This document shows, in pieces, positions 1-64,000 of a stretch of DNA of 64,000 bases. The stretch comes from Phycisphaerales bacterium. Lineage in GTDB: Bacteria; Planctomycetota; Phycisphaerae; Phycisphaerales; SM1A02. The position numbers and the translations under genes were made by a program. Where the stretch lies: assembly GCA_009691915.1 (NCBI GenBank), contig SIAD01000001.1, positions 62,001 through 126,000 on the forward strand, given 5' to 3'. Under the pieces are notes generated by a model, which was not told the DNA's origin, ran no database searches, and saw nothing but the letters and a program-made list of their open reading frames with translations. Numbering within the stretch: position 1 is the first letter of the stretch; each line of letters opens with the position of its first letter.

Positions 1-1448
1 CGATTGCAGGAGGAACTACCAGTATGGTTGCACTGGGCAACGGCGGCGGCAACACACTCCGCATCCCACCCGATCGAGCAGCAGATCGGGTCGGTAGTAC
101 AGATCAGCGCGCAGCAGATCGAGTCGGAGCAGTAGGGGTTGGCATGTGCCTCGGTGCAGGCACCGGCGGTCGCTTCGCCGCACTCAAGCACCGGACCGGA
201 ATTGCATGCACGGTTGTCCGCGCCCGGCGTGTCACTCCCCGCATGCTGATCAAACCCGCCGATTTCCCATACACCGCTAGGTACGCAGCGGTAGACCATT
301 CCCGGGGTGTAAACGGTGTCCGGGCCGACCGTCGAGGCGTAGGTGCAGGTCGTATCGAGGCCAATGATGGTCACAGAATCAACGACCGAAGCCCACGGAG
401 CAGGAGCGTCGAATGTGCAGTCGTTGTCGGCATCGACATCGCCTCCCTGAAGACCGGTGAATCCGGTCACCAGCATGTGGGTGACATTGTCACTGTTTTC
501 GAAGCCCAGGGGATCGGTTCCCGTGATGATGTAGTCGGGAACTGAGAGCGAGTAGGTCAGCTCGGCGATCACAACATAACCGGATGCTCCGATGACGACG
601 CCTGTGAGCGGGACCACACACTCGATCTCGCCCGCGACATCCGGCGTAGCAACCGAACTGTCGTCGCCGATGACGATGTAGGTGTAGCCGCTGAGATCAG
701 TGCCGGGAATTCCCTGAAGTTCGAAGTACTCGTCAGAATCGTTGCCGGGCATGTCGATGCGGATTTCGGAGAGTCGGACCGACGAGCCGCTACCGCATGT
801 GGGGTTGTCGGTACCGGGCGTGTCACCACCAGCAGCGGGGTCGGAGTTTCCTAAGCGCCACCCAGCCGAGTCCGCGCACCGCCACGCATGGGAGGGGCTC
901 GTTGCACCATCTGGACCAACCGTACTCGTTGAGTAGACAAAGTCTGCCGTCACTCCATCGGGAGCCGCAGTGGCGATGAGCGCGACCGAGCTCAGTACCG
1001 AACTCCAAGGACTCGAGTCAAGAGCGCCGTCATCATTCGTGTCGAGATCCATCCCGTCGCTACCGGTGAATCCAGCGACGAGGAGAATCGTCACATTGTC
1101 GGTGTTCTCGAGATTGATCGCCGCGATCTGATCGGGGACGCCCATCGAATACGAAGCCTCCGCTACGACAAAGATTCCCGACGCGCCGATCGACCCTTCG
1201 AGTGCCACTACCGCTTCGATCATCCCGTTCTGTGCTGGCGGTGCCGCAGCGTCATCGTCGCCGATCACAACCAGGAATAGCCCGGCCAGCGGTGTCCCCG
1301 CAGCTCCACGGATCTCCACATACTCGTTGAGATCAACGCCAGGCTGGTCGACGCGGACTTCATTGACGGCAACCTGAGCCTGCGCGGCCACGCTTAGAAT
1401 GACCGCAGCGCCGAGAGTGTGGAACGGCCGAATCATTCGGTCAGACAT
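1..1448 (-). CDS. Secreted duplicated-domain protein with Cys-rich C-terminal module (3' end outside window)
   Basis: Reading leftward from an ATG at 1448 gives 482 open codons that run off the left edge, so the C-terminus is missing. A signal peptide (about residues 1-25, ending near AQAQ) is followed by two clearly homologous copies of about 190 residues (roughly 28-218 and 226-418). Each opens with NE/SE-[VI]-R-[VI]-D-x-PG and has a [VI]-IGDD strand, a [NS]-DNVT motif and a closing DTPG-x-DN. The copies resemble lamin-tail-like domains, though the family is not certain. Residues about 425-475 form a Cys-rich module with ICCALIC and a WDAECV motif, a module common in planctomycete extracellular proteins. 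The role is probably envelope-associated or extracellular; the substrate is unknown. Confidence 0.8.
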   Translation of the reverse strand, partial: MSDRMIRPFHTLGAAVILSVAAQAQVAVNEVRVDQPGVDLNEYVEIRGAAGTPLAGLFLVVIGDDDAAAPPAQNGMIEAVVALEGSIGASGIFVVAEASYSMGVPDQIAAINLENTDNVTILLVAGFTGSDGMDLDTNDDGALDSSPWSSVLSSVALIATAAPDGVTADFVYSTSTVGPDGATSPSHAWRCADSAGWRLGNSDPAAGGDTPGTDNPTCGSGSSVRLSEIRIDMPGNDSDEYFELQGIPGTDLSGYTYIVIGDDSSVATPDVAGEIECVVPLTGVVIGASGYVVIAELTYSLSVPDYIITGTDPLGFENSDNVTHMLVTGFTGLQGGDVDADNDCTFDAPAPWASVVDSVTIIGLDTTCTYASTVGPDTVYTPGMVYRCVPSGVWEIGGFDQHAGSDTPGADNRACNSGPVLECGEATAGACTEAHANPYCSDSICCALICTTDPICCSIGWDAECVAAAVAQCNHTGSSSCN

Positions 1449-1511
1449 TGCTTTCTCCTATTGGAAACTTCGACGCTGAAGCCGCAGAGCGCGGCGTATC
1501 CCAAAGGTAAC

Positions 1512-1547
1512 CCCACGGAGGCTGTTTTCAAGCCTCACGCGGGTTTT
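1512..1547 (+). terminator. Forward-oriented intrinsic terminator-like hairpin
   Basis: GAGGCT (1518-1523) and AGCCTC (1531-1536) enclose a 7-nt loop. The stem extends outward through CG and CCC pairs with one bulge, and is followed on the + strand by a run of six T. This is a good rho-independent terminator for + strand transcription, yet both flanking genes are on the - strand. On the - strand it has no T-run, so there it would only be a leader hairpin ahead of the secreted-protein gene. Confidence 0.45.
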
Positions 1548-1608
1548 TTGGTGGATAAGGCCTAATTTCACATCCCCTGAACGATCCGCGGAAGCCGGAT
1601 CGGCAGGG

Positions 1609-2487
1609 TCACTTCGTCGGTTCGTTGTCGAGGACCTTTGCTCCTGCGGCAGGGGTAAGTGCCGCGGGGACGATCAAGGTCTCGGAAACACCAGCCGTCG
1701 CAGGAGAAAGAGCGCCTCTGGGGATGAAGTACCTGGTCAGGTACATCTCGACGCGGCGATTCTGCGCTGAACCACTGGCACCATTGTCGACAACCGGGCG
1801 GAACTCGCCATATCCGGCGACCATGAATCGGTTCGCATCGACGCCATCGCGCACGAGGGCATCGCGGACACCGATGGCCCGGTGTGCCGAGAGGTGCATG
1901 TTGCTCGGATGCTGAGCAGCCGATCGATTGATCGGCACATTGTCGGTGTGCCCGACGACCACGACCTCAAGGTCCGACGCTGCAGCGGAGTCGAGGATCG
2001 GCGCCAGCTGCTTGAGTGCTGCGATGGCGCTCGCCTTCAGTCCGGCGCTTCCGGAGTCGAAGGTGAAGTCAGACGAGAAGCGGATCATCCCGCGCTTCTC
2101 ATCGAACGACAGGATCTCCGGATACTGGGCCGCGAGCGAACTGAGCGCGGCATTCACTTCGGCCGGCAGTGGACCGCCATTCAGTGATCCGATCTTCGTC
2201 AGCAGCGACTCGTAGTCGGCTAGAAGCTTGTCGACATCGACCGTCTGCCCCTTGCGCAGCGCTTCTAGTGCCTCGAGATCGCCCGAGGCCTGAGCGATCT
2301 GTGTGCGCAGTCTGTTTTCGTTTGCGCTGGCGGTCTCGAGCTCGGCCTGAGTCCGCAGCAATTGCTGCTGCTGGCTCCGGTAGGCGAGCTCAAGATCGTT
2401 GTACTTGGTCTGTGGGACGCAGCCGACTCCTGCTACGGCGACAAGCGCGAGAAGAGCGGCACGGGGGGACGCGGTCAATGCGTTCAT
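1609..2487 (-). CDS. OmpA/Pal-family outer-membrane lipoprotein
   Basis: This protein is expected to be lipid-anchored in the outer membrane and to bind peptidoglycan non-covalently. The ATG at 2487 was chosen over upstream in-frame starts because it sits behind a consensus AAGGAGGT and begins a lipoprotein signal ending in AGVGC (lipobox Cys near residue 23). A Gln/Glu/Ala-rich helical, coiled-coil-like segment follows (about residues 30-110). The OmpA C-terminal domain (about 140-265) contains VVGHTDNVPI, the LSAHRA helix, GYGEFRPV and NRRVEMYL, the expected peptidoglycan-binding positions. The remaining roughly 30 residues are low-complexity. Length is 292 aa. The Shine-Dalgarno lies in a small hairpin loop, annotated separately. 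Confidence 0.88.
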   Translation of the reverse strand: MNALTASPRAALLALVAVAGVGCVPQTKYNDLELAYRSQQQQLLRTQAELETASANENRLRTQIAQASGDLEALEALRKGQTVDVDKLLADYESLLTKIGSLNGGPLPAEVNAALSSLAAQYPEILSFDEKRGMIRFSSDFTFDSGSAGLKASAIAALKQLAPILDSAAASDLEVVVVGHTDNVPINRSAAQHPSNMHLSAHRAIGVRDALVRDGVDANRFMVAGYGEFRPVVDNGASGSAQNRRVEMYLTRYFIPRGALSPATAGVSETLIVPAALTPAAGAKVLDNEPTK

Positions 2488-2488
2488 G

Positions 2489-2528
2489 CAATACCTCCTT
2501 GTATTGACGGGGAGTGTACTGCTCCCCG
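2489..2528 (-). promoter_or_regulatory. Double-hairpin leader with Shine-Dalgarno in the loop
   Basis: Directly upstream of the OmpA-lipoprotein ATG, CAATAC and GTATTG (2489-2494 and 2501-2506) form a perfect 6-bp stem whose 6-nt loop, AAGGAG, is the Shine-Dalgarno core. Next to it, CGGGGAG and CTCCCCG (2508-2514 and 2522-2528) form a second perfect 7-bp stem with a 7-nt loop. The arrangement could modulate ribosome access. The symmetry is seen directly; the regulatory role is inferred. The second hairpin also lies in the upstream region of the divergent gene at 2582. Confidence 0.45.
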
Positions 2529-2581
2529 GAAGGAAAACAATCAAGTCTTGGGTATTTCATTGCCGAGCCTAGGATCACACG

Positions 2582-3031
2582 ATGCCCAAGGAGTCTCCCC
2601 AGTCGATCAACCTCAAGCGGATGCAGGACTCAGCCGGGCCGTACCCGATCGAGGCCTTCGAGTTTGTCCGTCAAGGACTTGGGCACACCGCCGACCGGGT
2701 CCACGGGGACCATGGGGGCGAGGACGGGGCGCAGCAACCATCCGCGGGGGCGCTTGCCGGGATGGATCGCCATGTCACCGGACAGCAACTCTGCCTAGGA
2801 CTGCTCGAATTCGCCCTTGACCGCTATGGGATGCTCGCCCCAGCGGTCATGGAGCGTTGGAATGTCCAGCGGACTGAGGATTTCGGACGGATCGTGTTCG
2901 CCCTCATCGAGGTTGGATTGCTCCACGGCACACCGACGGATCGGCCGGAGGATTTTTTGGGGGTCTACGACTTCGCAGAGGTTTTCTCCCCCGACGCCAT
3001 GAGGCGACGAGTCCTGGCCGTGAAGGGCTGA
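2582..3031 (+). CDS. Minf_1886-family protein of unknown function
   Basis: A 149-aa soluble protein matching the Minf_1886 family, restricted to Planctomycetes and Verrucomicrobia and without known function. Recognisable family features are AFEFVRQGL near residue 24, RHVTGQQLC near 63, a following GLLEFALDRYG helix, EDFGRIVFALIEVGLL, and the acidic aromatic tail EDFLGVYDF. An AGGA lies about 8 nt before the ATG. It is divergent from the OmpA-lipoprotein gene and convergent with ffh, whose stop is only about 25 nt away. No signal peptide or membrane segment is visible. Confidence 0.82.
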   Translation: MPKESPQSINLKRMQDSAGPYPIEAFEFVRQGLGHTADRVHGDHGGEDGAQQPSAGALAGMDRHVTGQQLCLGLLEFALDRYGMLAPAVMERWNVQRTEDFGRIVFALIEVGLLHGTPTDRPEDFLGVYDFAEVFSPDAMRRRVLAVKG

Positions 3032-3055
3032 GGCTAGGCCCCTGACGCTTCGTCG

Positions 3056-4522
3056 TTAGCGCTTGGGGCGCTGCTTGAAACGACTCTTCTGGACTCCGCC
3101 CACCCCGGCGGGGATCGCGGGGAGGCCTCCTGCACCACCTCCGGCAGCTTGCCCCATTGCCTTCATCCGGCTCATCATCCCCGACACTCCGCCACCTGCG
3201 ACCTGCTTCATCATCTTCTGCATCATTTCGAACTGCTTGGTCAGCCGCCCGACCTCTGCGGCGTTGGTTCCGCTTCCCTGGGCGATCCGCTTTACGCGAC
3301 TGCGGTCGAGCACGGAAGGGGTCTCTCGCTCACGGCTGGTCATCGACCGGATCATTCCCTCGATCCGGTCGAATTGCTTCTCGTCGATATCGATGTCTTT
3401 GACCATCGAGCCGACACCCGGGAGCATGCCCAGTAGTTGTTTGAGTGGACCCATCCGACGAAGCGATTTCAGCTGGCTCAGAAAGTCGTCCATCGTGAGA
3501 CGGCCTGCGGCCATCTTGGCGGCGAGTCGCTCGCTCTCTCCGAGGTCAACCTGCTCCTGAGCCTTCTCGACCAGCGCGACGACATCGCCCATCCCTAGGA
3601 TTCGGCCGGCCATCCGCCGTGGATCGAACTCGTCGAGCCCGTCCCAGTGCTCGCTGGTGCCGACGAACTTGATCGGTGCCCCGGTCACCTTTTTCGCCGA
3701 GAGTGCCGCGCCGCCTCGAGTGTCGGAGTCAAGCTTTGTGAGGACGAGCCCGTCGATGGCCAGTCGTGCGTGGAATGCAGCGGCACTCGTGACCGCGTCC
3801 TGTCCGGTCATCGCATCGACGACGAGGAGGATCTCGTGGGGCTCGATGGCGCGGTCGATCGCCTGAAGTTCGCTCATCAGGACATCGTCGATGTGCAGGC
3901 GGCCGGCGGTGTCGAGGATGAGGACATCGAACCGCTCCTGCCGTGCGCGTGTGAGAGCGCGGCTTGCGACGCCGACGGCGGCGCCCACTGCGGCGCCGTA
4001 CTCCGCACACTTGTCCGGCTCCCCATGGAACGCAATGCGGCTCGCGGGCGCGGCCTCGGCCGCACCCTCAGCTACCAGGCGGAGCTGTTCGACCGCGGCA
4101 GGGCGCTGGAGATCGCAGGCTGCAAGAAGGACGCTCTTTCCCCGCTTGCTGAGCCATGCCGCGATCTTGCCAGCCGTCGTTGTCTTACCCGCTCCCTGGA
4201 GACCACAGAGCATCACGACCGTCGGCGCTGGTTCGACGAACACGATCTTCGCCGCGGCGGGGCCCATCAACTCGACGAGGCGAGCGTGGACGATCGCCAC
4301 CATCTGCTCCTCAGGGCGGATGCTCTTGAGGACATCGGCCCCGAGTGCGTCCGCGACGACCTGCGCGCAGAACTCTTTGATGGTCCCGCGATGGACATCC
4401 GCTTCCAGGAGTGCCGTTTCGACCGAAGACATCGCCTCACGGACATTCGACTCGGTGATCCGTCCACGACCGGACAGGGAGCGGAGTGCCAGAGACAGTT
4501 TGTCGGTCAGATTCTCAAACAT
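3056..4522 (-). CDS. ffh: Signal recognition particle GTPase Ffh
   Basis: Ffh binds the SRP RNA and signal sequences and delivers ribosome-nascent-chain complexes to FtsY at the membrane. The ATG at 4522 begins MFENLTDKL, the canonical Ffh N-terminus; an upstream in-frame extension is not conserved. The N domain is followed by the G domain with GLQGAGKTTT (P-loop), DTAGRLHID, and TKLDSDTRGG (G4). The C-terminal M domain is Met-rich (MMQKMMKQV, MMSRMKAMG) and ends in a basic tail. Length 488 aa is typical. The polymerase-X gene lies about 20 nt upstream in the same direction and may be cotranscribed. Confidence 0.96.
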   Translation of the reverse strand: MFENLTDKLSLALRSLSGRGRITESNVREAMSSVETALLEADVHRGTIKEFCAQVVADALGADVLKSIRPEEQMVAIVHARLVELMGPAAAKIVFVEPAPTVVMLCGLQGAGKTTTAGKIAAWLSKRGKSVLLAACDLQRPAAVEQLRLVAEGAAEAAPASRIAFHGEPDKCAEYGAAVGAAVGVASRALTRARQERFDVLILDTAGRLHIDDVLMSELQAIDRAIEPHEILLVVDAMTGQDAVTSAAAFHARLAIDGLVLTKLDSDTRGGAALSAKKVTGAPIKFVGTSEHWDGLDEFDPRRMAGRILGMGDVVALVEKAQEQVDLGESERLAAKMAAGRLTMDDFLSQLKSLRRMGPLKQLLGMLPGVGSMVKDIDIDEKQFDRIEGMIRSMTSRERETPSVLDRSRVKRIAQGSGTNAAEVGRLTKQFEMMQKMMKQVAGGGVSGMMSRMKAMGQAAGGGAGGLPAIPAGVGGVQKSRFKQRPKR

Positions 4523-4542
4523 CGGATGGACGATCTTAGTCC

Positions 4543-6234
4543 TCAGTGCTTGGACGCGAGCCATGCGTGAAGTGTCGCGCTGGGCCACGCGTTGACGCAT
4601 GAGGCCGCCGTCAGGTGACCCCTCCGAGCCGTCGCCACTCCGTAGCGCAGATTGTCCGCATCCGCCGCACTGTGAATGTCGCAGTCGATGGCGACGAGAC
4701 ATCCCGCGGCGACGGCGCCGTGCACATGCACATCCCGGAGATCGAGCCTCATCCAGTGACTGTTGACTTCAAATGCGGTCGATGACTCCCGAGCTGCCTC
4801 GTAGAGTTTCGCCATGTCCGGGGAGAGTCCGTCGCGCCCCTGAATGATTCGTCCGGTGGGATGACCGAGGATGTGCACTAGGGGGTGGCGGATCGCCGCA
4901 ACGAGTCGCCTCGTCGCCGCCTCGGGATCCTGGCGCAAGGCGGTGTGCGGGCTCGCCACCACGATGTCGAGGCGGGCAAGGGTCTCGTCGTCGTAATCGA
5001 GTCGGCCGTCGGCCAGGATGTCCACTTCACTCCCAGCAAGGATTCTGATTCCTCCGACGCGCGCCTCCGCCTCGCGGATCATGCCGATGTGGCGCAGGAG
5101 CCGCTCGACGCTGAGCCCGTTGGCCTGGGCGCTCGCGCGGCTGTGATCGGTGACAGCGATAGTGTGGAATCCCCGCGATTTCGCCAGTTGCGCGAGCTCG
5201 TCGATAGTGAGCTCACCGTCGCTGGCGGTCGTGTGCGCGTGGAGTTCCGCCTTGATGTCGGAGAGTTCGACGAGCGACGGAGTCGTGTCAAAGGAATCGA
5301 GCGCGGATGATTCGCGCAGTTCCGGCGGCCAGAAGGGCAGTTCGAGCGCGCGGTAGATCTCCTCCTCGGTGTGCGCTGAAACAGGCACCGAGGGTGGCTC
5401 GCCTCCTGGCTCGGCTTCGACGAACAGCCCGTACTCATTGAGGCGCATGCCTCGCGAGATGGCGCGCTCACGGAGCCTGACATTGTGATCCTTGCTCCCT
5501 GTGAAGTAGAGGAGTGCGGCGCCGAATGCCTGGTCCTCGACGACCCGCAGATCGACCTGCAGGCCGTTCTCAAGCTGAACCGACGCGCGTGTCTCTCCCC
5601 CTGCCAATACCCGCGCGACACCGGGGAGAGTGACGAAAGCAGTCTGGGCAGCGCCGGGGTCGGTCGAGGCCACGAGGAGATCGAGGTCGCCGACGGTCTC
5701 ACGGCCGCGCCGTGCGCTTCCCGCGAACTGGGCGCGGATTGTCCCCTTGGCGAGCCTCAGCCTCGCGAGCAGTGACTCGGCCTGTGGGACCGCTTCGCCG
5801 AGCCTGTACCGACGGGGGGCGTTGCCGGAGGCGATCCGCGCCTTTACCGCCAAGCGAAGGTTGGCGATCGACTTGGGCCCAAGCCTCGGAATCTCCGCAA
5901 GTCGTCCGGCGTCGATCGCCGAATCGAGTTCCTCAAGGCTGGTAATCCCCGCCGACTCCCAAAGGACCTTCACGGTCTTGGGACCGAGCCCCTGGAGAGT
6001 CAGTAGTTCCGGGAGGCCGCTTGGAACCTGACCCCTGAGCGTGTCAAGATCGGGAATCCGGCCCAGAGTGACGAGCTCGACGATGTGATTCGCCGTGCTG
6101 AGGCCGATTCCGTCGATGGTCTGGAGACGCCCGCGATCCTCCCGCGCCCAAGCCGCCAGGTCGTTGGACTCTCCCTCGCTCGCGCGCGCCGCCCGGCGAA
6201 ATGCGTTCACCTTGAATCCGTTGGCTCCGGTCAA
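4543..6234 (-). CDS. polX: DNA polymerase X family protein with PHP phosphoesterase domain (PolX)
   Basis: A bacterial PolX: an N-terminal helix-hairpin-helix and pol-beta-like nucleotidyltransferase fused to a C-terminal PHP nuclease, a family tied to gap filling in base-excision repair. Visible are the HhH motifs IDGIGLSTAN and LQGLGPKT, the palm motif GSARRGRETVGDLDLL with its catalytic Asp pair, and the PHP metal ligands ELHAHT, VTDHS, SEVDI, SPH, HPTGR, EVNSH and DCDIHS. The given start is the first canonical start codon, a TTG. Family homology, however, continues upstream in frame (SLFEFADLLE) to about 6291, so the true start is probably earlier and unusual. About 563 aa as given. Confidence 0.9.
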   Translation of the reverse strand: MTGANGFKVNAFRRAARASEGESNDLAAWAREDRGRLQTIDGIGLSTANHIVELVTLGRIPDLDTLRGQVPSGLPELLTLQGLGPKTVKVLWESAGITSLEELDSAIDAGRLAEIPRLGPKSIANLRLAVKARIASGNAPRRYRLGEAVPQAESLLARLRLAKGTIRAQFAGSARRGRETVGDLDLLVASTDPGAAQTAFVTLPGVARVLAGGETRASVQLENGLQVDLRVVEDQAFGAALLYFTGSKDHNVRLRERAISRGMRLNEYGLFVEAEPGGEPPSVPVSAHTEEEIYRALELPFWPPELRESSALDSFDTTPSLVELSDIKAELHAHTTASDGELTIDELAQLAKSRGFHTIAVTDHSRASAQANGLSVERLLRHIGMIREAEARVGGIRILAGSEVDILADGRLDYDDETLARLDIVVASPHTALRQDPEAATRRLVAAIRHPLVHILGHPTGRIIQGRDGLSPDMAKLYEAARESSTAFEVNSHWMRLDLRDVHVHGAVAAGCLVAIDCDIHSAADADNLRYGVATARRGHLTAASCVNAWPSATLHAWLASKH

Positions 6235-6325
6235 CTCCAGGAGATCCGCGAACTCGAAGAGGGAGGCGGCAATTGACTGATTGGTCGCCAGGGTCGTGTG
6301 CCTTGATCAGGAGAAGAGAAGGAAG

Positions 6326-6399
6326 CGCGACCAGCAGGACTCGAACCTGCAACCCCGAGCTTCGTAGGCTCGTGCTCTATCCAATTGAGCTATGGTCGC
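6326..6399 (-). tRNA. tRNA-Arg (anticodon ACG)
   Basis: A full cloverleaf reads leftward: acceptor GCGACCA pairs with TGGTCGC, discriminator G, D-arm AGCTCAATTGGATAGAGC, anticodon stem CGAGC/GCTCG with loop CTACGAA (anticodon ACG, presumably A34 modified to inosine), and T-loop GGTTCGAGTCC. The 3' CCA is not encoded. A TATGAT -10-like box lies about 11 nt upstream (6411-6416), with no convincing -35. Confidence 0.96.
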
Positions 6400-6441
6400 G
6401 TGAAGGGTCGATCATAGCAGGGCACTCATCGGCTTGCCCCA

Positions 6442-8046
6442 TCACGGGTGCTTGGGAGCGTCCATCGCAGTCGCGACCGCCTTCGTTTGACTGGTGGACT
6501 CGCGCGCGGCCGAGAGGATGGATCCAGCAAAGACGCTCATCACGAGAGTCGCTGTGCCACACACGACCGCAGCGAATCGCGGCCACGCGCTGGGCACCAC
6601 TGTGACCTCGTCCGAACGGGCGGATGGTGGAGCCACCAGCGGCATGATGGCGATCCTGAGGTAGTAGAGAGCGCTCACCGCGCTGTTGAGAACCGCGACC
6701 ACGACGAGGCTGAACTGCGCGGCCTCAAACGCCGCGATGAACAGGTAGACCTTGGCGACAAAGCCTATGAACGGCGGCATCCCGACGAGTGACGCCTGTG
6801 AGAGAGCCAGCATCCACGCCATCAGCGGGTGCTTGACACGCATCCCGGAGATGTCCGCGAAGGAATTCAGTTCCTCGCCCTTTCGTTCGAGTGCCGAGAG
6901 AGCCGCGAACGCTGCCGTCGTCATGACGCCATAGGCAAGGAGGTACAGCAGGATGGCATCAATCCCGGCTGCGCTTCCAGCAACGAGGCCGATGACCATG
7001 TAACCAGAGTGAGCAATCGAACTGTAGGCCAGCGTTCGCTTGACTGATGTCTGGAGTAGCCCGCCGACATTTCCAAGAGTCATCGTGATGACCGCGACCA
7101 TCCAGAGAATCGCCGCAATCGGAGTGGGGAGCCCGTCGTAGGCGATGCGAACTCCATCGGCGTCGAGGAAGGAGTGGCCGGACCATCCGACACAGGTCAA
7201 GAGAAGAACGAGCGCCACGAATCCGGCGGCTTTGGGGATGAACGCCAGGAACGCCGCGACATGAGTCGGCGCCCCCTCGTAGACATCGGGGGCGTAGAAG
7301 TGCATCGGGACGGCGGTGATCTTGAAGCAGAGCCCGAGGATGGCCATCACGAGACCGATGGTGGCGACCGTCGAGATTCCAGTGGTAGCGGACTGGGCCG
7401 CGAGAGCGTCGCGGATGGCGATGAGTTCGAGCGATCCCGTAGACCAGTAGAGGAGAGCGAAGCCGTAGAGAAAGATCGCTGTGCTCATGGCTCCGAGGAA
7501 GAAGTACTTGACGGAGGCTTCGTGGGGCCGTGTCCCCTGGCCGCCGATGGCCACCATGATGTAGGTTGGAAGGGACACCAGCTCAATGGCGAGGAAGAGC
7601 CAGATGAGATCCGTCGCGTTGGCAAGGAGCATCGCCCCCATCACGCTGAACAGGAAGAAGGCATAGAACTCGCCGCGGATGACCCGTTGCGGGTCAAAGG
7701 TTCCGCGGCCACAGGCGAAGGTCGCCTCGATTCGTCGATCAACCGTGCCGATGCCGAGGAGGGTGAGGAGCACCGCGACCCCCGCAATCATCGGATCGAC
7801 AAACCGACCCAACCTAGGGAGGAGGAGGCCGGTGTCGGCCGACCCATCGGCACTCCAGGCAAGTGGGACGACAGCGATCGATGCAAGCAGCGTGATGCAG
7901 GTGAGCAGCGGGAGCGATTCGCGTGCCGAGCGGCTGCGCGAGAGACCTCGGATGGCGACAATGACGGCCCCGACGAAGATGACCATCTCCGGAAGCAGGA
8001 GCTGGAGCTTGGGGGAGAGTTCGGCGAGTGCCATCATCGGATTCAT
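6442..8046 (-). CDS. nuoN: NADH-quinone oxidoreductase subunit N
   Basis: One of the three antiporter-like proton-pumping subunits of complex I, in the cytoplasmic membrane. The 534-aa protein is hydrophobic throughout, with about 14 predicted helices. It carries the NuoN/Mrp-like core: the FFLFSVMGAMLLANATDLIWLFLAIE region with the conserved membrane Glu, YFFLGAMSTAIFLYG, the Lys/His region PMHFYAPDVYEGAPT, and a proton-channel Lys near KRTLAYSSIAHSG. The ATG overlaps the nuoM stop as ATGA, implying translational coupling. It is last in the nuoJKLMN run and is followed by tRNA-Arg. Confidence 0.95.
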   Translation of the reverse strand: MNPMMALAELSPKLQLLLPEMVIFVGAVIVAIRGLSRSRSARESLPLLTCITLLASIAVVPLAWSADGSADTGLLLPRLGRFVDPMIAGVAVLLTLLGIGTVDRRIEATFACGRGTFDPQRVIRGEFYAFFLFSVMGAMLLANATDLIWLFLAIELVSLPTYIMVAIGGQGTRPHEASVKYFFLGAMSTAIFLYGFALLYWSTGSLELIAIRDALAAQSATTGISTVATIGLVMAILGLCFKITAVPMHFYAPDVYEGAPTHVAAFLAFIPKAAGFVALVLLLTCVGWSGHSFLDADGVRIAYDGLPTPIAAILWMVAVITMTLGNVGGLLQTSVKRTLAYSSIAHSGYMVIGLVAGSAAGIDAILLYLLAYGVMTTAAFAALSALERKGEELNSFADISGMRVKHPLMAWMLALSQASLVGMPPFIGFVAKVYLFIAAFEAAQFSLVVVAVLNSAVSALYYLRIAIMPLVAPPSARSDEVTVVPSAWPRFAAVVCGTATLVMSVFAGSILSAARESTSQTKAVATAMDAPKHP

Positions 8047-9671
8047 CGCGACTCCTCCGCGCCCAACTTGTCGCCCGCGGTCGCGCCTGCGGCCACGGCC
8101 GGCGGTTCAAGGCGCATAAACCTCTCGACCTGGGCTGGGTAGTTGACGAGCATCCGCTCGGCGCAGGGTGCGATGGCATCGAGCATCGGCTTGGGTTGGA
8201 ATCCAATCCACAGACACGCGATGGCGATCGGCGCGAGCGTGATGACTTCGCGGAGATTGAGGTCGGCGATCGGCACCGCGGCTAGGTCGTGATGGCCCTC
8301 GATGCGTTGGGGTTCTCGGAGGGGACCCCAGACAATTTTTCCCAGAAGAATGAGCAGGTACATGGCGGCGAAGATCAGCCCGAGTGCCGCAACGATCGCG
8401 TACCAGGGACCGAGCACACCCGGATACCCGGACTGGGAGTCGTGCTCGGCGAGGAATGTGCCGCCGACGCAGAGGAACTCGCCCACAAATCCATTGAGCC
8501 CAGGCAAGCCGACGGAGGCAAGCGTGAAAAACACCATGAAGCACGCCCACACGGGCATGCGCTTGGCAAGCCCCCCGAGAACCTCAGTGTCCTTGGTGTG
8601 GTATCGCTCATAGAACATCCCGATGCAGAGAAACAGCGCGCCGGTCGAGAGTCCGTGATTGACCATGTAGAAGATCGCCCCCTCGGCGCCCACCGGATTG
8701 AGGGCGAAGAGTCCGAGCATGCAGAGTCCCAGATGCGCCACCGAGGAATAGGCGATCAATTTCTTGGCGTCGGTCTGCACCCAACATATGAGCGAGGCAT
8801 AAATGATCGCGATGATCGACAGGATCGCCACGACCGACATCAGTTCGACGCCGCCGGCGGGGGCCATGGGGAGCGCGAATCGGTAATTGCCGTAGGTGCC
8901 AAGTTTCAGCATCGAAGCCGCGAGGATGACGGACCCGGCAGTCGGTGCCTGATCATGCGCCAGCGGCAGCCAGGTGTGCAGTGGAAAGAGCGGGACCTTG
9001 ACGGCAAACCCGATCATCAGGGCCGCGAAGATCCAGTACTGCGTCGAGCTCGGCAGGCGCACGCTGGTTGCGGTGAGCGCGTCAATGTCGAAGTTCCACG
9101 CGCCGGTCGACAGACGGTGCTCCCACCCGACATACAGAATCGCCGCCAGCATGAACATGGAGCCGAGAAATGTGTAGAGGAACATCTTGATCGCGGCGAT
9201 GCGGCGTTCCGTGCCTCCGTAGACGGCGATCACGATGGTCATCGGAACGAGGGTGAATTCGTAGCCGATGTAGAAGAGGATCGCGTCCCGTGCCGCGAAG
9301 GCGAGGATGATTGATGCGCCCAGGACGAGGAACCATCCGTAGTACTCCTTCACTCGGATGGTGACCGAGGAGAAGGATCCGATGATGCACAGTGGCATAA
9401 GGAACGCGGTCAGGAGCGCCATGAGCAGCCCGACGGTGTCGAAGCCCACCGTGAGGCCGAGTCCGGCTCCGGCGATCCATGCCATAGCGTCGGTGCTGGG
9501 TGAGTAGCGACCGGTGGTCCACTCGGGGAATTGCCACGCGATGAAGGTCAGCAGGCCGAGCGACGCGAGAGTGCCCGCGAGCGCAATCCAGCGCGCGTTG
9601 CGCTCGGGGGCAAAGACGATCGCCACGACGGCGAGAAGCGGAGTCAGGATCGAGAGCCAGATGAGCTGCAT
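8043..9671 (-). CDS. nuoM: NADH-quinone oxidoreductase subunit M
   Basis: Complex I membrane-arm antiporter-like subunit, 542 aa, with about 14 transmembrane helices. Recognisable core features are FYIGYEFTLVPMTIVI (conserved channel Glu), FLYTFLGSMFMLAAI, the HTWLPLAHDQAPTAGSVILA signature (NuoM carries His-Thr-Trp-Leu-Pro with the A-P-T-x-G turn), DAKKLIAYSSVAHLG, and MVNHGLSTGALF. It follows nuoL after one nucleotide and overlaps nuoN by ATGA. Confidence 0.95.
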   Translation of the reverse strand: MQLIWLSILTPLLAVVAIVFAPERNARWIALAGTLASLGLLTFIAWQFPEWTTGRYSPSTDAMAWIAGAGLGLTVGFDTVGLLMALLTAFLMPLCIIGSFSSVTIRVKEYYGWFLVLGASIILAFAARDAILFYIGYEFTLVPMTIVIAVYGGTERRIAAIKMFLYTFLGSMFMLAAILYVGWEHRLSTGAWNFDIDALTATSVRLPSSTQYWIFAALMIGFAVKVPLFPLHTWLPLAHDQAPTAGSVILAASMLKLGTYGNYRFALPMAPAGGVELMSVVAILSIIAIIYASLICWVQTDAKKLIAYSSVAHLGLCMLGLFALNPVGAEGAIFYMVNHGLSTGALFLCIGMFYERYHTKDTEVLGGLAKRMPVWACFMVFFTLASVGLPGLNGFVGEFLCVGGTFLAEHDSQSGYPGVLGPWYAIVAALGLIFAAMYLLILLGKIVWGPLREPQRIEGHHDLAAVPIADLNLREVITLAPIAIACLWIGFQPKPMLDAIAPCAERMLVNYPAQVERFMRLEPPAVAAGATAGDKLGAEESR

Positions 9672-9672
9672 A

Positions 9673-11808
9673 TCAGTTGAATCCCCTCATCCAGACCCAC
9701 ATCACCCACGCCAGAATGAGCCCGACCCCGCCGGCCATCGTGACGGCATATCCCTGCAGGACTCCGCTGTAGAGCGGTCGGAAGAGTTTTCCGACGACGA
9801 TGGGCAGCCGTCCGATGCCGTCCACGATCGCTCCATCGAGAAAGTGCTTGTCGCCGAGACTCAGTATCTGAGCGCCAATCCACATCGGCATGCGGAACAT
9901 CCCGTGGTAGATCTCGTCGACATACCACTTGTGCTCCATCGCGTCCGGGATCCAACCGACGAGTCGCCGCGACCGCAGCCAGGCAGCGAGCGAGTCGGCC
10001 GAGCGCCGTGACCTCAGATGGAAATAAAATGCCACGAGGATTCCACCGATCGACGCACAGGACCCGACGATCGCGAGGCCAGTGTGCGCGTCCATCCCGA
10101 GCACCGTGGCGTGGTGGGGGCCGCCTGTCTCACCGAGCATCGGCACGGAGGCCGAGCCCCCGTCGTGGGGAAGGCCCGCTCCATCGGCGGCACTGGAGAG
10201 AGCGATCATCTCCTGTACCCAGTTGGGTGCATGGGTCAGCACTTGGCGATAGGACGGGATTCCCGAGGCGATCGCTCCGATCGTCAGAAACAAAAGCACA
10301 CCCTTGATGCACCAGCGAGGAGCGTGGGGATGCGCCGCGTGCGCGTGGGGATCTCCGGCGGCGTGAGAATCGTGACCACCATCAGAACCCATCTCGTACT
10401 TGACCGGTCCGGCACAGACTCGGAACCAGACGCGGAATGTGTAGTACGCGGTGAGCGCGGCGGTGAAGAGTCCGACCCATCCCAGTAGCACGAAGTCCCA
10501 TCGATCGCTGGACAGTGCGGTCAGAAGGATCGCATCCTTGGAATAGAAGGCCGCTGTGAACGGGACCGCCGCGAGCCAAAGGCAGCCGACGAACATCGTC
10601 CAAGAGACGAGGCGCCATCCAGGGATGTGGCGAAGTCCGCTGATCTTCCGAAGGTCGAGTTGGCCCGCGAACCCATGCATCACCGCGCCGGCCGTGAGGA
10701 ACAGCAGCGCCTTGAAGAAGGCGTGCGTGAAGGTGTGGTAGCACGCGCCAAAGGTCGTGCCCACACCCAGCCCCATGAACATGTACCCCAGTTGCGAGAT
10801 CGTCGAGTAGGCAAAGACTCGCTTGATGTCGTACTGCATCATTCCGATCGTTGCGGCCAACAGTGCGGTGCCGGTCCCGATCCACGCCACGGTCGCCAGA
10901 GCATCTTGGTGAAGTTCGAAGAACGGGAACATGCGCGCGATCAGGTAGACACCTGCCGTGACCATCGTCGCCGCGTGGATCAGTGCGGAGACCGGGGTCG
11001 GACCCTCCATCGCGTCGGGGAGCCACACGAATAGCGGGAACTGCGCGCTCTTTCCAAACGCCCCAAGCATCAGGAGGAAGGGGATGACCGAGATGTCCCA
11101 GTCGATCTCACTCCGGCCGCCTGCATTCATCGCGGCGAATAGTTCGTCGTAGCGAACGGTTCCATAGTTGGTCCAGAGCATGAATATGCCCAGCGCCAGG
11201 CCCAGATCGCCGATGCGGTTGACGATGAACGCCTTCTTGGCCGCGGCCACCGCGCTGGGCCGGTGGTAGTCGTAGCCAACGAGCAGGTAGCTTGCGAGGC
11301 CGACCCCCTCCCATCCGAGGTACAGCATCACGAGGTTGTCGCCCATGACCAGCGCGCTCATCGAGAAGAGGAAGATGCTGATGCCGAAGAAGAAGCGCGA
11401 GTATCCCGCGCCTGTGTCGGCCTCCATGTATTCGCTGGCGTAGATCGTGATCACCGTTCCGAGTCCGGTGACGAAGAGCATCCAGAAGAGAGTGAGGGAG
11501 TCGATGTACAGGGCGCAGTCGGCGACGAAGGACTGGAACTTTCCCCCCGATCCCCAGTGGAAGTTGATCCACTCAAAGATCGGCACCTCGACCGGGCCGG
11601 TGTACTCGAAGTACGCCTTCAGGACTAGGGCAAACGACGCGCCCAGCGCGACGATCGTGACAAACGCGGGCAGCTTGGTTCTGCACTTCAGCGCACCGCA
11701 GAGAGCGCACACGACCGACGCGGCCAGAGGCAGGAGAATCACCACCCCAAGCCAGGAGAGTTCCGGCGCGTTCATTGCCCGTGGAATGGAGGCGAGCAGC
11801 GTCGTCAT
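9673..11808 (-). CDS. nuoL: NADH-quinone oxidoreductase subunit L
   Basis: The largest membrane-arm proton pump of complex I (711 aa), carrying the C-terminal lateral helix that spans the arm. Visible signatures are YLGWEGVGLASYLLVGY, KAFIVNRIGDLGLALG, FVWLPDAMEGPTPVSALIHA with the TMVTAGVYLIAR helix, and DIKRVFAYSTISQLGYM. An aqueous loop near residues 478-497 is His-rich (GGHDSHAAGDPHAHAAHPH), unusual for NuoL and possibly metal- or proton-binding. Its ATG overlaps the nuoK stop (ATGA). Confidence 0.95.
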   Translation of the reverse strand: MTTLLASIPRAMNAPELSWLGVVILLPLAASVVCALCGALKCRTKLPAFVTIVALGASFALVLKAYFEYTGPVEVPIFEWINFHWGSGGKFQSFVADCALYIDSLTLFWMLFVTGLGTVITIYASEYMEADTGAGYSRFFFGISIFLFSMSALVMGDNLVMLYLGWEGVGLASYLLVGYDYHRPSAVAAAKKAFIVNRIGDLGLALGIFMLWTNYGTVRYDELFAAMNAGGRSEIDWDISVIPFLLMLGAFGKSAQFPLFVWLPDAMEGPTPVSALIHAATMVTAGVYLIARMFPFFELHQDALATVAWIGTGTALLAATIGMMQYDIKRVFAYSTISQLGYMFMGLGVGTTFGACYHTFTHAFFKALLFLTAGAVMHGFAGQLDLRKISGLRHIPGWRLVSWTMFVGCLWLAAVPFTAAFYSKDAILLTALSSDRWDFVLLGWVGLFTAALTAYYTFRVWFRVCAGPVKYEMGSDGGHDSHAAGDPHAHAAHPHAPRWCIKGVLLFLTIGAIASGIPSYRQVLTHAPNWVQEMIALSSAADGAGLPHDGGSASVPMLGETGGPHHATVLGMDAHTGLAIVGSCASIGGILVAFYFHLRSRRSADSLAAWLRSRRLVGWIPDAMEHKWYVDEIYHGMFRMPMWIGAQILSLGDKHFLDGAIVDGIGRLPIVVGKLFRPLYSGVLQGYAVTMAGGVGLILAWVMWVWMRGFN

Positions 11809-12197
11809 CCCTGCTCCGGTTGGTCAGGTGGCTCGGGATCGTGCACTCCACGCGGCCCCTCGCCGAGATCGCTCCACGCGTCGGCGCTCAGCGTCTCGCG
11901 GCAGCGGTATAGGAGGACCACGAGGCCGAGGGCGAGTGCGGCTTCGGCAGCGGCGACCGTGAGAATGAAGATCACAAAGACCTGTCCCGAGGTGTCCATC
12001 AAGTCGCGTGCCGCGGCGACCATCGCCAGCGCGGCTCCCTGAAACATCAGTTCCGTGCAAAGGAACATGATGATCATGTTTCGGCGGCTGAGGAAACCCA
12101 CCAGCCCAAGCCCGAAGAGGACGGCGCTCACGAGCATCGCAATCGAGATCTCCGGCGGCGATGCCGGCGTGAAGGCGGCGGGGAGCGATCCAGTCAC
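11805..12197 (-). CDS. nuoK: NADH-quinone oxidoreductase subunit K
   Basis: Small three-helix complex I subunit carrying membrane-embedded glutamates of the E-channel. The 130-aa protein has FGLGLVGFLSRRNMIIMFLCTELMFQGAAL (conserved TM2 Glu in the CTELM context) and FILTVAAAEAALALGL (TM3 Glu), matching NuoK. It starts at a GTG whose second base begins the nuoJ stop codon (GTGA). The C-terminal 30 residues are a polar, Pro/Asp/Glu-rich extension beyond the usual length of about 100 aa. Confidence 0.94.
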   Translation of the reverse strand: MTGSLPAAFTPASPPEISIAMLVSAVLFGLGLVGFLSRRNMIIMFLCTELMFQGAALAMVAAARDLMDTSGQVFVIFILTVAAAEAALALGLVVLLYRCRETLSADAWSDLGEGPRGVHDPEPPDQPEQG

Positions 12198-13162
12198 GGG
12201 GCGCCACCCGGCGTTGGTTCAGAGGCGCGACCGCGCCCTGCGTGCACTCTCCGCTGTTCGTCGGCGAGTTCCGTCTGTCGGCGCGCGAGGACGACGGCGC
12301 CGAGCATCGCCATCAGGAGGATCACTCCTGCCAGTTCGAGACTGACCGGGAACCGCGTGACGAGTGCCATGCCGACCCGAGACGGATTGTCCGGCAGCGC
12401 TGATGGTGGCAGTGTGACCAGCGTCGGACTTCCGTCGGTGTGCGTTACTGCGATGCGCGCGGAGTGGTCTGGCAGGATCACCATGATGGGCCGACCGTCC
12501 GGGCCTTGCACGGACGCAACTAGCGGGTCGATCCCCTTGGCCCGAGCAAGAAGCAGTCCGGGCATAGCACCGAGATCGCTCCAGGCTTCACGGATAGAGG
12601 CTGTCTGGGTCGCTTCGGACTTCGTAGTAGATCGCGGCGAAAAAATGGCCGCTCCCAGCACTGCAACGATGACGAAACCCGCGAACACCGCGCTGGCGGG
12701 CTCCCTTGCGATGCGGTCATATCCGACCGCTTCAGCGCCGTGATTCTCATCCGGGGATTGCTGGGCCAGCATCAGCACGAAGAGATAGGTGATGAGGATC
12801 GCCCCGGCGTAGACAATCACCAGCGCGAAGGCCACGAACTCGGCACTGAGCAGCACATACATCGCGGCGCCACTGACCACGACAAGAATGAAATAGAGCG
12901 CGCAGAAGACAGGCCGCGGATGGGTGATCACCCGGACGGCCGAGGCGACCGAGATGAGCGCGCACAGGACGAATCCCCCCAGCGGCAGCAGGTCGCCCCG
13001 CGCCGCGTCAAATGTCTCGGCGGCGAGTGCGAGCATCCACGCCAGTCCCGCAAGCCCTGCCAGCGCAGCCCCGGAACGGGTCACCCCCGAGCGGGGCTTC
13101 AGGAGCAGGAGAAGTCCGACCGACGCGACAGCGCAGGCGGCGTAGAAGAGGAATGGCACCAT
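12194..13162 (-). CDS. nuoJ: NADH-quinone oxidoreductase subunit J
   Basis: Complex I membrane subunit with five helices. The diagnostic stretch is SAEFVAFALVIVYAGAILITYLFVLML, containing the pi-bulge helix and the conserved AGAI. The protein is longer than typical NuoJ (322 versus about 170-200 aa), because a roughly 100-residue polar insertion precedes the last helix (AGVILLMAMLGAVVLARRQ). The ATG at 13162 starts a hydrophobic helix; an in-frame TTG at 13186 is an alternative. This is the first gene of the leftward nuoJKLMN unit; a possible promoter (TTGCGC, 17-nt spacer, TACCTT) lies about 60 nt upstream. nuoA-I are not in the window. Confidence 0.9.
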   Translation of the reverse strand: MVPFLFYAACAVASVGLLLLLKPRSGVTRSGAALAGLAGLAWMLALAAETFDAARGDLLPLGGFVLCALISVASAVRVITHPRPVFCALYFILVVVSGAAMYVLLSAEFVAFALVIVYAGAILITYLFVLMLAQQSPDENHGAEAVGYDRIAREPASAVFAGFVIVAVLGAAIFSPRSTTKSEATQTASIREAWSDLGAMPGLLLARAKGIDPLVASVQGPDGRPIMVILPDHSARIAVTHTDGSPTLVTLPPSALPDNPSRVGMALVTRFPVSLELAGVILLMAMLGAVVLARRQTELADEQRRVHAGRGRASEPTPGGAP

Positions 13163-13287
13163 GAACGCGGCGACTCTCCGATCCAAAGCGAAACCCGCCT
13201 CATCCTTGAGGCAGGAGGAGCGGGGAAGGTAATCGCTCGCATGGCTTGGCGCAACGCGAATGAACCACGCCCTACCATCCCCCGCGC

Positions 13288-13899
13288 ATGAGCGAATTGC
13301 GAAGGATCCTGCCCAACGCGATCACGCTGGGACGACTCGCACTTGCACTCGTCTTCTTCGTCATGATGGCTCGGCTCGAGCCGCATGATGCCGAGGGCCC
13401 GGGCGCGGCCTGGTTTGCCGTCGGCGTCTTCGTTGTCGCTGCGCTCAGCGATGTCCTCGATGGATTTCTGGCCCGTCGCTGGAATGTGGTGACCGGTCTT
13501 GGGCGCGTTCTCGACCCAGCCGTCGACAAGATCCTGGTCATCGGCGGACTCATCTATCTCGCTTCGGAGCCGCTGGCTCCCACCAGTGGAGTGGCGCCGT
13601 GGATGGTTGTTCTGGTCGTGGGCCGCGAGTTCCTTGTGACCAGCATCCGCGCCGTCGTTGAGTCTTCGGGAGGGCGCTTCGGTGCCGACTGGACCGGAAA
13701 GTCCAAGATGTTTCTTCAGTGTGTTGCGGTGCCGATCGCACTAGGGCAGTCAGCGATCGAACCGCTGAGCGAATCGCCTCAGTACCGCCTATTGGCCACC
13801 TCGGTCATCTGGGCAATGGTCGTCGTGACGGCACTGAGTGTGCTCCCGGCGATTGTCCGCGGGCGGCGCGCGTTGTCTACTTCTGGAGCGAGGCGGTGA
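13288..13899 (+). CDS. pgsA: CDP-diacylglycerol--glycerol-3-phosphate 3-phosphatidyltransferase
   Basis: Makes phosphatidylglycerophosphate from CDP-diacylglycerol and glycerol-3-phosphate in the inner membrane. The 203-aa multi-pass protein has the CDP-alcohol phosphotransferase signature with all the catalytic residues (DVLDGFLAR, then G and two Asp spaced as G-x3-D-x3-D in GRVLDPAVDK) and the N-terminal PNAITLGRLAL helix of PgsA. It is translationally coupled to the next gene through a GTGA overlap; that gene supplies the following phosphatase step, which strengthens the assignment. Confidence 0.93.
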   Translation: MSELRRILPNAITLGRLALALVFFVMMARLEPHDAEGPGAAWFAVGVFVVAALSDVLDGFLARRWNVVTGLGRVLDPAVDKILVIGGLIYLASEPLAPTSGVAPWMVVLVVGREFLVTSIRAVVESSGGRFGADWTGKSKMFLQCVAVPIALGQSAIEPLSESPQYRLLATSVIWAMVVVTALSVLPAIVRGRRALSTSGARR

Positions 13900-14459
13900 T
13901 AGCGGGAAGCCGCTTTCCACGGGGTATCCGCTGGGGGGCAGCGATGGCCGTTTCGGCGTGTGGGATCGGCTACCTGAGACCAGCGAGCGGCTCGTGGGGA
14001 TCGCTTCCGCCGGTCGCCATCGTGATCGCCTGCGCCGCCTCTGAGTCGCCGTCGTGGGTTCTCACGGTGACCTTGCTGCTGCTCGTCGTCCTCGGGAGCA
14101 TCGCGTGCATTCGATTCGGCGCGGAAGCCGAGCGCGGGTTTGGTGCGAAGGATCCGTCGAGTGTTGTCGCCGATGAGGTCGCCGGATGCGCGCTCACTCT
14201 CGCAGTCGTCCCGTGGGGGATGATTTCGCCCGACGGAACGGTCGATCTCTTACGGGTCTCATTCGTGGCTGGCGCCGGCTTCGTGGCCTTCCGACTCTTT
14301 GATGTGTGGAAACCGGGGATTGTGCGCTCGTTGCAGGATCGAGAGGGTGGGTCGGGGATCCTTCTCGATGACCTCGGCGCAGCGGTTTGCGCGTGGCCTG
14401 TTGTCCTTGCGGCTGCCGCGGTGGCGCGGGCGATTTCGACCAATCCCTTCGGACTCTAG
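13896..14459 (+). CDS. pgpA: Phosphatidylglycerophosphatase A
   Basis: Removes the terminal phosphate of phosphatidylglycerophosphate to give phosphatidylglycerol, acting directly after PgsA. The GTG at 13896 overlaps the pgsA stop (GTGA) and has a GGAG about 8 nt upstream, so I prefer it to in-frame upstream starts buried in pgsA. The 187-aa product has the PgpA landmarks: RPASGSWGSLPP near residue 29 and the acidic DPSSVVADEVAG active-site motif near 88, with hydrophobic helices between and after. Its last bases overlap the end of the convergent SRPBCC gene. Confidence 0.9.
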   Translation: MIAGSRFPRGIRWGAAMAVSACGIGYLRPASGSWGSLPPVAIVIACAASESPSWVLTVTLLLLVVLGSIACIRFGAEAERGFGAKDPSSVVADEVAGCALTLAVVPWGMISPDGTVDLLRVSFVAGAGFVAFRLFDVWKPGIVRSLQDREGGSGILLDDLGAAVCAWPVVLAAAAVARAISTNPFGL

Positions 14460-14917
14460 AGAGGGCGGACGGTGCGCATATCAACGCGCGCCTCGAAGAC
14501 GGTTCGCAGATTGCAGAGATACCACCGCCAGCTCTCGGCATCCTCGGCCATCGCCATCAGCGACTGCGTCGTCGAGGCGATCGGTCCCATGCGCAGGACA
14601 ACTTCCGAGCCTCTCTCGACCGACGGTGTCACGATCCACTCGATGTGGACGAAGTCATCGTCGATCCGTGATGGCCATCGCCAGGTGATCTTGCCGCCCG
14701 CGTCAAAGGACTCGATTCCAATCGTCAGCTTTCTCTTGAACTTTCGATCCCAGCCAAGCGTGATTGACCCACCGGTCCTGAGATCGACTTCCGCGGCGAC
14801 GGGGAACCATCGGATCAGCCCCGCCTCGGTCGTCAGCGCGGCAAAGATTTCCTCTGGGTGGACGGCGATCGACTCGTGAAGGACTGTCCAGATTCCCGTG
14901 CCGTCCTGCACCACCAT
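14456..14917 (-). CDS. SRPBCC (AHSA1-like) ligand-binding domain protein
   Basis: A 153-aa soluble protein with the helix-grip START-like fold of the AHSA1 group. Typical features are VHPEEIFAALTTEAGLIRWF at the N-terminus, the DLRTGGSITL strand, and a C-terminal amphipathic helix. Such domains bind hydrophobic ligands or act as Hsp90 activator-like proteins; the ligand here is unknown. It lies 10 nt after lysA in the same direction, with GAGAGG as ribosome binding site, so the two are probably cotranscribed. Any link to lysine synthesis is unproven. Confidence 0.82.
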   Translation of the reverse strand: MVVQDGTGIWTVLHESIAVHPEEIFAALTTEAGLIRWFPVAAEVDLRTGGSITLGWDRKFKRKLTIGIESFDAGGKITWRWPSRIDDDFVHIEWIVTPSVERGSEVVLRMGPIASTTQSLMAMAEDAESWRWYLCNLRTVFEARVDMRTVRPL

Positions 14918-14927
14918 AGAGCGCCTC

Positions 14928-16238
14928 TCAGACTTCCTCGTGGGCGATGAGATCCGCGTAACTCTCGCGTCTGCGGATTATGGAAATGGTCGAGCCGTCG
15001 ACGAGAACTTCGGCGGGCAGTGGGTGGCTGTTGTATCGGCTCGCCATTGTCATGCCGTATGCGCCCGCAGTGTAGACCGCCAGTAGATCGCCCCGCGTCA
15101 CGCTGGGGAGAAGTCGGTCTTCGGCGATGAAGTCGCCTGTCTCGCAAAGCGGGCCGACGACTTCTGTCCGGACGAGCCCTGGCATCACAAGTTCGCGCGC
15201 GCGCCGAGTAGGGACCAGCGCCTCGCCGGGGGCCACCGGCCAGACGAAGTGAAACGCTCCGTAATGGCTCGGGCGCAAGAGCGAGTGCATTCCCGCATCG
15301 CAGATGGCAAAGGTGCGGTCACCTGACTGCTTCACATACTCGACGCGTGTGAGCAGGATTCCAGCGTTGGCGGCGATAGCGCGACCGGGCTCGAGAACCA
15401 CCTTGAGCGGAGTGCGACCAGCCGGCTGCGAGGGCTGGACCCGCGGCACGAGAAGAGGCAGGATCGCCGTGGCATACTCCGCCGCCACCGGAGACTGGTC
15501 ACTCTCGTAGTCGGCGCCGAATCCTCCGCCAAGATCCAGAGTGTCGATGGCGATCCCCCCAATGGCGAGCCTGTCTATGAGCGCGAGTGCCTTCACGACG
15601 CTCTCGAGGTACGGATCGGTCGTGTAGACAGGGCTACCGATGTGGAGGTGGATCCCGCGCAGGGACACGAGGGGGTCTGCACCGTAGCGGGCAAAGAATG
15701 CCTCGGCACGCTCCAAGTCAACCCCGAACTTGCTCTCGCGCTTTCCAGTGGTCGTATAGCGGTGTGTCTTGGGGTCGACATCGGGGTTCACGCGCAGTGC
15801 AGCGCGGGTACTCACACCCAGTTCTTTCGCGATTCGCGCGAGATTCTCAAACTCCATCTCGCTCTCGACATTGAACAGACCGATCCCCTCCTGAAGTGCG
15901 AGCTTGATCTCCGCGTCGGACTTGCCTACACCCGCGTAGACGATCTTTGATGGGTCGCACCCCGCGCGGCGCGCTCGCAGGAGCTCTCCGCCCGACACGA
16001 CATCCATTCCCGAACCCATCGAGACGAGCAGCCTCAGGATCGAGAGGTTGCTGCAGCACTTCACCGAGAAACACAGGAGGGGGCATGCGGGTGCGAATGC
16101 CTCCGCGAGCCGACGGTAGTGCTGCTCGAAGGTAGCGCGCGAGTACACATAGCAGGGGGTTCCTGCTTTCTTGGCGACTTCCGCCGCGGGGACCCCCTCG
16201 CAGTGGAGGATGCCGCGCCTGTAGTGGAACTCGTCCAT
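14928..16238 (-). CDS. lysA: Diaminopimelate decarboxylase
   Basis: PLP enzyme converting meso-diaminopimelate to L-lysine, the last step of the DAP pathway. The 436-aa protein has fold-type III alanine-racemase-like architecture: PLP Lys in CFSVKCCSN, the glycine loop LDLGGGFGADY, LEPGRAI, and the substrate-binding VGPLCETGD motif of the partner active site, plus a C-terminal Y-x-MxxxYN region (AYGMTMASRYNSHP). The ATG at 16238 gives the conserved MDEFHYRRG start, but it lacks a clear Shine-Dalgarno. It follows the membrane-protein gene by 23 nt. Confidence 0.95.
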   Translation of the reverse strand: MDEFHYRRGILHCEGVPAAEVAKKAGTPCYVYSRATFEQHYRRLAEAFAPACPLLCFSVKCCSNLSILRLLVSMGSGMDVVSGGELLRARRAGCDPSKIVYAGVGKSDAEIKLALQEGIGLFNVESEMEFENLARIAKELGVSTRAALRVNPDVDPKTHRYTTTGKRESKFGVDLERAEAFFARYGADPLVSLRGIHLHIGSPVYTTDPYLESVVKALALIDRLAIGGIAIDTLDLGGGFGADYESDQSPVAAEYATAILPLLVPRVQPSQPAGRTPLKVVLEPGRAIAANAGILLTRVEYVKQSGDRTFAICDAGMHSLLRPSHYGAFHFVWPVAPGEALVPTRRARELVMPGLVRTEVVGPLCETGDFIAEDRLLPSVTRGDLLAVYTAGAYGMTMASRYNSHPLPAEVLVDGSTISIIRRRESYADLIAHEEV

Positions 16239-16261
16239 GGGAGGAGGAAGGGTAGCGATGG

Positions 16262-17068
16262 TCAGTCGCGGCTCTTCGCCGGAACTTCGGCGCGAACCTG
16301 GACACGGCGCATCTGAAACGCCCATCCCGAGAGGGTGACCGCGCCCAGAAGCAGAAGCCACGCTGCCATGGACTCGGGACATCTGTACGCGCCGGTGAGA
16401 TTCTCACCAAGCGGCAGACCGCATCCGACCAGTAGCAGCGCACCTACCGCACTGGACGCTCCGGCAAGCGCCCACCGCGAGAACACGACCCCAAGCCCGA
16501 AGCCGAGGACCGCACCGCCACCTGCCATTGCCAGAAGGAATGTGCGTGTTGCGCCGGGAACGCTTTGCCATCGCGTACGCACTGCTGTCCATGCGCGCCC
16601 ACCGACTCCGGCGAGCGCATTCGGACTTCCTCCCGCCTGCTGGGCCTCGCCCAGCGAGGTGCGCGCCAGTTCGAGAAGTCCGCTGCGCGCGACGCGAACG
16701 GCGCTCGAGGGGTGTTCCGGTGCAGGAGGGGGGCCTCCACCATCTGCCTGAATAGGAGCCGTCGGCGCGATCCCTCGCTCGATCAGCACGCCCCCGAGGA
16801 TGAGACCGAGCGAGAGGCCTGCAACGGCGAACGCGACGGCGACCGCGGGGCGTATGAAAAGTGCGGCAAGGGCGGCTCCAGCTACCGCAGCCGACGCGGC
16901 ACAAAGGGCCGGCGACCACCCCGGGACTAGTGTGTCGTGAAGGATCCCTCCAAGGCACCAGCCAAGCGTTCCACCCGTGAATGCGGCGACGAGTCCGATC
17001 AGTCGTACTCCCGCGATGAGCAGGAAAAACCCGAGCAGGGCTAGAAGGCCTAGGACCGCGTTCGTCAT
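16262..17068 (-). CDS. Multi-pass membrane protein of unknown function (DUF4203/TMEM198-like)
   Basis: A 268-aa hydrophobic protein with about seven predicted helices rich in Gly and Ala. Glycine-rich helices such as LVAAFTGGTLGWCLGG and LSLGLILGGVL resemble DUF4203/TMEM198-type proteins, but the match is by eye and tentative. A polar loop of about 70 residues (Pro/Glu/Ser-rich) sits in the middle. It precedes lysA by 23 nt and is probably in the same transcript. It is divergent from the asparaginase-like gene, with about 43 nt between their starts. Confidence 0.72.
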   Translation of the reverse strand: MTNAVLGLLALLGFFLLIAGVRLIGLVAAFTGGTLGWCLGGILHDTLVPGWSPALCAASAAVAGAALAALFIRPAVAVAFAVAGLSLGLILGGVLIERGIAPTAPIQADGGGPPPAPEHPSSAVRVARSGLLELARTSLGEAQQAGGSPNALAGVGGRAWTAVRTRWQSVPGATRTFLLAMAGGGAVLGFGLGVVFSRWALAGASSAVGALLLVGCGLPLGENLTGAYRCPESMAAWLLLLGAVTLSGWAFQMRRVQVRAEVPAKSRD

Positions 17069-17111
17069 CCAACTGCCTTATCGGTCCGGAGGCTCGATAC
17101 GCTTGCGAGGG

Positions 17112-17657
17112 ATGTTCAGGGTCCTCCTCATCTCAACGGGCGGCACGATCGAAAAGACCTACGACGAATTGGCCGGAGTGCTGGCCAACCATGTCAGTGT
17201 TCTCGATGTGATGCTCGCGTCACTGGAACTGCGGGGCATCGAGATCACACGGCTCGGACTGATGAACAAGGACAGCCTCGAGATGACCGCCGCCGACCAT
17301 GCTCTGATCGCGGACACGGTCGTGGAGCGCGCTGGTGCGTTCGACGGAGTCGTCATTGTGCACGGGACCGATCGGCTGGCTGAGAGCGGTGAGCGGATCC
17401 ACGCCCGGATGACGGCACCAGATGCGCCCAGGCGACCCGTAGTTCTAACCGGCGCCATGCGTCCCTACGAGATGAGGCGAACGGACGCGGTCCAGAATCT
17501 CACGGAGGCATTGACCGCCGTGAAGCTTGTCGGGCCGGGGGTCTATGTCGCGATGCACAACCAGGTGCTTGCGTTTCCGGATGTGCGCAAGGACTCGAAG
17601 GCCGGGACCTTCACGAAGTCTGCTTCGCACGGCGCGCACGCGACTTCGCCGCGGTGA
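17112..17657 (+). CDS. Single-domain asparaginase-like protein
   Basis: A 181-aa protein corresponding to the N-terminal catalytic domain of type I/II L-asparaginases, without the C-terminal domain. All the recognisable catalytic residues are present: ISTGGT (T12), KDS near 53-55, HGTD (T86, D87), TGAMRPYEM, and a downstream Lys in FPDVRKDSKAGTF (K160). The ATG at 17112 starts the core beta strand directly. Full-length asparaginases are about 330 aa and use both domains to build the active site, so its activity and substrate are uncertain. Its last 47 nt overlap the 3' end of the convergent deoxyhypusine-synthase-like gene. Confidence 0.8.
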   Translation: MFRVLLISTGGTIEKTYDELAGVLANHVSVLDVMLASLELRGIEITRLGLMNKDSLEMTAADHALIADTVVERAGAFDGVVIVHGTDRLAESGERIHARMTAPDAPRRPVVLTGAMRPYEMRRTDAVQNLTEALTAVKLVGPGVYVAMHNQVLAFPDVRKDSKAGTFTKSASHGAHATSPR

Positions 17658-18654
17658 CAACTGCCCCGCGGCGTCCCTTCAATCCCATCGTCTCCATCAC
17701 ATAGTGGAACATGAGCGGGGCGACGATAGTCGCGTCGCTCTCGACGATGAAGCGGGGGGTCTTCTTGCCGAGTTTCCCCCAGGTGATCTTTTCGTTGGGA
17801 GTCGCCCCCGAGTATGAGCCATATGAGGTCGTCGAGTCGCTGATCTGGCAGAAGTATCCCCAGAGGGGAATGGATCTCCGCCCGAGATCCTGATGGAGCA
17901 TGGGAACGACGCAGATCGGGAAGTCCCCGGCGATTCCGCCGCCAACCTGAAAGAATCCGACGCTCGATTTGGGCGCATGCCCCGAGTACCACGCGGCGAG
18001 GCTCGTCATGTACTCGATCCCGCTGCGCACGGTGTGGACACTCCTGATTGAGCCATCGATGACATGTGAGGCGAAGATGTTGCCGGTGGTCGAATCCTCC
18101 CACCCCGGGACGACCATCGGAAGGTTCCGCTGCGCCGCAGCGAGGAGCCACGAGTCTTTCGGGTCGATCTGGTAGTGCTTCTTGAGCGCGCCCGAGAGGA
18201 GGATCCGGTAGAAGAACTCATGGGGAAAGTAGCGTTCACCCGAACGGTCGGCGCGGGTCCACTCGTCGAGGATCGCCCGTTCGATGCGGCGGATCGCTTC
18301 CTCCTCCGGGATGCAGGTGTCCGTCACGCGGTTGAGATGTCGGTTCAGCAGCGACTCTTCATCCGCAGGCGTTAGTTGGCGCCAGTCTGGGATCCGCTCG
18401 TAATGGTTGTGCGCGACGAGGTTGTAGACATCCTCCTCGAGGTTCGCCCCGGTGCATGAGATGGCGTGGACGAATCCGCGGCGGATCATCTCCGCGAGTG
18501 AGAGGCCCAGTTCCGCCGTGCTCATCGCCCCCGCCAGCGTGACCATCATCGACCCGCCCTTCTTCAGGTGGGTGGCGTACGCCTCGGACGCCTCGACGGC
18601 CGTGGCCGCGTTGAAGTGGCGGTAGTGGTGTCGCATGAATTCACGGATTGACAT
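17611..18654 (-). CDS. Deoxyhypusine synthase-like polyamine aminobutyltransferase
   Basis: A 347-aa member of the deoxyhypusine synthase family. Since bacteria lack eIF5A, the bacterial relatives probably transfer the aminobutyl group of spermidine to a small amine such as putrescine or agmatine; the acceptor here is unknown. An AGGAG lies 7 nt before the ATG at 18654, which begins MSIREFMRHHY. The NAD-binding and active-site landmarks are SMMVTLAGAMSTAELG, ISCTGANLEEDVYN, PMVVPGWEDSTTGN, GFFQVGGGIAGDFP, and the SYSGATPNEKITWGKL loop, which retains the catalytic Lys of WGK. Confidence 0.88.
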   Translation of the reverse strand: MSIREFMRHHYRHFNAATAVEASEAYATHLKKGGSMMVTLAGAMSTAELGLSLAEMIRRGFVHAISCTGANLEEDVYNLVAHNHYERIPDWRQLTPADEESLLNRHLNRVTDTCIPEEEAIRRIERAILDEWTRADRSGERYFPHEFFYRILLSGALKKHYQIDPKDSWLLAAAQRNLPMVVPGWEDSTTGNIFASHVIDGSIRSVHTVRSGIEYMTSLAAWYSGHAPKSSVGFFQVGGGIAGDFPICVVPMLHQDLGRRSIPLWGYFCQISDSTTSYGSYSGATPNEKITWGKLGKKTPRFIVESDATIVAPLMFHYVMETMGLKGRRGAVVTAAKSRARRAKQTS

Positions 18655-18729
18655 GGGATTCTCCTGATGACGAGCGGCGGTGCATCGTACTTGGCGAGCG
18701 GGCATTCCCGCACGCTACGCGCAGGCACG

Positions 18730-21700
18730 CTAGAGCTTGAGCGCAGCGCCGACTGGCGCGGTCTCAGGACTCTCGCTCGCGGCCGACTCCGACTCATCGA
18801 CTGCGCTCTGGGCGATTCGGCCACCGGCACCAACCTGCTCGAAGCGAACCGAGACGCGCTTGGACACGCCTCGTTGCGGCATCGTCACACCGTGGAGGCG
18901 ATGGCACGCCTGCATGGTGCGCTTATGGTGGGTGATGACGATGAAGTGGCACTCGTTGAGGAAGAGCCCGAGGGAGTTGCAGAACCGTTCGACATTTGAC
19001 TCGTCGAGTGCCGCATCGACCTCGTCGAGGATGCAGAAGGGAGCGGGCTTGCTCTTGAAGATCGCCAGGAGCAGCGCCACGGTGGTCATCGACTTCTCGC
19101 CGCCGGAGAGCTGCGCGATGATCCGAGGCTCTTTCCCTGGAGGTTTTGCCCGGATCTCGATTCCGGACTCCAGCCAGTCAACCGTGCCATCTTCCAGCGG
19201 CAGGAGATACATGTCGGCGCTTCCACCGCCGAACAGCATGCGGAACATCCCATTGGTGCCGCCGAAGTTCTCCCGGACCGAGTTGAATGTCTCCTCGAAC
19301 TGCGTTCGGCTGGTGGCATCAAGCTGCTCGACAAGCGCGAGGAGGTGCACGGTGGCGGAGTCAATGTCAGTCAGTTGGCCCGACAGCTCCTGAGTTCGCG
19401 TTTCGAGCTCCACCAGCTCCGCGAGGGCATCGAGGTTTACATTTCCAAGGGCCTTGATCTCGTCGCGCAGTTGCTCTGCCTCCAGCGAAGCGCTAGTGCG
19501 GTCGGTGAGAACAAATGCCCCGGACTCCCGCTCGGCAAGGTGAGAATCCCAGAGTGTCTCAAGCTCCAACGCCAGTTCTTCACGGGTCTGTGCCACGAGT
19601 GCCTCAAGGCGCATGGCTGCCTCGCGGCGCGCCAGCTCGGCCTCGCTCCACGCGCGTTCGGTCTCTGACGCGCGATCGCGCAATTCGCGCAGGGCTTCGC
19701 CCGCTCGGTCATTGGCGAGGACAGCTGTCGAAAGTGCTTGGGCAAGGTCGGCAATCCGCAGCGCGATAGCGTCGTGCCGTTGCTGCGCCTTCTGGGCAAG
19801 AGCGCGTGCATCCGCGATCGCCTCTTCGAGTGTCTCGACATGCGCTTCCCGCCGGCGCAGGTGATCTTCCGCCGTTGTCCGCTGGCGACGGGACTCCTGC
19901 AACGCCGTCTCGGTCAGGGCCACTTCGCGGCGCGCGGCATTGGCAAGGCTTGCAGACTCGCCGAGCGCAACCCGCGCTGCGGAGAGAGCTTCTTGGGCCG
20001 TTTCGAGGTCGAGTTGCGAGGCCGCCGCGTGATCGCGTGCGGTTGATGCATTCCCGTTCGCGAGTGCGAGTCCCTCCTCCGAGGCTCGGAGCCGTTCGAG
20101 AATAATGGTCTCTTCGTCGCCTGCGGAGACCCCTCGGCGCTCGACATCGGCGAGTTCCATACGCAGCGACTCCTGCTCGCGCTCGATCCGTCGAATGAAC
20201 TGCTCGGCGCGCTCCAATTGAAAGTCGCACTCAATCACCGTGCGGCGCGCGGATTGGAGGGCGAGATCCCGCTCGCGATGCCGATCCCGTGCCGCCTCCC
20301 CGAGCGCGGCGATCCGCGCCGCGTCGGCTTCACACTGCGCGAGTCTCGCATCGGTCGCCTCGATGGTTGCCGCCAGATCCGCGAGCTCCGCCCGTCGGCT
20401 GACGGAGCCACCTGATCCGCCCGTCAGTCGCCCGACAGTGACCGTCCCCAGAGTGCCGACCATTTCGCCTGCCAGGGTTACGAAGGTGGCGCCCTCCATC
20501 GCTGTCTGCGACAGCAGGAGTGCCGCGTCGAGATCGTCGACCAGCCAAGTGTCATTGAGTAGCGCGTGGACAATCCCCTGAGTTGCTTGGGAAGTTCTTA
20601 CACACGCCGTCAGGGGTCGCGCGCGAGTGTCTGGCTCCCGGCGTCCTTGAACTGCGCCCTTCGTGACAATCCCCGGCACGAAGGTGATCCGACCGTCAAG
20701 GGTGGTGGCAGTCGCGAGCAGCGGACCGCTGGCGAGCGGTCCATCGACGACTAGGCATTCGACCCACGCCCCCAGGGCTGCTTCGACGGCAACCGCATGC
20801 AGACGATCCGTTGATACGAAGTCGCCGAGCGCGCCGGTGACACCGGGGTAGTCGACCGAGTTGGCGAGAACCGTCCTGACCGCACCGCCCAGCCCTTCGC
20901 GCGCGCTCTCCATCTCCTCGAGGAGCGCGCGACGGCTTGTGTCCCGTGTCCGCGCGTCGCGTTGTTCGCCGATCCGCTGACTGATGGAGACTCCCTCTTC
21001 GCCGTACGACTCGACGCTGCTCAGTTCGGCAGCAGCTTCTGCCGCAATGGCCTCGGCCCGAGCGCGCGCATCCTGCCGCTTGGCACCCGCCGCGTCACGC
21101 GCCGCAAAGTGCCCTTGAATTTCCTGCTGTTGCGCCCCCTCGCGTGACGCGATCCGCTGCTTCTCCTGAGCGATGGCACCCAGCCGCTCCTCGACGCCGT
21201 GGCGGCGCGCGCCCAGCCGCGAGCGCTCTCGTTCCAGTGCCAAGTGCTCCTCGCGCCAGCGCAGATCCGCATCGCGCGAGGCCGACGCTTCAGCCGCCTT
21301 GGCCGCGCGTTCCTCGGCCGCGGACGCATTTCGCTCTTCGGCGGCAGCTACCGCCTGGCCCGCCTCCTGCATCACACCCACAAGCGACGCCAGTCGGTCT
21401 GCGTGCTGAGCGACCATGAGGTCGAGCGAGCCGATCGCAGCGGCATCCTGCTGAAGTGCCGCGCGGGTCTCTGCAAGCGACTGGTCTGTGAATTCCGCGC
21501 GCTGTTGCGCCTGTTTAACAACCGACGCCGCCTCGAGTCGTTCGCGTTCCAGGTCCTGCTGACGGCGCATGACCTCGTCTCGTTCCGCTTCGCGCAGCCG
21601 CTTGTCGTGCTCGCCATCTTCGAGGGCCTGAACGAGCGTGCTGCGGGCGGCCTCAGCCTCGGCGACCGCGAGAGCGAGTTCGCTCTGTCGTGCGCGGTGC

Positions 21701-22527
21701 TCGTGGTAGGTGTCGAAGGCCAGAGCCGATCGCAGGGCGCGGCGTCGCGCATCGAGTTCGGAGAATCGTCTGGCCTTCTCGGCCTGTGAGCGCACGATTC
21801 GCAGACGGCGTTCTGCGCCCGACAGTTGCTCGCGCAGCACCACGAGATTCTTCTCTGCCAGCTCAAGCTTGCGCGAGGCCTCTTCCTTGCGCGAGCGGAA
21901 CTTGGCGACACCCGCCGCCTCTTCGAGGATGGCTCGACGCTGGGCGGGGTTCGCTTCCAGCAACGCGGCGACCTTGCCCTGTTCGATGATCGAGTAGGCG
22001 TCGGTGCCGACTCCCGTGTCCATGAAGAGTTCCTTGATGTCGCGCAATCGCACCTTGCGGCCGTTGATCACATACTCCGAGCGCCCGTCGCTATAGAGCC
22101 GCCTCGTGACATCGACTTCGTCGGCGTCCACCGGGAGCCTGCGGTGTGCAACCTCTTCGCGGCGGACGATCCGCTCCTCGGGGCCCTCGGGCGGTTCATC
22201 GCACACATCGTCCTGTGAAGAGGCAGTCAGCGTCCCGGTGCTGCGTGTCACCCGCGCGTCGAGGACTGGGTTTTCAAAGACCAGTGAGACGCTCGCGCAG
22301 CCCATTGGTTTGCGCACGGCGCTCCCCGCAAAGATGACATCGACCATCGCGCTGCTTCGAAGGCTCTTGGCGCTGCGCTCTCCCAGAACCCACTTGATGG
22401 CATCTACGACATTGCTCTTGCCGCACCCGTTGGGACCGACGATGCCGATGATCGGCTCGTCGAAACGGAACTCCGTATGGTCCGCGAAGCTCTTGAATCC
22501 GTTCAGAACAAGCTTGGAAAGGCGCAC
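18730..22527 (-). CDS. smc: Chromosome segregation/condensation ATPase SMC
   Basis: Core ATPase of the bacterial condensin. The 1265-aa protein has the full SMC layout: N-terminal head with [14 protein letters not shown] (Walker A), about 350 residues of coiled coil, a hinge near residues 530-680 (VTGALGDFV through [12 protein letters not shown]), the returning coiled coil, and a C-terminal head with [14 protein letters not shown] (signature) and [13 protein letters not shown] (Walker B/D-loop). The GTG at 22527 was chosen because AGGAGG lies 5 nt upstream and the product begins [14 protein letters not shown]; a TTG six codons earlier is not needed. scpA/scpB are not in the window. Confidence 0.96.
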
Positions 22528-22597
22528 TCCGACCTCCTGTCGCAACTCGCGAACTTCCGTCCGTCCGTGGACGGTTGCCTAGCACTGGGCATCGGCA

Positions 22598-24460
22598 TTA
22601 TCGGGGCACAGTATCGCGTTTTGGTGTCTGGGGCGCAAGAGGGCCGGTGGCGGGTGGTGTTGCACTCGAGTTTGGAGTGAGGCCGGGGACGACGGCGTTC
22701 GCGGATCCCGGCGAGCCCGCCGACAGCTGCTGCTCGTCTTCGATGAAGTCTGGTCGCTCGGACCGTTCTTCTTCTTCACCGGCCTTGGCAATGGCCGCGA
22801 CCAAGCGATCCTGTTCGATCTTGAAGGCGGCGGGAAGGTCACCCCCGACGAACAGGGCGTGAAGGGCTCCGACCGTCTGGCTGAAGGTGAGTCCGATCCC
22901 CGGGGCGGGATGGGCCGGATCCATCGAATGCCCTAGGAATCTCGTGAGTTCCGCGGCATTGATACTCACCTTGTCGATGAGGGCGGGGGACCCCTTGGCG
23001 GGGCGATAGAAGACCTCGACGGTGTCGCTGAAGGCATCTGCCTTGAACATCAGGTCGCCGTCCCAAGTGCGAAGCGTAAGTGGGACGGTGAGCTTTAGAT
23101 CCTCTCCAAAGACCGCAATCGCTGGGTCCCCGGTCTGCGATATGTAGACCATCGGGTAGGAGCTGGGGATGGAGTCGATCCTGAACTTCTTGCCCACCAT
23201 CTGGGACTGGACGATCGGATCCTCCCGCTCCCTAAGGACTTCGTATGCGGCCAGTCTGACATCGACATCCGAGTCGTTTAGGAGGGGTCGGATTCCGAGG
23301 TCGATCACCGGATTGATGGGCATCCGCCGCAGCAATTTGATGGCGGGCACCCTTAGTTCGGAGCTCCCGGATCTCGCCAGGTCCAGAAGGTGCGGGACGA
23401 CGGTTGCGTCCTCAAGTTGCGCTCCTGCCTGCAACGCACTGAAACGCGGTTGTTCTTCCGGGTAGTCATAGAGGGGACGCATCGCGGAGAGACTCTTCTT
23501 GCCTAGTGCCTCCCACCGGAGGCTGGCGGCGTTGGCAGCTCCGGGATTGTTGATGACCGCCTTGGCAATCGCCGCCGCCGTCGAGTCGATAGGGCCGACA
23601 TTGATGGAGGTGTGGCGAAGGAGATTCACAAAGTGTTCGGAGCGATCATGCCAGGAGGGCGGCACGGCGACCTGGATCGCGTCGCCGGACATCCCCTGCG
23701 CGGTCTCGCCGCGCTGTCGTTGTTCGCGCGGATAGTTCGAGTTGATCGCGCTGACGATCAATCGCGCGCGGGAGTGGCTGGGCGTCGCCATGACCAGTCG
23801 AATGGGCAGGTCCCGATCACAGCTGCCTCCTCCGATGACGCGCCCGCTGAGCCGATTGACATTGGCCGACGCGGATCCGTCGGCGTCGGAGAACGGATTG
23901 ATGAGGATCGGGCCCTTGGCCTTGGCCATCCCGCGGGCCTCACGACTCCCAACCAGCAAGGCGCCCGGGCGCAGCTCGGTTTGCCAGAGGGAACCGCCCT
24001 CGAGGCTTGTGGTCGCGGTGCCGGGGGCCGCATAGACACGCACATCGAACTCCGTGCCCTTGGGGGCTCCCGCGGGCACGATCCCCTCGACGATCACAAT
24101 GGCGGTGGTCTCGGAATTGAGCAGACCCTCCGGTGACAGCCCCGCAAAGGAAGAGTTCGGTTCTCCGACTCCCGCGCGGCCGAGTTCCTTGAGGATGTAC
24201 TGACGCACCTCCGCCGGCGCCGTCTTGCTTCCTGTCCCCTTGAGCCCGCCGACCAGACCGTATCCGCGCACGACGACAGACTTGTAGCCGGTCACCACCA
24301 TCTCACTCGCCACCGTCCCCCGCATGATGGGGTCGACATCCATGGGAATGGATGGGCGAGTGGCCCGCGAGGGCCTGTCCTTGGGATCCGCTCGCTCGAT
24401 ATTCGAGCAGCCAGACACAAGTGAGCTGGCGAGGAGAATGTGGGGAATACAAAATCTCAT
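22598..24460 (-). CDS. FlgI (P-ring)-like lipoprotein with HEAT-like repeats
   Basis: A 620-aa lipoprotein: signal peptide with SLVSGC lipobox (Cys near residue 18), then a segment homologous to the N-terminal part of the flagellar P-ring protein FlgI (VRGYGLVGGLKGTG near 63, TAIVIVEGIVPAGAPKGT, DVRVYAAPGT, SLEGGSLWQTEL). This is followed by helical repeats resembling HEAT repeats around residues 310-430 (LARSGSSELRVPAIKLLRR, LLNDSDVDVRLAAYEVLRE) and a Pro/Ser/Glu-rich tail. No other flagellar gene is present. It is probably a periplasmic or outer-membrane scaffold rather than a true P-ring; its partner is unknown. Confidence 0.8.
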   Translation of the reverse strand: MRFCIPHILLASSLVSGCSNIERADPKDRPSRATRPSIPMDVDPIMRGTVASEMVVTGYKSVVVRGYGLVGGLKGTGSKTAPAEVRQYILKELGRAGVGEPNSSFAGLSPEGLLNSETTAIVIVEGIVPAGAPKGTEFDVRVYAAPGTATTSLEGGSLWQTELRPGALLVGSREARGMAKAKGPILINPFSDADGSASANVNRLSGRVIGGGSCDRDLPIRLVMATPSHSRARLIVSAINSNYPREQRQRGETAQGMSGDAIQVAVPPSWHDRSEHFVNLLRHTSINVGPIDSTAAAIAKAVINNPGAANAASLRWEALGKKSLSAMRPLYDYPEEQPRFSALQAGAQLEDATVVPHLLDLARSGSSELRVPAIKLLRRMPINPVIDLGIRPLLNDSDVDVRLAAYEVLREREDPIVQSQMVGKKFRIDSIPSSYPMVYISQTGDPAIAVFGEDLKLTVPLTLRTWDGDLMFKADAFSDTVEVFYRPAKGSPALIDKVSINAAELTRFLGHSMDPAHPAPGIGLTFSQTVGALHALFVGGDLPAAFKIEQDRLVAAIAKAGEEEERSERPDFIEDEQQLSAGSPGSANAVVPGLTPNSSATPPATGPLAPQTPKRDTVPR

Positions 24461-24478
24461 TGGGTGAGTCGTTCGAAG

Positions 24479-24551
24479 TGAGCGCTGCAGGATTTGAACC
24501 TGCGACATCTGCCATGTAAAGGCAGCGCTCTAGCCGCTGAGCTAAGCGCCC
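24479..24551 (-). tRNA. tRNA-Val (anticodon TAC)
   Basis: A cloverleaf reads leftward: acceptor GGGCGCT with AGCGCTC (one G-T wobble), discriminator A, D-arm AGCTCAGCGGCTAGAGC, anticodon stem CTGCC/GGCAG with loop TTTACAT (anticodon TAC), and T-loop GGTTCAAATCC. The 3' CCA is not encoded. A TATGCT box lies about 10 nt upstream of the 5' end. Confidence 0.96.
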
Positions 24552-24613
24552 GAACCGGCGAGCATACCGCTGCATGTGTCGTGGACGAGCATCACGATGC
24601 CTAGACTGCCCCT

Positions 24614-27600
24614 GTGGGTCTCCTTGATTCTGTGCGAATCCCCGCCGAGTTACCGATCTTCACGCACGCGCAGGAGATCGTGGCCGCGATCGAATCGCAC
24701 CCGGTCGTGATCGTGCAGGGGGAGACCGGGTGCGGCAAGACGACACAGCTTCCAAAACTCTGCCTTCAGGCGGGACGGGCGACCACGGGGATGATCGCTC
24801 TCACGCAGCCTCGGCGCATCGCGGCCCGTGCCGTCTGCCGGCGGATTGCGGAGGAACTTGCTGTCGAGAGCGGCGGGGTCGTCGCCTATCAGGTGCGCTT
24901 TGACGACCGCACGACCAGCGCAACGCGGATCAAGGTCGTGACTGACGGGATCCTGCTCGCGCAGATCCGAACCGACCGTCTTCTCTCGCGTTATGACACC
25001 GTGATCATCGACGAAGCGCACGAACGCTCACTGAACATCGATTTCCTGCTCGGGTGTCTCGTCAGGATTCTGAGACGCCGGTCGGATCTCAGAGTGGTGA
25101 TCGCCAGCGCGACCATCGACTCCCAGCGGTTCTCGCGGCACTTCGGCGACGCCCCGGTCATCGAGATTCCGGGCAGGGCGCATCCCGTGGAAGTTCGCTA
25201 TGCCCCGGTGGGGCGAGACGATTCGGGGGAGCCGGACATGATCCGAGCGATCTCCGACGCGGTCGTCGAACGCCTGAAGGGGCAGGATGGTGATGGTCTC
25301 GTGTTTCTTGCCGGGGAGCGCGAGATCCGCGATGCCCAGACCGCGCTTCAAGGTCGACTGGGGGAGTCGGTGGAGGCGGTGCCGCTCTACTCGCGGCTGA
25401 GCGGGCCCGAACAGGATCGCGCGCTCTCGGGGAGTGGTCGTCGCCGAGTGGTGCTGGCGACCAATATCGCGGAGACCTCTCTCACTGTGCCGCGCGTCCG
25501 ATTCGTCATCGACACCGGGAATGCCCGCGTGCTGCGTTACAGCACTAAGTCGCGGATCCAGCGCATTCCGATCGAACGGATCTCGCGCGCGTCGGCAGCC
25601 CAGCGCGCCGGGCGGTGCGGTCGCATCGCCCCTGGGGTCTGCATCCGTCTCTACTCCGAACAGGAGTTCGCCGACTTCCCCCAGTGGCCGCAGCCGGAGA
25701 TTCAGCGCGTGAGCCTGGCGAGCGTGATCCTGCAGATGTCCTCGATCGGCCTTGGTGCAGTCGCCTCGTTCCCGTTTCTTGACCCTCCCTCGCCAAGAGC
25801 AATCGAAGAAGGGCAGGCGACGCTCGTCGAACTCGGCGCGTTCACAAGTTCCTCTCGTTTGACCCGCGAAGGCGCAATGATGGCCCGTCTGCCGGTCGAC
25901 CCGCGGCTCTCGCGCGTCCTGCTTGAATCGGTCCGAGCACACTGCCTCCCGGAAGCACTGGTGATTGCCTCGGCGCTCTCGTCGATTGACCCGCGCGAAC
26001 GACCCGCCGCGAAGGCCACCGAGGCCGACATCGCGCACCAGCAGTGGCGTGACACCAGTTCCGATGCAGCGAGCATCCTTCGGCTCTGGTTCGCATGGCG
26101 CAAAGCGCGCGAAGATCTTGGTTCAAGCGCACTGAAGCGATGGTGCCGGGAGCGATTCGTCTCTGAGGGCCGTCTTCGAGAGTGGGAAGAGATCCATAGG
26201 CAACTTGTCCGGCTCGTCGACGGAGGATGGGAATCGGCCCGGGCGTTGGTCGGCACACCTGCGCGGGAAGGTGCTCCACTCGAGCCGCTGCACCGCTCGA
26301 TCATGACCGGATTCGTGTCGAGTGTCGCACAGCGCACCGAAGAGGGGGACTATCTGCTGGCGACCGGACACCGTTTCTCACTGCACCCCTCCTCGGCTCT
26401 CGCACGGGGTGCTGCCCGTTGGATCGTTGCGGCGGAGATTGTCGATACTGGGCGGCGTGTCGGTCGCACCGCGGTACGAATTCATCCGGACTGGCTCGGT
26501 CAGGTCGCGCCGCACCTGCTTACGCGGTCCATCTCAGAGCCTCACTGGGTGGAAACCTCCGGGCAGGCGGCCGCGTGGGAGCGGACTACGCTGGGTGCAC
26601 TGGTCGTTTCCCCGCGGCGGCGCGTGCCCCTAGGACCGATCAATCCGGCCGCGGCGCGGCAACTTTTCATACAGGGGGCGTTGGTCGAAGAGTGCGTTCC
26701 TGGAGTCATCCCGCCGTTCATGGAACGCAATCGAAGGCTGCGAGCAGGACTCGAACAGGAAGAAGCCCGAAAGCGGCGCACGCTGATTGGAGATGATCTT
26801 GCGCGCTACTCGTTCTTCGACGCGCGCATCCCAGAGGAGATCCACTCCTGGCCATCGTTCATCCGCTGGCTGGACTCTAGCAAGGGGAGCATCCCGCGCA
26901 CACTTGAGATGCAGCGCATGGATCTTCTGCGCGACCCGTCGGATCAATCCGAGTCTGCCGCCGAAGGCCTCCTCATGATTGCCGGCAGACCTCGCGATGT
27001 CGCGTACATCCACCGACCTGGCGACATCCGTGATGGCGCTTCCATCCGTGTTGCACTCGAGGCCGCATCGCTTCTTGACGAGCGCGCGATCTCATGGGGA
27101 GTCCCGGGCTCGCTCGCTCAGTTCTGCGAGGGCATGATCCGCTCCCTCCCTCGCCACATCCGCCAACGGTTGATTCCAGCGAGGGAAGTCGCCGAGGGAG
27201 CTGCGGAACGGCTCGCGGATCGCGAGGGGTCCTTCGCGACGAGACTGGCTGAGCAGCTGAACTCCATCGCCCAGACTCGCGTGACCGCCGCCGACTTCGA
27301 CCTTGCTCGGGTCGAACCTCACCTTCGGATCCTCGTCGAAGTTGTCGATTCAACGGGCGCGATCATTGACTCCGATCGCGATGTCCGAGCTCTCGTCGCG
27401 CGGATCAGAGACCGCTCCCTTCGCGCCTTCGCGGCACTTGCGGCATCCTTTGGCGACAGGTATGAGCGGCGCGCGGTCGAACAGTGGACCAATACCAGTC
27501 TCCCCAACGAGATTGCCGAGCAGATCCCGGCGCCGGAAGACTGTCCGGTGGCGGTGGTCTATCCAGCCTTGGTCGATGCGCGACGCGGTGCCGATGGACC

Positions 27601-28435
27601 GTTGCACCTGCGCTGCTTTTCCGATGAACTCTCCGCAACGCTTGCGATGCGCGGAGGCGTCGTCGCCCTCCTCTCGCGGTCGATAGCGCGGGCCGTGATC
27701 CATCACGCCCACTACCACCCGAAATGGGAGGAGATCTGTTCACTCGCGTCTGTATCCGGCATCCCTCACACGGAACTCCTTGAGGATCTCCCCGATGCGG
27801 TCGCGATCGACTTCGTTGATCGGCTAGAAGTGCTTCCGCGGTCACAGGAAGCGATGGAGCACACAGATGCCTCTATCGGCGAGGGACTGTGGGATCGTTC
27901 GGGCGCGTGCCTCGAACGCGTGCATCAGTGCCTCAGTGCGCTCGCCGTGGTGCGTGGCGTTGACCGACGGACGCTAGCGGTGGGATCAGCCAGTGCGCGC
28001 TCGTTTGTGACGACCCACGCACCGAGGTCGGTGTCATCCGAAACCGTTCAGCGGGTCTTGGAGCGCGCCCAGAAGATCTTTCCCCCGCACGCGCTGGCTT
28101 CGCTCAGTGCGACCCAGCTCGCGCGCGCCCCGCGGCGGCTCGAGGCGCTCGCTTCTCGGATGCGCAAGGTGGTGACCAAGGGCGAGGGGTGGGAGGAGTC
28201 GCTCGCCGCTCAGTTCGCCCCGTGGGAGGTGCGCGTCGCCCTGGCGCGTGAGCGCGCCGTGACACGCGATGGGTGGGCTCGTGCCGTCGAATTCGCCGAT
28301 CTCGTCGAGGAGTTCGCCGTTGCGTTGTGGGCGCAGGAGCTGGGGACGATTCACCCCGTCTCAGAGCAGCGCCTCGAGCCGCTGGCCCGTCAGCTGAATG
28401 TCTGGGAGATCCAGCCGTCGTCGGGCCATGCGTAG
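24614..28435 (+). CDS. hrpA: ATP-dependent RNA helicase HrpA (DEAH box)
   Basis: DEAH-box RNA helicase of the HrpA type, implicated in mRNA processing and ribosome rescue in E. coli. The 1273-aa length matches HrpA. Motifs in order are GETGCGKTTQ (I), TQPRRIAARAV (Ia), IDEAHERS (II), SATID (III), TNIAETSLT (V), and QRAGRCGRI (VI). The ratchet/OB region and the long C-terminal HrpA-specific domain (DUF3418-like) follow, with YHPKWEEICSLA. It starts at a GTG with little Shine-Dalgarno. Its last 46 nt overlap the 3' end of the convergent FtsK-like gene. Confidence 0.94.
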   Translation: MGLLDSVRIPAELPIFTHAQEIVAAIESHPVVIVQGETGCGKTTQLPKLCLQAGRATTGMIALTQPRRIAARAVCRRIAEELAVESGGVVAYQVRFDDRTTSATRIKVVTDGILLAQIRTDRLLSRYDTVIIDEAHERSLNIDFLLGCLVRILRRRSDLRVVIASATIDSQRFSRHFGDAPVIEIPGRAHPVEVRYAPVGRDDSGEPDMIRAISDAVVERLKGQDGDGLVFLAGEREIRDAQTALQGRLGESVEAVPLYSRLSGPEQDRALSGSGRRRVVLATNIAETSLTVPRVRFVIDTGNARVLRYSTKSRIQRIPIERISRASAAQRAGRCGRIAPGVCIRLYSEQEFADFPQWPQPEIQRVSLASVILQMSSIGLGAVASFPFLDPPSPRAIEEGQATLVELGAFTSSSRLTREGAMMARLPVDPRLSRVLLESVRAHCLPEALVIASALSSIDPRERPAAKATEADIAHQQWRDTSSDAASILRLWFAWRKAREDLGSSALKRWCRERFVSEGRLREWEEIHRQLVRLVDGGWESARALVGTPAREGAPLEPLHRSIMTGFVSSVAQRTEEGDYLLATGHRFSLHPSSALARGAARWIVAAEIVDTGRRVGRTAVRIHPDWLGQVAPHLLTRSISEPHWVETSGQAAAWERTTLGALVVSPRRRVPLGPINPAAARQLFIQGALVEECVPGVIPPFMERNRRLRAGLEQEEARKRRTLIGDDLARYSFFDARIPEEIHSWPSFIRWLDSSKGSIPRTLEMQRMDLLRDPSDQSESAAEGLLMIAGRPRDVAYIHRPGDIRDGASIRVALEAASLLDERAISWGVPGSLAQFCEGMIRSLPRHIRQRLIPAREVAEGAAERLADREGSFATRLAEQLNSIAQTRVTAADFDLARVEPHLRILVEVVDSTGAIIDSDRDVRALVARIRDRSLRAFAALAASFGDRYERRAVEQWTNTSLPNEIAEQIPAPEDCPVAVVYPALVDARRGADGPLHLRCFSDELSATLAMRGGVVALLSRSIARAVIHHAHYHPKWEEICSLASVSGIPHTELLEDLPDAVAIDFVDRLEVLPRSQEAMEHTDASIGEGLWDRSGACLERVHQCLSALAVVRGVDRRTLAVGSASARSFVTTHAPRSVSSETVQRVLERAQKIFPPHALASLSATQLARAPRRLEALASRMRKVVTKGEGWEESLAAQFAPWEVRVALARERAVTRDGWARAVEFADLVEEFAVALWAQELGTIHPVSEQRLEPLARQLNVWEIQPSSGHA

Positions 28436-31400
28436 GGGCGGAATTTCTCCTGGACTCCCGTCTCTTCGCTGTGCAAGAGAGCCCGCATGGGTCCGAGGCG
28501 GCTGGCCACTGGTGAGTCGATGAGTGTGCTCGAGTCGGTCGCGCTGATCTGGAAGAGCACGCGCCACTCGAACTCGCGGATCGCGTTGCGATCGAAGGAC
28601 CGCGCAAGGTTGGTGGCACCGTCGCAGGTGACCTGCACATGGATCCCCAGGGGCGGTCCGTCCTTCAATAGTGCTCCTAGCAATTTGTCGGCAGTCGGTG
28701 GGGCATCGGAGGTGCTCGACGAGAACGAGTAGTCATCCTCGTTGCGTCTCAGTGCACGGAACCTGTGGAGTGCGTGGACGAGCACCAGCCAGGTCGGATC
28801 CGTAGTTGAGTGTGCCTGCTGTCGCCGCACCGACTCGTGAGTTGCCGCGGCGAGGATCGCTTCTGCGTCGCGGTGGCCGCCGGTCATGGCATCAAGGCCC
28901 AGCGCCGAGACCAACGCCGCAAGTCTGCCGAAATCCGGGGAGTCCGGAGGAGTTCCATCCAGGAGAAGGATCCGGCACCGACCCTTGGGAAACCGGGCCG
29001 CGAGCGAGACCATCGCCGAGGCAGAGAGCGCCAACGCGGCATCTTCGCGCTGGCCGATGACCATGACATTCGCTCCCGTCTGGCGCGAGAGCACCACAGA
29101 GGTTGGGTCCTTGATCGAGATGGCATCGCCGAGCCAGAGCCGAGTGGGTTCCGGCAATGCTGGAAGTTCGCGGCGGCTGCGCGCGGCCATCATCAGGCGG
29201 TTCGCGTGCATGTGCGCGGGAGCGTTCCCCTCGAACACGATCATTGTCGGTCGGCGCACGGGAGGCGTCGCAATCTGTTGCCTCCGTACTCGCGCGAGCA
29301 TGCGGTCTCGTTCCTCGTCGGGGAGCCAGACCACCTGGAACGGATTGTTCCCTTCGATCAGTCCGCCCGAGTCGTTGTAGATCGCGTCGCCGGGGCGCGA
29401 GAGGAGCCGACCCGCGAGATTGTCATCCGAGAGAATGAGTTGTGAGTCCGCCTCGTTGCACTGGAGCGCGACTCGCACCGCCATCTGCCCCATCGTCGCG
29501 CGTGCGATCGAGTAGGCACCACCCAGCGTCTGCGATCCGAGGATCACATGCATCCCGAAGGCGCGTCCCTGGCGCACGAGGCGATCGAGCAGGAGCGCCG
29601 ACTCTTCCGAGACCTTGTCATCTTCCGTGAAGAGCTCCTGAAACTCATCAATGATGAGGAGCGTGCGCGGGATGATCTCCGCAGCCTTGCTGCGACGGTA
29701 TCCCGCGAGATCCTGAACTCCCTGGGCACGAAAGACCTCGCCGCGTCGGCGAAGTTCCGCGTCAAGACCCCGAAGGACGGAGAGACCGAACTCGCGGTCG
29801 CTCTCGATCGCCACCACGCGCGCGTGGGGAAGGGCGTTGGTCGCATAGGTCCGGAATTCGACCCCCTTCTTGAAGTCGATCAGCCAGAGTTCGGCTTCGT
29901 CGGGACTGAAGCGCAGCGCAAGGTTGGTGATCAGGGCGTGGAAGAGCGTTGACTTGCCCGAGCCGGTCTTGCCTGCGATCAGGGCGTGCTGGCTCGTCCC
30001 GGTCCCGAGGTGTATGGCCTGGAGTCTCGTCGCTCCCGAACGCCCGATGGGCACGGTGATTCCTTCGGCGGTCGACTCTGTCCAGACGGCCGAGTCCTCA
30101 GGAGCGATCGAGGCAAACGGGACCTCGACTCGCTTCGACGCCCGTGCAGCCGCGCCGATGCGCCGAAGCAGGGCGATCGTCTCGTCTCGTGATGGCGCGG
30201 GGGCTGTGGAGAGCGGGAATCGTCCGAGCCACTCGTGATCGACCCAGAAGTGTCCATCGCGCCATGCGAGGTGGAGTCCTCCCGCGCGCATCTCGGCTTC
30301 GGTGAGCGGCGCTGGAATGGACTCCGCCACATCGCGCAGGATGAGGGTGAACACACCGCAGCGAGGCCCGCTGTTGATGACACTCGCCAGATGCCTCGCG
30401 GCAACTTCGGAGATGTTTGCCGGAAAGTCGCACAGCACCAGAAACCGATAGGGCTCGGCAATCTCTCCTGCCTGCCGGTTGTACTCGTCGAGCGACGCGT
30501 ATTCGTTCCTCAGGAACTTCTGGATGACAGTCTCCATGTGTTGGCACAGGTCGCCGAGGCGCTGTTCGATGTGCCGCGCATCCGTCCAGATTCGTTCGCC
30601 GATGAGGTGTTCCGCATCATCGGTCAGATGCATAAATGCCGCGAATCCCTCGCCGAGGCCGATGGGATCGGCGATGGTGAACCGCGCCAGGCCAGGCGGG
30701 ATCGCCACCAGTATCCGCAGCATCGCCTCCTGCAGGACGGCGAGTCCCGCCGCGCGTCCGTCGCGCGGAGCATCGATGAAGAGTGAGGCGTCGCGCGGCA
30801 AGCTCAGAACAACGGGGAGATGGAAGAGCCGCGCGGCGCCCGCGGGCCATGCCAACTCCGGCTCCGTCGGCAACGCTCCGGGAATCTCGCGGAGATTCAC
30901 GGTGACCGCCCCCACTTTGGCGGCGCCAGTGAGTGCGGCGCGTCCCAGGAAAGTTCGCCAGGCGGGGTCAGACCAGCGTGCGAAGAGACTCTGGTCGATC
31001 GCGAGGAGGGCTTGTGTGTCGTCGACGATCTGGCGCTGGCCGCGATGCCATGCGTCGCGAAGCGCCGTGAGGTGAGTCTGTTCGACACGGGTGATCTCAT
31101 TGAGTCTCGATTCGTGCCGTCGTGATTCGGCCATAGAGCCGCTGTTGTGCGCCGCATGGGCGGTGGCGCATTCCTGCGTGCATCGGGTCTCCGCCGCTTC
31201 GCAGGCGAGGTCGTGCTGCGCCTTGGCACTGGTGCGCAGCGTTCCGGCGTTCTCCGACATCAACTGGATCTTCCTTGCGTAGAGCAGTTCGATCTCTTTC
31301 GCCGCTGGATCTATGGAGTGGCGGGCAGCCGCCCGGTCGCGTGTGTGCTGCGCGCGATACTCCGCTTGCAGCGAGGCGCGGCGGGTTTCCGCCTGCGACA

Positions 31401-32301
31401 AAGCGCGCTTTGAGATCACCGACGCGATGGCCCTTGCCCCGGAGAGGGGCTGGGCGATCCTCGACAAACGGGAGCCCGCCCAGACCCAGCCGACTGAGAG
31501 GACTACGAGTGCCACGAGAGCGCCTGCGCCAAGACTGACGGCGACCTCGTTCGTCTCTCGGCTCCACAGAAACCATCCCGCGATTCCCGAGAGTGCGGTG
31601 ATGGTTACGAACGCGGTCGCGTGCACCAGTCCGACGCGGAGCAGCCGTGCCACCATCTGTCGACGAAGTGCTGCGTTGACCGCTTCGACGAGTCGACCCT
31701 GCTCGGCGAGTGCTGCCTGTGGATCGGCATCGACGGATTCTGGAAGATCCTCGCGGACCGACTCGCCGATCGGGCAGGCCACGCGCGCGCGCGCCAGTAG
31801 GTCAAGGGCTTCACTGACCTGCCTTGTTACAACCGCGGTCCCTTCGTCAGTGGCCTTCTTGAACGCCTCGAACTGCGCGCTGGGGACCGGCTCCATCGAC
31901 TCGTACATCGTGTCGGCCGTCCAGGTCTGCTCATCCGACCGCGCCTGCACCTTCTCGACGAGGTTCAGCCGCTCGAGGTCAGTCGCCTGCCGCGCCGCCT
32001 TCTCGCTCGTCCCGATTCTCTCCCGTTGCCGTCCCAATCGCATGTCCGCTTCAGCCCTCACACTCTCCAACCCCGCGCGCGCAATGGCGAGCGACCCTTC
32101 AAGGGTCAGGGCGATCGCACGCATCCGGTCCGCGTGGAGCGCAGCCTCCGGTTCGCGCGCGTGCTTTGAGAGCGTGCGCAAGGCTTCCTCGGCCTCTAGG
32201 CGGCTCTTCGGCGCAGAGAGCACCGTGCAGCAGAGCCGCCGGCCTAGTGCCGCCGCCAGCGATCCTGGCAGATCGGCAGGAAGTGAATCGGATCCGGACA
32301 C
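28390..32301 (-). CDS. FtsK/SpoIIIE-type ATPase, EccC/EssC-like, of a putative type VII-like system
   Basis: A 1303-aa membrane ATPase. An N-terminal helical region (about 1-215) precedes two transmembrane helices (about 222-280), a coiled-coil region, and three ATPase-like blocks. Block 0 (about 520-680) lacks a P-loop but has IADPIGLG and a Walker-B-like RFLVLCDFP. Block 1 (about 755-1010) is intact: AGKTGSGKST near 773 and LLIIDEFQE near 880, with the FtsK-type GSQTLGG. Block 2 (about 1057-1303) has a degenerate P-loop (VIGQREDAAL) and ILLLDGTPP. Three tandem FtsK-like ATPases behind two TM helices is the layout of type VII secretion ATPases EccC/EssC, and a WXG100-like gene sits three genes upstream. 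A GTG start at 32301 was used. Whether it moves protein or DNA is inferred, with protein preferred. Confidence 0.82.
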   Translation of the reverse strand: MSGSDSLPADLPGSLAAALGRRLCCTVLSAPKSRLEAEEALRTLSKHAREPEAALHADRMRAIALTLEGSLAIARAGLESVRAEADMRLGRQRERIGTSEKAARQATDLERLNLVEKVQARSDEQTWTADTMYESMEPVPSAQFEAFKKATDEGTAVVTRQVSEALDLLARARVACPIGESVREDLPESVDADPQAALAEQGRLVEAVNAALRRQMVARLLRVGLVHATAFVTITALSGIAGWFLWSRETNEVAVSLGAGALVALVVLSVGWVWAGSRLSRIAQPLSGARAIASVISKRALSQAETRRASLQAEYRAQHTRDRAAARHSIDPAAKEIELLYARKIQLMSENAGTLRTSAKAQHDLACEAAETRCTQECATAHAAHNSGSMAESRRHESRLNEITRVEQTHLTALRDAWHRGQRQIVDDTQALLAIDQSLFARWSDPAWRTFLGRAALTGAAKVGAVTVNLREIPGALPTEPELAWPAGAARLFHLPVVLSLPRDASLFIDAPRDGRAAGLAVLQEAMLRILVAIPPGLARFTIADPIGLGEGFAAFMHLTDDAEHLIGERIWTDARHIEQRLGDLCQHMETVIQKFLRNEYASLDEYNRQAGEIAEPYRFLVLCDFPANISEVAARHLASVINSGPRCGVFTLILRDVAESIPAPLTEAEMRAGGLHLAWRDGHFWVDHEWLGRFPLSTAPAPSRDETIALLRRIGAAARASKRVEVPFASIAPEDSAVWTESTAEGITVPIGRSGATRLQAIHLGTGTSQHALIAGKTGSGKSTLFHALITNLALRFSPDEAELWLIDFKKGVEFRTYATNALPHARVVAIESDREFGLSVLRGLDAELRRRGEVFRAQGVQDLAGYRRSKAAEIIPRTLLIIDEFQELFTEDDKVSEESALLLDRLVRQGRAFGMHVILGSQTLGGAYSIARATMGQMAVRVALQCNEADSQLILSDDNLAGRLLSRPGDAIYNDSGGLIEGNNPFQVVWLPDEERDRMLARVRRQQIATPPVRRPTMIVFEGNAPAHMHANRLMMAARSRRELPALPEPTRLWLGDAISIKDPTSVVLSRQTGANVMVIGQREDAALALSASAMVSLAARFPKGRCRILLLDGTPPDSPDFGRLAALVSALGLDAMTGGHRDAEAILAAATHESVRRQQAHSTTDPTWLVLVHALHRFRALRRNEDDYSFSSSTSDAPPTADKLLGALLKDGPPLGIHVQVTCDGATNLARSFDRNAIREFEWRVLFQISATDSSTLIDSPVASRLGPMRALLHSEETGVQEKFRPYAWPDDGWISQTFS

Positions 32302-32335
32302 AACACGAGTCTAACGCTCGGCCGCGCGCCCTCAT

Positions 32336-32353
32336 TCTCGGCGGGCGCCGAGA
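32336..32353 (-). other. Intercistronic hairpin before the FtsK-like gene
   Basis: TCTCGGCG and CGCCGAGA form a perfect 8-bp stem with a 2-nt centre, 2 nt beyond the stop of the upstream small gene and about 35 nt before the ATPase start. No T-run follows on the transcribed strand. It may therefore be a partial attenuator or a processing/stability hairpin that sets unequal expression of the small proteins and the ATPase. The symmetry is seen; the function is inferred. Confidence 0.4.
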
Positions 32354-32354
32354 C

Positions 32355-32570
32355 TCACGCGCCGCACTCACGGCGCGCGCGCGCAATCGCCTCGCCGAGT
32401 TCGTCGAGTGCCAGCAACGCGATCCGCGCGGCATCGTCGGCCGGATCAACCGCCTCCCGCGTGATTCCCTCGCACGCCTGGTCTCGCCACTCCTGCTGGA
32501 TCTGAGACCACTGAACATGGAGCACTCGGAGCGTGTCCTTGATCTTTGCCTTGCTGCTTGCATCACCCAC
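32355..32570 (-). CDS. Small WRDQ-motif helical protein in the WXG100/FtsK unit
   Basis: A 71-aa, all-helical protein without cysteine pairs, signal peptide or membrane segment. It starts at a GTG with GGAGG 9 nt upstream and overlaps the previous gene's end by 8 nt, so translation is coupled. Its central turn contains WRDQ (28-31) with the spacing W-R-D-Q-x4-I-x2-E. The WXG100-like protein of the same unit has W-R-D-Q-x4-F-x2-E. I infer that it is a second, shortened WXG100-like helical hairpin, possibly a heterodimer partner or cosecreted protein. No named family was recognised. Confidence 0.7.
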   Translation of the reverse strand: MGDASSKAKIKDTLRVLHVQWSQIQQEWRDQACEGITREAVDPADDAARIALLALDELGEAIARARRECGA

Positions 32571-33186
32571 GGGGGTCTTCCTCCGGTGTCACTTCGGCAC
32601 TGCCTCCTCGGCGCATGGAGCGCGCGCCCGGCTCGGGCCCTGCCGCGTCGGGATCGACCGGTAGTGTCAGCCCGATTTCCTCGGTCGATGCACGCTTTCC
32701 GGGCTGGGTTGCGAGGTAGGCGTCGACCGCCATCGCCATTCGATTGATTGACGCAATGGCCTTCGGAATCACCGACTCGACATAGTTAGACAACGGACCG
32801 AGCCCCGCCCGGAACTGCCCGAGGATTCGCTGGTATTCAATGGCCCAGCGCTTTAGCGCCTTGAGGCAGTGCTGCGCCTCCTCGACCGACTGCTCCGCGC
32901 GCCGGACCGCCTTCTTTTCGTCGACGACCGAGGGCGGACGGCCATCGGCGGTCATCTGGATCTGCTTGCGGAAGAGCGCATTGCGGGCGATGGTGAGCTT
33001 CTCGCTGCGGAGCCGGAGTTGCCGCTCCCAGTCGGCAGGTCCTGCGCCCTCTAGCCACATCCCGAACCGCTCGGCATCGGACACCGCCTCCTCCAGTGCA
33101 GTCGCCAGCGACCTTCCGGTCTTTGCCAGCACCGCCTTGGCCGCCATCAGCATCGCAGTGTCGCGGAGATTGGCCCCTTGGTCCAT
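32563..33186 (-). CDS. Helical coiled-coil protein in the WXG100/FtsK unit
   Basis: A 207-aa protein that is almost wholly helical up to about residue 165, with charged heptad-like segments (LRLRSEKLTIARNALFRKQI, then VDEKKAVRRAEQSVEEAQ). A disordered Pro/Glu/Arg/Gly-rich tail follows. It has no signal peptide or membrane helix. It lies 6 nt after the WXG100-like gene and overlaps the next small gene by 8 nt, so all three are one translational unit. Its size and helical form would suit a substrate, a chaperone or an EspG-like adaptor, but no family was recognised and none of these is established. Confidence 0.7.
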   Translation of the reverse strand: MDQGANLRDTAMLMAAKAVLAKTGRSLATALEEAVSDAERFGMWLEGAGPADWERQLRLRSEKLTIARNALFRKQIQMTADGRPPSVVDEKKAVRRAEQSVEEAQHCLKALKRWAIEYQRILGQFRAGLGPLSNYVESVIPKAIASINRMAMAVDAYLATQPGKRASTEEIGLTLPVDPDAAGPEPGARSMRRGGSAEVTPEEDPRG

Positions 33187-33192
33187 TGGATG

Positions 33193-33465
33193 TCACCGCT
33201 GACGGAGGTACTCGTCGATTCGATCGGCCTTGCGCATGAGGAAGGGAATGTGTTCTTCGCTGGCCTTCATCAGTCGTTGCAGGACCTTCAGCGTCTGCTC
33301 GAACTCTTCCGCGAACTTCTGTTGCTCCTGATCGCGCCAGGTCTGCGCCAGTGTGTTCATCCGCGACGAGATCGTTGAGATTCCCCCCTGCAGGTCCTGA
33401 TTGAACTTGCGCAGGTCAGCCGCGAATCGTCGGAGCTCGTTGGGATCGACGACGGCCTTGGCCAT
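33193..33465 (-). CDS. WXG100-family-like protein (ESAT-6-type)
   Basis: A 90-aa protein with the length, helix-turn-helix pattern and central Trp of WXG100 proteins, the small dimeric substrates and partners of type VII secretion ATPases. Helix 1 is LRRFAADLRKFNQDLQGG; the turn has W43-R-D in place of W-x-G; and helix 2 carries F51 at W+8 (QKFAEEFEQTLKVLQRL) as in the family. The C-terminus is Arg-rich (DEYLRQR). The ATG at 33465 was chosen because the longer upstream in-frame extension is antisense to the aldehyde dehydrogenase. It is first in a four-gene unit ending in the FtsK-like ATPase. Confidence 0.8.
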   Translation of the reverse strand: MAKAVVDPNELRRFAADLRKFNQDLQGGISTISSRMNTLAQTWRDQEQQKFAEEFEQTLKVLQRLMKASEEHIPFLMRKADRIDEYLRQR

Positions 33466-33495
33466 GGCTGAAGTGTATGGAGATACCCTCGGGTG

Positions 33496-34932
33496 ATGGA
33501 GTGCCGCAACCTCGTCGGCGGATCGTGGATTTCTCCTGAGAGTGGCGCGACCTTCGATGTACGGGATCCGGCCACAGGGGAATTGATCGCGAGAGTTCCT
33601 CGCGGCGGCGCGGCCGAGGCGCATCGATGCGTCGACGCCGCCGAGCAGGCGCTCCCGGAATGGAGCGCGCGTTCCCCAGCCATGCGTGCCGGCTTCCTCG
33701 ATCAGGTGTCGAGCGCGCTTCGTCGAGCGCGCACCGAGCTGGCGGCTTTGATCACACGGGAGAGCGGGAAGCCGCTGGCGGAGTCGGCGGCGGAGGTTGA
33801 CTACTCGGCCGACTACTTCGATTCGGCTGCGGCCGAAGCACGGAACCTTGTCGAGGTGCGGCTCCCGGTGCGTGGGGGAGGCACTCTGAAGCGGGCGATC
33901 CCGGAGCCGGTAGGGGTTGTCGCCGCCATCACGCCCTGGAACTTTCCGCTGGCGATGATTGCGCGCAAGACCGCGCCCGCGTTGGCCGCGGGATGCACGC
34001 AGGTGGTCAAACCGGCGGAGGCGACTCCGCTGACCGCCCTCACCCTCGCGCAACTCGCAACTGATGCCGGGCTCCCACCGGGGGTTCTCAATGTCATCAC
34101 GGGAGATCCGCCGTCGATTGCGCGCGCATGGCTCGGTGATGGGAGAGTCCGCAAACTCTCGTTCACCGGATCAACTCGGGTGGGCAAGGAACTCATGCGC
34201 TTGGCGGCAGATCAGGTCGTCCGCCTCTCGTTGGAACTCGGTGGGCAGGCACCCTTGATTGTCTTTGGCGACGCGGATCTCGACGCGGCGGTCGCGGCCG
34301 CAATTGCGGGGAAGTTCCGTGTCGCAGGGCAGACTTGCATCTGCCCCAATCGGTTCCTGGTGGCGCGCGAGGTTCATGCCGAATTCACTGACCGGCTCGT
34401 CCGGGCTGCGACTCGGCTCCCTGTGGGGCCCGGGACTCTCGCGGGAGTTCGAATCGGGCCGCTCATCAATGACGAAGCGGTTACAAAAGTGCGCCGTCAT
34501 GTGGCGGACGCGATCGACAGGGGAGGAGTCCTTCGCTGCGGGGGCGGAACCGTCCCAGTCGATGGCTGCCTCGACCGGTTCTTCGCGCCCACCGTCATCG
34601 ACTCGGCCACACCGGAAATGCTCTGCTTCAAGGAAGAGACCTTCGGCCCTGTGGCACCGATCGCGGGCTTTGACAGCATCGATGATGCGGTGACTCTCGC
34701 CAACGCGACCGAGTTCGGGCTTGCCGCATACATCTTCACCCGTGACCTGGCATGTGCCGAGCGCGTTGGGGCGAAACTCCGCAGCGGGATCGTGGGAGTG
34801 AATACCTGTGCCGTCAGCGATGCCTATGCCCCGTTCGGCGGCTGCCAATGGTCAGGCTTCGGCCGCGAAGGGGGGAGATGGGGGCTCGAGGAATACCTCG
34901 CTTGGAAGTATGTCTGTGCAACGAGTTCCTAG
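33496..34932 (+). CDS. NAD(P)-dependent aldehyde dehydrogenase, succinate-semialdehyde type
   Basis: A 478-aa aldehyde dehydrogenase, closest by motif to succinate-semialdehyde dehydrogenases (GabD-like). It has PWNFPLAM (Rossmann entry), FTGSTRVGKEL, the general-base Glu in LELGGQAPL (E247), the nucleophile in VAGQTCICPNR (C281), EETFGPVAP, and the C-terminal FGGCQWSGFGREGG loop. The actual aldehyde is not determined by the sequence. A GTG one codon earlier is an equally possible start. It is divergent from the WXG100-like gene (30 nt) and convergent with rpoD, whose stop is 3 nt away. Confidence 0.9.
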   Translation: MECRNLVGGSWISPESGATFDVRDPATGELIARVPRGGAAEAHRCVDAAEQALPEWSARSPAMRAGFLDQVSSALRRARTELAALITRESGKPLAESAAEVDYSADYFDSAAAEARNLVEVRLPVRGGGTLKRAIPEPVGVVAAITPWNFPLAMIARKTAPALAAGCTQVVKPAEATPLTALTLAQLATDAGLPPGVLNVITGDPPSIARAWLGDGRVRKLSFTGSTRVGKELMRLAADQVVRLSLELGGQAPLIVFGDADLDAAVAAAIAGKFRVAGQTCICPNRFLVAREVHAEFTDRLVRAATRLPVGPGTLAGVRIGPLINDEAVTKVRRHVADAIDRGGVLRCGGGTVPVDGCLDRFFAPTVIDSATPEMLCFKEETFGPVAPIAGFDSIDDAVTLANATEFGLAAYIFTRDLACAERVGAKLRSGIVGVNTCAVSDAYAPFGGCQWSGFGREGGRWGLEEYLAWKYVCATSS

Positions 34933-34935
34933 CGG

Positions 34936-36842
<1,907 letters not shown>

Positions 36843-36846
<4 letters not shown>

Positions 36847-38867
36847 GGTCGAAACTCCTTATTCAAAGCGGGCGAAACCACTTGGGTGAAACCAGTCATT
36901 CGATCCGCGCGCGCGAGAACGCTCGCGCTTCCTAGGTTGCCGGAGCCCACGGGGGGATGCTCGGGATCTTGGCGGGCAGTCATTGAGATGGCCGAGGGGC
37001 GCAGACCGACCGCGCGGACCTGCTGCAGGCGTTGATCCATCTCCTCGGGGGTTGTAGGACTCGGAGCTTTCGCGAGTCGAATCCGCTGCTGGAGGCGCTC
37101 GAGCGCACATGCGGCCATCGACACTCCCTCAAGTGCGGACTCCTCATCAGGGAACCGCTGAGTGCCCAGTCCGAAGAGCTCCGCCGCGATCGCCTTGTGC
37201 GCGGGATCCGAGAGCTCGGAGAGAATGCCCTGCATCGTGAACGGTGCCCGCTGACCTCGGCCATCCTCGATCCAGTCGAAGATGGCACCGTAGATCGCCC
37301 TCGCAGGCGCATCTTCGATCGAGCCGGGGAGGATGAATTCGGTGAGCGGGGTTCGCTCGGAGTTGGAGTCCACGATCCTCCCTCTAGCGCAGCTCGGCCA
37401 CGCCAGAAGGATCGAGACGAGGTCTCTCTCCGAGGAGCCGCGAGCAGTGGCGCGCGGAATCTCAAGGGGCGTTGCGGCGTCGGCGGCGGTACGCGGTGTG
37501 GCGGCCCGCCTGGTGGCGGCGATTGTGCGCTCAAGTTCGGTGACGGCGATGCCGCTCTCGGTGGCGATGGCGTCGAGCACCAGGATCCGGCGGATTCCGG
37601 AGAGTTCTCCGAGTCCGAGCGACGCGAGTTTCGCCAGCATTGCCTCGACGGTGCGCTGCCGCGCGGAGAGGCCCGGGCGTGCTGCGAGCTCCGCCGCGAA
37701 CCTCTGGACCATGTGTGAGAGGGCATCGGGAGCGTCGGCGATCGCCTGCGCAAACCGATTGCGCCCATCCGCCTCGCGCAGGAGTTCATCGGGGTCCATC
37801 CCCTGTGGAAGCGTGCACACCTTCAGATCGACTGGCGCACGGAAGAAGATTTCAAGTGCTCGGTCCGCCGCGCGCTGTCCGGCGGTGTCGCCGTCGAAGA
37901 GGAGGACGATGGTGTCGCAGAGCCGCTGAAGAACGCGGGCATGATCTGCGGTCAGGGCCGTTCCCAGAGTCGCCACGACATTCTCAAACCCGGCACCGTG
38001 GCAGGCGATGACATCGGTGTACCCCTCGGTGACGATTGCGGTGCGCGACTGGATGATGGCGCGCTTGGCCAGATGAATCCCGTACAGGGACTTGGACTTG
38101 TGGAAGAGCGGGCTCTCCGGGCTGTTGAGGTACTTCGGATCGTCCCCTTCCACTATTGATCGCGCGCCGAAGGCGATGCAGCGGCCGAGTTCATCGAAGA
38201 TCGGGAACATGGCGCGGTTTCTGAAAGCGTCAGCAATCCCGCGGCGCCTAAGAAGCCCCGCCGCCTCGAACGAACCGACGATCGTCTCGGGATCGACTCG
38301 GTCCTCACTCAGCGAGGATTGATTGGCGACGATCTTCCCGACATAATCCGCGAGTCCCTGGCCGCTCGCGGGGGAGGCGCCAAGCGCGAATCGCTCGATC
38401 ATCTCTGGCCCGATACCGCGTGCGGCGTAGGCCGCAGCGACATCGGCGCCCAGTGAACTGTCGGTGAGGCACCGGCGGTAAAAGCGCAACGCCGCCTCGT
38501 TGGCACGGCGCAGGGACGAGGGGGAGTCCGCTGCGTCCTGACTGCTCGCACTCTCGCGTCGCGACTGCAACTCGATACCCGCGCGCAGCGCGAGGAACTT
38601 GAGTGCCTCGATGAACTCCATGCGGTGGTAGTTCATCATGAAATCGATCGCGTTCCCGCTCGCGCCGCACGCGAAGCAGTTGTAGAAAGCATTGCCCTTG
38701 TGAGTCACCACCGCGAACGAAGGCTTGTGATCCTCATGAAAGGGACAGAGCCCGACATGCTCTCGCCCCTTTGGGCGCAGAGCCACCGACTCGGCGATGA
38801 GGGCGACGAGATCAGTCAATTCAAGGATTCTGTCGCGGTCCGATGGACCGCCAGTATTGGGGATCAT
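36843..38867 (-). CDS. dnaG: DNA primase DnaG
   Basis: Synthesises RNA primers at the replication fork. The 674-aa protein has the N-terminal CHC2 zinc finger ([11 protein letters not shown] ... YNCFACG), the RNA-polymerase basic region, the TOPRIM domain ([12 protein letters not shown], then [16 protein letters not shown]) and a C-terminal helical helicase-interaction domain. The ATG at 38867 gives [13 protein letters not shown] just before the conserved start; longer in-frame starts run into a probable leader RNA. It is coupled to rpoD by an ATGA overlap and has a strong sigma-70-type promoter about 370 nt upstream. Confidence 0.95.
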
Positions 38868-39230
38868 GTTTGAAGCGCCAAACGGGAAACGAAACCGAAC
38901 ACCAAACCGGGTACGAGACGAGAACTCATGCCTACGAACGGAACCGGCAACATGTTCTGGTCGAGACCAGAACGACTCAGCACTGGATCCGTCCGGTGCA
39001 ATTCCTGCGAACCTCACAACCGCAGGCTCACGGGAAAGCCAGCGAACCCGGCGAACAGCGGAAAACTCACAGCAGCCAATCAACGACCCAGGACTGAAGC
39101 GTCACCGAAGCGACGGACCATCCGAGTCAATGTCACCGGGAAACCCGGCCGCGCAGGGAAGTATGTGCTCCGGGATCTGAGCCAGCCATGGCTCAGGCGG
39201 TTCCTGAGAGCCTGAAGTCCTCTGCGAACT
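38868..39230 (-). promoter_or_regulatory. Long structured 5' leader of dnaG-rpoD
   Basis: About 360 nt between the predicted dnaG promoter and the dnaG ATG hold no convincing gene on either strand. They carry several perfect inverted repeats: 39177-39183/39190-39196 (7 bp), 39136-39140/39144-39148 (CCGGG/CCCGG), 39004-39009/39021-39026 (CCTGCG/CGCAGG) and the 20-nt palindrome at 38954-38973. The last roughly 60 nt of the leader strand are GT-rich with repeated GTTT/GGTT. It is probably a structured leader RNA; no known riboswitch or ribosomal-protein leader was recognised. Confidence 0.45.
38954..38973. repeat. 20-bp near-perfect palindrome in the dnaG leader
   Basis: GTTCTGGTC and GACCAGAAC face each other across two bases, a 9-bp perfect dyad. 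It could be an RNA hairpin with a CUCG-like tetraloop in the leader, or a dimeric repressor operator. No T-run follows on either strand, so it is not a terminator. Confidence 0.5.
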
Positions 39231-39235
39231 TCATG

Positions 39236-39263
39236 ATTCTATTCCTTTCTCGCTCCAAGTCAA
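39236..39263 (-). promoter_or_regulatory. Sigma-70-type promoter for dnaG-rpoD
   Basis: On the - strand, -35 TTGACT (39258-39263) and -10 TAGAAT (39236-39241) are separated by 16 nt, five of six matches to consensus in each box. Transcription would start near 39229, immediately after the rpmB terminator-like hairpin, and read the roughly 360-nt leader into dnaG. Confidence 0.65.
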
Positions 39264-39273
39264 GGAAATACTT

Positions 39274-39297
39274 GAAAACAGACTCGCTCTACGAGCC
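39274..39297 (-). terminator. Terminator-like hairpin after rpmB
   Basis: GGCTCG and CGAGTC (39292-39297 and 39281-39286 on the + strand) pair over a 5-nt loop with one G-T, and are followed on the - strand by TGTTTTC. It is a modest intrinsic terminator about 60 nt after the rpmB stop and 11 nt ahead of the dnaG -35 box, which would insulate the two units. Confidence 0.45.
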
Positions 39298-39356
39298 GCC
39301 ACGGCCGTTTCCGCTCCTGTTGACTTGGACACCGACCATCCGTTCGAGGCGGGGAA

Positions 39357-39629
39357 TCAGGCGCTTGCAGCCAACTTTCGCGTGTACGCGTACTTGCGAC
39401 GGATGGGTTTGATCACCAAGCCGCTGCGAATGGCGCGCGTAGAAGCGAGAATTCTCGTCGGGGCGCCGTCAATCACGGCGGCGACCCGCTGAAGGTTGGG
39501 CTTGAAGGTGCGCTTCGTGATGCTCGTGGTCTTGAGACCGACACCTCCGAGGTACTTCGCCTTTCCGCGAATGGTCATGCGATTGCCCGACTTGGTTCGG
39601 GCGCCGGTGAAGTGGCACACTCGTGGCAT
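39357..39629 (-). CDS. rpmB: Large ribosomal subunit protein bL28
   Basis: A 90-aa basic protein. The start MPRVCHFTG and the segments SGNRMTIRGKAKYLGGVG, TKRTFKPNLQ and a C-terminal helix match bL28. The zinc CXXC pairs of the C+ form are absent. The ATG at 39629 has GGAGAG about 7 nt upstream and a matching promoter; longer in-frame starts lie upstream of that promoter. It stands alone between two promoters in the same direction as dnaG-rpoD. Confidence 0.95.
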   Translation of the reverse strand: MPRVCHFTGARTKSGNRMTIRGKAKYLGGVGLKTTSITKRTFKPNLQRVAAVIDGAPTRILASTRAIRSGLVIKPIRRKYAYTRKLAASA

Positions 39630-39654
39630 TGGGTCTCTCCGAAGGGGGTTGGGA

Positions 39655-39683
39655 AGAGTAGCGAGGAAAGCGCCTCGATGCAA
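39655..39683 (-). promoter_or_regulatory. Sigma-70-type promoter for rpmB
   Basis: On the - strand, -35 TTGCAT (39678-39683) and -10 TACTCT (39655-39660) are separated by 17 nt. The predicted start lies about 20 nt before the rpmB ATG, leaving room for the GGAGAG ribosome binding site. Confidence 0.5.
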
Positions 39684-39709
39684 GGGGCTTCTACGGAACT
39701 CCCGCGCAA

Positions 39710-40201
39710 TCACTGCGAGAGGTCAGCGGAGCAGAGGCACCTGTCAAGGCTCGTTGCGTCCACCTCGGAGAACCGTCCGACTGAGTGGCTGTCGAGATCG
39801 AGCACTCCCCAAACATTGGCTTGGCTCTCGCGGCATGGGACTACGAGTTCACTCTTGTCGCGCGGATCGCAGGCAATGTAGGCCTTCCCTAGGGTGGCGA
39901 CATCTTCTACGACGACGGCGCGCCCGCTACAAAGTGCCTGCCCACACGCTCCATGGACCCCGATAGGGCTGCACGCGGGTGCATTGCGTCGAGGACCAAG
40001 GATCAGCCGCTCCGACTCTGGTGCTTCCGGGTTCGCGATGTAGAAGCCGACCCACGAGAGCCCGCGAGGAGCCAACTGATCCCAGAGCAGGTCGGTCATT
40101 CTCCGCATCCGGTCGTAGCGCCCCTCGGCACCGCACATCGCTTGGAGGCAGTGCGCGAGCAATGCGTCCGGGTCTTTGATGATCCCGGGCTGGTCCGTCA
40201 C
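39710..40201 (-). CDS. msrC: GAF-domain free methionine-(R)-sulfoxide reductase-like protein
   Basis: A 163-aa single GAF-domain protein of the fRMsr type, which reduces free methionine-R-sulfoxide. Family features are SWVGFYI, the CGQAL cysteine, VVVEDVATLGKAYIACD with the second conserved Cys before Asp, SELVVPC, and VWGVLDLDSHSVGRFSEVD. The GTG at 40201, 4 nt after the clpX stop, fits the family length of about 160 aa; longer in-frame starts overlap clpX. It is coupled downstream of clpX. Catalytic activity is inferred from the retained cysteines. Confidence 0.8.
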   Translation of the reverse strand: MTDQPGIIKDPDALLAHCLQAMCGAEGRYDRMRRMTDLLWDQLAPRGLSWVGFYIANPEAPESERLILGPRRNAPACSPIGVHGACGQALCSGRAVVVEDVATLGKAYIACDPRDKSELVVPCRESQANVWGVLDLDSHSVGRFSEVDATSLDRCLCSADLSQ

Positions 40202-40205
40202 GCGC

Positions 40206-41612
<1,407 letters not shown>

Positions 41613-41628
41613 GTCGCGTGTCCGCTGG

Positions 41629-41898
41629 TCAGTGTACGCGCCGCACTTCGGCCGGACGGCCTTCGCGGGCCTTTGCCGCCGACGACTGTCGCTTTACCTG
41701 AGCAATCATCGCCGACTTCGCAGCCTCAAACTCGGAGTCGGTGATCTCGCCCCCATCGCGCATCTCTCTGAGATCCGCGAGCGTGAATCCGACCGGCGGC
41801 GCGCTCTCCGCGCGAAGCCACCGTCTGACCATGTAGATGACGACAACACCCGCGATGACAAATACCAGAATCCAGCCAAGCGCCGTGAAGACATCCAT
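41629..41898 (-). CDS. Small membrane protein with SHOCT-like C-terminus
   Basis: An 89-aa protein with one hydrophobic helix ([19 protein letters not shown]) near the N-terminus and a short SHOCT-like element, [21 protein letters not shown] basic tail follows. SHOCT modules are short helical elements of unclear function, usually C-terminal. The ATG at 41898 starts just before the helix; an in-frame longer form would overlap tig. It lies between tig and clpX in the same direction and is probably cotranscribed. No specific role is apparent. Confidence 0.72.
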
Positions 41899-41963
41899 CG
41901 ACTGCGGTGCCGCCCCCAATGCGGTTCCTCCGACGGCGAGCAGCCTAGGGCAGACTGATCCGG

Positions 41964-43361
41964 TCACTTCGTGGCCGTCGCCTTTGACGCCTTGGCTTGC
42001 GCTTCCTTGTTCCACTCCTCGGCGGGAACATCAGTCAGCGTGGCCTTGGCGATGACGCGGTCCGCGGACTTGTGCTCGCGAATCTGCAGCGCGACTTCTC
42101 CAAGGCGGCCATTCTTCTCGAGTTCGGCGCGCAGCGCATCGGGGCGCATGTTGCGCGACCGCGCGATAGCGGCGATGCGCCCATTGACTTCGCCTTCGCT
42201 GGCCTCGACGCCGAGAGTCTCGGCAAGTTTCGCGAGAATGAAGAACATCTTGAGGCGTCGACGCGACACTTCCGCGCTGGAGCGGCGCGTCTCCGCAAGA
42301 CGCGCCTCGACGGTCTGCGGGTCCATTCCGCGGTAGAGCATCTCGAGTTTCTGGCGCTCTATGTCTCGAGCGATCTGTCCCTCGGAGAGGCGCTCGGGGA
42401 GGTCGAACGAGGCCTTCTCCGCGAGCAGCTCGAAGACCTGTTCTCTGAGTGCCGATCGCTGTTCCTCATCGCGTCGGCGCTCGAGGACACCCTTGAGGTT
42501 CTCCGCCAGGAGCGCGGTGCTCTCGAGCCCGATGGCGGCGGCGATCTCTTCAACGGCGGCAGGGGCGATTCGCTCCGCGCTAGCGATGGTGAATGTGACC
42601 GACAGCGGCTGTCCGCGAATCTCCGCGATCTCGTGGCCTTCTGGGCCGGTCAACTCGATGATAACCGTGTCGCCCACCATCTTGCCCTTGATTACCGCTT
42701 CGAGACCATCAACGAGCAGTCCCAGGAACGGCCCCTTGCCCTCATCGTCCTCCGCTGGGACGACAGCGAGCGCGGTCTCCGTCTCGAAGATGACCTTGTC
42801 GAGACCCTTGGCGCGAACCACCGCCTTGCCCACCATGCGGTCAAGAGCCATGAACGGCCCGTCGATCTTCGCCGGCTTGCCGATCCGGTAGGAGAGACGA
42901 TGCGTCTCTTCCTCGACATGTTTGTCGAGAATCTCGAGGATGGGCCTTCGGAGTGCCAGCCCCTCCCACTGGGGGAGCGTGAACTCAGGCATCACCTCAA
43001 CTTCGAGTGCGAGCGCGAACTCCTTGCCGCGGACGAGGTCGGGCTCGGTCGTCCCTGACGCCAGGTCGGGCTGAGAAATCGGTCGAATCTTGTGCGCTTC
43101 GAGCGCCTGCTGATACGCCTGCGACACTAGGTGCTGCCTCGCCTCCTGCGCCAAGGCGCTCCCGAATCGCTTCTCAAGGAGCCCCTTGGGCGCATGTCCG
43201 CGCCGGAATCCGGGGAGCGAGGCCTGCGATGCAAGGTTCGCCATCGCGCTGTCGAGCTGCTCGTCGACGCGGGCCGATGGGATACTGATCTCGATGCGCT
43301 TCAGCGCCGGTCCGGCATCTGTGACCTTGATAGTGTTTTCGGCGGTGGGTGCTGTCGTCAT
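41964..43361 (-). CDS. tig: Trigger factor (ribosome-associated chaperone/PPIase)
   Basis: A 465-aa trigger factor. The N-terminal ribosome-binding domain ends with the signature LPGFRRGHAPKGLLEKRFG near residue 50. The PPIase-like middle domain (about 165-260) has few classical FKBP active-site residues, so isomerase activity may be weak. The long C-terminal helical chaperone arms follow. The Ala/Lys-rich tail (KASKATATK) is typical. It precedes the SHOCT-like protein and clpX, the common tig-clp order without clpP between. Confidence 0.93.
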   Translation of the reverse strand: MTTAPTAENTIKVTDAGPALKRIEISIPSARVDEQLDSAMANLASQASLPGFRRGHAPKGLLEKRFGSALAQEARQHLVSQAYQQALEAHKIRPISQPDLASGTTEPDLVRGKEFALALEVEVMPEFTLPQWEGLALRRPILEILDKHVEEETHRLSYRIGKPAKIDGPFMALDRMVGKAVVRAKGLDKVIFETETALAVVPAEDDEGKGPFLGLLVDGLEAVIKGKMVGDTVIIELTGPEGHEIAEIRGQPLSVTFTIASAERIAPAAVEEIAAAIGLESTALLAENLKGVLERRRDEEQRSALREQVFELLAEKASFDLPERLSEGQIARDIERQKLEMLYRGMDPQTVEARLAETRRSSAEVSRRRLKMFFILAKLAETLGVEASEGEVNGRIAAIARSRNMRPDALRAELEKNGRLGEVALQIREHKSADRVIAKATLTDVPAEEWNKEAQAKASKATATK

Positions 43362-43388
43362 GGTGTTCCTTGGGGGTCGGCGAGTATA

Positions 43389-43417
43389 GGAAAAGACCCC
43401 GGCACTGCGCCGGGGTC
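43389..43417 (-). terminator. Intrinsic terminator after glnN
   Basis: GACCCCGGC and GCCGGGGTC (43395-43403 and 43409-43417) form a perfect 9-bp GC-rich stem with a 5-nt loop, followed on the - strand by TTTTCC. It lies about 28 nt after the glnN stop and is the strongest intrinsic terminator seen in the window. Confidence 0.85.
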
Positions 43418-43444
43418 GTCGAGTTTCCCAGGGATGGTTATGGT

Positions 43445-45598
43445 TCAGCGGACCAGCAGCATCGCGGCATAGTCAGGCAGCGGCCAGAGATCCGCTGGGA
43501 CGACCCTCTCGAGAGCATCGCAGCACTCCCGGACCTTGCTCATCGAACTGAGCACGGCAGTCCGGCAGTGACCGACGCGTTGCTCAAGGTCCGCCACTTG
43601 GGAAGCGATAGCCTCGTCGAGGGTCGCCAGCGAATTGCGAAGCGCCGCGACGAGCCGAGCGAGATCGGAAAGCGCGGCCTCACTCTCGGGGCAGGGGATC
43701 CCGGCGTGCTGCGTCCCCGATACGGTGTCGGCCAATTCGCCCTGCGTACGCCACCCGGCGGGCAGGACCTGCGTCCACGCCATCTGGGAGAGGGTGCGCC
43801 CTTCGATCTGAACGATCTTGCAGTACTGCTCCAACTGGACCTCGTAGCGCGCATGGAGCTCGCGCTTCGAAAGCACTCCGTAGGAGGCGAAGAGTTTCTC
43901 GGCCTTTTTCGTGACGAGTGCGGGAAGCGCTTCGGCGGTGGACGGGAAGTTGGGCAGACCGCGCTTCTTGGCCTCCGCGTGCCAATCGCTGGAGTAGCCA
44001 TTGCCGTCGAAACAGACGCGGCGGTGCTCCTTGACGATGTCCTTCAAGACTGTTCTGACCGCTGCTTCCCGCTTGGCCTGCGTCGCCCCCTTCCCCAATT
44101 TCTTCTCGAGTTCGGTGGCGATGGCATCGAAGCTCTGGGCGATCATGGTGTTGAGGACCGTGTTGGGCCAGGCCACCGACTGCGAGGAGCCGACCGCGCG
44201 GAATTCGAACTTGTTGCCCGTGAAGGCAAAGGGACTGGTGCGATTGCGGTCGCTGGTGTGACGCGGAATCTGCGGGAGAGTGCGCGCGCCAAGGTCCATC
44301 GGCACCGACTTCGCAGAGCGCTTCGACTCTCCGCGCTCGAGCTGGTCGAGGATGTCATCGAGCATCTCGCCCAGATAGATCGACATGATCGCCGGCGGCG
44401 CCTCGTTGGCGCCGAGCCGATGGTCATTGTGCGCCGATGCGATGGAGGCGCGAAGGATGTCGGCATGCGTGTCCACCGCGCTGATCACCGCCGCGAGGAA
44501 GACCAGAAACTGCATGTTGGTGTGAGTCTCGTCGCGAGGGTCGAAGAGGTTGGCACCAAGATCCGTCGACAGGGACCAGTTGTTGTGCTTGCCCGATCCG
44601 TTCACTTTGGCAAATGGCTTCTCGTGCAGAAGGCACTCGAATCCGTGGGTTCGGGCGACGGTGCGCAGTACATGCATGGTGGCCATCTGGTGGTCGACGG
44701 CGACATTGGCGAGTTCAAAGGTCGGTGCTATCTCGTACTGCCCCGGCGCTACCTCGTTGTGGCGTGTCTTGACGGGGATTCCGAGCTCGAACAGCCGTTC
44801 CTCGCACTCGGTCATATAGGCGATGACCCGCTCGTGAATCGCGCCGAAGTAGTGGTCTTCGAGCTGCTGCCCCTTGGGGGGCTCTGTTCCGATCAGAGTG
44901 CGACCACAGACGCAGAGGTCAAGCCGCTTGAGAAAGAGATTGCGGTCGACAAGGAAATACTCCTGCTCGCACCCCAGCGTCGCCATGACATGAGATGTGG
45001 TCGTGTCGCCGAGCACCCGCAGCACGCGCAGGGCCTGCTTGGAGACGGCGTCAATCGAACGCAGCAGGGGCGTCTTCTGATCGAGCGCCTCGCCGGTCCA
45101 CGAGACGAACGCCGTCGGGATGCACAGAGTCTTGTGACCGTTGCTGCTACGGAGGAGGAAGACCGGGCTGGTGGCGTCCCACGCTGTGTATCCGCGCGCT
45201 TCGTAGGTGTCACGGATTCCACCGGAGGGGAAACTCGAGGCGTCGGGTTCGCCCTGAATGAGCGCGTCACCGGAGAACTTCTCAATCGCCCCTCCGTCAC
45301 CCGTGGGTGAAAGGAATGCATCGTGCTTCTCCGCCGTCGCGCCGGTGAGCGGCTGGAACCAGTGGCAGTAGTGCGTGGCCCCGTGCTCGAGCGCCCACTC
45401 CTTCATCGCGGAGGCCACAGTGTTGGCGATCGACGGATCCAGCTGCCAGTTGTGGCGCATAGTGCGCTGGAGATTCATGAAGACATCGGGCGGGAGCCGC
45501 TTCAGCATCACATCGCCGCTGAAGGTGAGCGACCCGAAGTAGTCAGAGGCCCGAGGGGCGGTGTCGTGTTCCATGGAAAGTGTGTGGGGCTTGTTCAT
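43445..45598 (-). CDS. glnN: Glutamine synthetase type III
   Basis: Assimilates ammonia into glutamine using ATP. At 717 aa this is the large type III form (about 730 aa), not the 470-aa type I. The N-terminal type III signature is [21 protein letters not shown]; then [10 protein letters not shown] (metal-binding Glu), [12 protein letters not shown], the catalytic loop [12 protein letters not shown], and [22 protein letters not shown]. The ATG at 45598 was chosen because only this start gives a normal length. The gene is monocistronic by appearance: terminator after it and a 114-nt gap before it. Confidence 0.95.
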
Positions 45599-45712
45599 GT
45601 TGGTCTCTCGCATCCGTGGTCGGAGGGCGCCGCTGGCCGAGCGGTGCAGCCCCATCTTCGGGGATACGCCACGGCGGCGCAAGGGGTTCAAACGCGTGGG
45701 TAAACCGGGGTG

Positions 45713-46825
45713 TCATCGGCGGGAGGGCGGCTTCATGGCCGATTCGAACCAACCACGACGCCAGAACATGATGCCGAAACCGAGCACGGTGGCCGCCATC
45801 AAACCGAGTGCCATGGGGTATCCCAGCGCCCACTGAAGTTCCGGCATGTGCTCGAAGTTCATCCCGTAGATGCTGGCGATGAAGGTGATCGGAATGAAGA
45901 TGGTCGCGATCATCGTGAGCACCTTGGTCACCTCACCCAGCTTGGCGTTGGCGAGGGCAATGGAAAGCTCCATGAGATCCCCAGCGCAGGCACGGTCCGA
46001 CTCGAGCATGTCGATGAGACGCATCACATGATCGAGCGCGCTGCGCAGAAAGATCCGATTCTCCATGTCAAAGAAGGACTCCATCGTCATCAGACCCGTG
46101 AGCGCGTCACGCATCGGCCAGATGGCCTGCCTCACCCGTGCGAGCTCGTGCTTGAGCTCGCGAATGGCGTACATATCGGGGACCGATCGGCTGTCGACGA
46201 CTTCGCCCTCGATCTTGTCCACGCGGTTACTGAGCGCGTTGACCAGCGGGAAGTAGTAGTCAATCACGCTGTCGAAGATGGAAAACGCCAGGTACGCAGC
46301 GCCCTTGCGCTGCTGCCGACCCTCGCGACTTCGCAGCCTCTGCCGAACCCCATCGAGGCAGTCTCCGCCAGGGCGCTCCTGAATCGTGATCACGAAATCC
46401 GGCCCGAGAAAGAGCGCGAGCTGTTCGGTCTCGAAGCTTCCCGCCATCAGTACTGAGTTGTCCTGCAACAAAGGGATCGGCGCGACGACGAACAGCACCG
46501 TGTCGAAGGGTTCGACCTTGGCGCGTGGGGTAGGGCGCAGGACATCTTCCAGCGCAAGCAGGTGAAGGCCGAAGTTGCGGCCGAGCTCGGCAAGCGTCTC
46601 CCCAGACGGAGTCCCGTCGAAGTTGACCCACAAGAACTTCTGAGTGCCGCGCTGCTGCGCGATCTCGGCAATTGACGCGACCCGTTTCTCAATGAGGTCG
46701 CCTGTTCCCCATGCAAACATCTCGATGATCGGCACCGCAACGGCACTACCTGCCGGCTGGGCCAGCGACCCAGGCGCGAGCCCCACGGGATGTACGGAGG
46801 TACGCCTGTGGCGGCGGTGGGCCAT
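45713..46825 (-). CDS. corA: CorA-type magnesium/cobalt transporter
   Basis: A 370-aa homopentameric channel subunit. The large cytoplasmic N-terminal domain (about 1-305) has helices with VNFDGTPSGETLAELG, HLLALEDVLRPTPRAK and the long stalk helix (MRDALTGLMTME). Two C-terminal transmembrane helices flank the signature YGMNFEHMPEL (GMN selectivity motif near 318). A basic tail (FWRRGWFESAMKPPSRR) closes it. The ATG at 46825 fits the family; the longer in-frame extension is antisense to gltX. Mg2+ is likely but the ion is not proven. Confidence 0.94.
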   Translation of the reverse strand: MAHRRHRRTSVHPVGLAPGSLAQPAGSAVAVPIIEMFAWGTGDLIEKRVASIAEIAQQRGTQKFLWVNFDGTPSGETLAELGRNFGLHLLALEDVLRPTPRAKVEPFDTVLFVVAPIPLLQDNSVLMAGSFETEQLALFLGPDFVITIQERPGGDCLDGVRQRLRSREGRQQRKGAAYLAFSIFDSVIDYYFPLVNALSNRVDKIEGEVVDSRSVPDMYAIRELKHELARVRQAIWPMRDALTGLMTMESFFDMENRIFLRSALDHVMRLIDMLESDRACAGDLMELSIALANAKLGEVTKVLTMIATIFIPITFIASIYGMNFEHMPELQWALGYPMALGLMAATVLGFGIMFWRRGWFESAMKPPSRR

Positions 46826-46914
46826 CACTTCAAGACTACCGTCGGCGCTTCTTGGGCTGATGTCCGGTTTGCTAGCCTTCGCAATCCATCCGCAACGGTC
46901 GCCCCGAGGAGCCA

Positions 46915-48576
46915 ATGACACCTTCAAACACGGTCGTGACGCGCTTCGCCCCGAGTCCATCCGGACACCTTCATGTCGGCGGCGCTCGTACGGCTCTCTT
47001 CTGCTGGGCATACGCCCGAGGGCGGTCGGGGAAACTCGTCCTGCGCATCGAAGACACGGATCAGAAACGGTCAAGTGACTCCGCGAGCGTCGGATTCGCC
47101 AGAGACCTCAAGTGGCTGGGAATTGCCTGGGATGAGGGACCGGAGTTCGAGGGATGCGGTGGAGGACCACATGGTCCGTACTTTCAGTCCGAGCGGTTGG
47201 AGACCTATCAGCGGTATCTCGACCAATTGATTGCCTCTGGCGTGGCGTACTACGCATTTGAGAGTCCGCAGGAACTGACCGCGATGCGGGAGGCGGCGAA
47301 GGCTCAGAACCGACCATTTCGGTACACGGGGGAAGTGGCGCGGGCGCTGCCACCTGATCGGGTCAGGGCGATGCTCGCTGAAGGCAGACCAGCTGTCGTA
47401 AGGTTTCACACGCCGCCGGGGGCGATCACCATCGTCGACGAAGTCCTAGGCACGGCACTCATCCCTGATGGCGAGACGGACGACTTCGTGATCCGCAAGG
47501 CCGACGGCTACCCGACCTATCACTTCGCGGTGGTCGTCGACGACGAGCTGATGGGTGTGACCCATGTCCTGCGCGCGCAGGAGCACTTCAACAACACGGC
47601 CAAGCACATCGTCCTGCAGGACGCCCTCGGGTTCCGCCGCCCCACCTACGGACACCTGCCGCTCATCTTCAATCCGGACGGGTCGAAGATGTCCAAGCGG
47701 GACAAAGACAAGGTGCTGAGGAAGGCGCTCGTTGAGAAGGGGGTGACCGAGCCGCCAACTGCGACAGTCACCAGGCAGCGCTTCACCGCGTGGATGGCCG
47801 ACAAGACGATGCAGTTGGAACTTGAAGAGACGATGGCGCTCGCCGAGGCGTATCAGGTTGCCCTCCCCGAAATCAATGTCGACGACTTCCGGCGCTCGGG
47901 ATACCTCCCCGAAGTGCTCTGCAACTTTCTGTCGCTCAATGGATGGAGCCCAGGTGGCGATCTTGAGACATTCGACAACGAGTTCCTGGCCTCTCACTTT
48001 GACCTTGACCGAGTCGTGAAGACTCCGGCCAAGTTCGACCGGGCCAAACTGCTGGCCTTCAACCTCCACGCGATCGCATCTATGCCCCGTGAGGAGTTTG
48101 TCCGCCGGACCGCGGCGCACGGAGCGGCTTTCCATCCGTCGTTTATGGAACGCTTGAGCAGCGAACAGTTCAGTGGCCTGTGCAATGCGAGCCACGAGCG
48201 GAGCAAGACTCTTGACGACTTGTTCCGGACCAATACTTTCATCACGACCGCCGATGACCTTCTCGTCTGGGACTCCAAGGCCACGCGAAAGGTGCTCGAG
48301 GGAGGATCCCCCTCAGGGTTCCACCATCTGAAGGCGCTGCGTGAAGTGCTCGTGACGACGGATGACTGGACGGTTGCGGGGCTTGAAGGGGTAATCACAC
48401 CGTACGCAGTTCGCTCTGCGGAGGGAAACCTGGGCGCGGTGGCGCAGCCTCTCCGAGTGGCGGTCTCGGGATCGACGGTGAGCCCGCCGATCTTTGACAC
48501 CTTGGCGATCCTGGGCAAGGCGAGTGCGCTGCGACGGATCGATCGATGCCTTGCCCATTCTCCGGCGACGCTCTAG
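46915..48576 (+). CDS. gltX: Glutamyl-tRNA synthetase
   Basis: Class Ic tRNA synthetase, 553 aa. It has FAPSPSGHLHVGGARTALF (HIGH-type motif, residues 10-28), LRIEDTDQKRS, DGYPTYHFAVVVDDELMGVTHV, and GSKMSKRDK (KMSKS-type motif near 257). An insertion of roughly 60 residues follows the KMSKR loop before the GYLPEVLCNFLSLNGWSPG motif that normally comes sooner; similar insertions are familiar in planctomycete GluRS. GAGGAG lies 5 nt before the ATG. The tRNA-Val gene starts 14 nt after the stop. Confidence 0.95.
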   Translation: MTPSNTVVTRFAPSPSGHLHVGGARTALFCWAYARGRSGKLVLRIEDTDQKRSSDSASVGFARDLKWLGIAWDEGPEFEGCGGGPHGPYFQSERLETYQRYLDQLIASGVAYYAFESPQELTAMREAAKAQNRPFRYTGEVARALPPDRVRAMLAEGRPAVVRFHTPPGAITIVDEVLGTALIPDGETDDFVIRKADGYPTYHFAVVVDDELMGVTHVLRAQEHFNNTAKHIVLQDALGFRRPTYGHLPLIFNPDGSKMSKRDKDKVLRKALVEKGVTEPPTATVTRQRFTAWMADKTMQLELEETMALAEAYQVALPEINVDDFRRSGYLPEVLCNFLSLNGWSPGGDLETFDNEFLASHFDLDRVVKTPAKFDRAKLLAFNLHAIASMPREEFVRRTAAHGAAFHPSFMERLSSEQFSGLCNASHERSKTLDDLFRTNTFITTADDLLVWDSKATRKVLEGGSPSGFHHLKALREVLVTTDDWTVAGLEGVITPYAVRSAEGNLGAVAQPLRVAVSGSTVSPPIFDTLAILGKASALRRIDRCLAHSPATL

Positions 48577-48590
48577 AATGCCTCGCTCGC

Positions 48591-48664
48591 GGACCGTTGG
48601 CGCAGTTGGCTAGCGCGCCTCCATGACACGGAGGAGGTCACTGGTTCGAGCCCAGTACGGTCCA
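48591..48664 (+). tRNA. tRNA-Val (anticodon GAC)
   Basis: Acceptor GGACCGT pairs with ACGGTCC, discriminator A. D-arm GCGCAGTTGGCTAGCGC, anticodon stem CCTCC/GGAGG with loop ATGACAC (anticodon GAC), and T-loop GGTTCGAGCCC complete the cloverleaf. CCA is not encoded. It may be read from the gltX promoter, since only 14 nt separate them. Confidence 0.96.
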
Positions 48665-48669
48665 CTCGG

Positions 48670-50514
48670 TCAGCCTGATGTGTTCCCTGTCGTGTTCGTT
48701 GGGCCGGGTGCGACTGGCGGACTTGGCGCCGGGGAACCGTTGCTCGCGCTCTCGGGGATGATTTCTGCCTTGATCCTCAGCACTGTGGCGGCGTGGCTTG
48801 CGTTGGCTCCTTCCAATGAGAGCGCCATCGCGGCGGCTTGGTCGACGAGCGCGCGTGCTTCCGCGGTCTTCCCCGACTTCATGAGCGCCCGTGCGTGCAT
48901 TGCCATGGCGACCGCACGAGTGGTGCTGCCCGACGGTTGGAGGCGTGCGAGCATTGCGTCTGCGGCGGCGGCGTTGCGCAGCGCCCCCTCAGTATCGCCG
49001 ATGTCAAGCTGGATCCAAGCAAGATCGGTCAGCGCGCTCGCCACGGCGAGAGAGTCTCCCGGAAAGAGGCGCTGATTCATCTCAAGGGCCCGCTGGAGTA
49101 GTGCGTGAGCCTGCGCGTCGAGTTTCAGCGCATGCTTCGTCCACGCGAGGCTCTTGAACCCCTGGGCAATCGATGGGTCGTCCCCCTTGAGGATCCGCTG
49201 GCGGATCAGGAGCGCCTCGGCGAAGAGCGGCTCCGCCTCGCGGTCCTTGCCAAGCGACCGTTCGATGCTCGCGAAATTGTTTAGGGCGATGGCCACATTT
49301 AGATTTGCGACCGGATGGATCCTGCGCTGCATGTCGAGCGCCTCCTGCGCGAGAGGTTCTGCCTCTGCCTGGCGGCCTAGGCTCTGCAGCGCACCGACGG
49401 TTCCGTTCAAACTGTCGGCCGTATCGGCGTGATCACCGACGAAGAGCGTTCGCCGCATGTCGAGCGCGGCCTGATGAAGCGGGGCTGCCTCACTCCAGCG
49501 CCCCCGCGAGTCCACCAACTCGGCGAGGTTGGCGGTGGCGGACGCCACCGAGCGGTGCGGCGAGGGATGAAGCCGCTGGGCCATCGAAAGAGCCTCACGC
49601 ATCGCCTTCTCCGCGTCGTCGAGCCGACCGCGGGCGCGTTCCACCGCTCCCAACACTGCAAGTGCTTCGACTACTTGGTCCGAGTCGTTTCCGTGCGCCG
49701 CGGCGCGCGCGATGTCCAACGCTTCCCGCGCCAGAGGCTCGGCCTCGGTGCTTCTGCCGATCGCGCAGAGGGCCGCAGCCGAGCGCGCGGCGGCCGTGGC
49801 GAGCTGGGCATCTTGCTGCGGGCGGAGGGACCGTTCGATAATCAGCGCCTGTGCCAGCATGGGTGCCGCTTCGTTCGGACGGCCGTTGGCCATGAGGAGT
49901 GTGCCGATGGTTGCGAGCAGTTCGGCCTTGAGTGCCGGGTTCGCGTCATGAGCACCCCCGGCGAGTTCCGCCCGGGCCCCCTCGAGTGCCTGCACGACGG
50001 TCGTGTCCTGTTTGAGAGTGGCGGGGGCGTCCGAGGCCCGCAGAGAGTGCCGAATGAACTCCACGACGCTCAGCGCACTGTCTGTCCTTGCGCGCTCCGC
50101 GCTGACAGCTCGTTCTGTGTCGGCTCGTGCCGCAGCCAGTGCATCATCCGAGCCCTTCGCGCCAACCGCGGCCGTGGAGTTGGCCGTCTCGACTTGTGTC
50201 GGCGCGGCGGCGACCTCACCGCGCATCGCTGCGACGAGCGCTTCCGCCGTCGCCACCGAATCTATCGCACCAGCGAGCAGCTCTTGAGCTTCCGCAGTCG
50301 CCGCGTGAGCCGCCTCGGCTTGCGCCACCGCGTCGGCGAACTCCTTCGCGCGGCCCTGTTGGCCAAGAAGGAATGCTCCGAGGCACGCCCCTGGGGCGAG
50401 AATTACCAAGGCGGCGATGGTCCATCGCCATGTCGTTGCGTTGGCAGAGTGCTCTCTGTGGTGATTCAACGGGTTCGTGATTCCTGAGCTCCGAGTCCAC
50501 GATACTTCACGCAC
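48670..50514 (-). CDS. Membrane-anchored TPR protein (kinase-like C-terminal half without a kinase)
   Basis: About 614 aa: a short cytoplasmic N-terminus, one transmembrane helix (WRWTIAALVILAPGACLGAFLLG), an Ala-rich helical stalk, then about nine tetratricopeptide repeats of the Kinesin-light-chain/TPR_12 type. These have recurring EAEPLAREALDI and ALNNFASIERSLGKDREAEPL units. A Pro/Ser/Thr tail follows. The TM-stalk-TPR part resembles the C-terminal half of planctomycete Ser/Thr kinases, but no kinase domain precedes it. The start is uncertain: the GTG at 50514 was chosen to avoid overlapping the divergent lipoprotein gene; a TTG at 50469 is also possible. Confidence 0.78.
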   Translation of the reverse strand: MREVSWTRSSGITNPLNHHREHSANATTWRWTIAALVILAPGACLGAFLLGQQGRAKEFADAVAQAEAAHAATAEAQELLAGAIDSVATAEALVAAMRGEVAAAPTQVETANSTAAVGAKGSDDALAAARADTERAVSAERARTDSALSVVEFIRHSLRASDAPATLKQDTTVVQALEGARAELAGGAHDANPALKAELLATIGTLLMANGRPNEAAPMLAQALIIERSLRPQQDAQLATAAARSAAALCAIGRSTEAEPLAREALDIARAAAHGNDSDQVVEALAVLGAVERARGRLDDAEKAMREALSMAQRLHPSPHRSVASATANLAELVDSRGRWSEAAPLHQAALDMRRTLFVGDHADTADSLNGTVGALQSLGRQAEAEPLAQEALDMQRRIHPVANLNVAIALNNFASIERSLGKDREAEPLFAEALLIRQRILKGDDPSIAQGFKSLAWTKHALKLDAQAHALLQRALEMNQRLFPGDSLAVASALTDLAWIQLDIGDTEGALRNAAAADAMLARLQPSGSTTRAVAMAMHARALMKSGKTAEARALVDQAAAMALSLEGANASHAATVLRIKAEIIPESASNGSPAPSPPVAPGPTNTTGNTSG

Positions 50515-50542
50515 TCCGATTCGTGCCGATATCGTGGAAGCA

Positions 50543-51700
50543 ATGCTTCGCCTGCTTGCATTCTGCGTCGCGGCCTTCGCGGGATCATGCGTCCCCTCCA
50601 CCCGTCCTCAGTCTGCCCCTGCGTCGACAACCTCGGCGGCCGCGGACAGCATTCATACGCGGATCCCCGCACCCTGGGTCTACCCGGGCGCGACGGTCCC
50701 GTGCCCCAAGGTCGCCGGCTGGGTCAGGGGCGAGCCCATCGTTCGCTTCGCTCCGCGGACGATCTATGTCTTTGACTTCTTCTCGACAACTTGCGATCAC
50801 TGCGAGGAAGTAGGACCGCTCGTGGCTGAACTGGCGCGGATTCATCAGCCTCAGGGAGTGGTGTTCGTGGGAGTGTCTGCAGAGCGGAAGGAGATCATCG
50901 CTCAGTGGCTCGCCAGTCCACCGCAGAAGGATGACATCACCTACCGGATTGCGTCGGACCCAGCCCACGCCGCTGATCGGGCGCTCCAGGACGGCACACT
51001 CCGCCGCGCGACCCCGATTCTCTTCATTGTCCGTGATGGGATCGTGCAGTGGTATGGCCACCCCAACGAGGCCCAAGCGCCCCTTGAGGCAATCGTCGCA
51101 GGAACCTGGGACCCCGCCTCTGTGAAGGACCGCTTCGTCAAGGACGCGCGGATGTTTTCGGCCAAGGCCAAGATCGAGGCCCTCGCGCGCGAGTGTGAAA
51201 AGTCTGGTCAGTGGGCTCCGATGTTTGAGCTCCTCGATGCGCTCAACCCGCAGTTTCCCGAGGAACGCACACAGTTTGATGTGCAGCGGTTCGTGATCAT
51301 GATCGGAATCGCCGGGCAACCCGAGGCGGGATATGTCCTCGGACGAGAAATCGCCTTGCGCAACCCCAGAGACGCAGTGTCACGGCGCGCGATGGCGCGG
51401 ACGACCGTCAACAGCCCGTTCGCGCGTGTGCGCGACCTTGACTTCGCCCTCGCCATGGCGCTTGAAGCCAACGCGCTGGGTAGGGAAGAGGATCCGCTGG
51501 CTCTCGCGGCACTCGCAATGGTTCACTTTGCGCGCGGGAATCGAGAGAAGGCCATCGAGGCACAGGAGAGGGCGATCGAACTCCAGAAGGATCCGGGGCT
51601 TCTCACGACCTATCGGGGCGACCTCGAGAAGTACAGGACGCAGCCACCGGGTCCGCTCGAAGTAAAGGCCGCCGCAAGTGCCACGGTGAAATCGCCCTAG
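50543..51700 (+). CDS. TlpA/thioredoxin-like lipoprotein with helical repeat C-terminus
   Basis: A 385-aa lipoprotein. The ATG at 50543 starts a signal peptide with lipobox FAGSC (Cys16). A thioredoxin-fold domain (about 65-190) has the active-site pair STTCDHC (C84, C87), the GVSAERKEII segment and a cis-Pro context in RATPILFIV. The second half is helical and TPR-like (LAMVHFARGNREKAIEAQERAIELQ). The role would be thiol-disulfide exchange in the periplasm, tethered to a membrane; the target is unknown. It is divergent from the TPR membrane protein, with less than 75 nt between. Confidence 0.82.
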   Translation: MLRLLAFCVAAFAGSCVPSTRPQSAPASTTSAAADSIHTRIPAPWVYPGATVPCPKVAGWVRGEPIVRFAPRTIYVFDFFSTTCDHCEEVGPLVAELARIHQPQGVVFVGVSAERKEIIAQWLASPPQKDDITYRIASDPAHAADRALQDGTLRRATPILFIVRDGIVQWYGHPNEAQAPLEAIVAGTWDPASVKDRFVKDARMFSAKAKIEALARECEKSGQWAPMFELLDALNPQFPEERTQFDVQRFVIMIGIAGQPEAGYVLGREIALRNPRDAVSRRAMARTTVNSPFARVRDLDFALAMALEANALGREEDPLALAALAMVHFARGNREKAIEAQERAIELQKDPGLLTTYRGDLEKYRTQPPGPLEVKAAASATVKSP

Positions 51701-51748
51701 TCGGACAGTCAATCCCAGCCGAGCACCCGGCACTCTGGCGTGAACGAC

Positions 51749-52381
51749 TCAGCGCAATTCGCGCTGGAGTCGTGGAATCGTCCTCGCCGCAAGCGGCGGG
51801 GCACCGACGAGGAGCGCATCGACGGCGATGTTGTCTCGGCGAAGTTCCGTCAAGAGTTTTCGGGTCTGAGTTTCCAGATTGAAGAGCCATCGTGTGTAGA
51901 ACTGTTCCAGTTCCTGCCTATTGAATCGGGACATTGGATCCTCGACGCCGCTCTGCGCCACGGCCCATTCGATCAGTCGTACGGGGGTGCCATCGAACCG
52001 GTAGAGCTTCACGATGAACTCCGCCCTCTTTCGAAGCGGCAGAAAGGGATCGGCCGCCTCTCCGGGCAGGCTCACCATCAATTCCTCCGGCGTTCTCTTG
52101 GAGATTTCCCCGAGCCATCCGCCACCCTTCGCCAGATGAACGGCATCGAGCGTCGGTCGCGCATGCACACTGTCGGCGTGCCCCTGATCGTCGACAACCT
52201 CAAGTCCCGCCGCGCTGGCGAGGAATGTCTTCTCCCCGTTGGACGGGAATCTCACCCAGAGCCGAAGGTCGCTCGACCGGTCGCGCGTCACACTTTCGAT
52301 CTTGGTAATGACACCCGTGCCCCACTCGGGGCGCGACGGATGGCGAACGCGGTCGCCCTTCTTGTAGCTCGTGTCGATCAT
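51749..52381 (-). CDS. DUF3553-domain protein
   Basis: A 210-aa soluble protein whose N-terminus matches DUF3553, a small barrel-like domain also found attached to UvrD-type helicases: KKGDRVRHPSRPEWGTGVI and VRFPSNGEKTFL. The remaining 130 residues are helical, with FYTRWLFNLETQTRKLLTEL, and no family was recognised. Nucleic-acid binding is plausible by domain analogy only. It is convergent with the thioredoxin-like gene (48-nt gap, no clear terminator) and divergent from the phosphodiesterase gene. Confidence 0.8.
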   Translation of the reverse strand: MIDTSYKKGDRVRHPSRPEWGTGVITKIESVTRDRSSDLRLWVRFPSNGEKTFLASAAGLEVVDDQGHADSVHARPTLDAVHLAKGGGWLGEISKRTPEELMVSLPGEAADPFLPLRKRAEFIVKLYRFDGTPVRLIEWAVAQSGVEDPMSRFNRQELEQFYTRWLFNLETQTRKLLTELRRDNIAVDALLVGAPPLAARTIPRLQRELR

Positions 52382-52439
52382 GCAAGGCCCCGCGCGCCAC
52401 TCAGAGGTGCGTCGCAGCGAGGACGGCTAGAGTATAGCG

Positions 52440-53246
52440 GTGGCAGAGCCGTTTTCCATCGCCTTCTTCGGAGATTGCGTGGGAGCCCCGGGGCGGCGGG
52501 CACTGCAGTCGGGAATTGCCGCGGCTAGAGCCGCGAGGACGCTTGCGGCCATCGTCGTCAACGGCGAGAATGTAAAGAACGGCTCGGGAATCACTCCCGA
52601 GCTCTATCGATCGCTCCGGCAACTTGGGGCGGACGCGGTCACTCTGGGGGATCACGCCTTCCGCGACAACAAGATTTCCGCCGTCCTCGGCGACCCCCTT
52701 GAACCCATTCTGAGGCCGGCGAATCTCCCGGCAAAGGCTCCGGGCAAGCGCTGGATTCGGATTCCTGCGTCGAAGACCCTTCCCCGTGATCTCTTCGTCG
52801 TGACCGTCCTCGGTCGAGTGTTCATGACATTGCAAGCGGATGACCCCTTCGCCTGCATCGACGGGGTGCTGGCAGCGCTCCCTGAGACGAATCCGCTGGT
52901 CATTGTCGAGGCGCATATGGAAGCCACCAGCGAGAAGGCCGCTCTCGCGCATCATCTCGACGGGCGCGTGGCGGCAGTCATTGGAACGCACACCCATGTA
53001 GCCACCGCCGACGCCAGAATTCTCCCTCGGGGAACCGCGTTCATTACAGATGTGGGAATGTGCGGACCCCACGCGTCGATCATCGGGCGAAAGGTGGACG
53101 GAGTGCTGCGCGCGATGACAACTGGTGTTCACACCGTGTTCGACATGGGGGAAGGGGATGATCGCGCCTGCGGCTGCCTCATCGAGATCGACCCTGCCTC
53201 CGCGAAGGCTGTGTCGATCGAGCGCTTCGAGCACCGGCTCGCCTAG
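52440..53246 (+). CDS. YmdB-type metallophosphoesterase (TIGR00282)
   Basis: A 268-aa two-metal phosphodiesterase of the YmdB/TIGR00282 family; B. subtilis YmdB hydrolyses cyclic nucleotides. Metal-ligand motifs are AFFGDCVGAPGRR, VVNGENVKNGSG, TLGDHAF, RPANLPAKAPGK, EAHMEATSEK, and GTHTHVATADARIL, with TDVGMCGP at the end. In TLGDHAF the usual TLGNH Asn is Asp. It starts at a GTG. The physiological substrate is not determined. Its stop overlaps the convergent FUSC-like gene by 4 nt. Confidence 0.88.
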   Translation: MAEPFSIAFFGDCVGAPGRRALQSGIAAARAARTLAAIVVNGENVKNGSGITPELYRSLRQLGADAVTLGDHAFRDNKISAVLGDPLEPILRPANLPAKAPGKRWIRIPASKTLPRDLFVVTVLGRVFMTLQADDPFACIDGVLAALPETNPLVIVEAHMEATSEKAALAHHLDGRVAAVIGTHTHVATADARILPRGTAFITDVGMCGPHASIIGRKVDGVLRAMTTGVHTVFDMGEGDDRACGCLIEIDPASAKAVSIERFEHRLA

Positions 53247-53917
53247 GTTCGCGCCGCGACGCGTGCGCGCGCTCTCAGCATGAGGGCCGAAGTAAGGGTT
53301 CCCTGTTCCTGTGCGCGCCAGAGGAAGCGGTAGACGATGAAGGTCACGACAACCCCCATCGCGCACCGGACTCCGAAGAGGAGCGTGCCGAAGTCCATCG
53401 CCAAACCCGGGAGCGTGGCGATCCTCGGCATCACGAACACGACGACGCCGATGGCGATCGGCGTTCCCAACATGACGCCCGCAAGGCGCAGGTCTCCGAT
53501 GACGAGCGCCCCGCCTAGCGTCGCCTGAACAACGACCATCACCGTTTCCAGGCATCCGATTCCGTGGCAGCAGTTGAGGGTGATGCAGACGAGCTCACAG
53601 ATCATGATGGTGATGGCACACTTCGAGGCGTGGGCGAACGCCGCGTCATTGAGAGGAAGGACCTTCTCCCGAAAGAGTGCCCCGAGGCACCGGCGGAGAT
53701 TTGCGATGACGACGGTTGCCGTGTCGGGTCTCTTAGCAAGTCTGGCAAGGCCACCGAGGGCTCCAAGGTCGGCGGAGACCTGGATGGCGAGGGATCGAAG
53801 TGGCGCGAGCGGCGAAGAGTCATGGACACCTGAGAGTTGCTCGCTGAGGGCCGCAACCTGGGCAGTCCGATCATGGAACTCACGGGGGTTGGCGAGCCGG
53901 TCGCGCGGTGCGCCCAT
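53243..53917 (-). CDS. FUSC-like membrane protein, shorter than family
   Basis: A 224-aa protein. The first half is soluble and helical (about 1-105) and the second half holds about four transmembrane helices (KCAITIMICELVCITLNCCHG, LETVMVVVQATLGGALVIG, GVMLGTPIAIGVVVFVMP, FGVRCAMGVVVTFIVYRF). The soluble-then-membrane arrangement and VVVQATLGG resemble one half of FUSC/aromatic-acid-exporter-type proteins (about 650 aa). It may be a truncated relative or a small independent family. The start is an ATG behind GGGGGCGAG. Confidence 0.6.
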   Translation of the reverse strand: MGAPRDRLANPREFHDRTAQVAALSEQLSGVHDSSPLAPLRSLAIQVSADLGALGGLARLAKRPDTATVVIANLRRCLGALFREKVLPLNDAAFAHASKCAITIMICELVCITLNCCHGIGCLETVMVVVQATLGGALVIGDLRLAGVMLGTPIAIGVVVFVMPRIATLPGLAMDFGTLLFGVRCAMGVVVTFIVYRFLWRAQEQGTLTSALMLRARARVAART

Positions 53918-53987
53918 CCTCGTACACTCGCCCCCTGACAGCGTCTTGGGAGCAGTCGCACGCCATCACGAGAGTCAGGAGTACTTC

Positions 53988-54455
53988 ATGTCCATCACCG
54001 TCGGATCGAAGGCCCCGCCATTCAACCTTCCGAGCAAGCCGGGAACTCCAGTCGATGTCGGTCAATTGCTCGGCAAGGAGAAAGTCGTCCTGCTTTTCAT
54101 CCCCCTCGCCTTCAGCAGCGTGTGCACCGCGGCGATGTGCCACTTCCGCGACACATGGGCCGTCTGGCAAGGCCTCGGATGCAAGGCGTTCGCCATCAGC
54201 GTCGACTCGCCGTTTACCGTCGACAAGTTCCGTGAACTCGAGCGCATTCCGTTTCCGGTGCTCAGCGACTTCAACAAGGATGTCTCACGGCTCTACGGCG
54301 CGCTGCACGAGGAGTTGATGGGGCTCAAGGGTGTGTCCAAACGATCCGCGTTTGTGATCGATGCCACGGGGGTCGTTCGGTACGCGTCGGTGAGCGACGA
54401 TCCGAAGATCCAGGTCGACTATGCCGCCATCGAGCAGGCCGTCAGGAAGTGCTGA
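53988..54455 (+). CDS. Peroxiredoxin (AhpC/TSA family)
   Basis: A 155-aa thiol peroxidase. The N-terminal strand APPFNLPS, the PLAFSSVCTAAMC active site with peroxidatic C46 and nearby C51, AISVDSPFTVDKF and PVLSDFNKDVSRLYGA match the AhpE/BCP-like group; a C-terminal Cys155 may be the resolving Cys or incidental. AGGAG lies 7 nt before the ATG. Its 3' end overlaps the convergent oxoprolinase by 14 nt. Confidence 0.93.
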   Translation: MSITVGSKAPPFNLPSKPGTPVDVGQLLGKEKVVLLFIPLAFSSVCTAAMCHFRDTWAVWQGLGCKAFAISVDSPFTVDKFRELERIPFPVLSDFNKDVSRLYGALHEELMGLKGVSKRSAFVIDATGVVRYASVSDDPKIQVDYAAIEQAVRKC

Positions 54456-57400
54456 TCTCCGGTGCGCCGAACCCTCCGCCCCCGGGGCTTTCGATGACGA
54501 ACTGATCGCCTCGCTCAAGGCGAGCGGCCACGATTCCGGGGACTTCTTCAATGCGGCCGTCGGCGCGAACGATCCGCTGCGCGCCGCGCTGGCCGGGCGA
54601 TCCGCCAGCAAGGCCGTACGGCGACTCCACGCGGTGTTGCGAAAGGAATGAGAGATCGACTCCTTCCAAGAAGCGGATCCTGCGAACGAGACCATCGCCG
54701 CCACGGTGGGCTCCCGTGCCTCCAGAGCCACGGCGCACTCGGAACTCCTCGAGTCGCACTGGGTATCGCCGTTCGAGCACTTCCGCGTCAGTGATCCGGG
54801 TGTTGCTGATGTGCGTGTGTACGCCGTTCTCTCCAGGGCCGAGCTCGGTCGCTCCGGCGCCACCGGCAATGGTCTCGTAGAAACCAAACCGAGAATCTCC
54901 GAACAGCAGATTGTTGATCGTCCCCTGACTGCACGCCGCGAGTCCGAGCGCGCGCCAGAGGAGGTCGACAACTCTCTGACTCGTCTCTGTCTGCCCGATG
55001 GCGCAGGCCGGGCAGTCGCTGGGCGGGCCATCGAAGGGTGGCGCGAGGATTGAACCCTGGGGAATGACAAGATCAACCGCATCCATCAGCCCTTCGTTGA
55101 GCGGGAAGGCCGGTCCCTCGGGCCCAAGGGACTCACCGACGAGCACCCTGAGCGTGTACATGACCGCCGCGCGAGTAACCGCCAGTGGTGCGTTGAGATT
55201 GCCTGGATGCTTCGGTGCCGATCCGGTGAAGTCGATCCGAAGCCGCGCGGGTGAGTGTGTGCGAGCGACCGCGACGGCGAGGACAGTGCCGTCGTCGAGC
55301 CGCTCTTCGAATCTTCCGCCCTCGATGACGAGGGCCTCGATGGCCCGCTCGGCCGCGCGAACGGAGGAGTTTCTGAGCCACTGCCTGCAGCGCTCAACTG
55401 CGCCGTCCGGAGCTTCCGCGTACACCTGTCGAAGCCGGGTGGCGGCAAGTTCGTTGGCGGCCACCTGCGCGCGCACATCCATGATGTTTTCGTTGACGAG
55501 GCGGCTGGGCCACTTGCCTGAGCGAAGGCAGGCATCAAGACGGTCAAAGCGATCAACACCGCGCTCGACAACGAGCGTCGGCTCGATGACGACACCCTCG
55601 TCGCTGAGGCGCTTCGCGTCTGGAGGCATCGAGCCCGGTCGCGATCCGCCGATCTCGGCATGGTGGGCCCGATTGGCCGCATACCCCAGAAGCGTGCCGC
55701 TTTCTGCATGAATCGCGGTGATCGCTGTGATGTCGGGCAAGTGAGATCCGCCCAACCGGGGATGATTGACGACCAGGACATCGCCGGGCGCCATCGACCG
55801 CTCGGCCAGCACGGCACGCACGCACATTCCCAGCGCGCCGAGGTGAATCGGAATATGCGGGGCATTGACGACGAGGAAGGCGTCGGGTCCGAGCAGACCG
55901 CACGAGAAGTCCAGTCGATCCTTGATGTTCGCAGAGACAGCTGTGCGACGAAGTTGTTCACCCATGTCTGAGGCGATTGCCGTCAGCCGCGCCGCCACGA
56001 GCTCTTCCGTGCTGGCGCCACGCACTTCGGCGCGAGGGGCATCCGCGATTCGCGTGAAGACAAGCGTTCCGTCGGGGGCCGCGCTCGAACGCCAGTGGGG
56101 GGGAAGGAATGCCGTGGAGTCTTCGCGTGTGAAGACGAAGGGTCCGAGGATCGACTCGCCGCCGCCGGATTCCGCGGGAGTGGCTTCGCTTGTTGACTGA
56201 GGTGCGGTCATCTGGGCCGCCACCCTGACTCGCTCCAGCTCGACGGGTGCTCCGTCCGGCGGTGAGTACCCGTACACCGCGCGGTAGGCGGACGCGAAGG
56301 CGCGATGCAGTGTGTCGCACAGCCGAGCCGCTTCGGTTCCACTTCGATGAATGTCGACTTCCACCGACTCCTCGTGGCCCAGAAGCCGGAGCATCGCCGT
56401 GCATCGCGTGACAGCGCATTGCTGGCGTGGTACGCCAAGTGACTCCATCTCTTCGAGCGCCCGAGTGATCGCCTTCTCGACCAGCAACGAGACAGCGTCG
56501 TCCAACCGCACGAGGCATGTTGATGACACGACCCGTCCAAGGGATGCGCGCGAGATCCCTTTGGCACAGAGCAGTCCCGCGTCACGCGGGAAGAGCACTG
56601 AAGTGATCCCGATTCGCTCAGCAATCGAGCAGGCATGCAGAGCTCCCGCGCCTCCGAAGGCCACGAGCGCGTGGCTCGCCGGATCGATTCCGAGACGCAC
56701 CGTGACAGCGCGGAGTGCTGACGCCATCGACTCATCCGCAATTGCGATGAACCCTGCGAGCATCTCGTCTGGGGTCATGGGTCGCGTCGACTGCTTCGAG
56801 ACCTCGGCATGAAGGACGAGGGCGCAGCGCTGAGCGGCCTCGACATCGACCGGGATGGAGAGTCGAGCCGGGTCGATGCGCCCGAGAAGGAGATTCGCGT
56901 CCGTGAGTGTCAGAGGCCCGCCGCCGCCGTAGCACGCTGGGCCCGGATTGCTCCCGGCGCTCGTGGGGCCGACTCGAAGCGAGCGGCCATCGAACCAGAG
57001 GATCGAACCGCCTCCTGACGCGACACTCTCGAGAGCGACCGAGGGAGATGCGATCGTCACACCACCGACGGTCGTCTCATCGCGCATCTGGATCGCGCCG
57101 TCACAGCGCGCGACATCGGCGCTCGTACCTCCCATGTCGAGGGTGACGCATCTGTCGAACCCGCACGCAGCCGCGATGGCCGCGGCAGCTGCGACGCCAC
57201 CCGAGGGTCCCGAGAGCAAGCTCTCGCGGGGTTGAAACGCACAGGCGGGCACGAGACCCGCCGTGCTTGTCATCATGAAGACTTCGGCGCCGTCGCTGAG
57301 TCCAACCACGGCACCGACGAATGATCCGACCGGGCCCGAGAGCGCCGCATCGACGAGGGCCGCGCGCGCGCGCGGTTCGAATCGCGCGGATGCTCCGCAG

Positions 57401-58272
57401 CGGTGCGAGGGGGATACCCAGTCGAACAGCCCCTCGGAGCGCAGAATCTCTGCGACCCGTGCTTCCTGGGCGACGCCCTCCGGATGGCGTGGATCTGCAT
57501 GGATAAACGCGATGGCCGCCGCGGTCGCCCCCGAGGCGCGCGCGAGGCGCGCCGACTCACGAAGCGCATCCAGATCGAGTTCCTCGAGGACCCGCCCGTT
57601 TGCATCAATCCGCGCGCGCACCCCGACACTGACACGCTCCAGTGGCGCGGGCTTCGAAGGCGCGCGCGCGAAGATGTCGAGTCGTCGTTGATCGCCGATG
57701 AGCAGGAGATCTCCGAGACCCTCGTTGATGAAGAGGGCGGTCGGAGTCGTCCGGCCCTCGAGCAGGGCGTTGGTCCCGCGCGTCGTGCCGATGCGGATTC
57801 GACAATCGGACAGCGACCGCCCGGCGCTCCGCCTGAGCGCGAGCCTCACCGCGAAGATCGGCGCTTCCCATGGCGAAGTGAGCGTGACGAGCCACGGCGA
57901 TGGGGGTTCCCTCGGAATCCCGGGATCACTCAGGGAGCGATCAAGATCGATGGCGATGTGGTCTTCGTCAAGGCGTTCGGCATGAAGCACCCGTGCGGGC
58001 GGAGCGCCGCGACTCGAGTTCGCCGTGAATCCCGCAAGAAATGTGCCGATCTCGGCGGCGCCGAGCCCGATGCGAATGCGCACTCGCATCCTCTCACCCG
58101 ATGCCTCGACAACGGTTCCGCGCACCGCCGACGAACTGAGCACTTTGGCACGGCGCTCTTCGCCTGACCGAGACCGAGCCACGCAGTCGGTGAATGTTCC
58201 TCCGGTGTCGACACCGATCTCCCACTGCACACAGCGTGCATCCTCAGCTCCGCGCGGACAAGGGCCCTCCAT
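54442..58272 (-). CDS. 5-oxoprolinase / hydantoinase A+B family protein
   Basis: A 1276-aa ATP-dependent amidohydrolase fusing HyuA-like and HyuB-like parts, as in 5-oxoprolinase (5-oxoproline to glutamate). The HyuA half has VDTGGTFTD, GTTRGTNALLEG, LSGPSGGV, TLDMGGTSADV and AFGGAGALHA; the HyuB half has AVSANIKDRLDFSCG, HPRLGGSHLPDI, ANRAHHAEIGG, DCPACAIGQTETSQRVVDLLW and GSGGTGAHRGGDGLVR. About 100 residues are inserted between TGGTFTD and GTTRGTN. The ATG at 58272 was used; a GTG at 58290 and a GTG near QWEIGVDTG are alternatives. Substrate is inferred from family only. Confidence 0.88.
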   Translation of the reverse strand: MEGPCPRGAEDARCVQWEIGVDTGGTFTDCVARSRSGEERRAKVLSSSAVRGTVVEASGERMRVRIRIGLGAAEIGTFLAGFTANSSRGAPPARVLHAERLDEDHIAIDLDRSLSDPGIPREPPSPWLVTLTSPWEAPIFAVRLALRRSAGRSLSDCRIRIGTTRGTNALLEGRTTPTALFINEGLGDLLLIGDQRRLDIFARAPSKPAPLERVSVGVRARIDANGRVLEELDLDALRESARLARASGATAAAIAFIHADPRHPEGVAQEARVAEILRSEGLFDWVSPSHRCGASARFEPRARAALVDAALSGPVGSFVGAVVGLSDGAEVFMMTSTAGLVPACAFQPRESLLSGPSGGVAAAAAIAAACGFDRCVTLDMGGTSADVARCDGAIQMRDETTVGGVTIASPSVALESVASGGGSILWFDGRSLRVGPTSAGSNPGPACYGGGGPLTLTDANLLLGRIDPARLSIPVDVEAAQRCALVLHAEVSKQSTRPMTPDEMLAGFIAIADESMASALRAVTVRLGIDPASHALVAFGGAGALHACSIAERIGITSVLFPRDAGLLCAKGISRASLGRVVSSTCLVRLDDAVSLLVEKAITRALEEMESLGVPRQQCAVTRCTAMLRLLGHEESVEVDIHRSGTEAARLCDTLHRAFASAYRAVYGYSPPDGAPVELERVRVAAQMTAPQSTSEATPAESGGGESILGPFVFTREDSTAFLPPHWRSSAAPDGTLVFTRIADAPRAEVRGASTEELVAARLTAIASDMGEQLRRTAVSANIKDRLDFSCGLLGPDAFLVVNAPHIPIHLGALGMCVRAVLAERSMAPGDVLVVNHPRLGGSHLPDITAITAIHAESGTLLGYAANRAHHAEIGGSRPGSMPPDAKRLSDEGVVIEPTLVVERGVDRFDRLDACLRSGKWPSRLVNENIMDVRAQVAANELAATRLRQVYAEAPDGAVERCRQWLRNSSVRAAERAIEALVIEGGRFEERLDDGTVLAVAVARTHSPARLRIDFTGSAPKHPGNLNAPLAVTRAAVMYTLRVLVGESLGPEGPAFPLNEGLMDAVDLVIPQGSILAPPFDGPPSDCPACAIGQTETSQRVVDLLWRALGLAACSQGTINNLLFGDSRFGFYETIAGGAGATELGPGENGVHTHISNTRITDAEVLERRYPVRLEEFRVRRGSGGTGAHRGGDGLVRRIRFLEGVDLSFLSQHRVESPYGLAGGSPGQRGAQRIVRADGRIEEVPGIVAARLERGDQFVIESPGGGGFGAPEISTS

Positions 58273-58346
58273 GCCGCGAAGGTAGTGCACGCGTTGGTGC
58301 GCGTGGGTGGACGAGTCTGCATGACCGCTCGACTACCCTTGAATCG

Positions 58347-59627
58347 ATGGGACTGGTGACCGACATCGCCTACGCGGCGGCCGCGCTTCTCACGATGCCG
58401 TTCTGGCTCATCTCGTTGTGGCGTCGCGGCAAACTCAGGACCGACTGGCTCGGTCGGCTCGGTCTTCGCGCGCTGCCTCCGACCAGCAAGTCGATCGTTC
58501 CTGGGCATAGAAGAGTCCTGATTCATGCCGTATCGGTGGGGGAGGTCAACGCGATCCGGCTTCTGGCGGACGAACTCGGCGCCGAAGGCTCTGGCGTCGA
58601 TGTCGTCATTACATCAACGACGGACACGGGGCTTGCGCGCGCCCGTGCCTCGCTGGGCGAGCGCCATCAGGTCGTGCGGTTTCCGCTGGACTTCTCATGG
58701 GCGATGAAACAACTCCTCGACGCGACGAGACCCGATCTCGTGCTGCTGACGGAACTTGAGGTGTGGCCAAACTTTCTCCGGCAGTGCCGTCGACGGGGGA
58801 TCCCGGTTGCTGTTGTGAATGGGCGGCTCAGCGAACGCAGTTACCGCCGCAGCGCCCTGTGTCGTCCCGTGCTGACAGGAATGTTTTCGTCATTGGCACG
58901 CGTGTGTGCGCAAGATCGCGTGTACGCCGAGCGGTTCGTCGCCATGGGGACACCATCGGCGCGGGTGGTTGTCACAGGCACGATGAAGTGGGACACCGCG
59001 GAAGTGGCCGACACGGTTGCGGGGGCGGCGGAACTGGCCCAGGCAATGGGTGTCGACTCCAACCGGAAGCTCATCGTGGCGGGATCGACGGCCCCCGGCG
59101 AAGAGGCAATGCTGGCCGAGGCCTGCCCTCCAGGCGTGCAACTCATGTGCGCCCCGCGAAAGCCCGAGTGGTTCGACAGCGCCGCCAAGTCGCTGCCGCA
59201 GTGCACGAGGCGAAGCCAGTGCATGAAGGGGGGGAGCCGCACCCACGGCGCAGACCGCTTTCTTCTCGACACGATTGGTGAACTCCGCAAGGCCTATGCA
59301 GTCGCGGATCTTGTTGTCATCGGGCGCTCCTTCGGCAATCTCCACGGCTCGGACATGATGGAACCTGCCGCGCTCGGGAAGGCGATCGTCGTCGGACCAC
59401 AGGTCGGTGACTTTCAGGCGACCGCTGACACGATGGTGGCCGCGAAGGCGATTGTGCAGTGTTCAAAGGACGCGTTGCGCGCGACTCTCGCCGAGTTGAT
59501 GGCCCTCGACGAGAGGCGGGCGGCCCTCGGCGCCGCCGCGCGTGCAGTTGTCCTGCGCGAGCAGGGGGCGACTTCGCGCCATGTCGCCATGGCCCTGGAA
59601 CTTCTTGGAAGGACGAGTGGGGCGTGA
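58347..59627 (+). CDS. waaA: 3-deoxy-D-manno-octulosonic acid transferase
   Basis: Transfers Kdo from CMP-Kdo to lipid A precursor, so the organism probably makes LPS. The 426-aa GT-B protein has an N-terminal membrane helix (DIAYAAAALLTMPFWLISLW), the IHAVSVGEVNAIRLL motif, TSTTDTGLARA, LLTELEVWPNFLRQC, the VVNGRLSERSYRR motif, GTMKWD and the C-terminal donor site IGRSFGNLHGSDMMEPAALGKAI. The ATG at 58347 gives the usual length. It is coupled to thiL by a GTGA overlap. It is divergent from the oxoprolinase. Confidence 0.93.
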   Translation: MGLVTDIAYAAAALLTMPFWLISLWRRGKLRTDWLGRLGLRALPPTSKSIVPGHRRVLIHAVSVGEVNAIRLLADELGAEGSGVDVVITSTTDTGLARARASLGERHQVVRFPLDFSWAMKQLLDATRPDLVLLTELEVWPNFLRQCRRRGIPVAVVNGRLSERSYRRSALCRPVLTGMFSSLARVCAQDRVYAERFVAMGTPSARVVVTGTMKWDTAEVADTVAGAAELAQAMGVDSNRKLIVAGSTAPGEEAMLAEACPPGVQLMCAPRKPEWFDSAAKSLPQCTRRSQCMKGGSRTHGADRFLLDTIGELRKAYAVADLVVIGRSFGNLHGSDMMEPAALGKAIVVGPQVGDFQATADTMVAAKAIVQCSKDALRATLAELMALDERRAALGAAARAVVLREQGATSRHVAMALELLGRTSGA

Positions 59628-60556
59628 GTGTTTCGGAAGATCTGATCATCCGCCTCGCCCAGCGGCTCGGTGCCTCGCTGCCCCCGCGCGTGACACTCGG
59701 GCCGGGCGATGACATGGCACTGCTTTCACTCCCGGGGAATCAACTGCTCATCGCCGCGGACCAGATCGTCGCGGGCGTTCACTATTCCTTGGAGACGCCG
59801 CTGCCGCTGGTGGCGCGCAAGGCGGTCGCACGGAATGTGAGCGATGCCGCGGCGATGGCGGGGATCCCTCTCGCCACGCTCGCCTGTGCCGTGCTTCCGA
59901 CTTCGATGACGCAGGCTGAGGCTGAACTCCTGCTCGTCTCGCTCGCCGATATCGCCCAGAGTTTCGACTGCCCCCTGATCGGCGGAGACACGACAATTCA
60001 CACCGATCCTGCCGCGCCCCTCACGCTGTCGGTCACGATCGTGGCGGCTGCGCGCTCCGACGGGATCGTCGTGAGGCGCGACGGCGCGCGCCGAGGCGAC
60101 TCGATCGTCATCAGCGGAGCCGTGGGGGGATCGTTTGGGGCGGACGGCCTCGGTCGGCACCTCTCATTCACCCCCAGGGTGGTTGAGGCGCAGGAGCTCG
60201 TTGACGCGCTCGGGAGAAGTGTTCACGCCATGATTGATCTGAGCGACGGTCTGGGAGTTGACCTTGTGCGAGTGATTGACGCATCGAGTCGCGCGTCCGG
60301 CGAACTCCTTGAAGCGCGACTCAACTCTGAAGCAATTCCGCTCAACGCAGGCTGCGTACTGCCGGGATCACTCTCCCACGGCGAGGACTACGAACTGGTC
60401 GCCATGATCGCCCCAGGGTGCGAAGCGCCTGCGGGATGGACGCGAATCGGAGTCATCCAGACGCGTGAGGCCGAGAGCGCTCCACGGGTCGTTCTGATCT
60501 CGCCGGATGGAGCCATCGACATCTCGTCGCGCGGGTGGATCCATGGAACAGATTGA
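59624..60556 (+). CDS. thiL: Thiamine-monophosphate kinase
   Basis: Phosphorylates thiamine phosphate to thiamine pyrophosphate. The 310-aa AIR-synthase-fold protein has GPGDDMALL (nucleotide loop), VAGVHYSL, VARKAVARNVSDAAAMAG, LIGGDTT, the MIDLSDGLGVDLVRV motif and LSHGEDYELVAMI, all in ThiL order. The GTG at 59624 overlaps the waaA stop as GTGA. Its last 14 nt overlap the start of tsaE, so waaA-thiL-tsaE is one compact unit. Confidence 0.93.
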   Translation: MSVSEDLIIRLAQRLGASLPPRVTLGPGDDMALLSLPGNQLLIAADQIVAGVHYSLETPLPLVARKAVARNVSDAAAMAGIPLATLACAVLPTSMTQAEAELLLVSLADIAQSFDCPLIGGDTTIHTDPAAPLTLSVTIVAAARSDGIVVRRDGARRGDSIVISGAVGGSFGADGLGRHLSFTPRVVEAQELVDALGRSVHAMIDLSDGLGVDLVRVIDASSRASGELLEARLNSEAIPLNAGCVLPGSLSHGEDYELVAMIAPGCEAPAGWTRIGVIQTREAESAPRVVLISPDGAIDISSRGWIHGTD

Positions 60557-60992
60557 ACTGGCTGACGAGGCGGCCACGGAGGCGCTCGGTGCGCGGCTGG
60601 CTGCGACACTCAGAGGCGGAGACCTCCTCGCACTCGATGGCGACCTCGGGAGTGGCAAGACAACGCTTGTCCGTGGCCTGGCGAGAGGGCTCGGCATCGA
60701 CCCACTCACACTCGCGAGCCCGAGCTTTATCACCATGCAGGAATACACCAAGGGGCGGATCACACTGACCCACATCGACGCGTGGCGCATCAAGCCCAGC
60801 GACATCGTGGCGACGCTTGAGTCTCTGGGGTGGGACGAACTCCTCGGTTGCGCCACCCGAGTCGTCGTCGTCGAATGGGCCGCGAAACTGGCTGCGCACC
60901 TTCCGCCACAGCGGTTGTCGATCACTCTTCAATATTCAAGCGACGGATCGCGGCGGAGTGTTTCGCTCAGCGATTCTCGTCGCCAACCGTGA
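60543..60992 (+). CDS. tsaE: tRNA threonylcarbamoyladenosine biosynthesis ATPase TsaE
   Basis: A 149-aa P-loop ATPase that works with TsaB/TsaD in making t6A37 of ANN-decoding tRNAs. It has DGDLGSGKTTLVRGLARGLG (Walker A), SPSFITMQEY (switch-like loop), THIDAWRI and a VVVVEWAAKL strand with the conserved Glu-Trp, the standard TsaE layout. The ATG at 60543 is within the end of thiL. tsaB and tsaD are not in the window. Confidence 0.92.
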   Translation: MEQIELADEAATEALGARLAATLRGGDLLALDGDLGSGKTTLVRGLARGLGIDPLTLASPSFITMQEYTKGRITLTHIDAWRIKPSDIVATLESLGWDELLGCATRVVVVEWAAKLAAHLPPQRLSITLQYSSDGSRRSVSLSDSRRQP

Positions 60993-61001
60993 GCGAGCGC
61001 C

Positions 61002-61475
61002 CTATGTCTTGGGCGCGTTCGGGCTGACCGCGTAGATCTGAAAGCGATGGCCCACGGGAGTCCAGCCCAACTCCCTGCAGATTCGATTCCTGACTGCGGT
61101 CAATTCGGGGCTGTGAAACTCAACCAGCGTGCCGGTCTTCATGCAGACCATGTGATCCCGCGGCTCCTTGCCATATATGAGTTGATAGTGAGCCTGCTTG
61201 GAGTCGAACAGTGCCTGCACAATGATGCCAGCCTCCAGAAGCAACGAGATCGTCCGGTAGGAGGTTGCCTTGGAGACCCGGTGGCCGCGCTTGCGAAGTT
61301 CGAGGAGCAATTCCTCCGCCTCGAAGAGGCCGTCGCGAGCGATGATCGCATCCAGAACATCCGCCCGTTCGGTCGTGTACTTCAGTCCCTTCGACTTGAG
61401 GTACCTGCGGAACACCGAGCACAGCGGGGCCATTTGCTGGCGCATCTCACTCGAAGTCGGCTGGGTTGCACTCAT
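61002..61475 (-). CDS. Fur-family transcriptional regulator
   Basis: A 157-aa metal-responsive repressor of the Fur/PerR/Zur family. The winged-helix part has YTTERADVLDAIIAR and SKATSYRTISLLLEAGII (recognition helix). The dimer/metal region has FDSKQAHYQLIYGKEPRDHMVC, a His/Glu cluster (VEFHSPEL) and a C-terminal GHRFQIYAVSP. The structural-zinc CXXC is incomplete: only one Cys (MVCMKTG) is present, and no C-terminal CXXC. Which metal it senses cannot be told. It is a leftward gene after lysC (168-nt gap). Confidence 0.9.
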   Translation of the reverse strand: MSATQPTSSEMRQQMAPLCSVFRRYLKSKGLKYTTERADVLDAIIARDGLFEAEELLLELRKRGHRVSKATSYRTISLLLEAGIIVQALFDSKQAHYQLIYGKEPRDHMVCMKTGTLVEFHSPELTAVRNRICRELGWTPVGHRFQIYAVSPNAPKT

Positions 61476-61517
61476 GGGGGAAGGCGAGCGTCAAGCACCG
61501 TCACAACACCGAAAGTC

Positions 61518-61546
61518 CGATAATGGATGTTCTGTAAAATCACCAA
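61518..61546 (-). promoter_or_regulatory. Possible fur promoter with Fur-box-like half site
   Basis: On the - strand, TTGGTG (61541-61546) lies 15-17 nt upstream of the AT-rich CATTAT/TTATCG stretch, a weak -35/-10 pair. The same segment read on the + strand begins GATAATGGAT, which resembles the first half of a Fur box, with an imperfect partner AAAATC at 61536-61541. An autoregulatory site is possible but weakly supported. Confidence 0.3.
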
Positions 61547-61643
61547 CCCATCCGGAATCCTCGGAGAACCCGCACAGTTGCGTCCTTGAACTCCATGCCG
61601 CTGACTCATGTTGACTCCCAGAGTGGGCCGCTTTCGAGGTTCG

Positions 61644-62912
61644 TCATGCACGCGCCTGATCGGTCTGCATGGCGACAGTGGCGTGCGAACCAAGGCCGAG
61701 GCCGAATGTGCGATGAACTGCTTCCAGAGCCTTGTGTCCATCCGCCTTGTCGATGATGCAGCTGATCTTGATTTCGCTTGTCGTGATGTTGTGAATAGGA
61801 ATCGAGACCTCGGCGAGCGCGCGAAACATCCGACTTGCGACACCGGCATGAACCTTCATGCCCACTCCGACGGCCGAGACCTTAGCGAGGCCGACCTCGA
61901 CGGAGAGTTCGCCTTCGCCGAGCTGGGCGAGTGTCCCGGCGACAATTTCTTTCGCGTCACCAAGATCCCCATGTTCGACGGTGAAGGCGATCATGGTGGA
62001 TTCTCCCTGCTCCGTCTGCATGATGTCGTCAACGACGATGTTGGCAGCAGCCAGCGCCGTGAAGATCCGACCTTGCAGGCCGATGGTGTTGCGGATCTGG
62101 CGGATGCTGACGCGCCCAAGGTCTTCCTTGAGGGCGCAGCCGACGACTGCGAGTTCTTCCATGGCTTGGCTCTCCCGTGCGATCATCGTGCCCGGATCGG
62201 GCTTCTGACTGTGACGGACATGAATGGGGACACCGAATTTCTCCCCGAAGAGGACGGCGCGCGGGTGCATCACCCCGGCGCCCAGCGTCGCCAGCTCCAG
62301 CATTTCCTCGTAGGAAATCCTCGGAAGTCGACACGCCGAACGGACGATCCGTGGATCGGCGGTGTAGACGCCGTCGACATCGGTGTAGATCTCGCAGCAG
62401 CCGCCAGTATCCGCGACTCGAAGCGCGGCCGCGATGGCCACCGCCGTCGTATCACTCCCGCCTCGCCCCAGCGTCGTGACTTCGCCGTCATCGGAGATTC
62501 CTTGAAACCCCGCGACCACCGGCACTTCACCGCGCGAGAGGAGCCGACCGAGGCGGCCCGATTCAATCCGAGTGATCCGTGACCGTCCATGAACGCCGTC
62601 GGTGCGAATCCCCGCCTGCCCACCGGTCAAGCTGGTCGCGGCGCACCCCAACTCGCGCAGGGCCATCGCCATGAGTCCGACCGCGACTTGCTCCCCCGTC
62701 GCCATCACCATGTCCAGTTCGCGCCGGTCGGGGATCGGCGAGACGCGCTCGGCGAGCGCGATCAATTCGTCAGTCGTATGCCCCATGGCACTCACGACTA
62801 CGACCAAATCGAACCCCGCCTCGCGCGCCTTGGCGACTCGTCGCGCGACGCGCATGATCCTCTCTGGATCCCCGACACTCGTGCCGCCGAACTTCTGGAC
62901 AATCGTGGGCAT
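61644..62912 (-). CDS. lysC: Aspartate kinase
   Basis: Phosphorylates L-aspartate, the first step towards DAP, lysine, threonine and methionine. The 422-aa monofunctional protein has VQKFGGTSVGDPERI, MATGEQVAVGLMA, GFQGISDDGEVTTLGRGGSDTTA (substrate/ATP site) and YTDVDGVYTADPRIV, then two C-terminal ACT domains with VVDDIMQTEQGESTMIAF and IHNITTSEIKISCI, expected to bind Lys/Thr. A GTG one codon upstream is an alternative start. It works in the same pathway as lysA at 14.9-16.2 kb but is not adjacent to it. Confidence 0.95.
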   Translation of the reverse strand: MPTIVQKFGGTSVGDPERIMRVARRVAKAREAGFDLVVVVSAMGHTTDELIALAERVSPIPDRRELDMVMATGEQVAVGLMAMALRELGCAATSLTGGQAGIRTDGVHGRSRITRIESGRLGRLLSRGEVPVVAGFQGISDDGEVTTLGRGGSDTTAVAIAAALRVADTGGCCEIYTDVDGVYTADPRIVRSACRLPRISYEEMLELATLGAGVMHPRAVLFGEKFGVPIHVRHSQKPDPGTMIARESQAMEELAVVGCALKEDLGRVSIRQIRNTIGLQGRIFTALAAANIVVDDIMQTEQGESTMIAFTVEHGDLGDAKEIVAGTLAQLGEGELSVEVGLAKVSAVGVGMKVHAGVASRMFRALAEVSIPIHNITTSEIKISCIIDKADGHKALEAVHRTFGLGLGSHATVAMQTDQARA

Positions 62913-62923
62913 CACTCACCAGT

Positions 62924-64000
62924 CTAAGCCGAGGTCTCCGCGGAAACCGCTGCCGCTTCCCGGTCCTTCATCTGGCGATTGATCCGCCGACGGTCCGCCT
63001 CGCGGAGGATCTTCTTGCGGATCCGGACCGCGCTCGGGGTGATTTCGACATACTCGTCACCCTCCAGGTACTCAAGGGCCGACTCCAGCGTGAATGGCCT
63101 CGGCGCCTTGAGGACGACGGTGGCCTCCTTGCTGGACTCGCGCACATTGGACATCGGCTTGGCCTTCACGACATTCACATGCAGGTCGTTGTCGCGGTTG
63201 TGCTCCCCGACGACCATTCCCTCGTAGATCACATCGGCGTTGCTCACAAACATGAATCCGCGCTCGGCGAGATTGAGAAGGGAAAAGGTCGTGGCGGTCC
63301 CCGCCTCCACCGCGACCATGACCCCGTTGGACCGCCGCTTGGGGGCAAACCGTACGGGGCGGTAGTCGCTGAAGGAGTGGTGCATGACCGACTCGCCCCC
63401 CGTGGCGTTGAGGATCCGTGTTCGCAGTCCGATCAGTCCCCGTGCGGGGATGTCTGCTTCCACATGGGTTCGCGTCCCCCGCATTTCCACCTTGGTGATC
63501 TCCGCCCCCCGCTGCCCCAGCAACTCGAGCGCCGGTCCCATCGCGGTTTGGACGACATCGAGAGCCAGCCGCTCGTAGGGCTCGCACTTCACGCCGTCGA
63601 TCTCCCGTTCGATGACCTCGGGCTTCCCGACGGTGAGTTCGAATCCTTCACGGCGCATCGTCTCCAGCAGCACCCCGAGGTGCAGGAGTCCACGCCCAGA
63701 GACATGAAACTCCTCCGTGCTGTCACCGGGTGCGACGCGAAGCGCCACATTGGAGCGCAGTTCCCGTTCAAGCCGCTCGGCGATCTGACGGCTGGTGACG
63801 AACTTCCCCTCACGGCCGCCCAGCGGTCCGTCGTTGATCCGAAACACCATGTGCAATGTGGGATCATCGACCCGCACTCGCGTCATTGGAATCGGTCGGT
63901 CGAAGGCGCAGACCGTGTCGCCAATCTGGATGTCGGTGATCCCCTCGATGAGGCAGAGGTCGCCAGCCGCGATCGAGTCGGCGGCGACGCGCGAGAGTCC
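62924..64000 (-). CDS. typA: GTP-binding translational GTPase TypA/BipA (N-terminus outside window)
   Basis: A ribosome-associated EF-G-like GTPase. Only the C-terminal part (about 358 codons) lies here; the open frame runs off the right edge, so the GTPase domain is outside. Visible are AAGDLCLIEGITDIQIGDTV (domain II end), HMVFRINDGPLGGREGKFV, GRGLLHLGVLLETMRREGFEL, VSNADVIYEGMVVGEHNRDNDLHVNV and the TypA-specific C-terminus with LEYLEGDEYVEITP and Arg/Lys-rich helix. It starts 11 nt upstream of lysC. Confidence 0.93.
   Translation of the reverse strand, partial: GLSRVAADSIAAGDLCLIEGITDIQIGDTVCAFDRPIPMTRVRVDDPTLHMVFRINDGPLGGREGKFVTSRQIAERLERELRSNVALRVAPGDSTEEFHVSGRGLLHLGVLLETMRREGFELTVGKPEVIEREIDGVKCEPYERLALDVVQTAMGPALELLGQRGAEITKVEMRGTRTHVEADIPARGLIGLRTRILNATGGESVMHHSFSDYRPVRFAPKRRSNGVMVAVEAGTATTFSLLNLAERGFMFVSNADVIYEGMVVGEHNRDNDLHVNVVKAKPMSNVRESSKEATVVLKAPRPFTLESALEYLEGDEYVEITPSAVRIRKKILREADRRRINRQMKDREAAAVSAETSA

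What the first reader, a model, noticed from the sequence alone, without database searches (positions are those of the whole stretch)
22598..24460. FlgI-like domain in a lipoprotein fused to HEAT-like repeats
The P-ring homologous part is followed by helical repeats and a disordered tail, it is lipid-anchored, and there are no flagellar genes near. It suggests the P-ring fold was reused for another envelope structure.
Basis: partly seen in the sequence, partly recalled or inferred. Interest (0 to 1): 0.5.

Follow-up and report, generated by a model that had tools for sequence, protein, structure and literature searches.

The report
Non-flagellar P-ring lipoprotein beside smc
A bacterium with none of the flagellum genes looked for keeps a relative of the flagellar bearing-ring protein, rebuilt with an inserted helical-repeat module and a predicted lipid anchor, and in many related bacteria its gene sits right beside the chromosome-organising gene smc, which points to an undescribed job in the cell envelope.

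Summary
Window 22598-24460 (-) encodes a predicted lipoprotein with a FlgI (P-ring) domain (Pfam E 1.5e-21) and HEAT repeats. One correction: the HEAT module (about 120 residues) is inserted into FlgI; a part related to FlgI's own C-terminus follows it (0 of 100 shuffles reach its profile score). The genome has one FlgI hit and no FlgH, FlhA, FlgA or Flg_bbr_C hit. Of 61 genomes searched (own plus relatives), 60 carry the protein, including all 23 without FlgH, FlhA and FlgA hits; 33 of 34 with FlgH carry it too. Family members form one group in the tree, apart from flagellar FlgI (93/97). New here: the gene lies directly upstream of smc in 17 of 20 loci examined in the order, 7 of 7 elsewhere in the class and 17 of 19 elsewhere in the phylum, while other neighbours change. 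Most likely it is a lipid-anchored, P-ring-derived oligomer of the periplasm with a non-flagellar job. Lipidation, ring formation and any tie to chromosome segregation or division (no FtsZ_C hit in 61 of 61) are inferred, not shown. Nine literature searches listed no paper on it.

The parts
22598..24460 (-). FlgI-HEAT lipoprotein gene (residue numbers below count from the longer ORF, ATG 24508, 636 aa; true start is residue 17)
24407..24460 (-). predicted signal peptide and lipobox MRFCIPHILLASSLVSG/C (Cys34)
   Evidence: column is Cys in 127 of 129 aligned rows; rule-based lipobox scan
23573..24319 (-). FlgI part corresponding to the IRU and OR domains of the P-ring (residues 64-312)
   Evidence: Pfam; hhalign E 6e-41; Foldseek 7cbl_a E 4.7e-14; Z 15.4-15.9 to four P-ring chains
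23204..23572 (-). HEAT solenoid inserted about where the FlgI IRL domain begins (residues about 313-435; helices from about 307)
   Evidence: length 120-164, median 122, over 129 rows
22814..23203 (-). C-terminal part related to the FlgI C-terminal (IRL) region (residues 436-565)
   Evidence: hhalign score 25.9 against 0 of 100 shuffles; (G113, both FlgI stretches in one reading frame)
22601..22813 (-). extra helix EQDRLVAAI, RPDF motif and tail ending VPR (residues 566-636)
   Evidence: to residue 600; VPR ending in 75 of 80 named loci
18730..22527 (-). smc, next gene downstream, 70 nt gap; GTG start behind AGGAGG (start chosen by me; the listed ORF begins at 22545)
   Evidence: adjacency in other loci
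24478..24551 (-). tRNA-Val (tac) immediately upstream; fixes the start codon
   Evidence: a tRNA was found upstream in 17 of 76 loci scanned, some of them duplicates

Best explanation
It is a flagellum-independent paralogue of the P-ring protein FlgI: a lipoprotein with a HEAT solenoid inserted about where the lower inner-ring (IRL) domain begins, in a two-gene unit with smc. I think a FlgI gene was duplicated in an ancestor of the planctomycete groups that carry it and then gained these parts. The exported protein is probably lipidated, held at the outer membrane and, like FlgI, self-assembles into a ring or arc in the periplasm, with the HEAT modules as docking arms for a partner. Production together with SMC would tie it to chromosome segregation or growth. 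Shown by computation: FlgI homology before the HEAT insert and, more weakly, after it; the lipobox; retention without the flagellar markers tested; one group in the tree (root unknown); smc adjacency. Inferred: the duplication history, lipidation and outer-membrane location, oligomerisation, co-transcription, any partner and any role in growth or division.
For: Pfam, profile and fold matches to FlgI. C-terminal similarity above shuffled, reversed and HEAT controls. HEAT module of near-constant length. Lipobox in 19/20, 24/26, 76/80 and 30/30 members of four sets, the last two overlapping the first, against 4/30 flagellar FlgI. Present in 60 of 61 genomes, including all 23 without FlgH, FlhA and FlgA. 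In 392 genomes of the phylum, 81 match at 190 bits or more, among them all 41 class genomes that the list shows (56 unmatched genomes are not listed). One group in the tree, 93/97, 94% of bootstrap trees. smc next downstream in 17/20 and 24/26 loci. The stretches of about 4 kb around 30 flagellar FlgI hold FlgH in 30 and smc in 0. Core Gly residues are kept, while basic residues at rod-facing position 63 are rare (7 of 129, against 15 of 30 in flagellar FlgI) and position 95 is T or S in 119 of 129.
Against: No direct evidence for a ring. The P-ring chaperone FlgA has no hit in 27 of 61 genomes, all of which carry FlgI-HEAT, so it would have to assemble without FlgA. hhalign's own probability for the C-terminal match is only 36-55%, and the C-terminal domain folded alone has no fold match. 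The rmsd to P-ring chains is high, 8.6-8.8. smc is not seen near L046, L054, L093 or L104 and is separated in L048. Neighbourhood does not prove a shared function. Basic residues at 63 and 95 are also not universal in planctomycete flagellar FlgI (15 and 13 of 30). The grouping of flagellar FlgI itself has weaker support (69/88).
Confidence: 0.6

Rival explanations
1. The protein is a periplasmic lipoprotein that kept the FlgI fold but does not form a ring; it works as a monomer or small oligomer, for example as an outer membrane-peptidoglycan tether or an assembly factor using the HEAT surface.
For: The rod-facing residues are changed, the HEAT insert alters the inner-ring domain, and neither FlgH nor FlgA was found in 27 of 61 genomes.
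Against: The glycine core of the domain is about as conserved as in flagellar FlgI, and P-ring structures hold multiples of 26 chains.
Confidence: 0.3
2. The smc linkage is only transcriptional convenience (a shared promoter), without a functional tie. This is compatible with either structural reading.
For: The two products are predicted in different compartments. Other planctomycete families have other genes upstream of smc, such as ATP-cone/NrdD-like ones. Some members are not linked.
Against: In 53 stretches the two families each occur in 48 and the next most frequent in 7. Divergent FlgI-like genes of other families are next to smc in 5 of 12 stretches, with 2 too short to tell.
Confidence: 0.5
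3. It is a leftover or alternative flagellar P-ring protein.
For: Homology to FlgI.
Against: It coexists with FlgH in 33 genomes, is kept in all 23 genomes without FlgH, FlhA and FlgA hits, forms its own group in the tree, carries a lipobox and HEAT insert, and lies beside smc, not FlgH.
Confidence: 0.04
4. It is a cytoplasmic HEAT subunit of the SMC complex, like the HEAT subunits of eukaryotic condensin and cohesin (recalled comparison).
For: HEAT repeats next to smc; yeast condensin is among many HEAT proteins matched (7q2x_D, Z 7.1).
Against: Lipobox column Cys in 127 of 129 aligned rows. The Z is no better than for designed repeat proteins in the same list. The flanking parts are related to FlgI, a periplasmic protein.
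Confidence: 0.03

Closest known systems
FlgI, flagellar P-ring protein (PF02119)
   Same: Homologous N-terminal IRU/OR part (Z 15.4-15.9 to four P-ring chains), glycine core, similar C-terminal part.
   Different: Lipobox, HEAT insert of about 120 residues, extra C-terminal helix and tail, changed rod-facing residues, beside smc instead of FlgH, kept without the flagellar markers tested.
HEAT_2 repeat proteins (PF13646)
   Same: Helical solenoid of about eight helices in the model; Z up to 8.0 to HEAT-like repeat proteins.
   Different: Here an insert inside a FlgI-related, predicted exported protein.
FlgH, L-ring lipoprotein
   Same: Lipoprotein (FlgH is called one in the passages of PMC1586193).
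   Different: No sequence relation found here; no FlgH hit in this genome.

Membership tests
FlgI / flagellar P-ring protein | FlgI domain over the Pfam cut-off | tested here: met
   77.2 bits against 25.3; NCBIfam FlgI models only far below their cut-offs (62.5 of 300, 26 of 557)
FlgI / flagellar P-ring protein | P-ring fold | tested here: met
   Model residues 31-271 (window 64-304): Z 15.4-15.9, rmsd 8.6-8.8 over 193-203 residues, to four P-ring chains; next row Z 8.0
FlgI / flagellar P-ring protein | C-terminal IRL region in one piece with the rest | tested here: not met
   Interrupted by the HEAT insert
FlgI / flagellar P-ring protein | Part of a flagellar gene set (FlgH, FlgA, FlhA, rod/hook) | tested here: not met
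   No hit for any of the four families in this genome
FlgI / flagellar P-ring protein | Basic rod-facing residues at 63 and 95 | tested here: inconclusive
   K/R at 63 in 7 of 129 and T/S at 95 in 119 of 129; but planctomycete flagellar FlgI are basic in only 15 and 13 of 30
FlgI / flagellar P-ring protein | Ring of 26 subunits around the rod | not testable with these tools
   No multimer prediction offered
Bacterial lipoprotein | Signal peptide with lipobox and conserved Cys | tested here: met
   (sequence rule only; no lipidation shown)
HEAT repeat | HEAT_2 profile and helical solenoid | tested here: met
   37 of 38 members at E 0.01 or better; fold; this protein alone is below the Pfam cut-off
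SMC complex HEAT subunit | Cytoplasmic protein that binds kleisin/SMC | tested here: inconclusive
   Lipobox argues for export; binding not testable

The most novel reading that the evidence does not exclude
A duplicated flagellar P-ring protein was turned into a lipid-anchored envelope ring that works with SMC in chromosome segregation or cell division of FtsZ-less planctomycetes: a new, flagellum-derived part of the division or segregation machinery.
Probability: 0.12. Interest if true: 0.9.

Novelty: new variant of a known kind. Interest (0 to 1): 0.62.

Why it matters
It is a clear case of a flagellar ring protein reused outside the flagellum, kept across several planctomycete families and in genomes that lack the flagellar markers tested. 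It is tied by gene order to smc in bacteria without detectable FtsZ, whose division is poorly understood. It gives a single, testable candidate for an unknown envelope structure, and it warns that a FlgI hit alone is not evidence of motility.

Tried and rejected
Flagellar remnant: rejected. HEAT fused at the end: replaced by an insertion. Cytoplasmic SMC subunit: disfavoured.

The C-terminal domain folded alone matched nothing: best Foldseek E 0.47, best Z 3.2. This neither supports nor excludes the FlgI relation.

The smc-first view used 60 regions chosen by me from the 133 genomes with an SMC hinge hit, mostly one per family. Except for G041 I left out the families already seen to be paired in the class and in f32, f73 and f53, so it is weighted towards non-carriers; several regions were cut by contig ends. 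An SMC ORF was found in 55 of 60. FlgI-like genes were recognised upstream in three (L253, L287, L290). Sixteen others have a related gene first to third upstream; the three of these tested carry an ATP-cone domain, two of them also NRDD. So the pairing is clade-limited, not general in the phylum. ORFs were picked there greedily by length, so some upstream genes may be misread (L286 looks like a wrong frame).

The promoter and terminator scan found nothing clearly above shuffles (0 promoters against a mean of 0.4; 3 terminators against 1.7). No match in phage records. Nine literature searches listed no paper on this protein; one search was aimed at P-ring structure and at essential genes; most subscription papers are not held.

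In the lipobox scan misses were counted as misses, although L129 and L134 show a Cys too near the start for my rule, and L046, L127 and L145 have long N-terminal extensions that look false; L102 and L104 have no lipobox by this rule. A first version of the scan used a narrower rule (34 of 46) and then crashed; I widened the rule after seeing its misses.

FlgH was found in the same stretch, which I had called adjacent.

Full report
What is there. The gene at 22598-24460 on the minus strand encodes a predicted lipoprotein. I keep the 636-aa numbering. The lipobox VSG-Cys34 follows a short hydrophobic stretch. Pfam FlgI covers residues 72-304 (E 1.5e-21) and HEAT_2 residues 371-431 weakly. Of 38 family members scanned, 38 match FlgI and 37 match HEAT_2.

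Anatomy. An AlphaFold2 model of residues 34-600 (45 sequences, mean pLDDT 83.0, pTM 0.75) shows a FlgI-like part, a run of about eight HEAT helices and a beta-rich C-terminal part. Residues 64-304 match P-ring chains best: Foldseek E 4.7e-14 to 7cbl_a, and Z 15.4-15.9 to four P-ring chains, with the next row at 8.0. The rmsd is high (8.6-8.8), so subdomains may be set differently. The sequence alignment to FlgI of 7bgl (Salmonella LP ring) ends at query 312 = precursor 254, or 235 in 9iyc_A numbering. In the passages I read of PMC8298488, FlgI is IRU (12-159), OR (1-11, 160-230) and IRL (231-346). The HEAT insert therefore starts about where the IRL domain begins. The part after the HEAT module aligns to the FlgI C-terminal region. 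With hhalign the score is 25.9 on match columns, where 100 column shuffles reach at most 13.0, the reversed profile 7.2 and the HEAT module 5.4; hhalign's own probability is 36-55%. A distant member (G113) has Pfam FlgI hits 4-218 and, weakly (20 bits, E 3.1e-4), 299-341 in one reading frame. The insert is 120-164 residues long over 129 rows, median 122. The C-terminal domain folded alone (pLDDT 86.8) found no fold match.

Not flagellar. The genome (2.27 Mb, 95.9% complete) has one FlgI hit and no FlgH, FlhA, rod/hook Flg_bbr_C or FlgA; other flagellar families were not searched. Among 61 genomes (own plus 60 relatives) the protein is in 60 (the miss, G028, is 74% complete). Twenty-three genomes lack FlgH, FlhA and FlgA hits: all 19 of the genus searched, and G019, G023, G035 and G048. 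All 23 have the protein. Thirty-four genomes have FlgH, and 33 of these have it. The other four (G021, G022, G026, G036) have FlhA without FlgH or FlgA, and also carry it.

Distribution and origin. In 392 genomes of the phylum, 81 have a match of 190 bits or more (my count from the list): 41 in the class, which are all the class genomes that the list shows (56 unmatched genomes are not listed, so misses in the class cannot be excluded), and 40 in six other families (27 of them in f32). A truncated member was later seen in f39 (L253). Many lower scores sit in frames of 350-450 aa and look like ordinary FlgI. Genome names are hidden for these; titles of the 80 named loci are mostly Phycisphaerales, Phycisphaerae, Planctomycetaceae or Planctomycetota bins, with some uncultured or odd labels, and several isolate names point to lakes or sea. 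That the class is Phycisphaerae is my inference from those titles. In a tree of 82 N-terminal domains the 41 FlgI-HEAT rows form one group (93/97; 94% of 200 bootstrap trees), apart from the 31 flagellar FlgI (69/88). The root is not known and a few divergent rows are long.

Neighbourhood. The next gene downstream is smc (SMC_N and SMC_hinge), 70 nt away, with an AGGAGG before its GTG. With the rule 'same strand, gap -600 to 1200 nt', smc follows in 17 of 20 order loci, 24 of 26 phylum loci (7 of 7 from the class, 17 of 19 from outside it), 79 of 80 genome-contig loci (one too short to tell) and 30 of 30 genus/family loci (the last two sets overlap with each other and with the first; I chose the first two sets from the hit lists). 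Exceptions are L046, L054, L093, L104 (contig end 2.2 kb on) and L048 (smc 2.8 kb on, a gene between). In 53 stretches these two families each occur in 48 and the next most frequent in 7 (in five loci the ORF picker missed the FlgI-HEAT frame). Flagellar FlgI behaves otherwise: the fetched stretches of about 4 kb hold FlgH in 30 of 30 and smc in 0 of 30. Divergent FlgI-like genes of other planctomycete families are also next to smc: 5 of 12 stretches, with 2 too short. One of these, L225, has a lipobox and two FlgI stretches but no HEAT hit, so the smc link may be older than the HEAT insert. Many other families have other genes there.

Rod contacts. Against E. coli FlgI numbering, position 63 is K/R in 15 of 30 flagellar FlgI but 7 of 129 here, and position 95 is K/R in 13 of 30 but T or S in 119 of 129 here. 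The glycines at 19, 21, 30, 99 and 100 are kept in 124 to 129 of 129. In Salmonella these lysines face the rod and are needed for efficient P-ring assembly (passages of PMC8298488). So the fold core is kept while the rod-binding surface mostly is not; this is weaker than it sounds because the lysines vary in planctomycete flagellar FlgI too.

Working. Most likely (0.6) the protein is exported, lipidated, held at the outer membrane and assembles as a P-ring-like oligomer, with the HEAT modules as docking arms. No FlgA hit in 27 of 61 genomes means it would assemble without that chaperone there. Whether smc linkage means shared function is open. FtsZ_C has no hit in 61 of 61 genomes, as expected for this phylum (abstract line of PMC4910669 in the listing), which makes a segregation or division role attractive but unproven (0.12).

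Literature. Nine searches listed no paper describing it. PMC1586193 (passages) remarks on P-ring genes in planctomycetes, without this distinction in the passages I saw.

Noticed in passing
window 24614-28435 (+) and 28390-32301 (-): HrpA-type helicase with DUF3418, and an FtsK/SpoIIIE-domain protein, a few kb from smc. In the 53 stretches the helicase cluster recurs in 7, all FlgI-HEAT loci close to the own family; elsewhere these neighbours differ.
   Followed up: partly
window 14928-18705 (-): Arginine decarboxylase-like and deoxyhypusine synthase-like genes follow smc: a possible polyamine pair.
   Followed up: no
genomes G021, G022, G026, G036: FlhA present but neither FlgH nor FlgA found: incomplete bins, or flagella without these parts.
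   Followed up: no
L216 6142-7959: A further FlgI-like protein of 605 aa in family f32, not beside smc and without lipobox by my rule.
   Followed up: no
L226 874-2304 and L227 49-1374: FlgI proteins with an internal insertion of about 80 residues, grouping with flagellar FlgI.
   Followed up: no
window 22601-22610 and own-family loci: The protein ends in VPR in 75 of 80 named loci, but in only 2 of 20 order loci: a possible family-specific C-terminal signal.
   Followed up: partly
L234-L293: In 16 of 60 smc regions, mostly of other planctomycete families, a related gene lies first to third upstream of smc; the three tested carry an ATP-cone, two of them also NRDD.
   Followed up: partly
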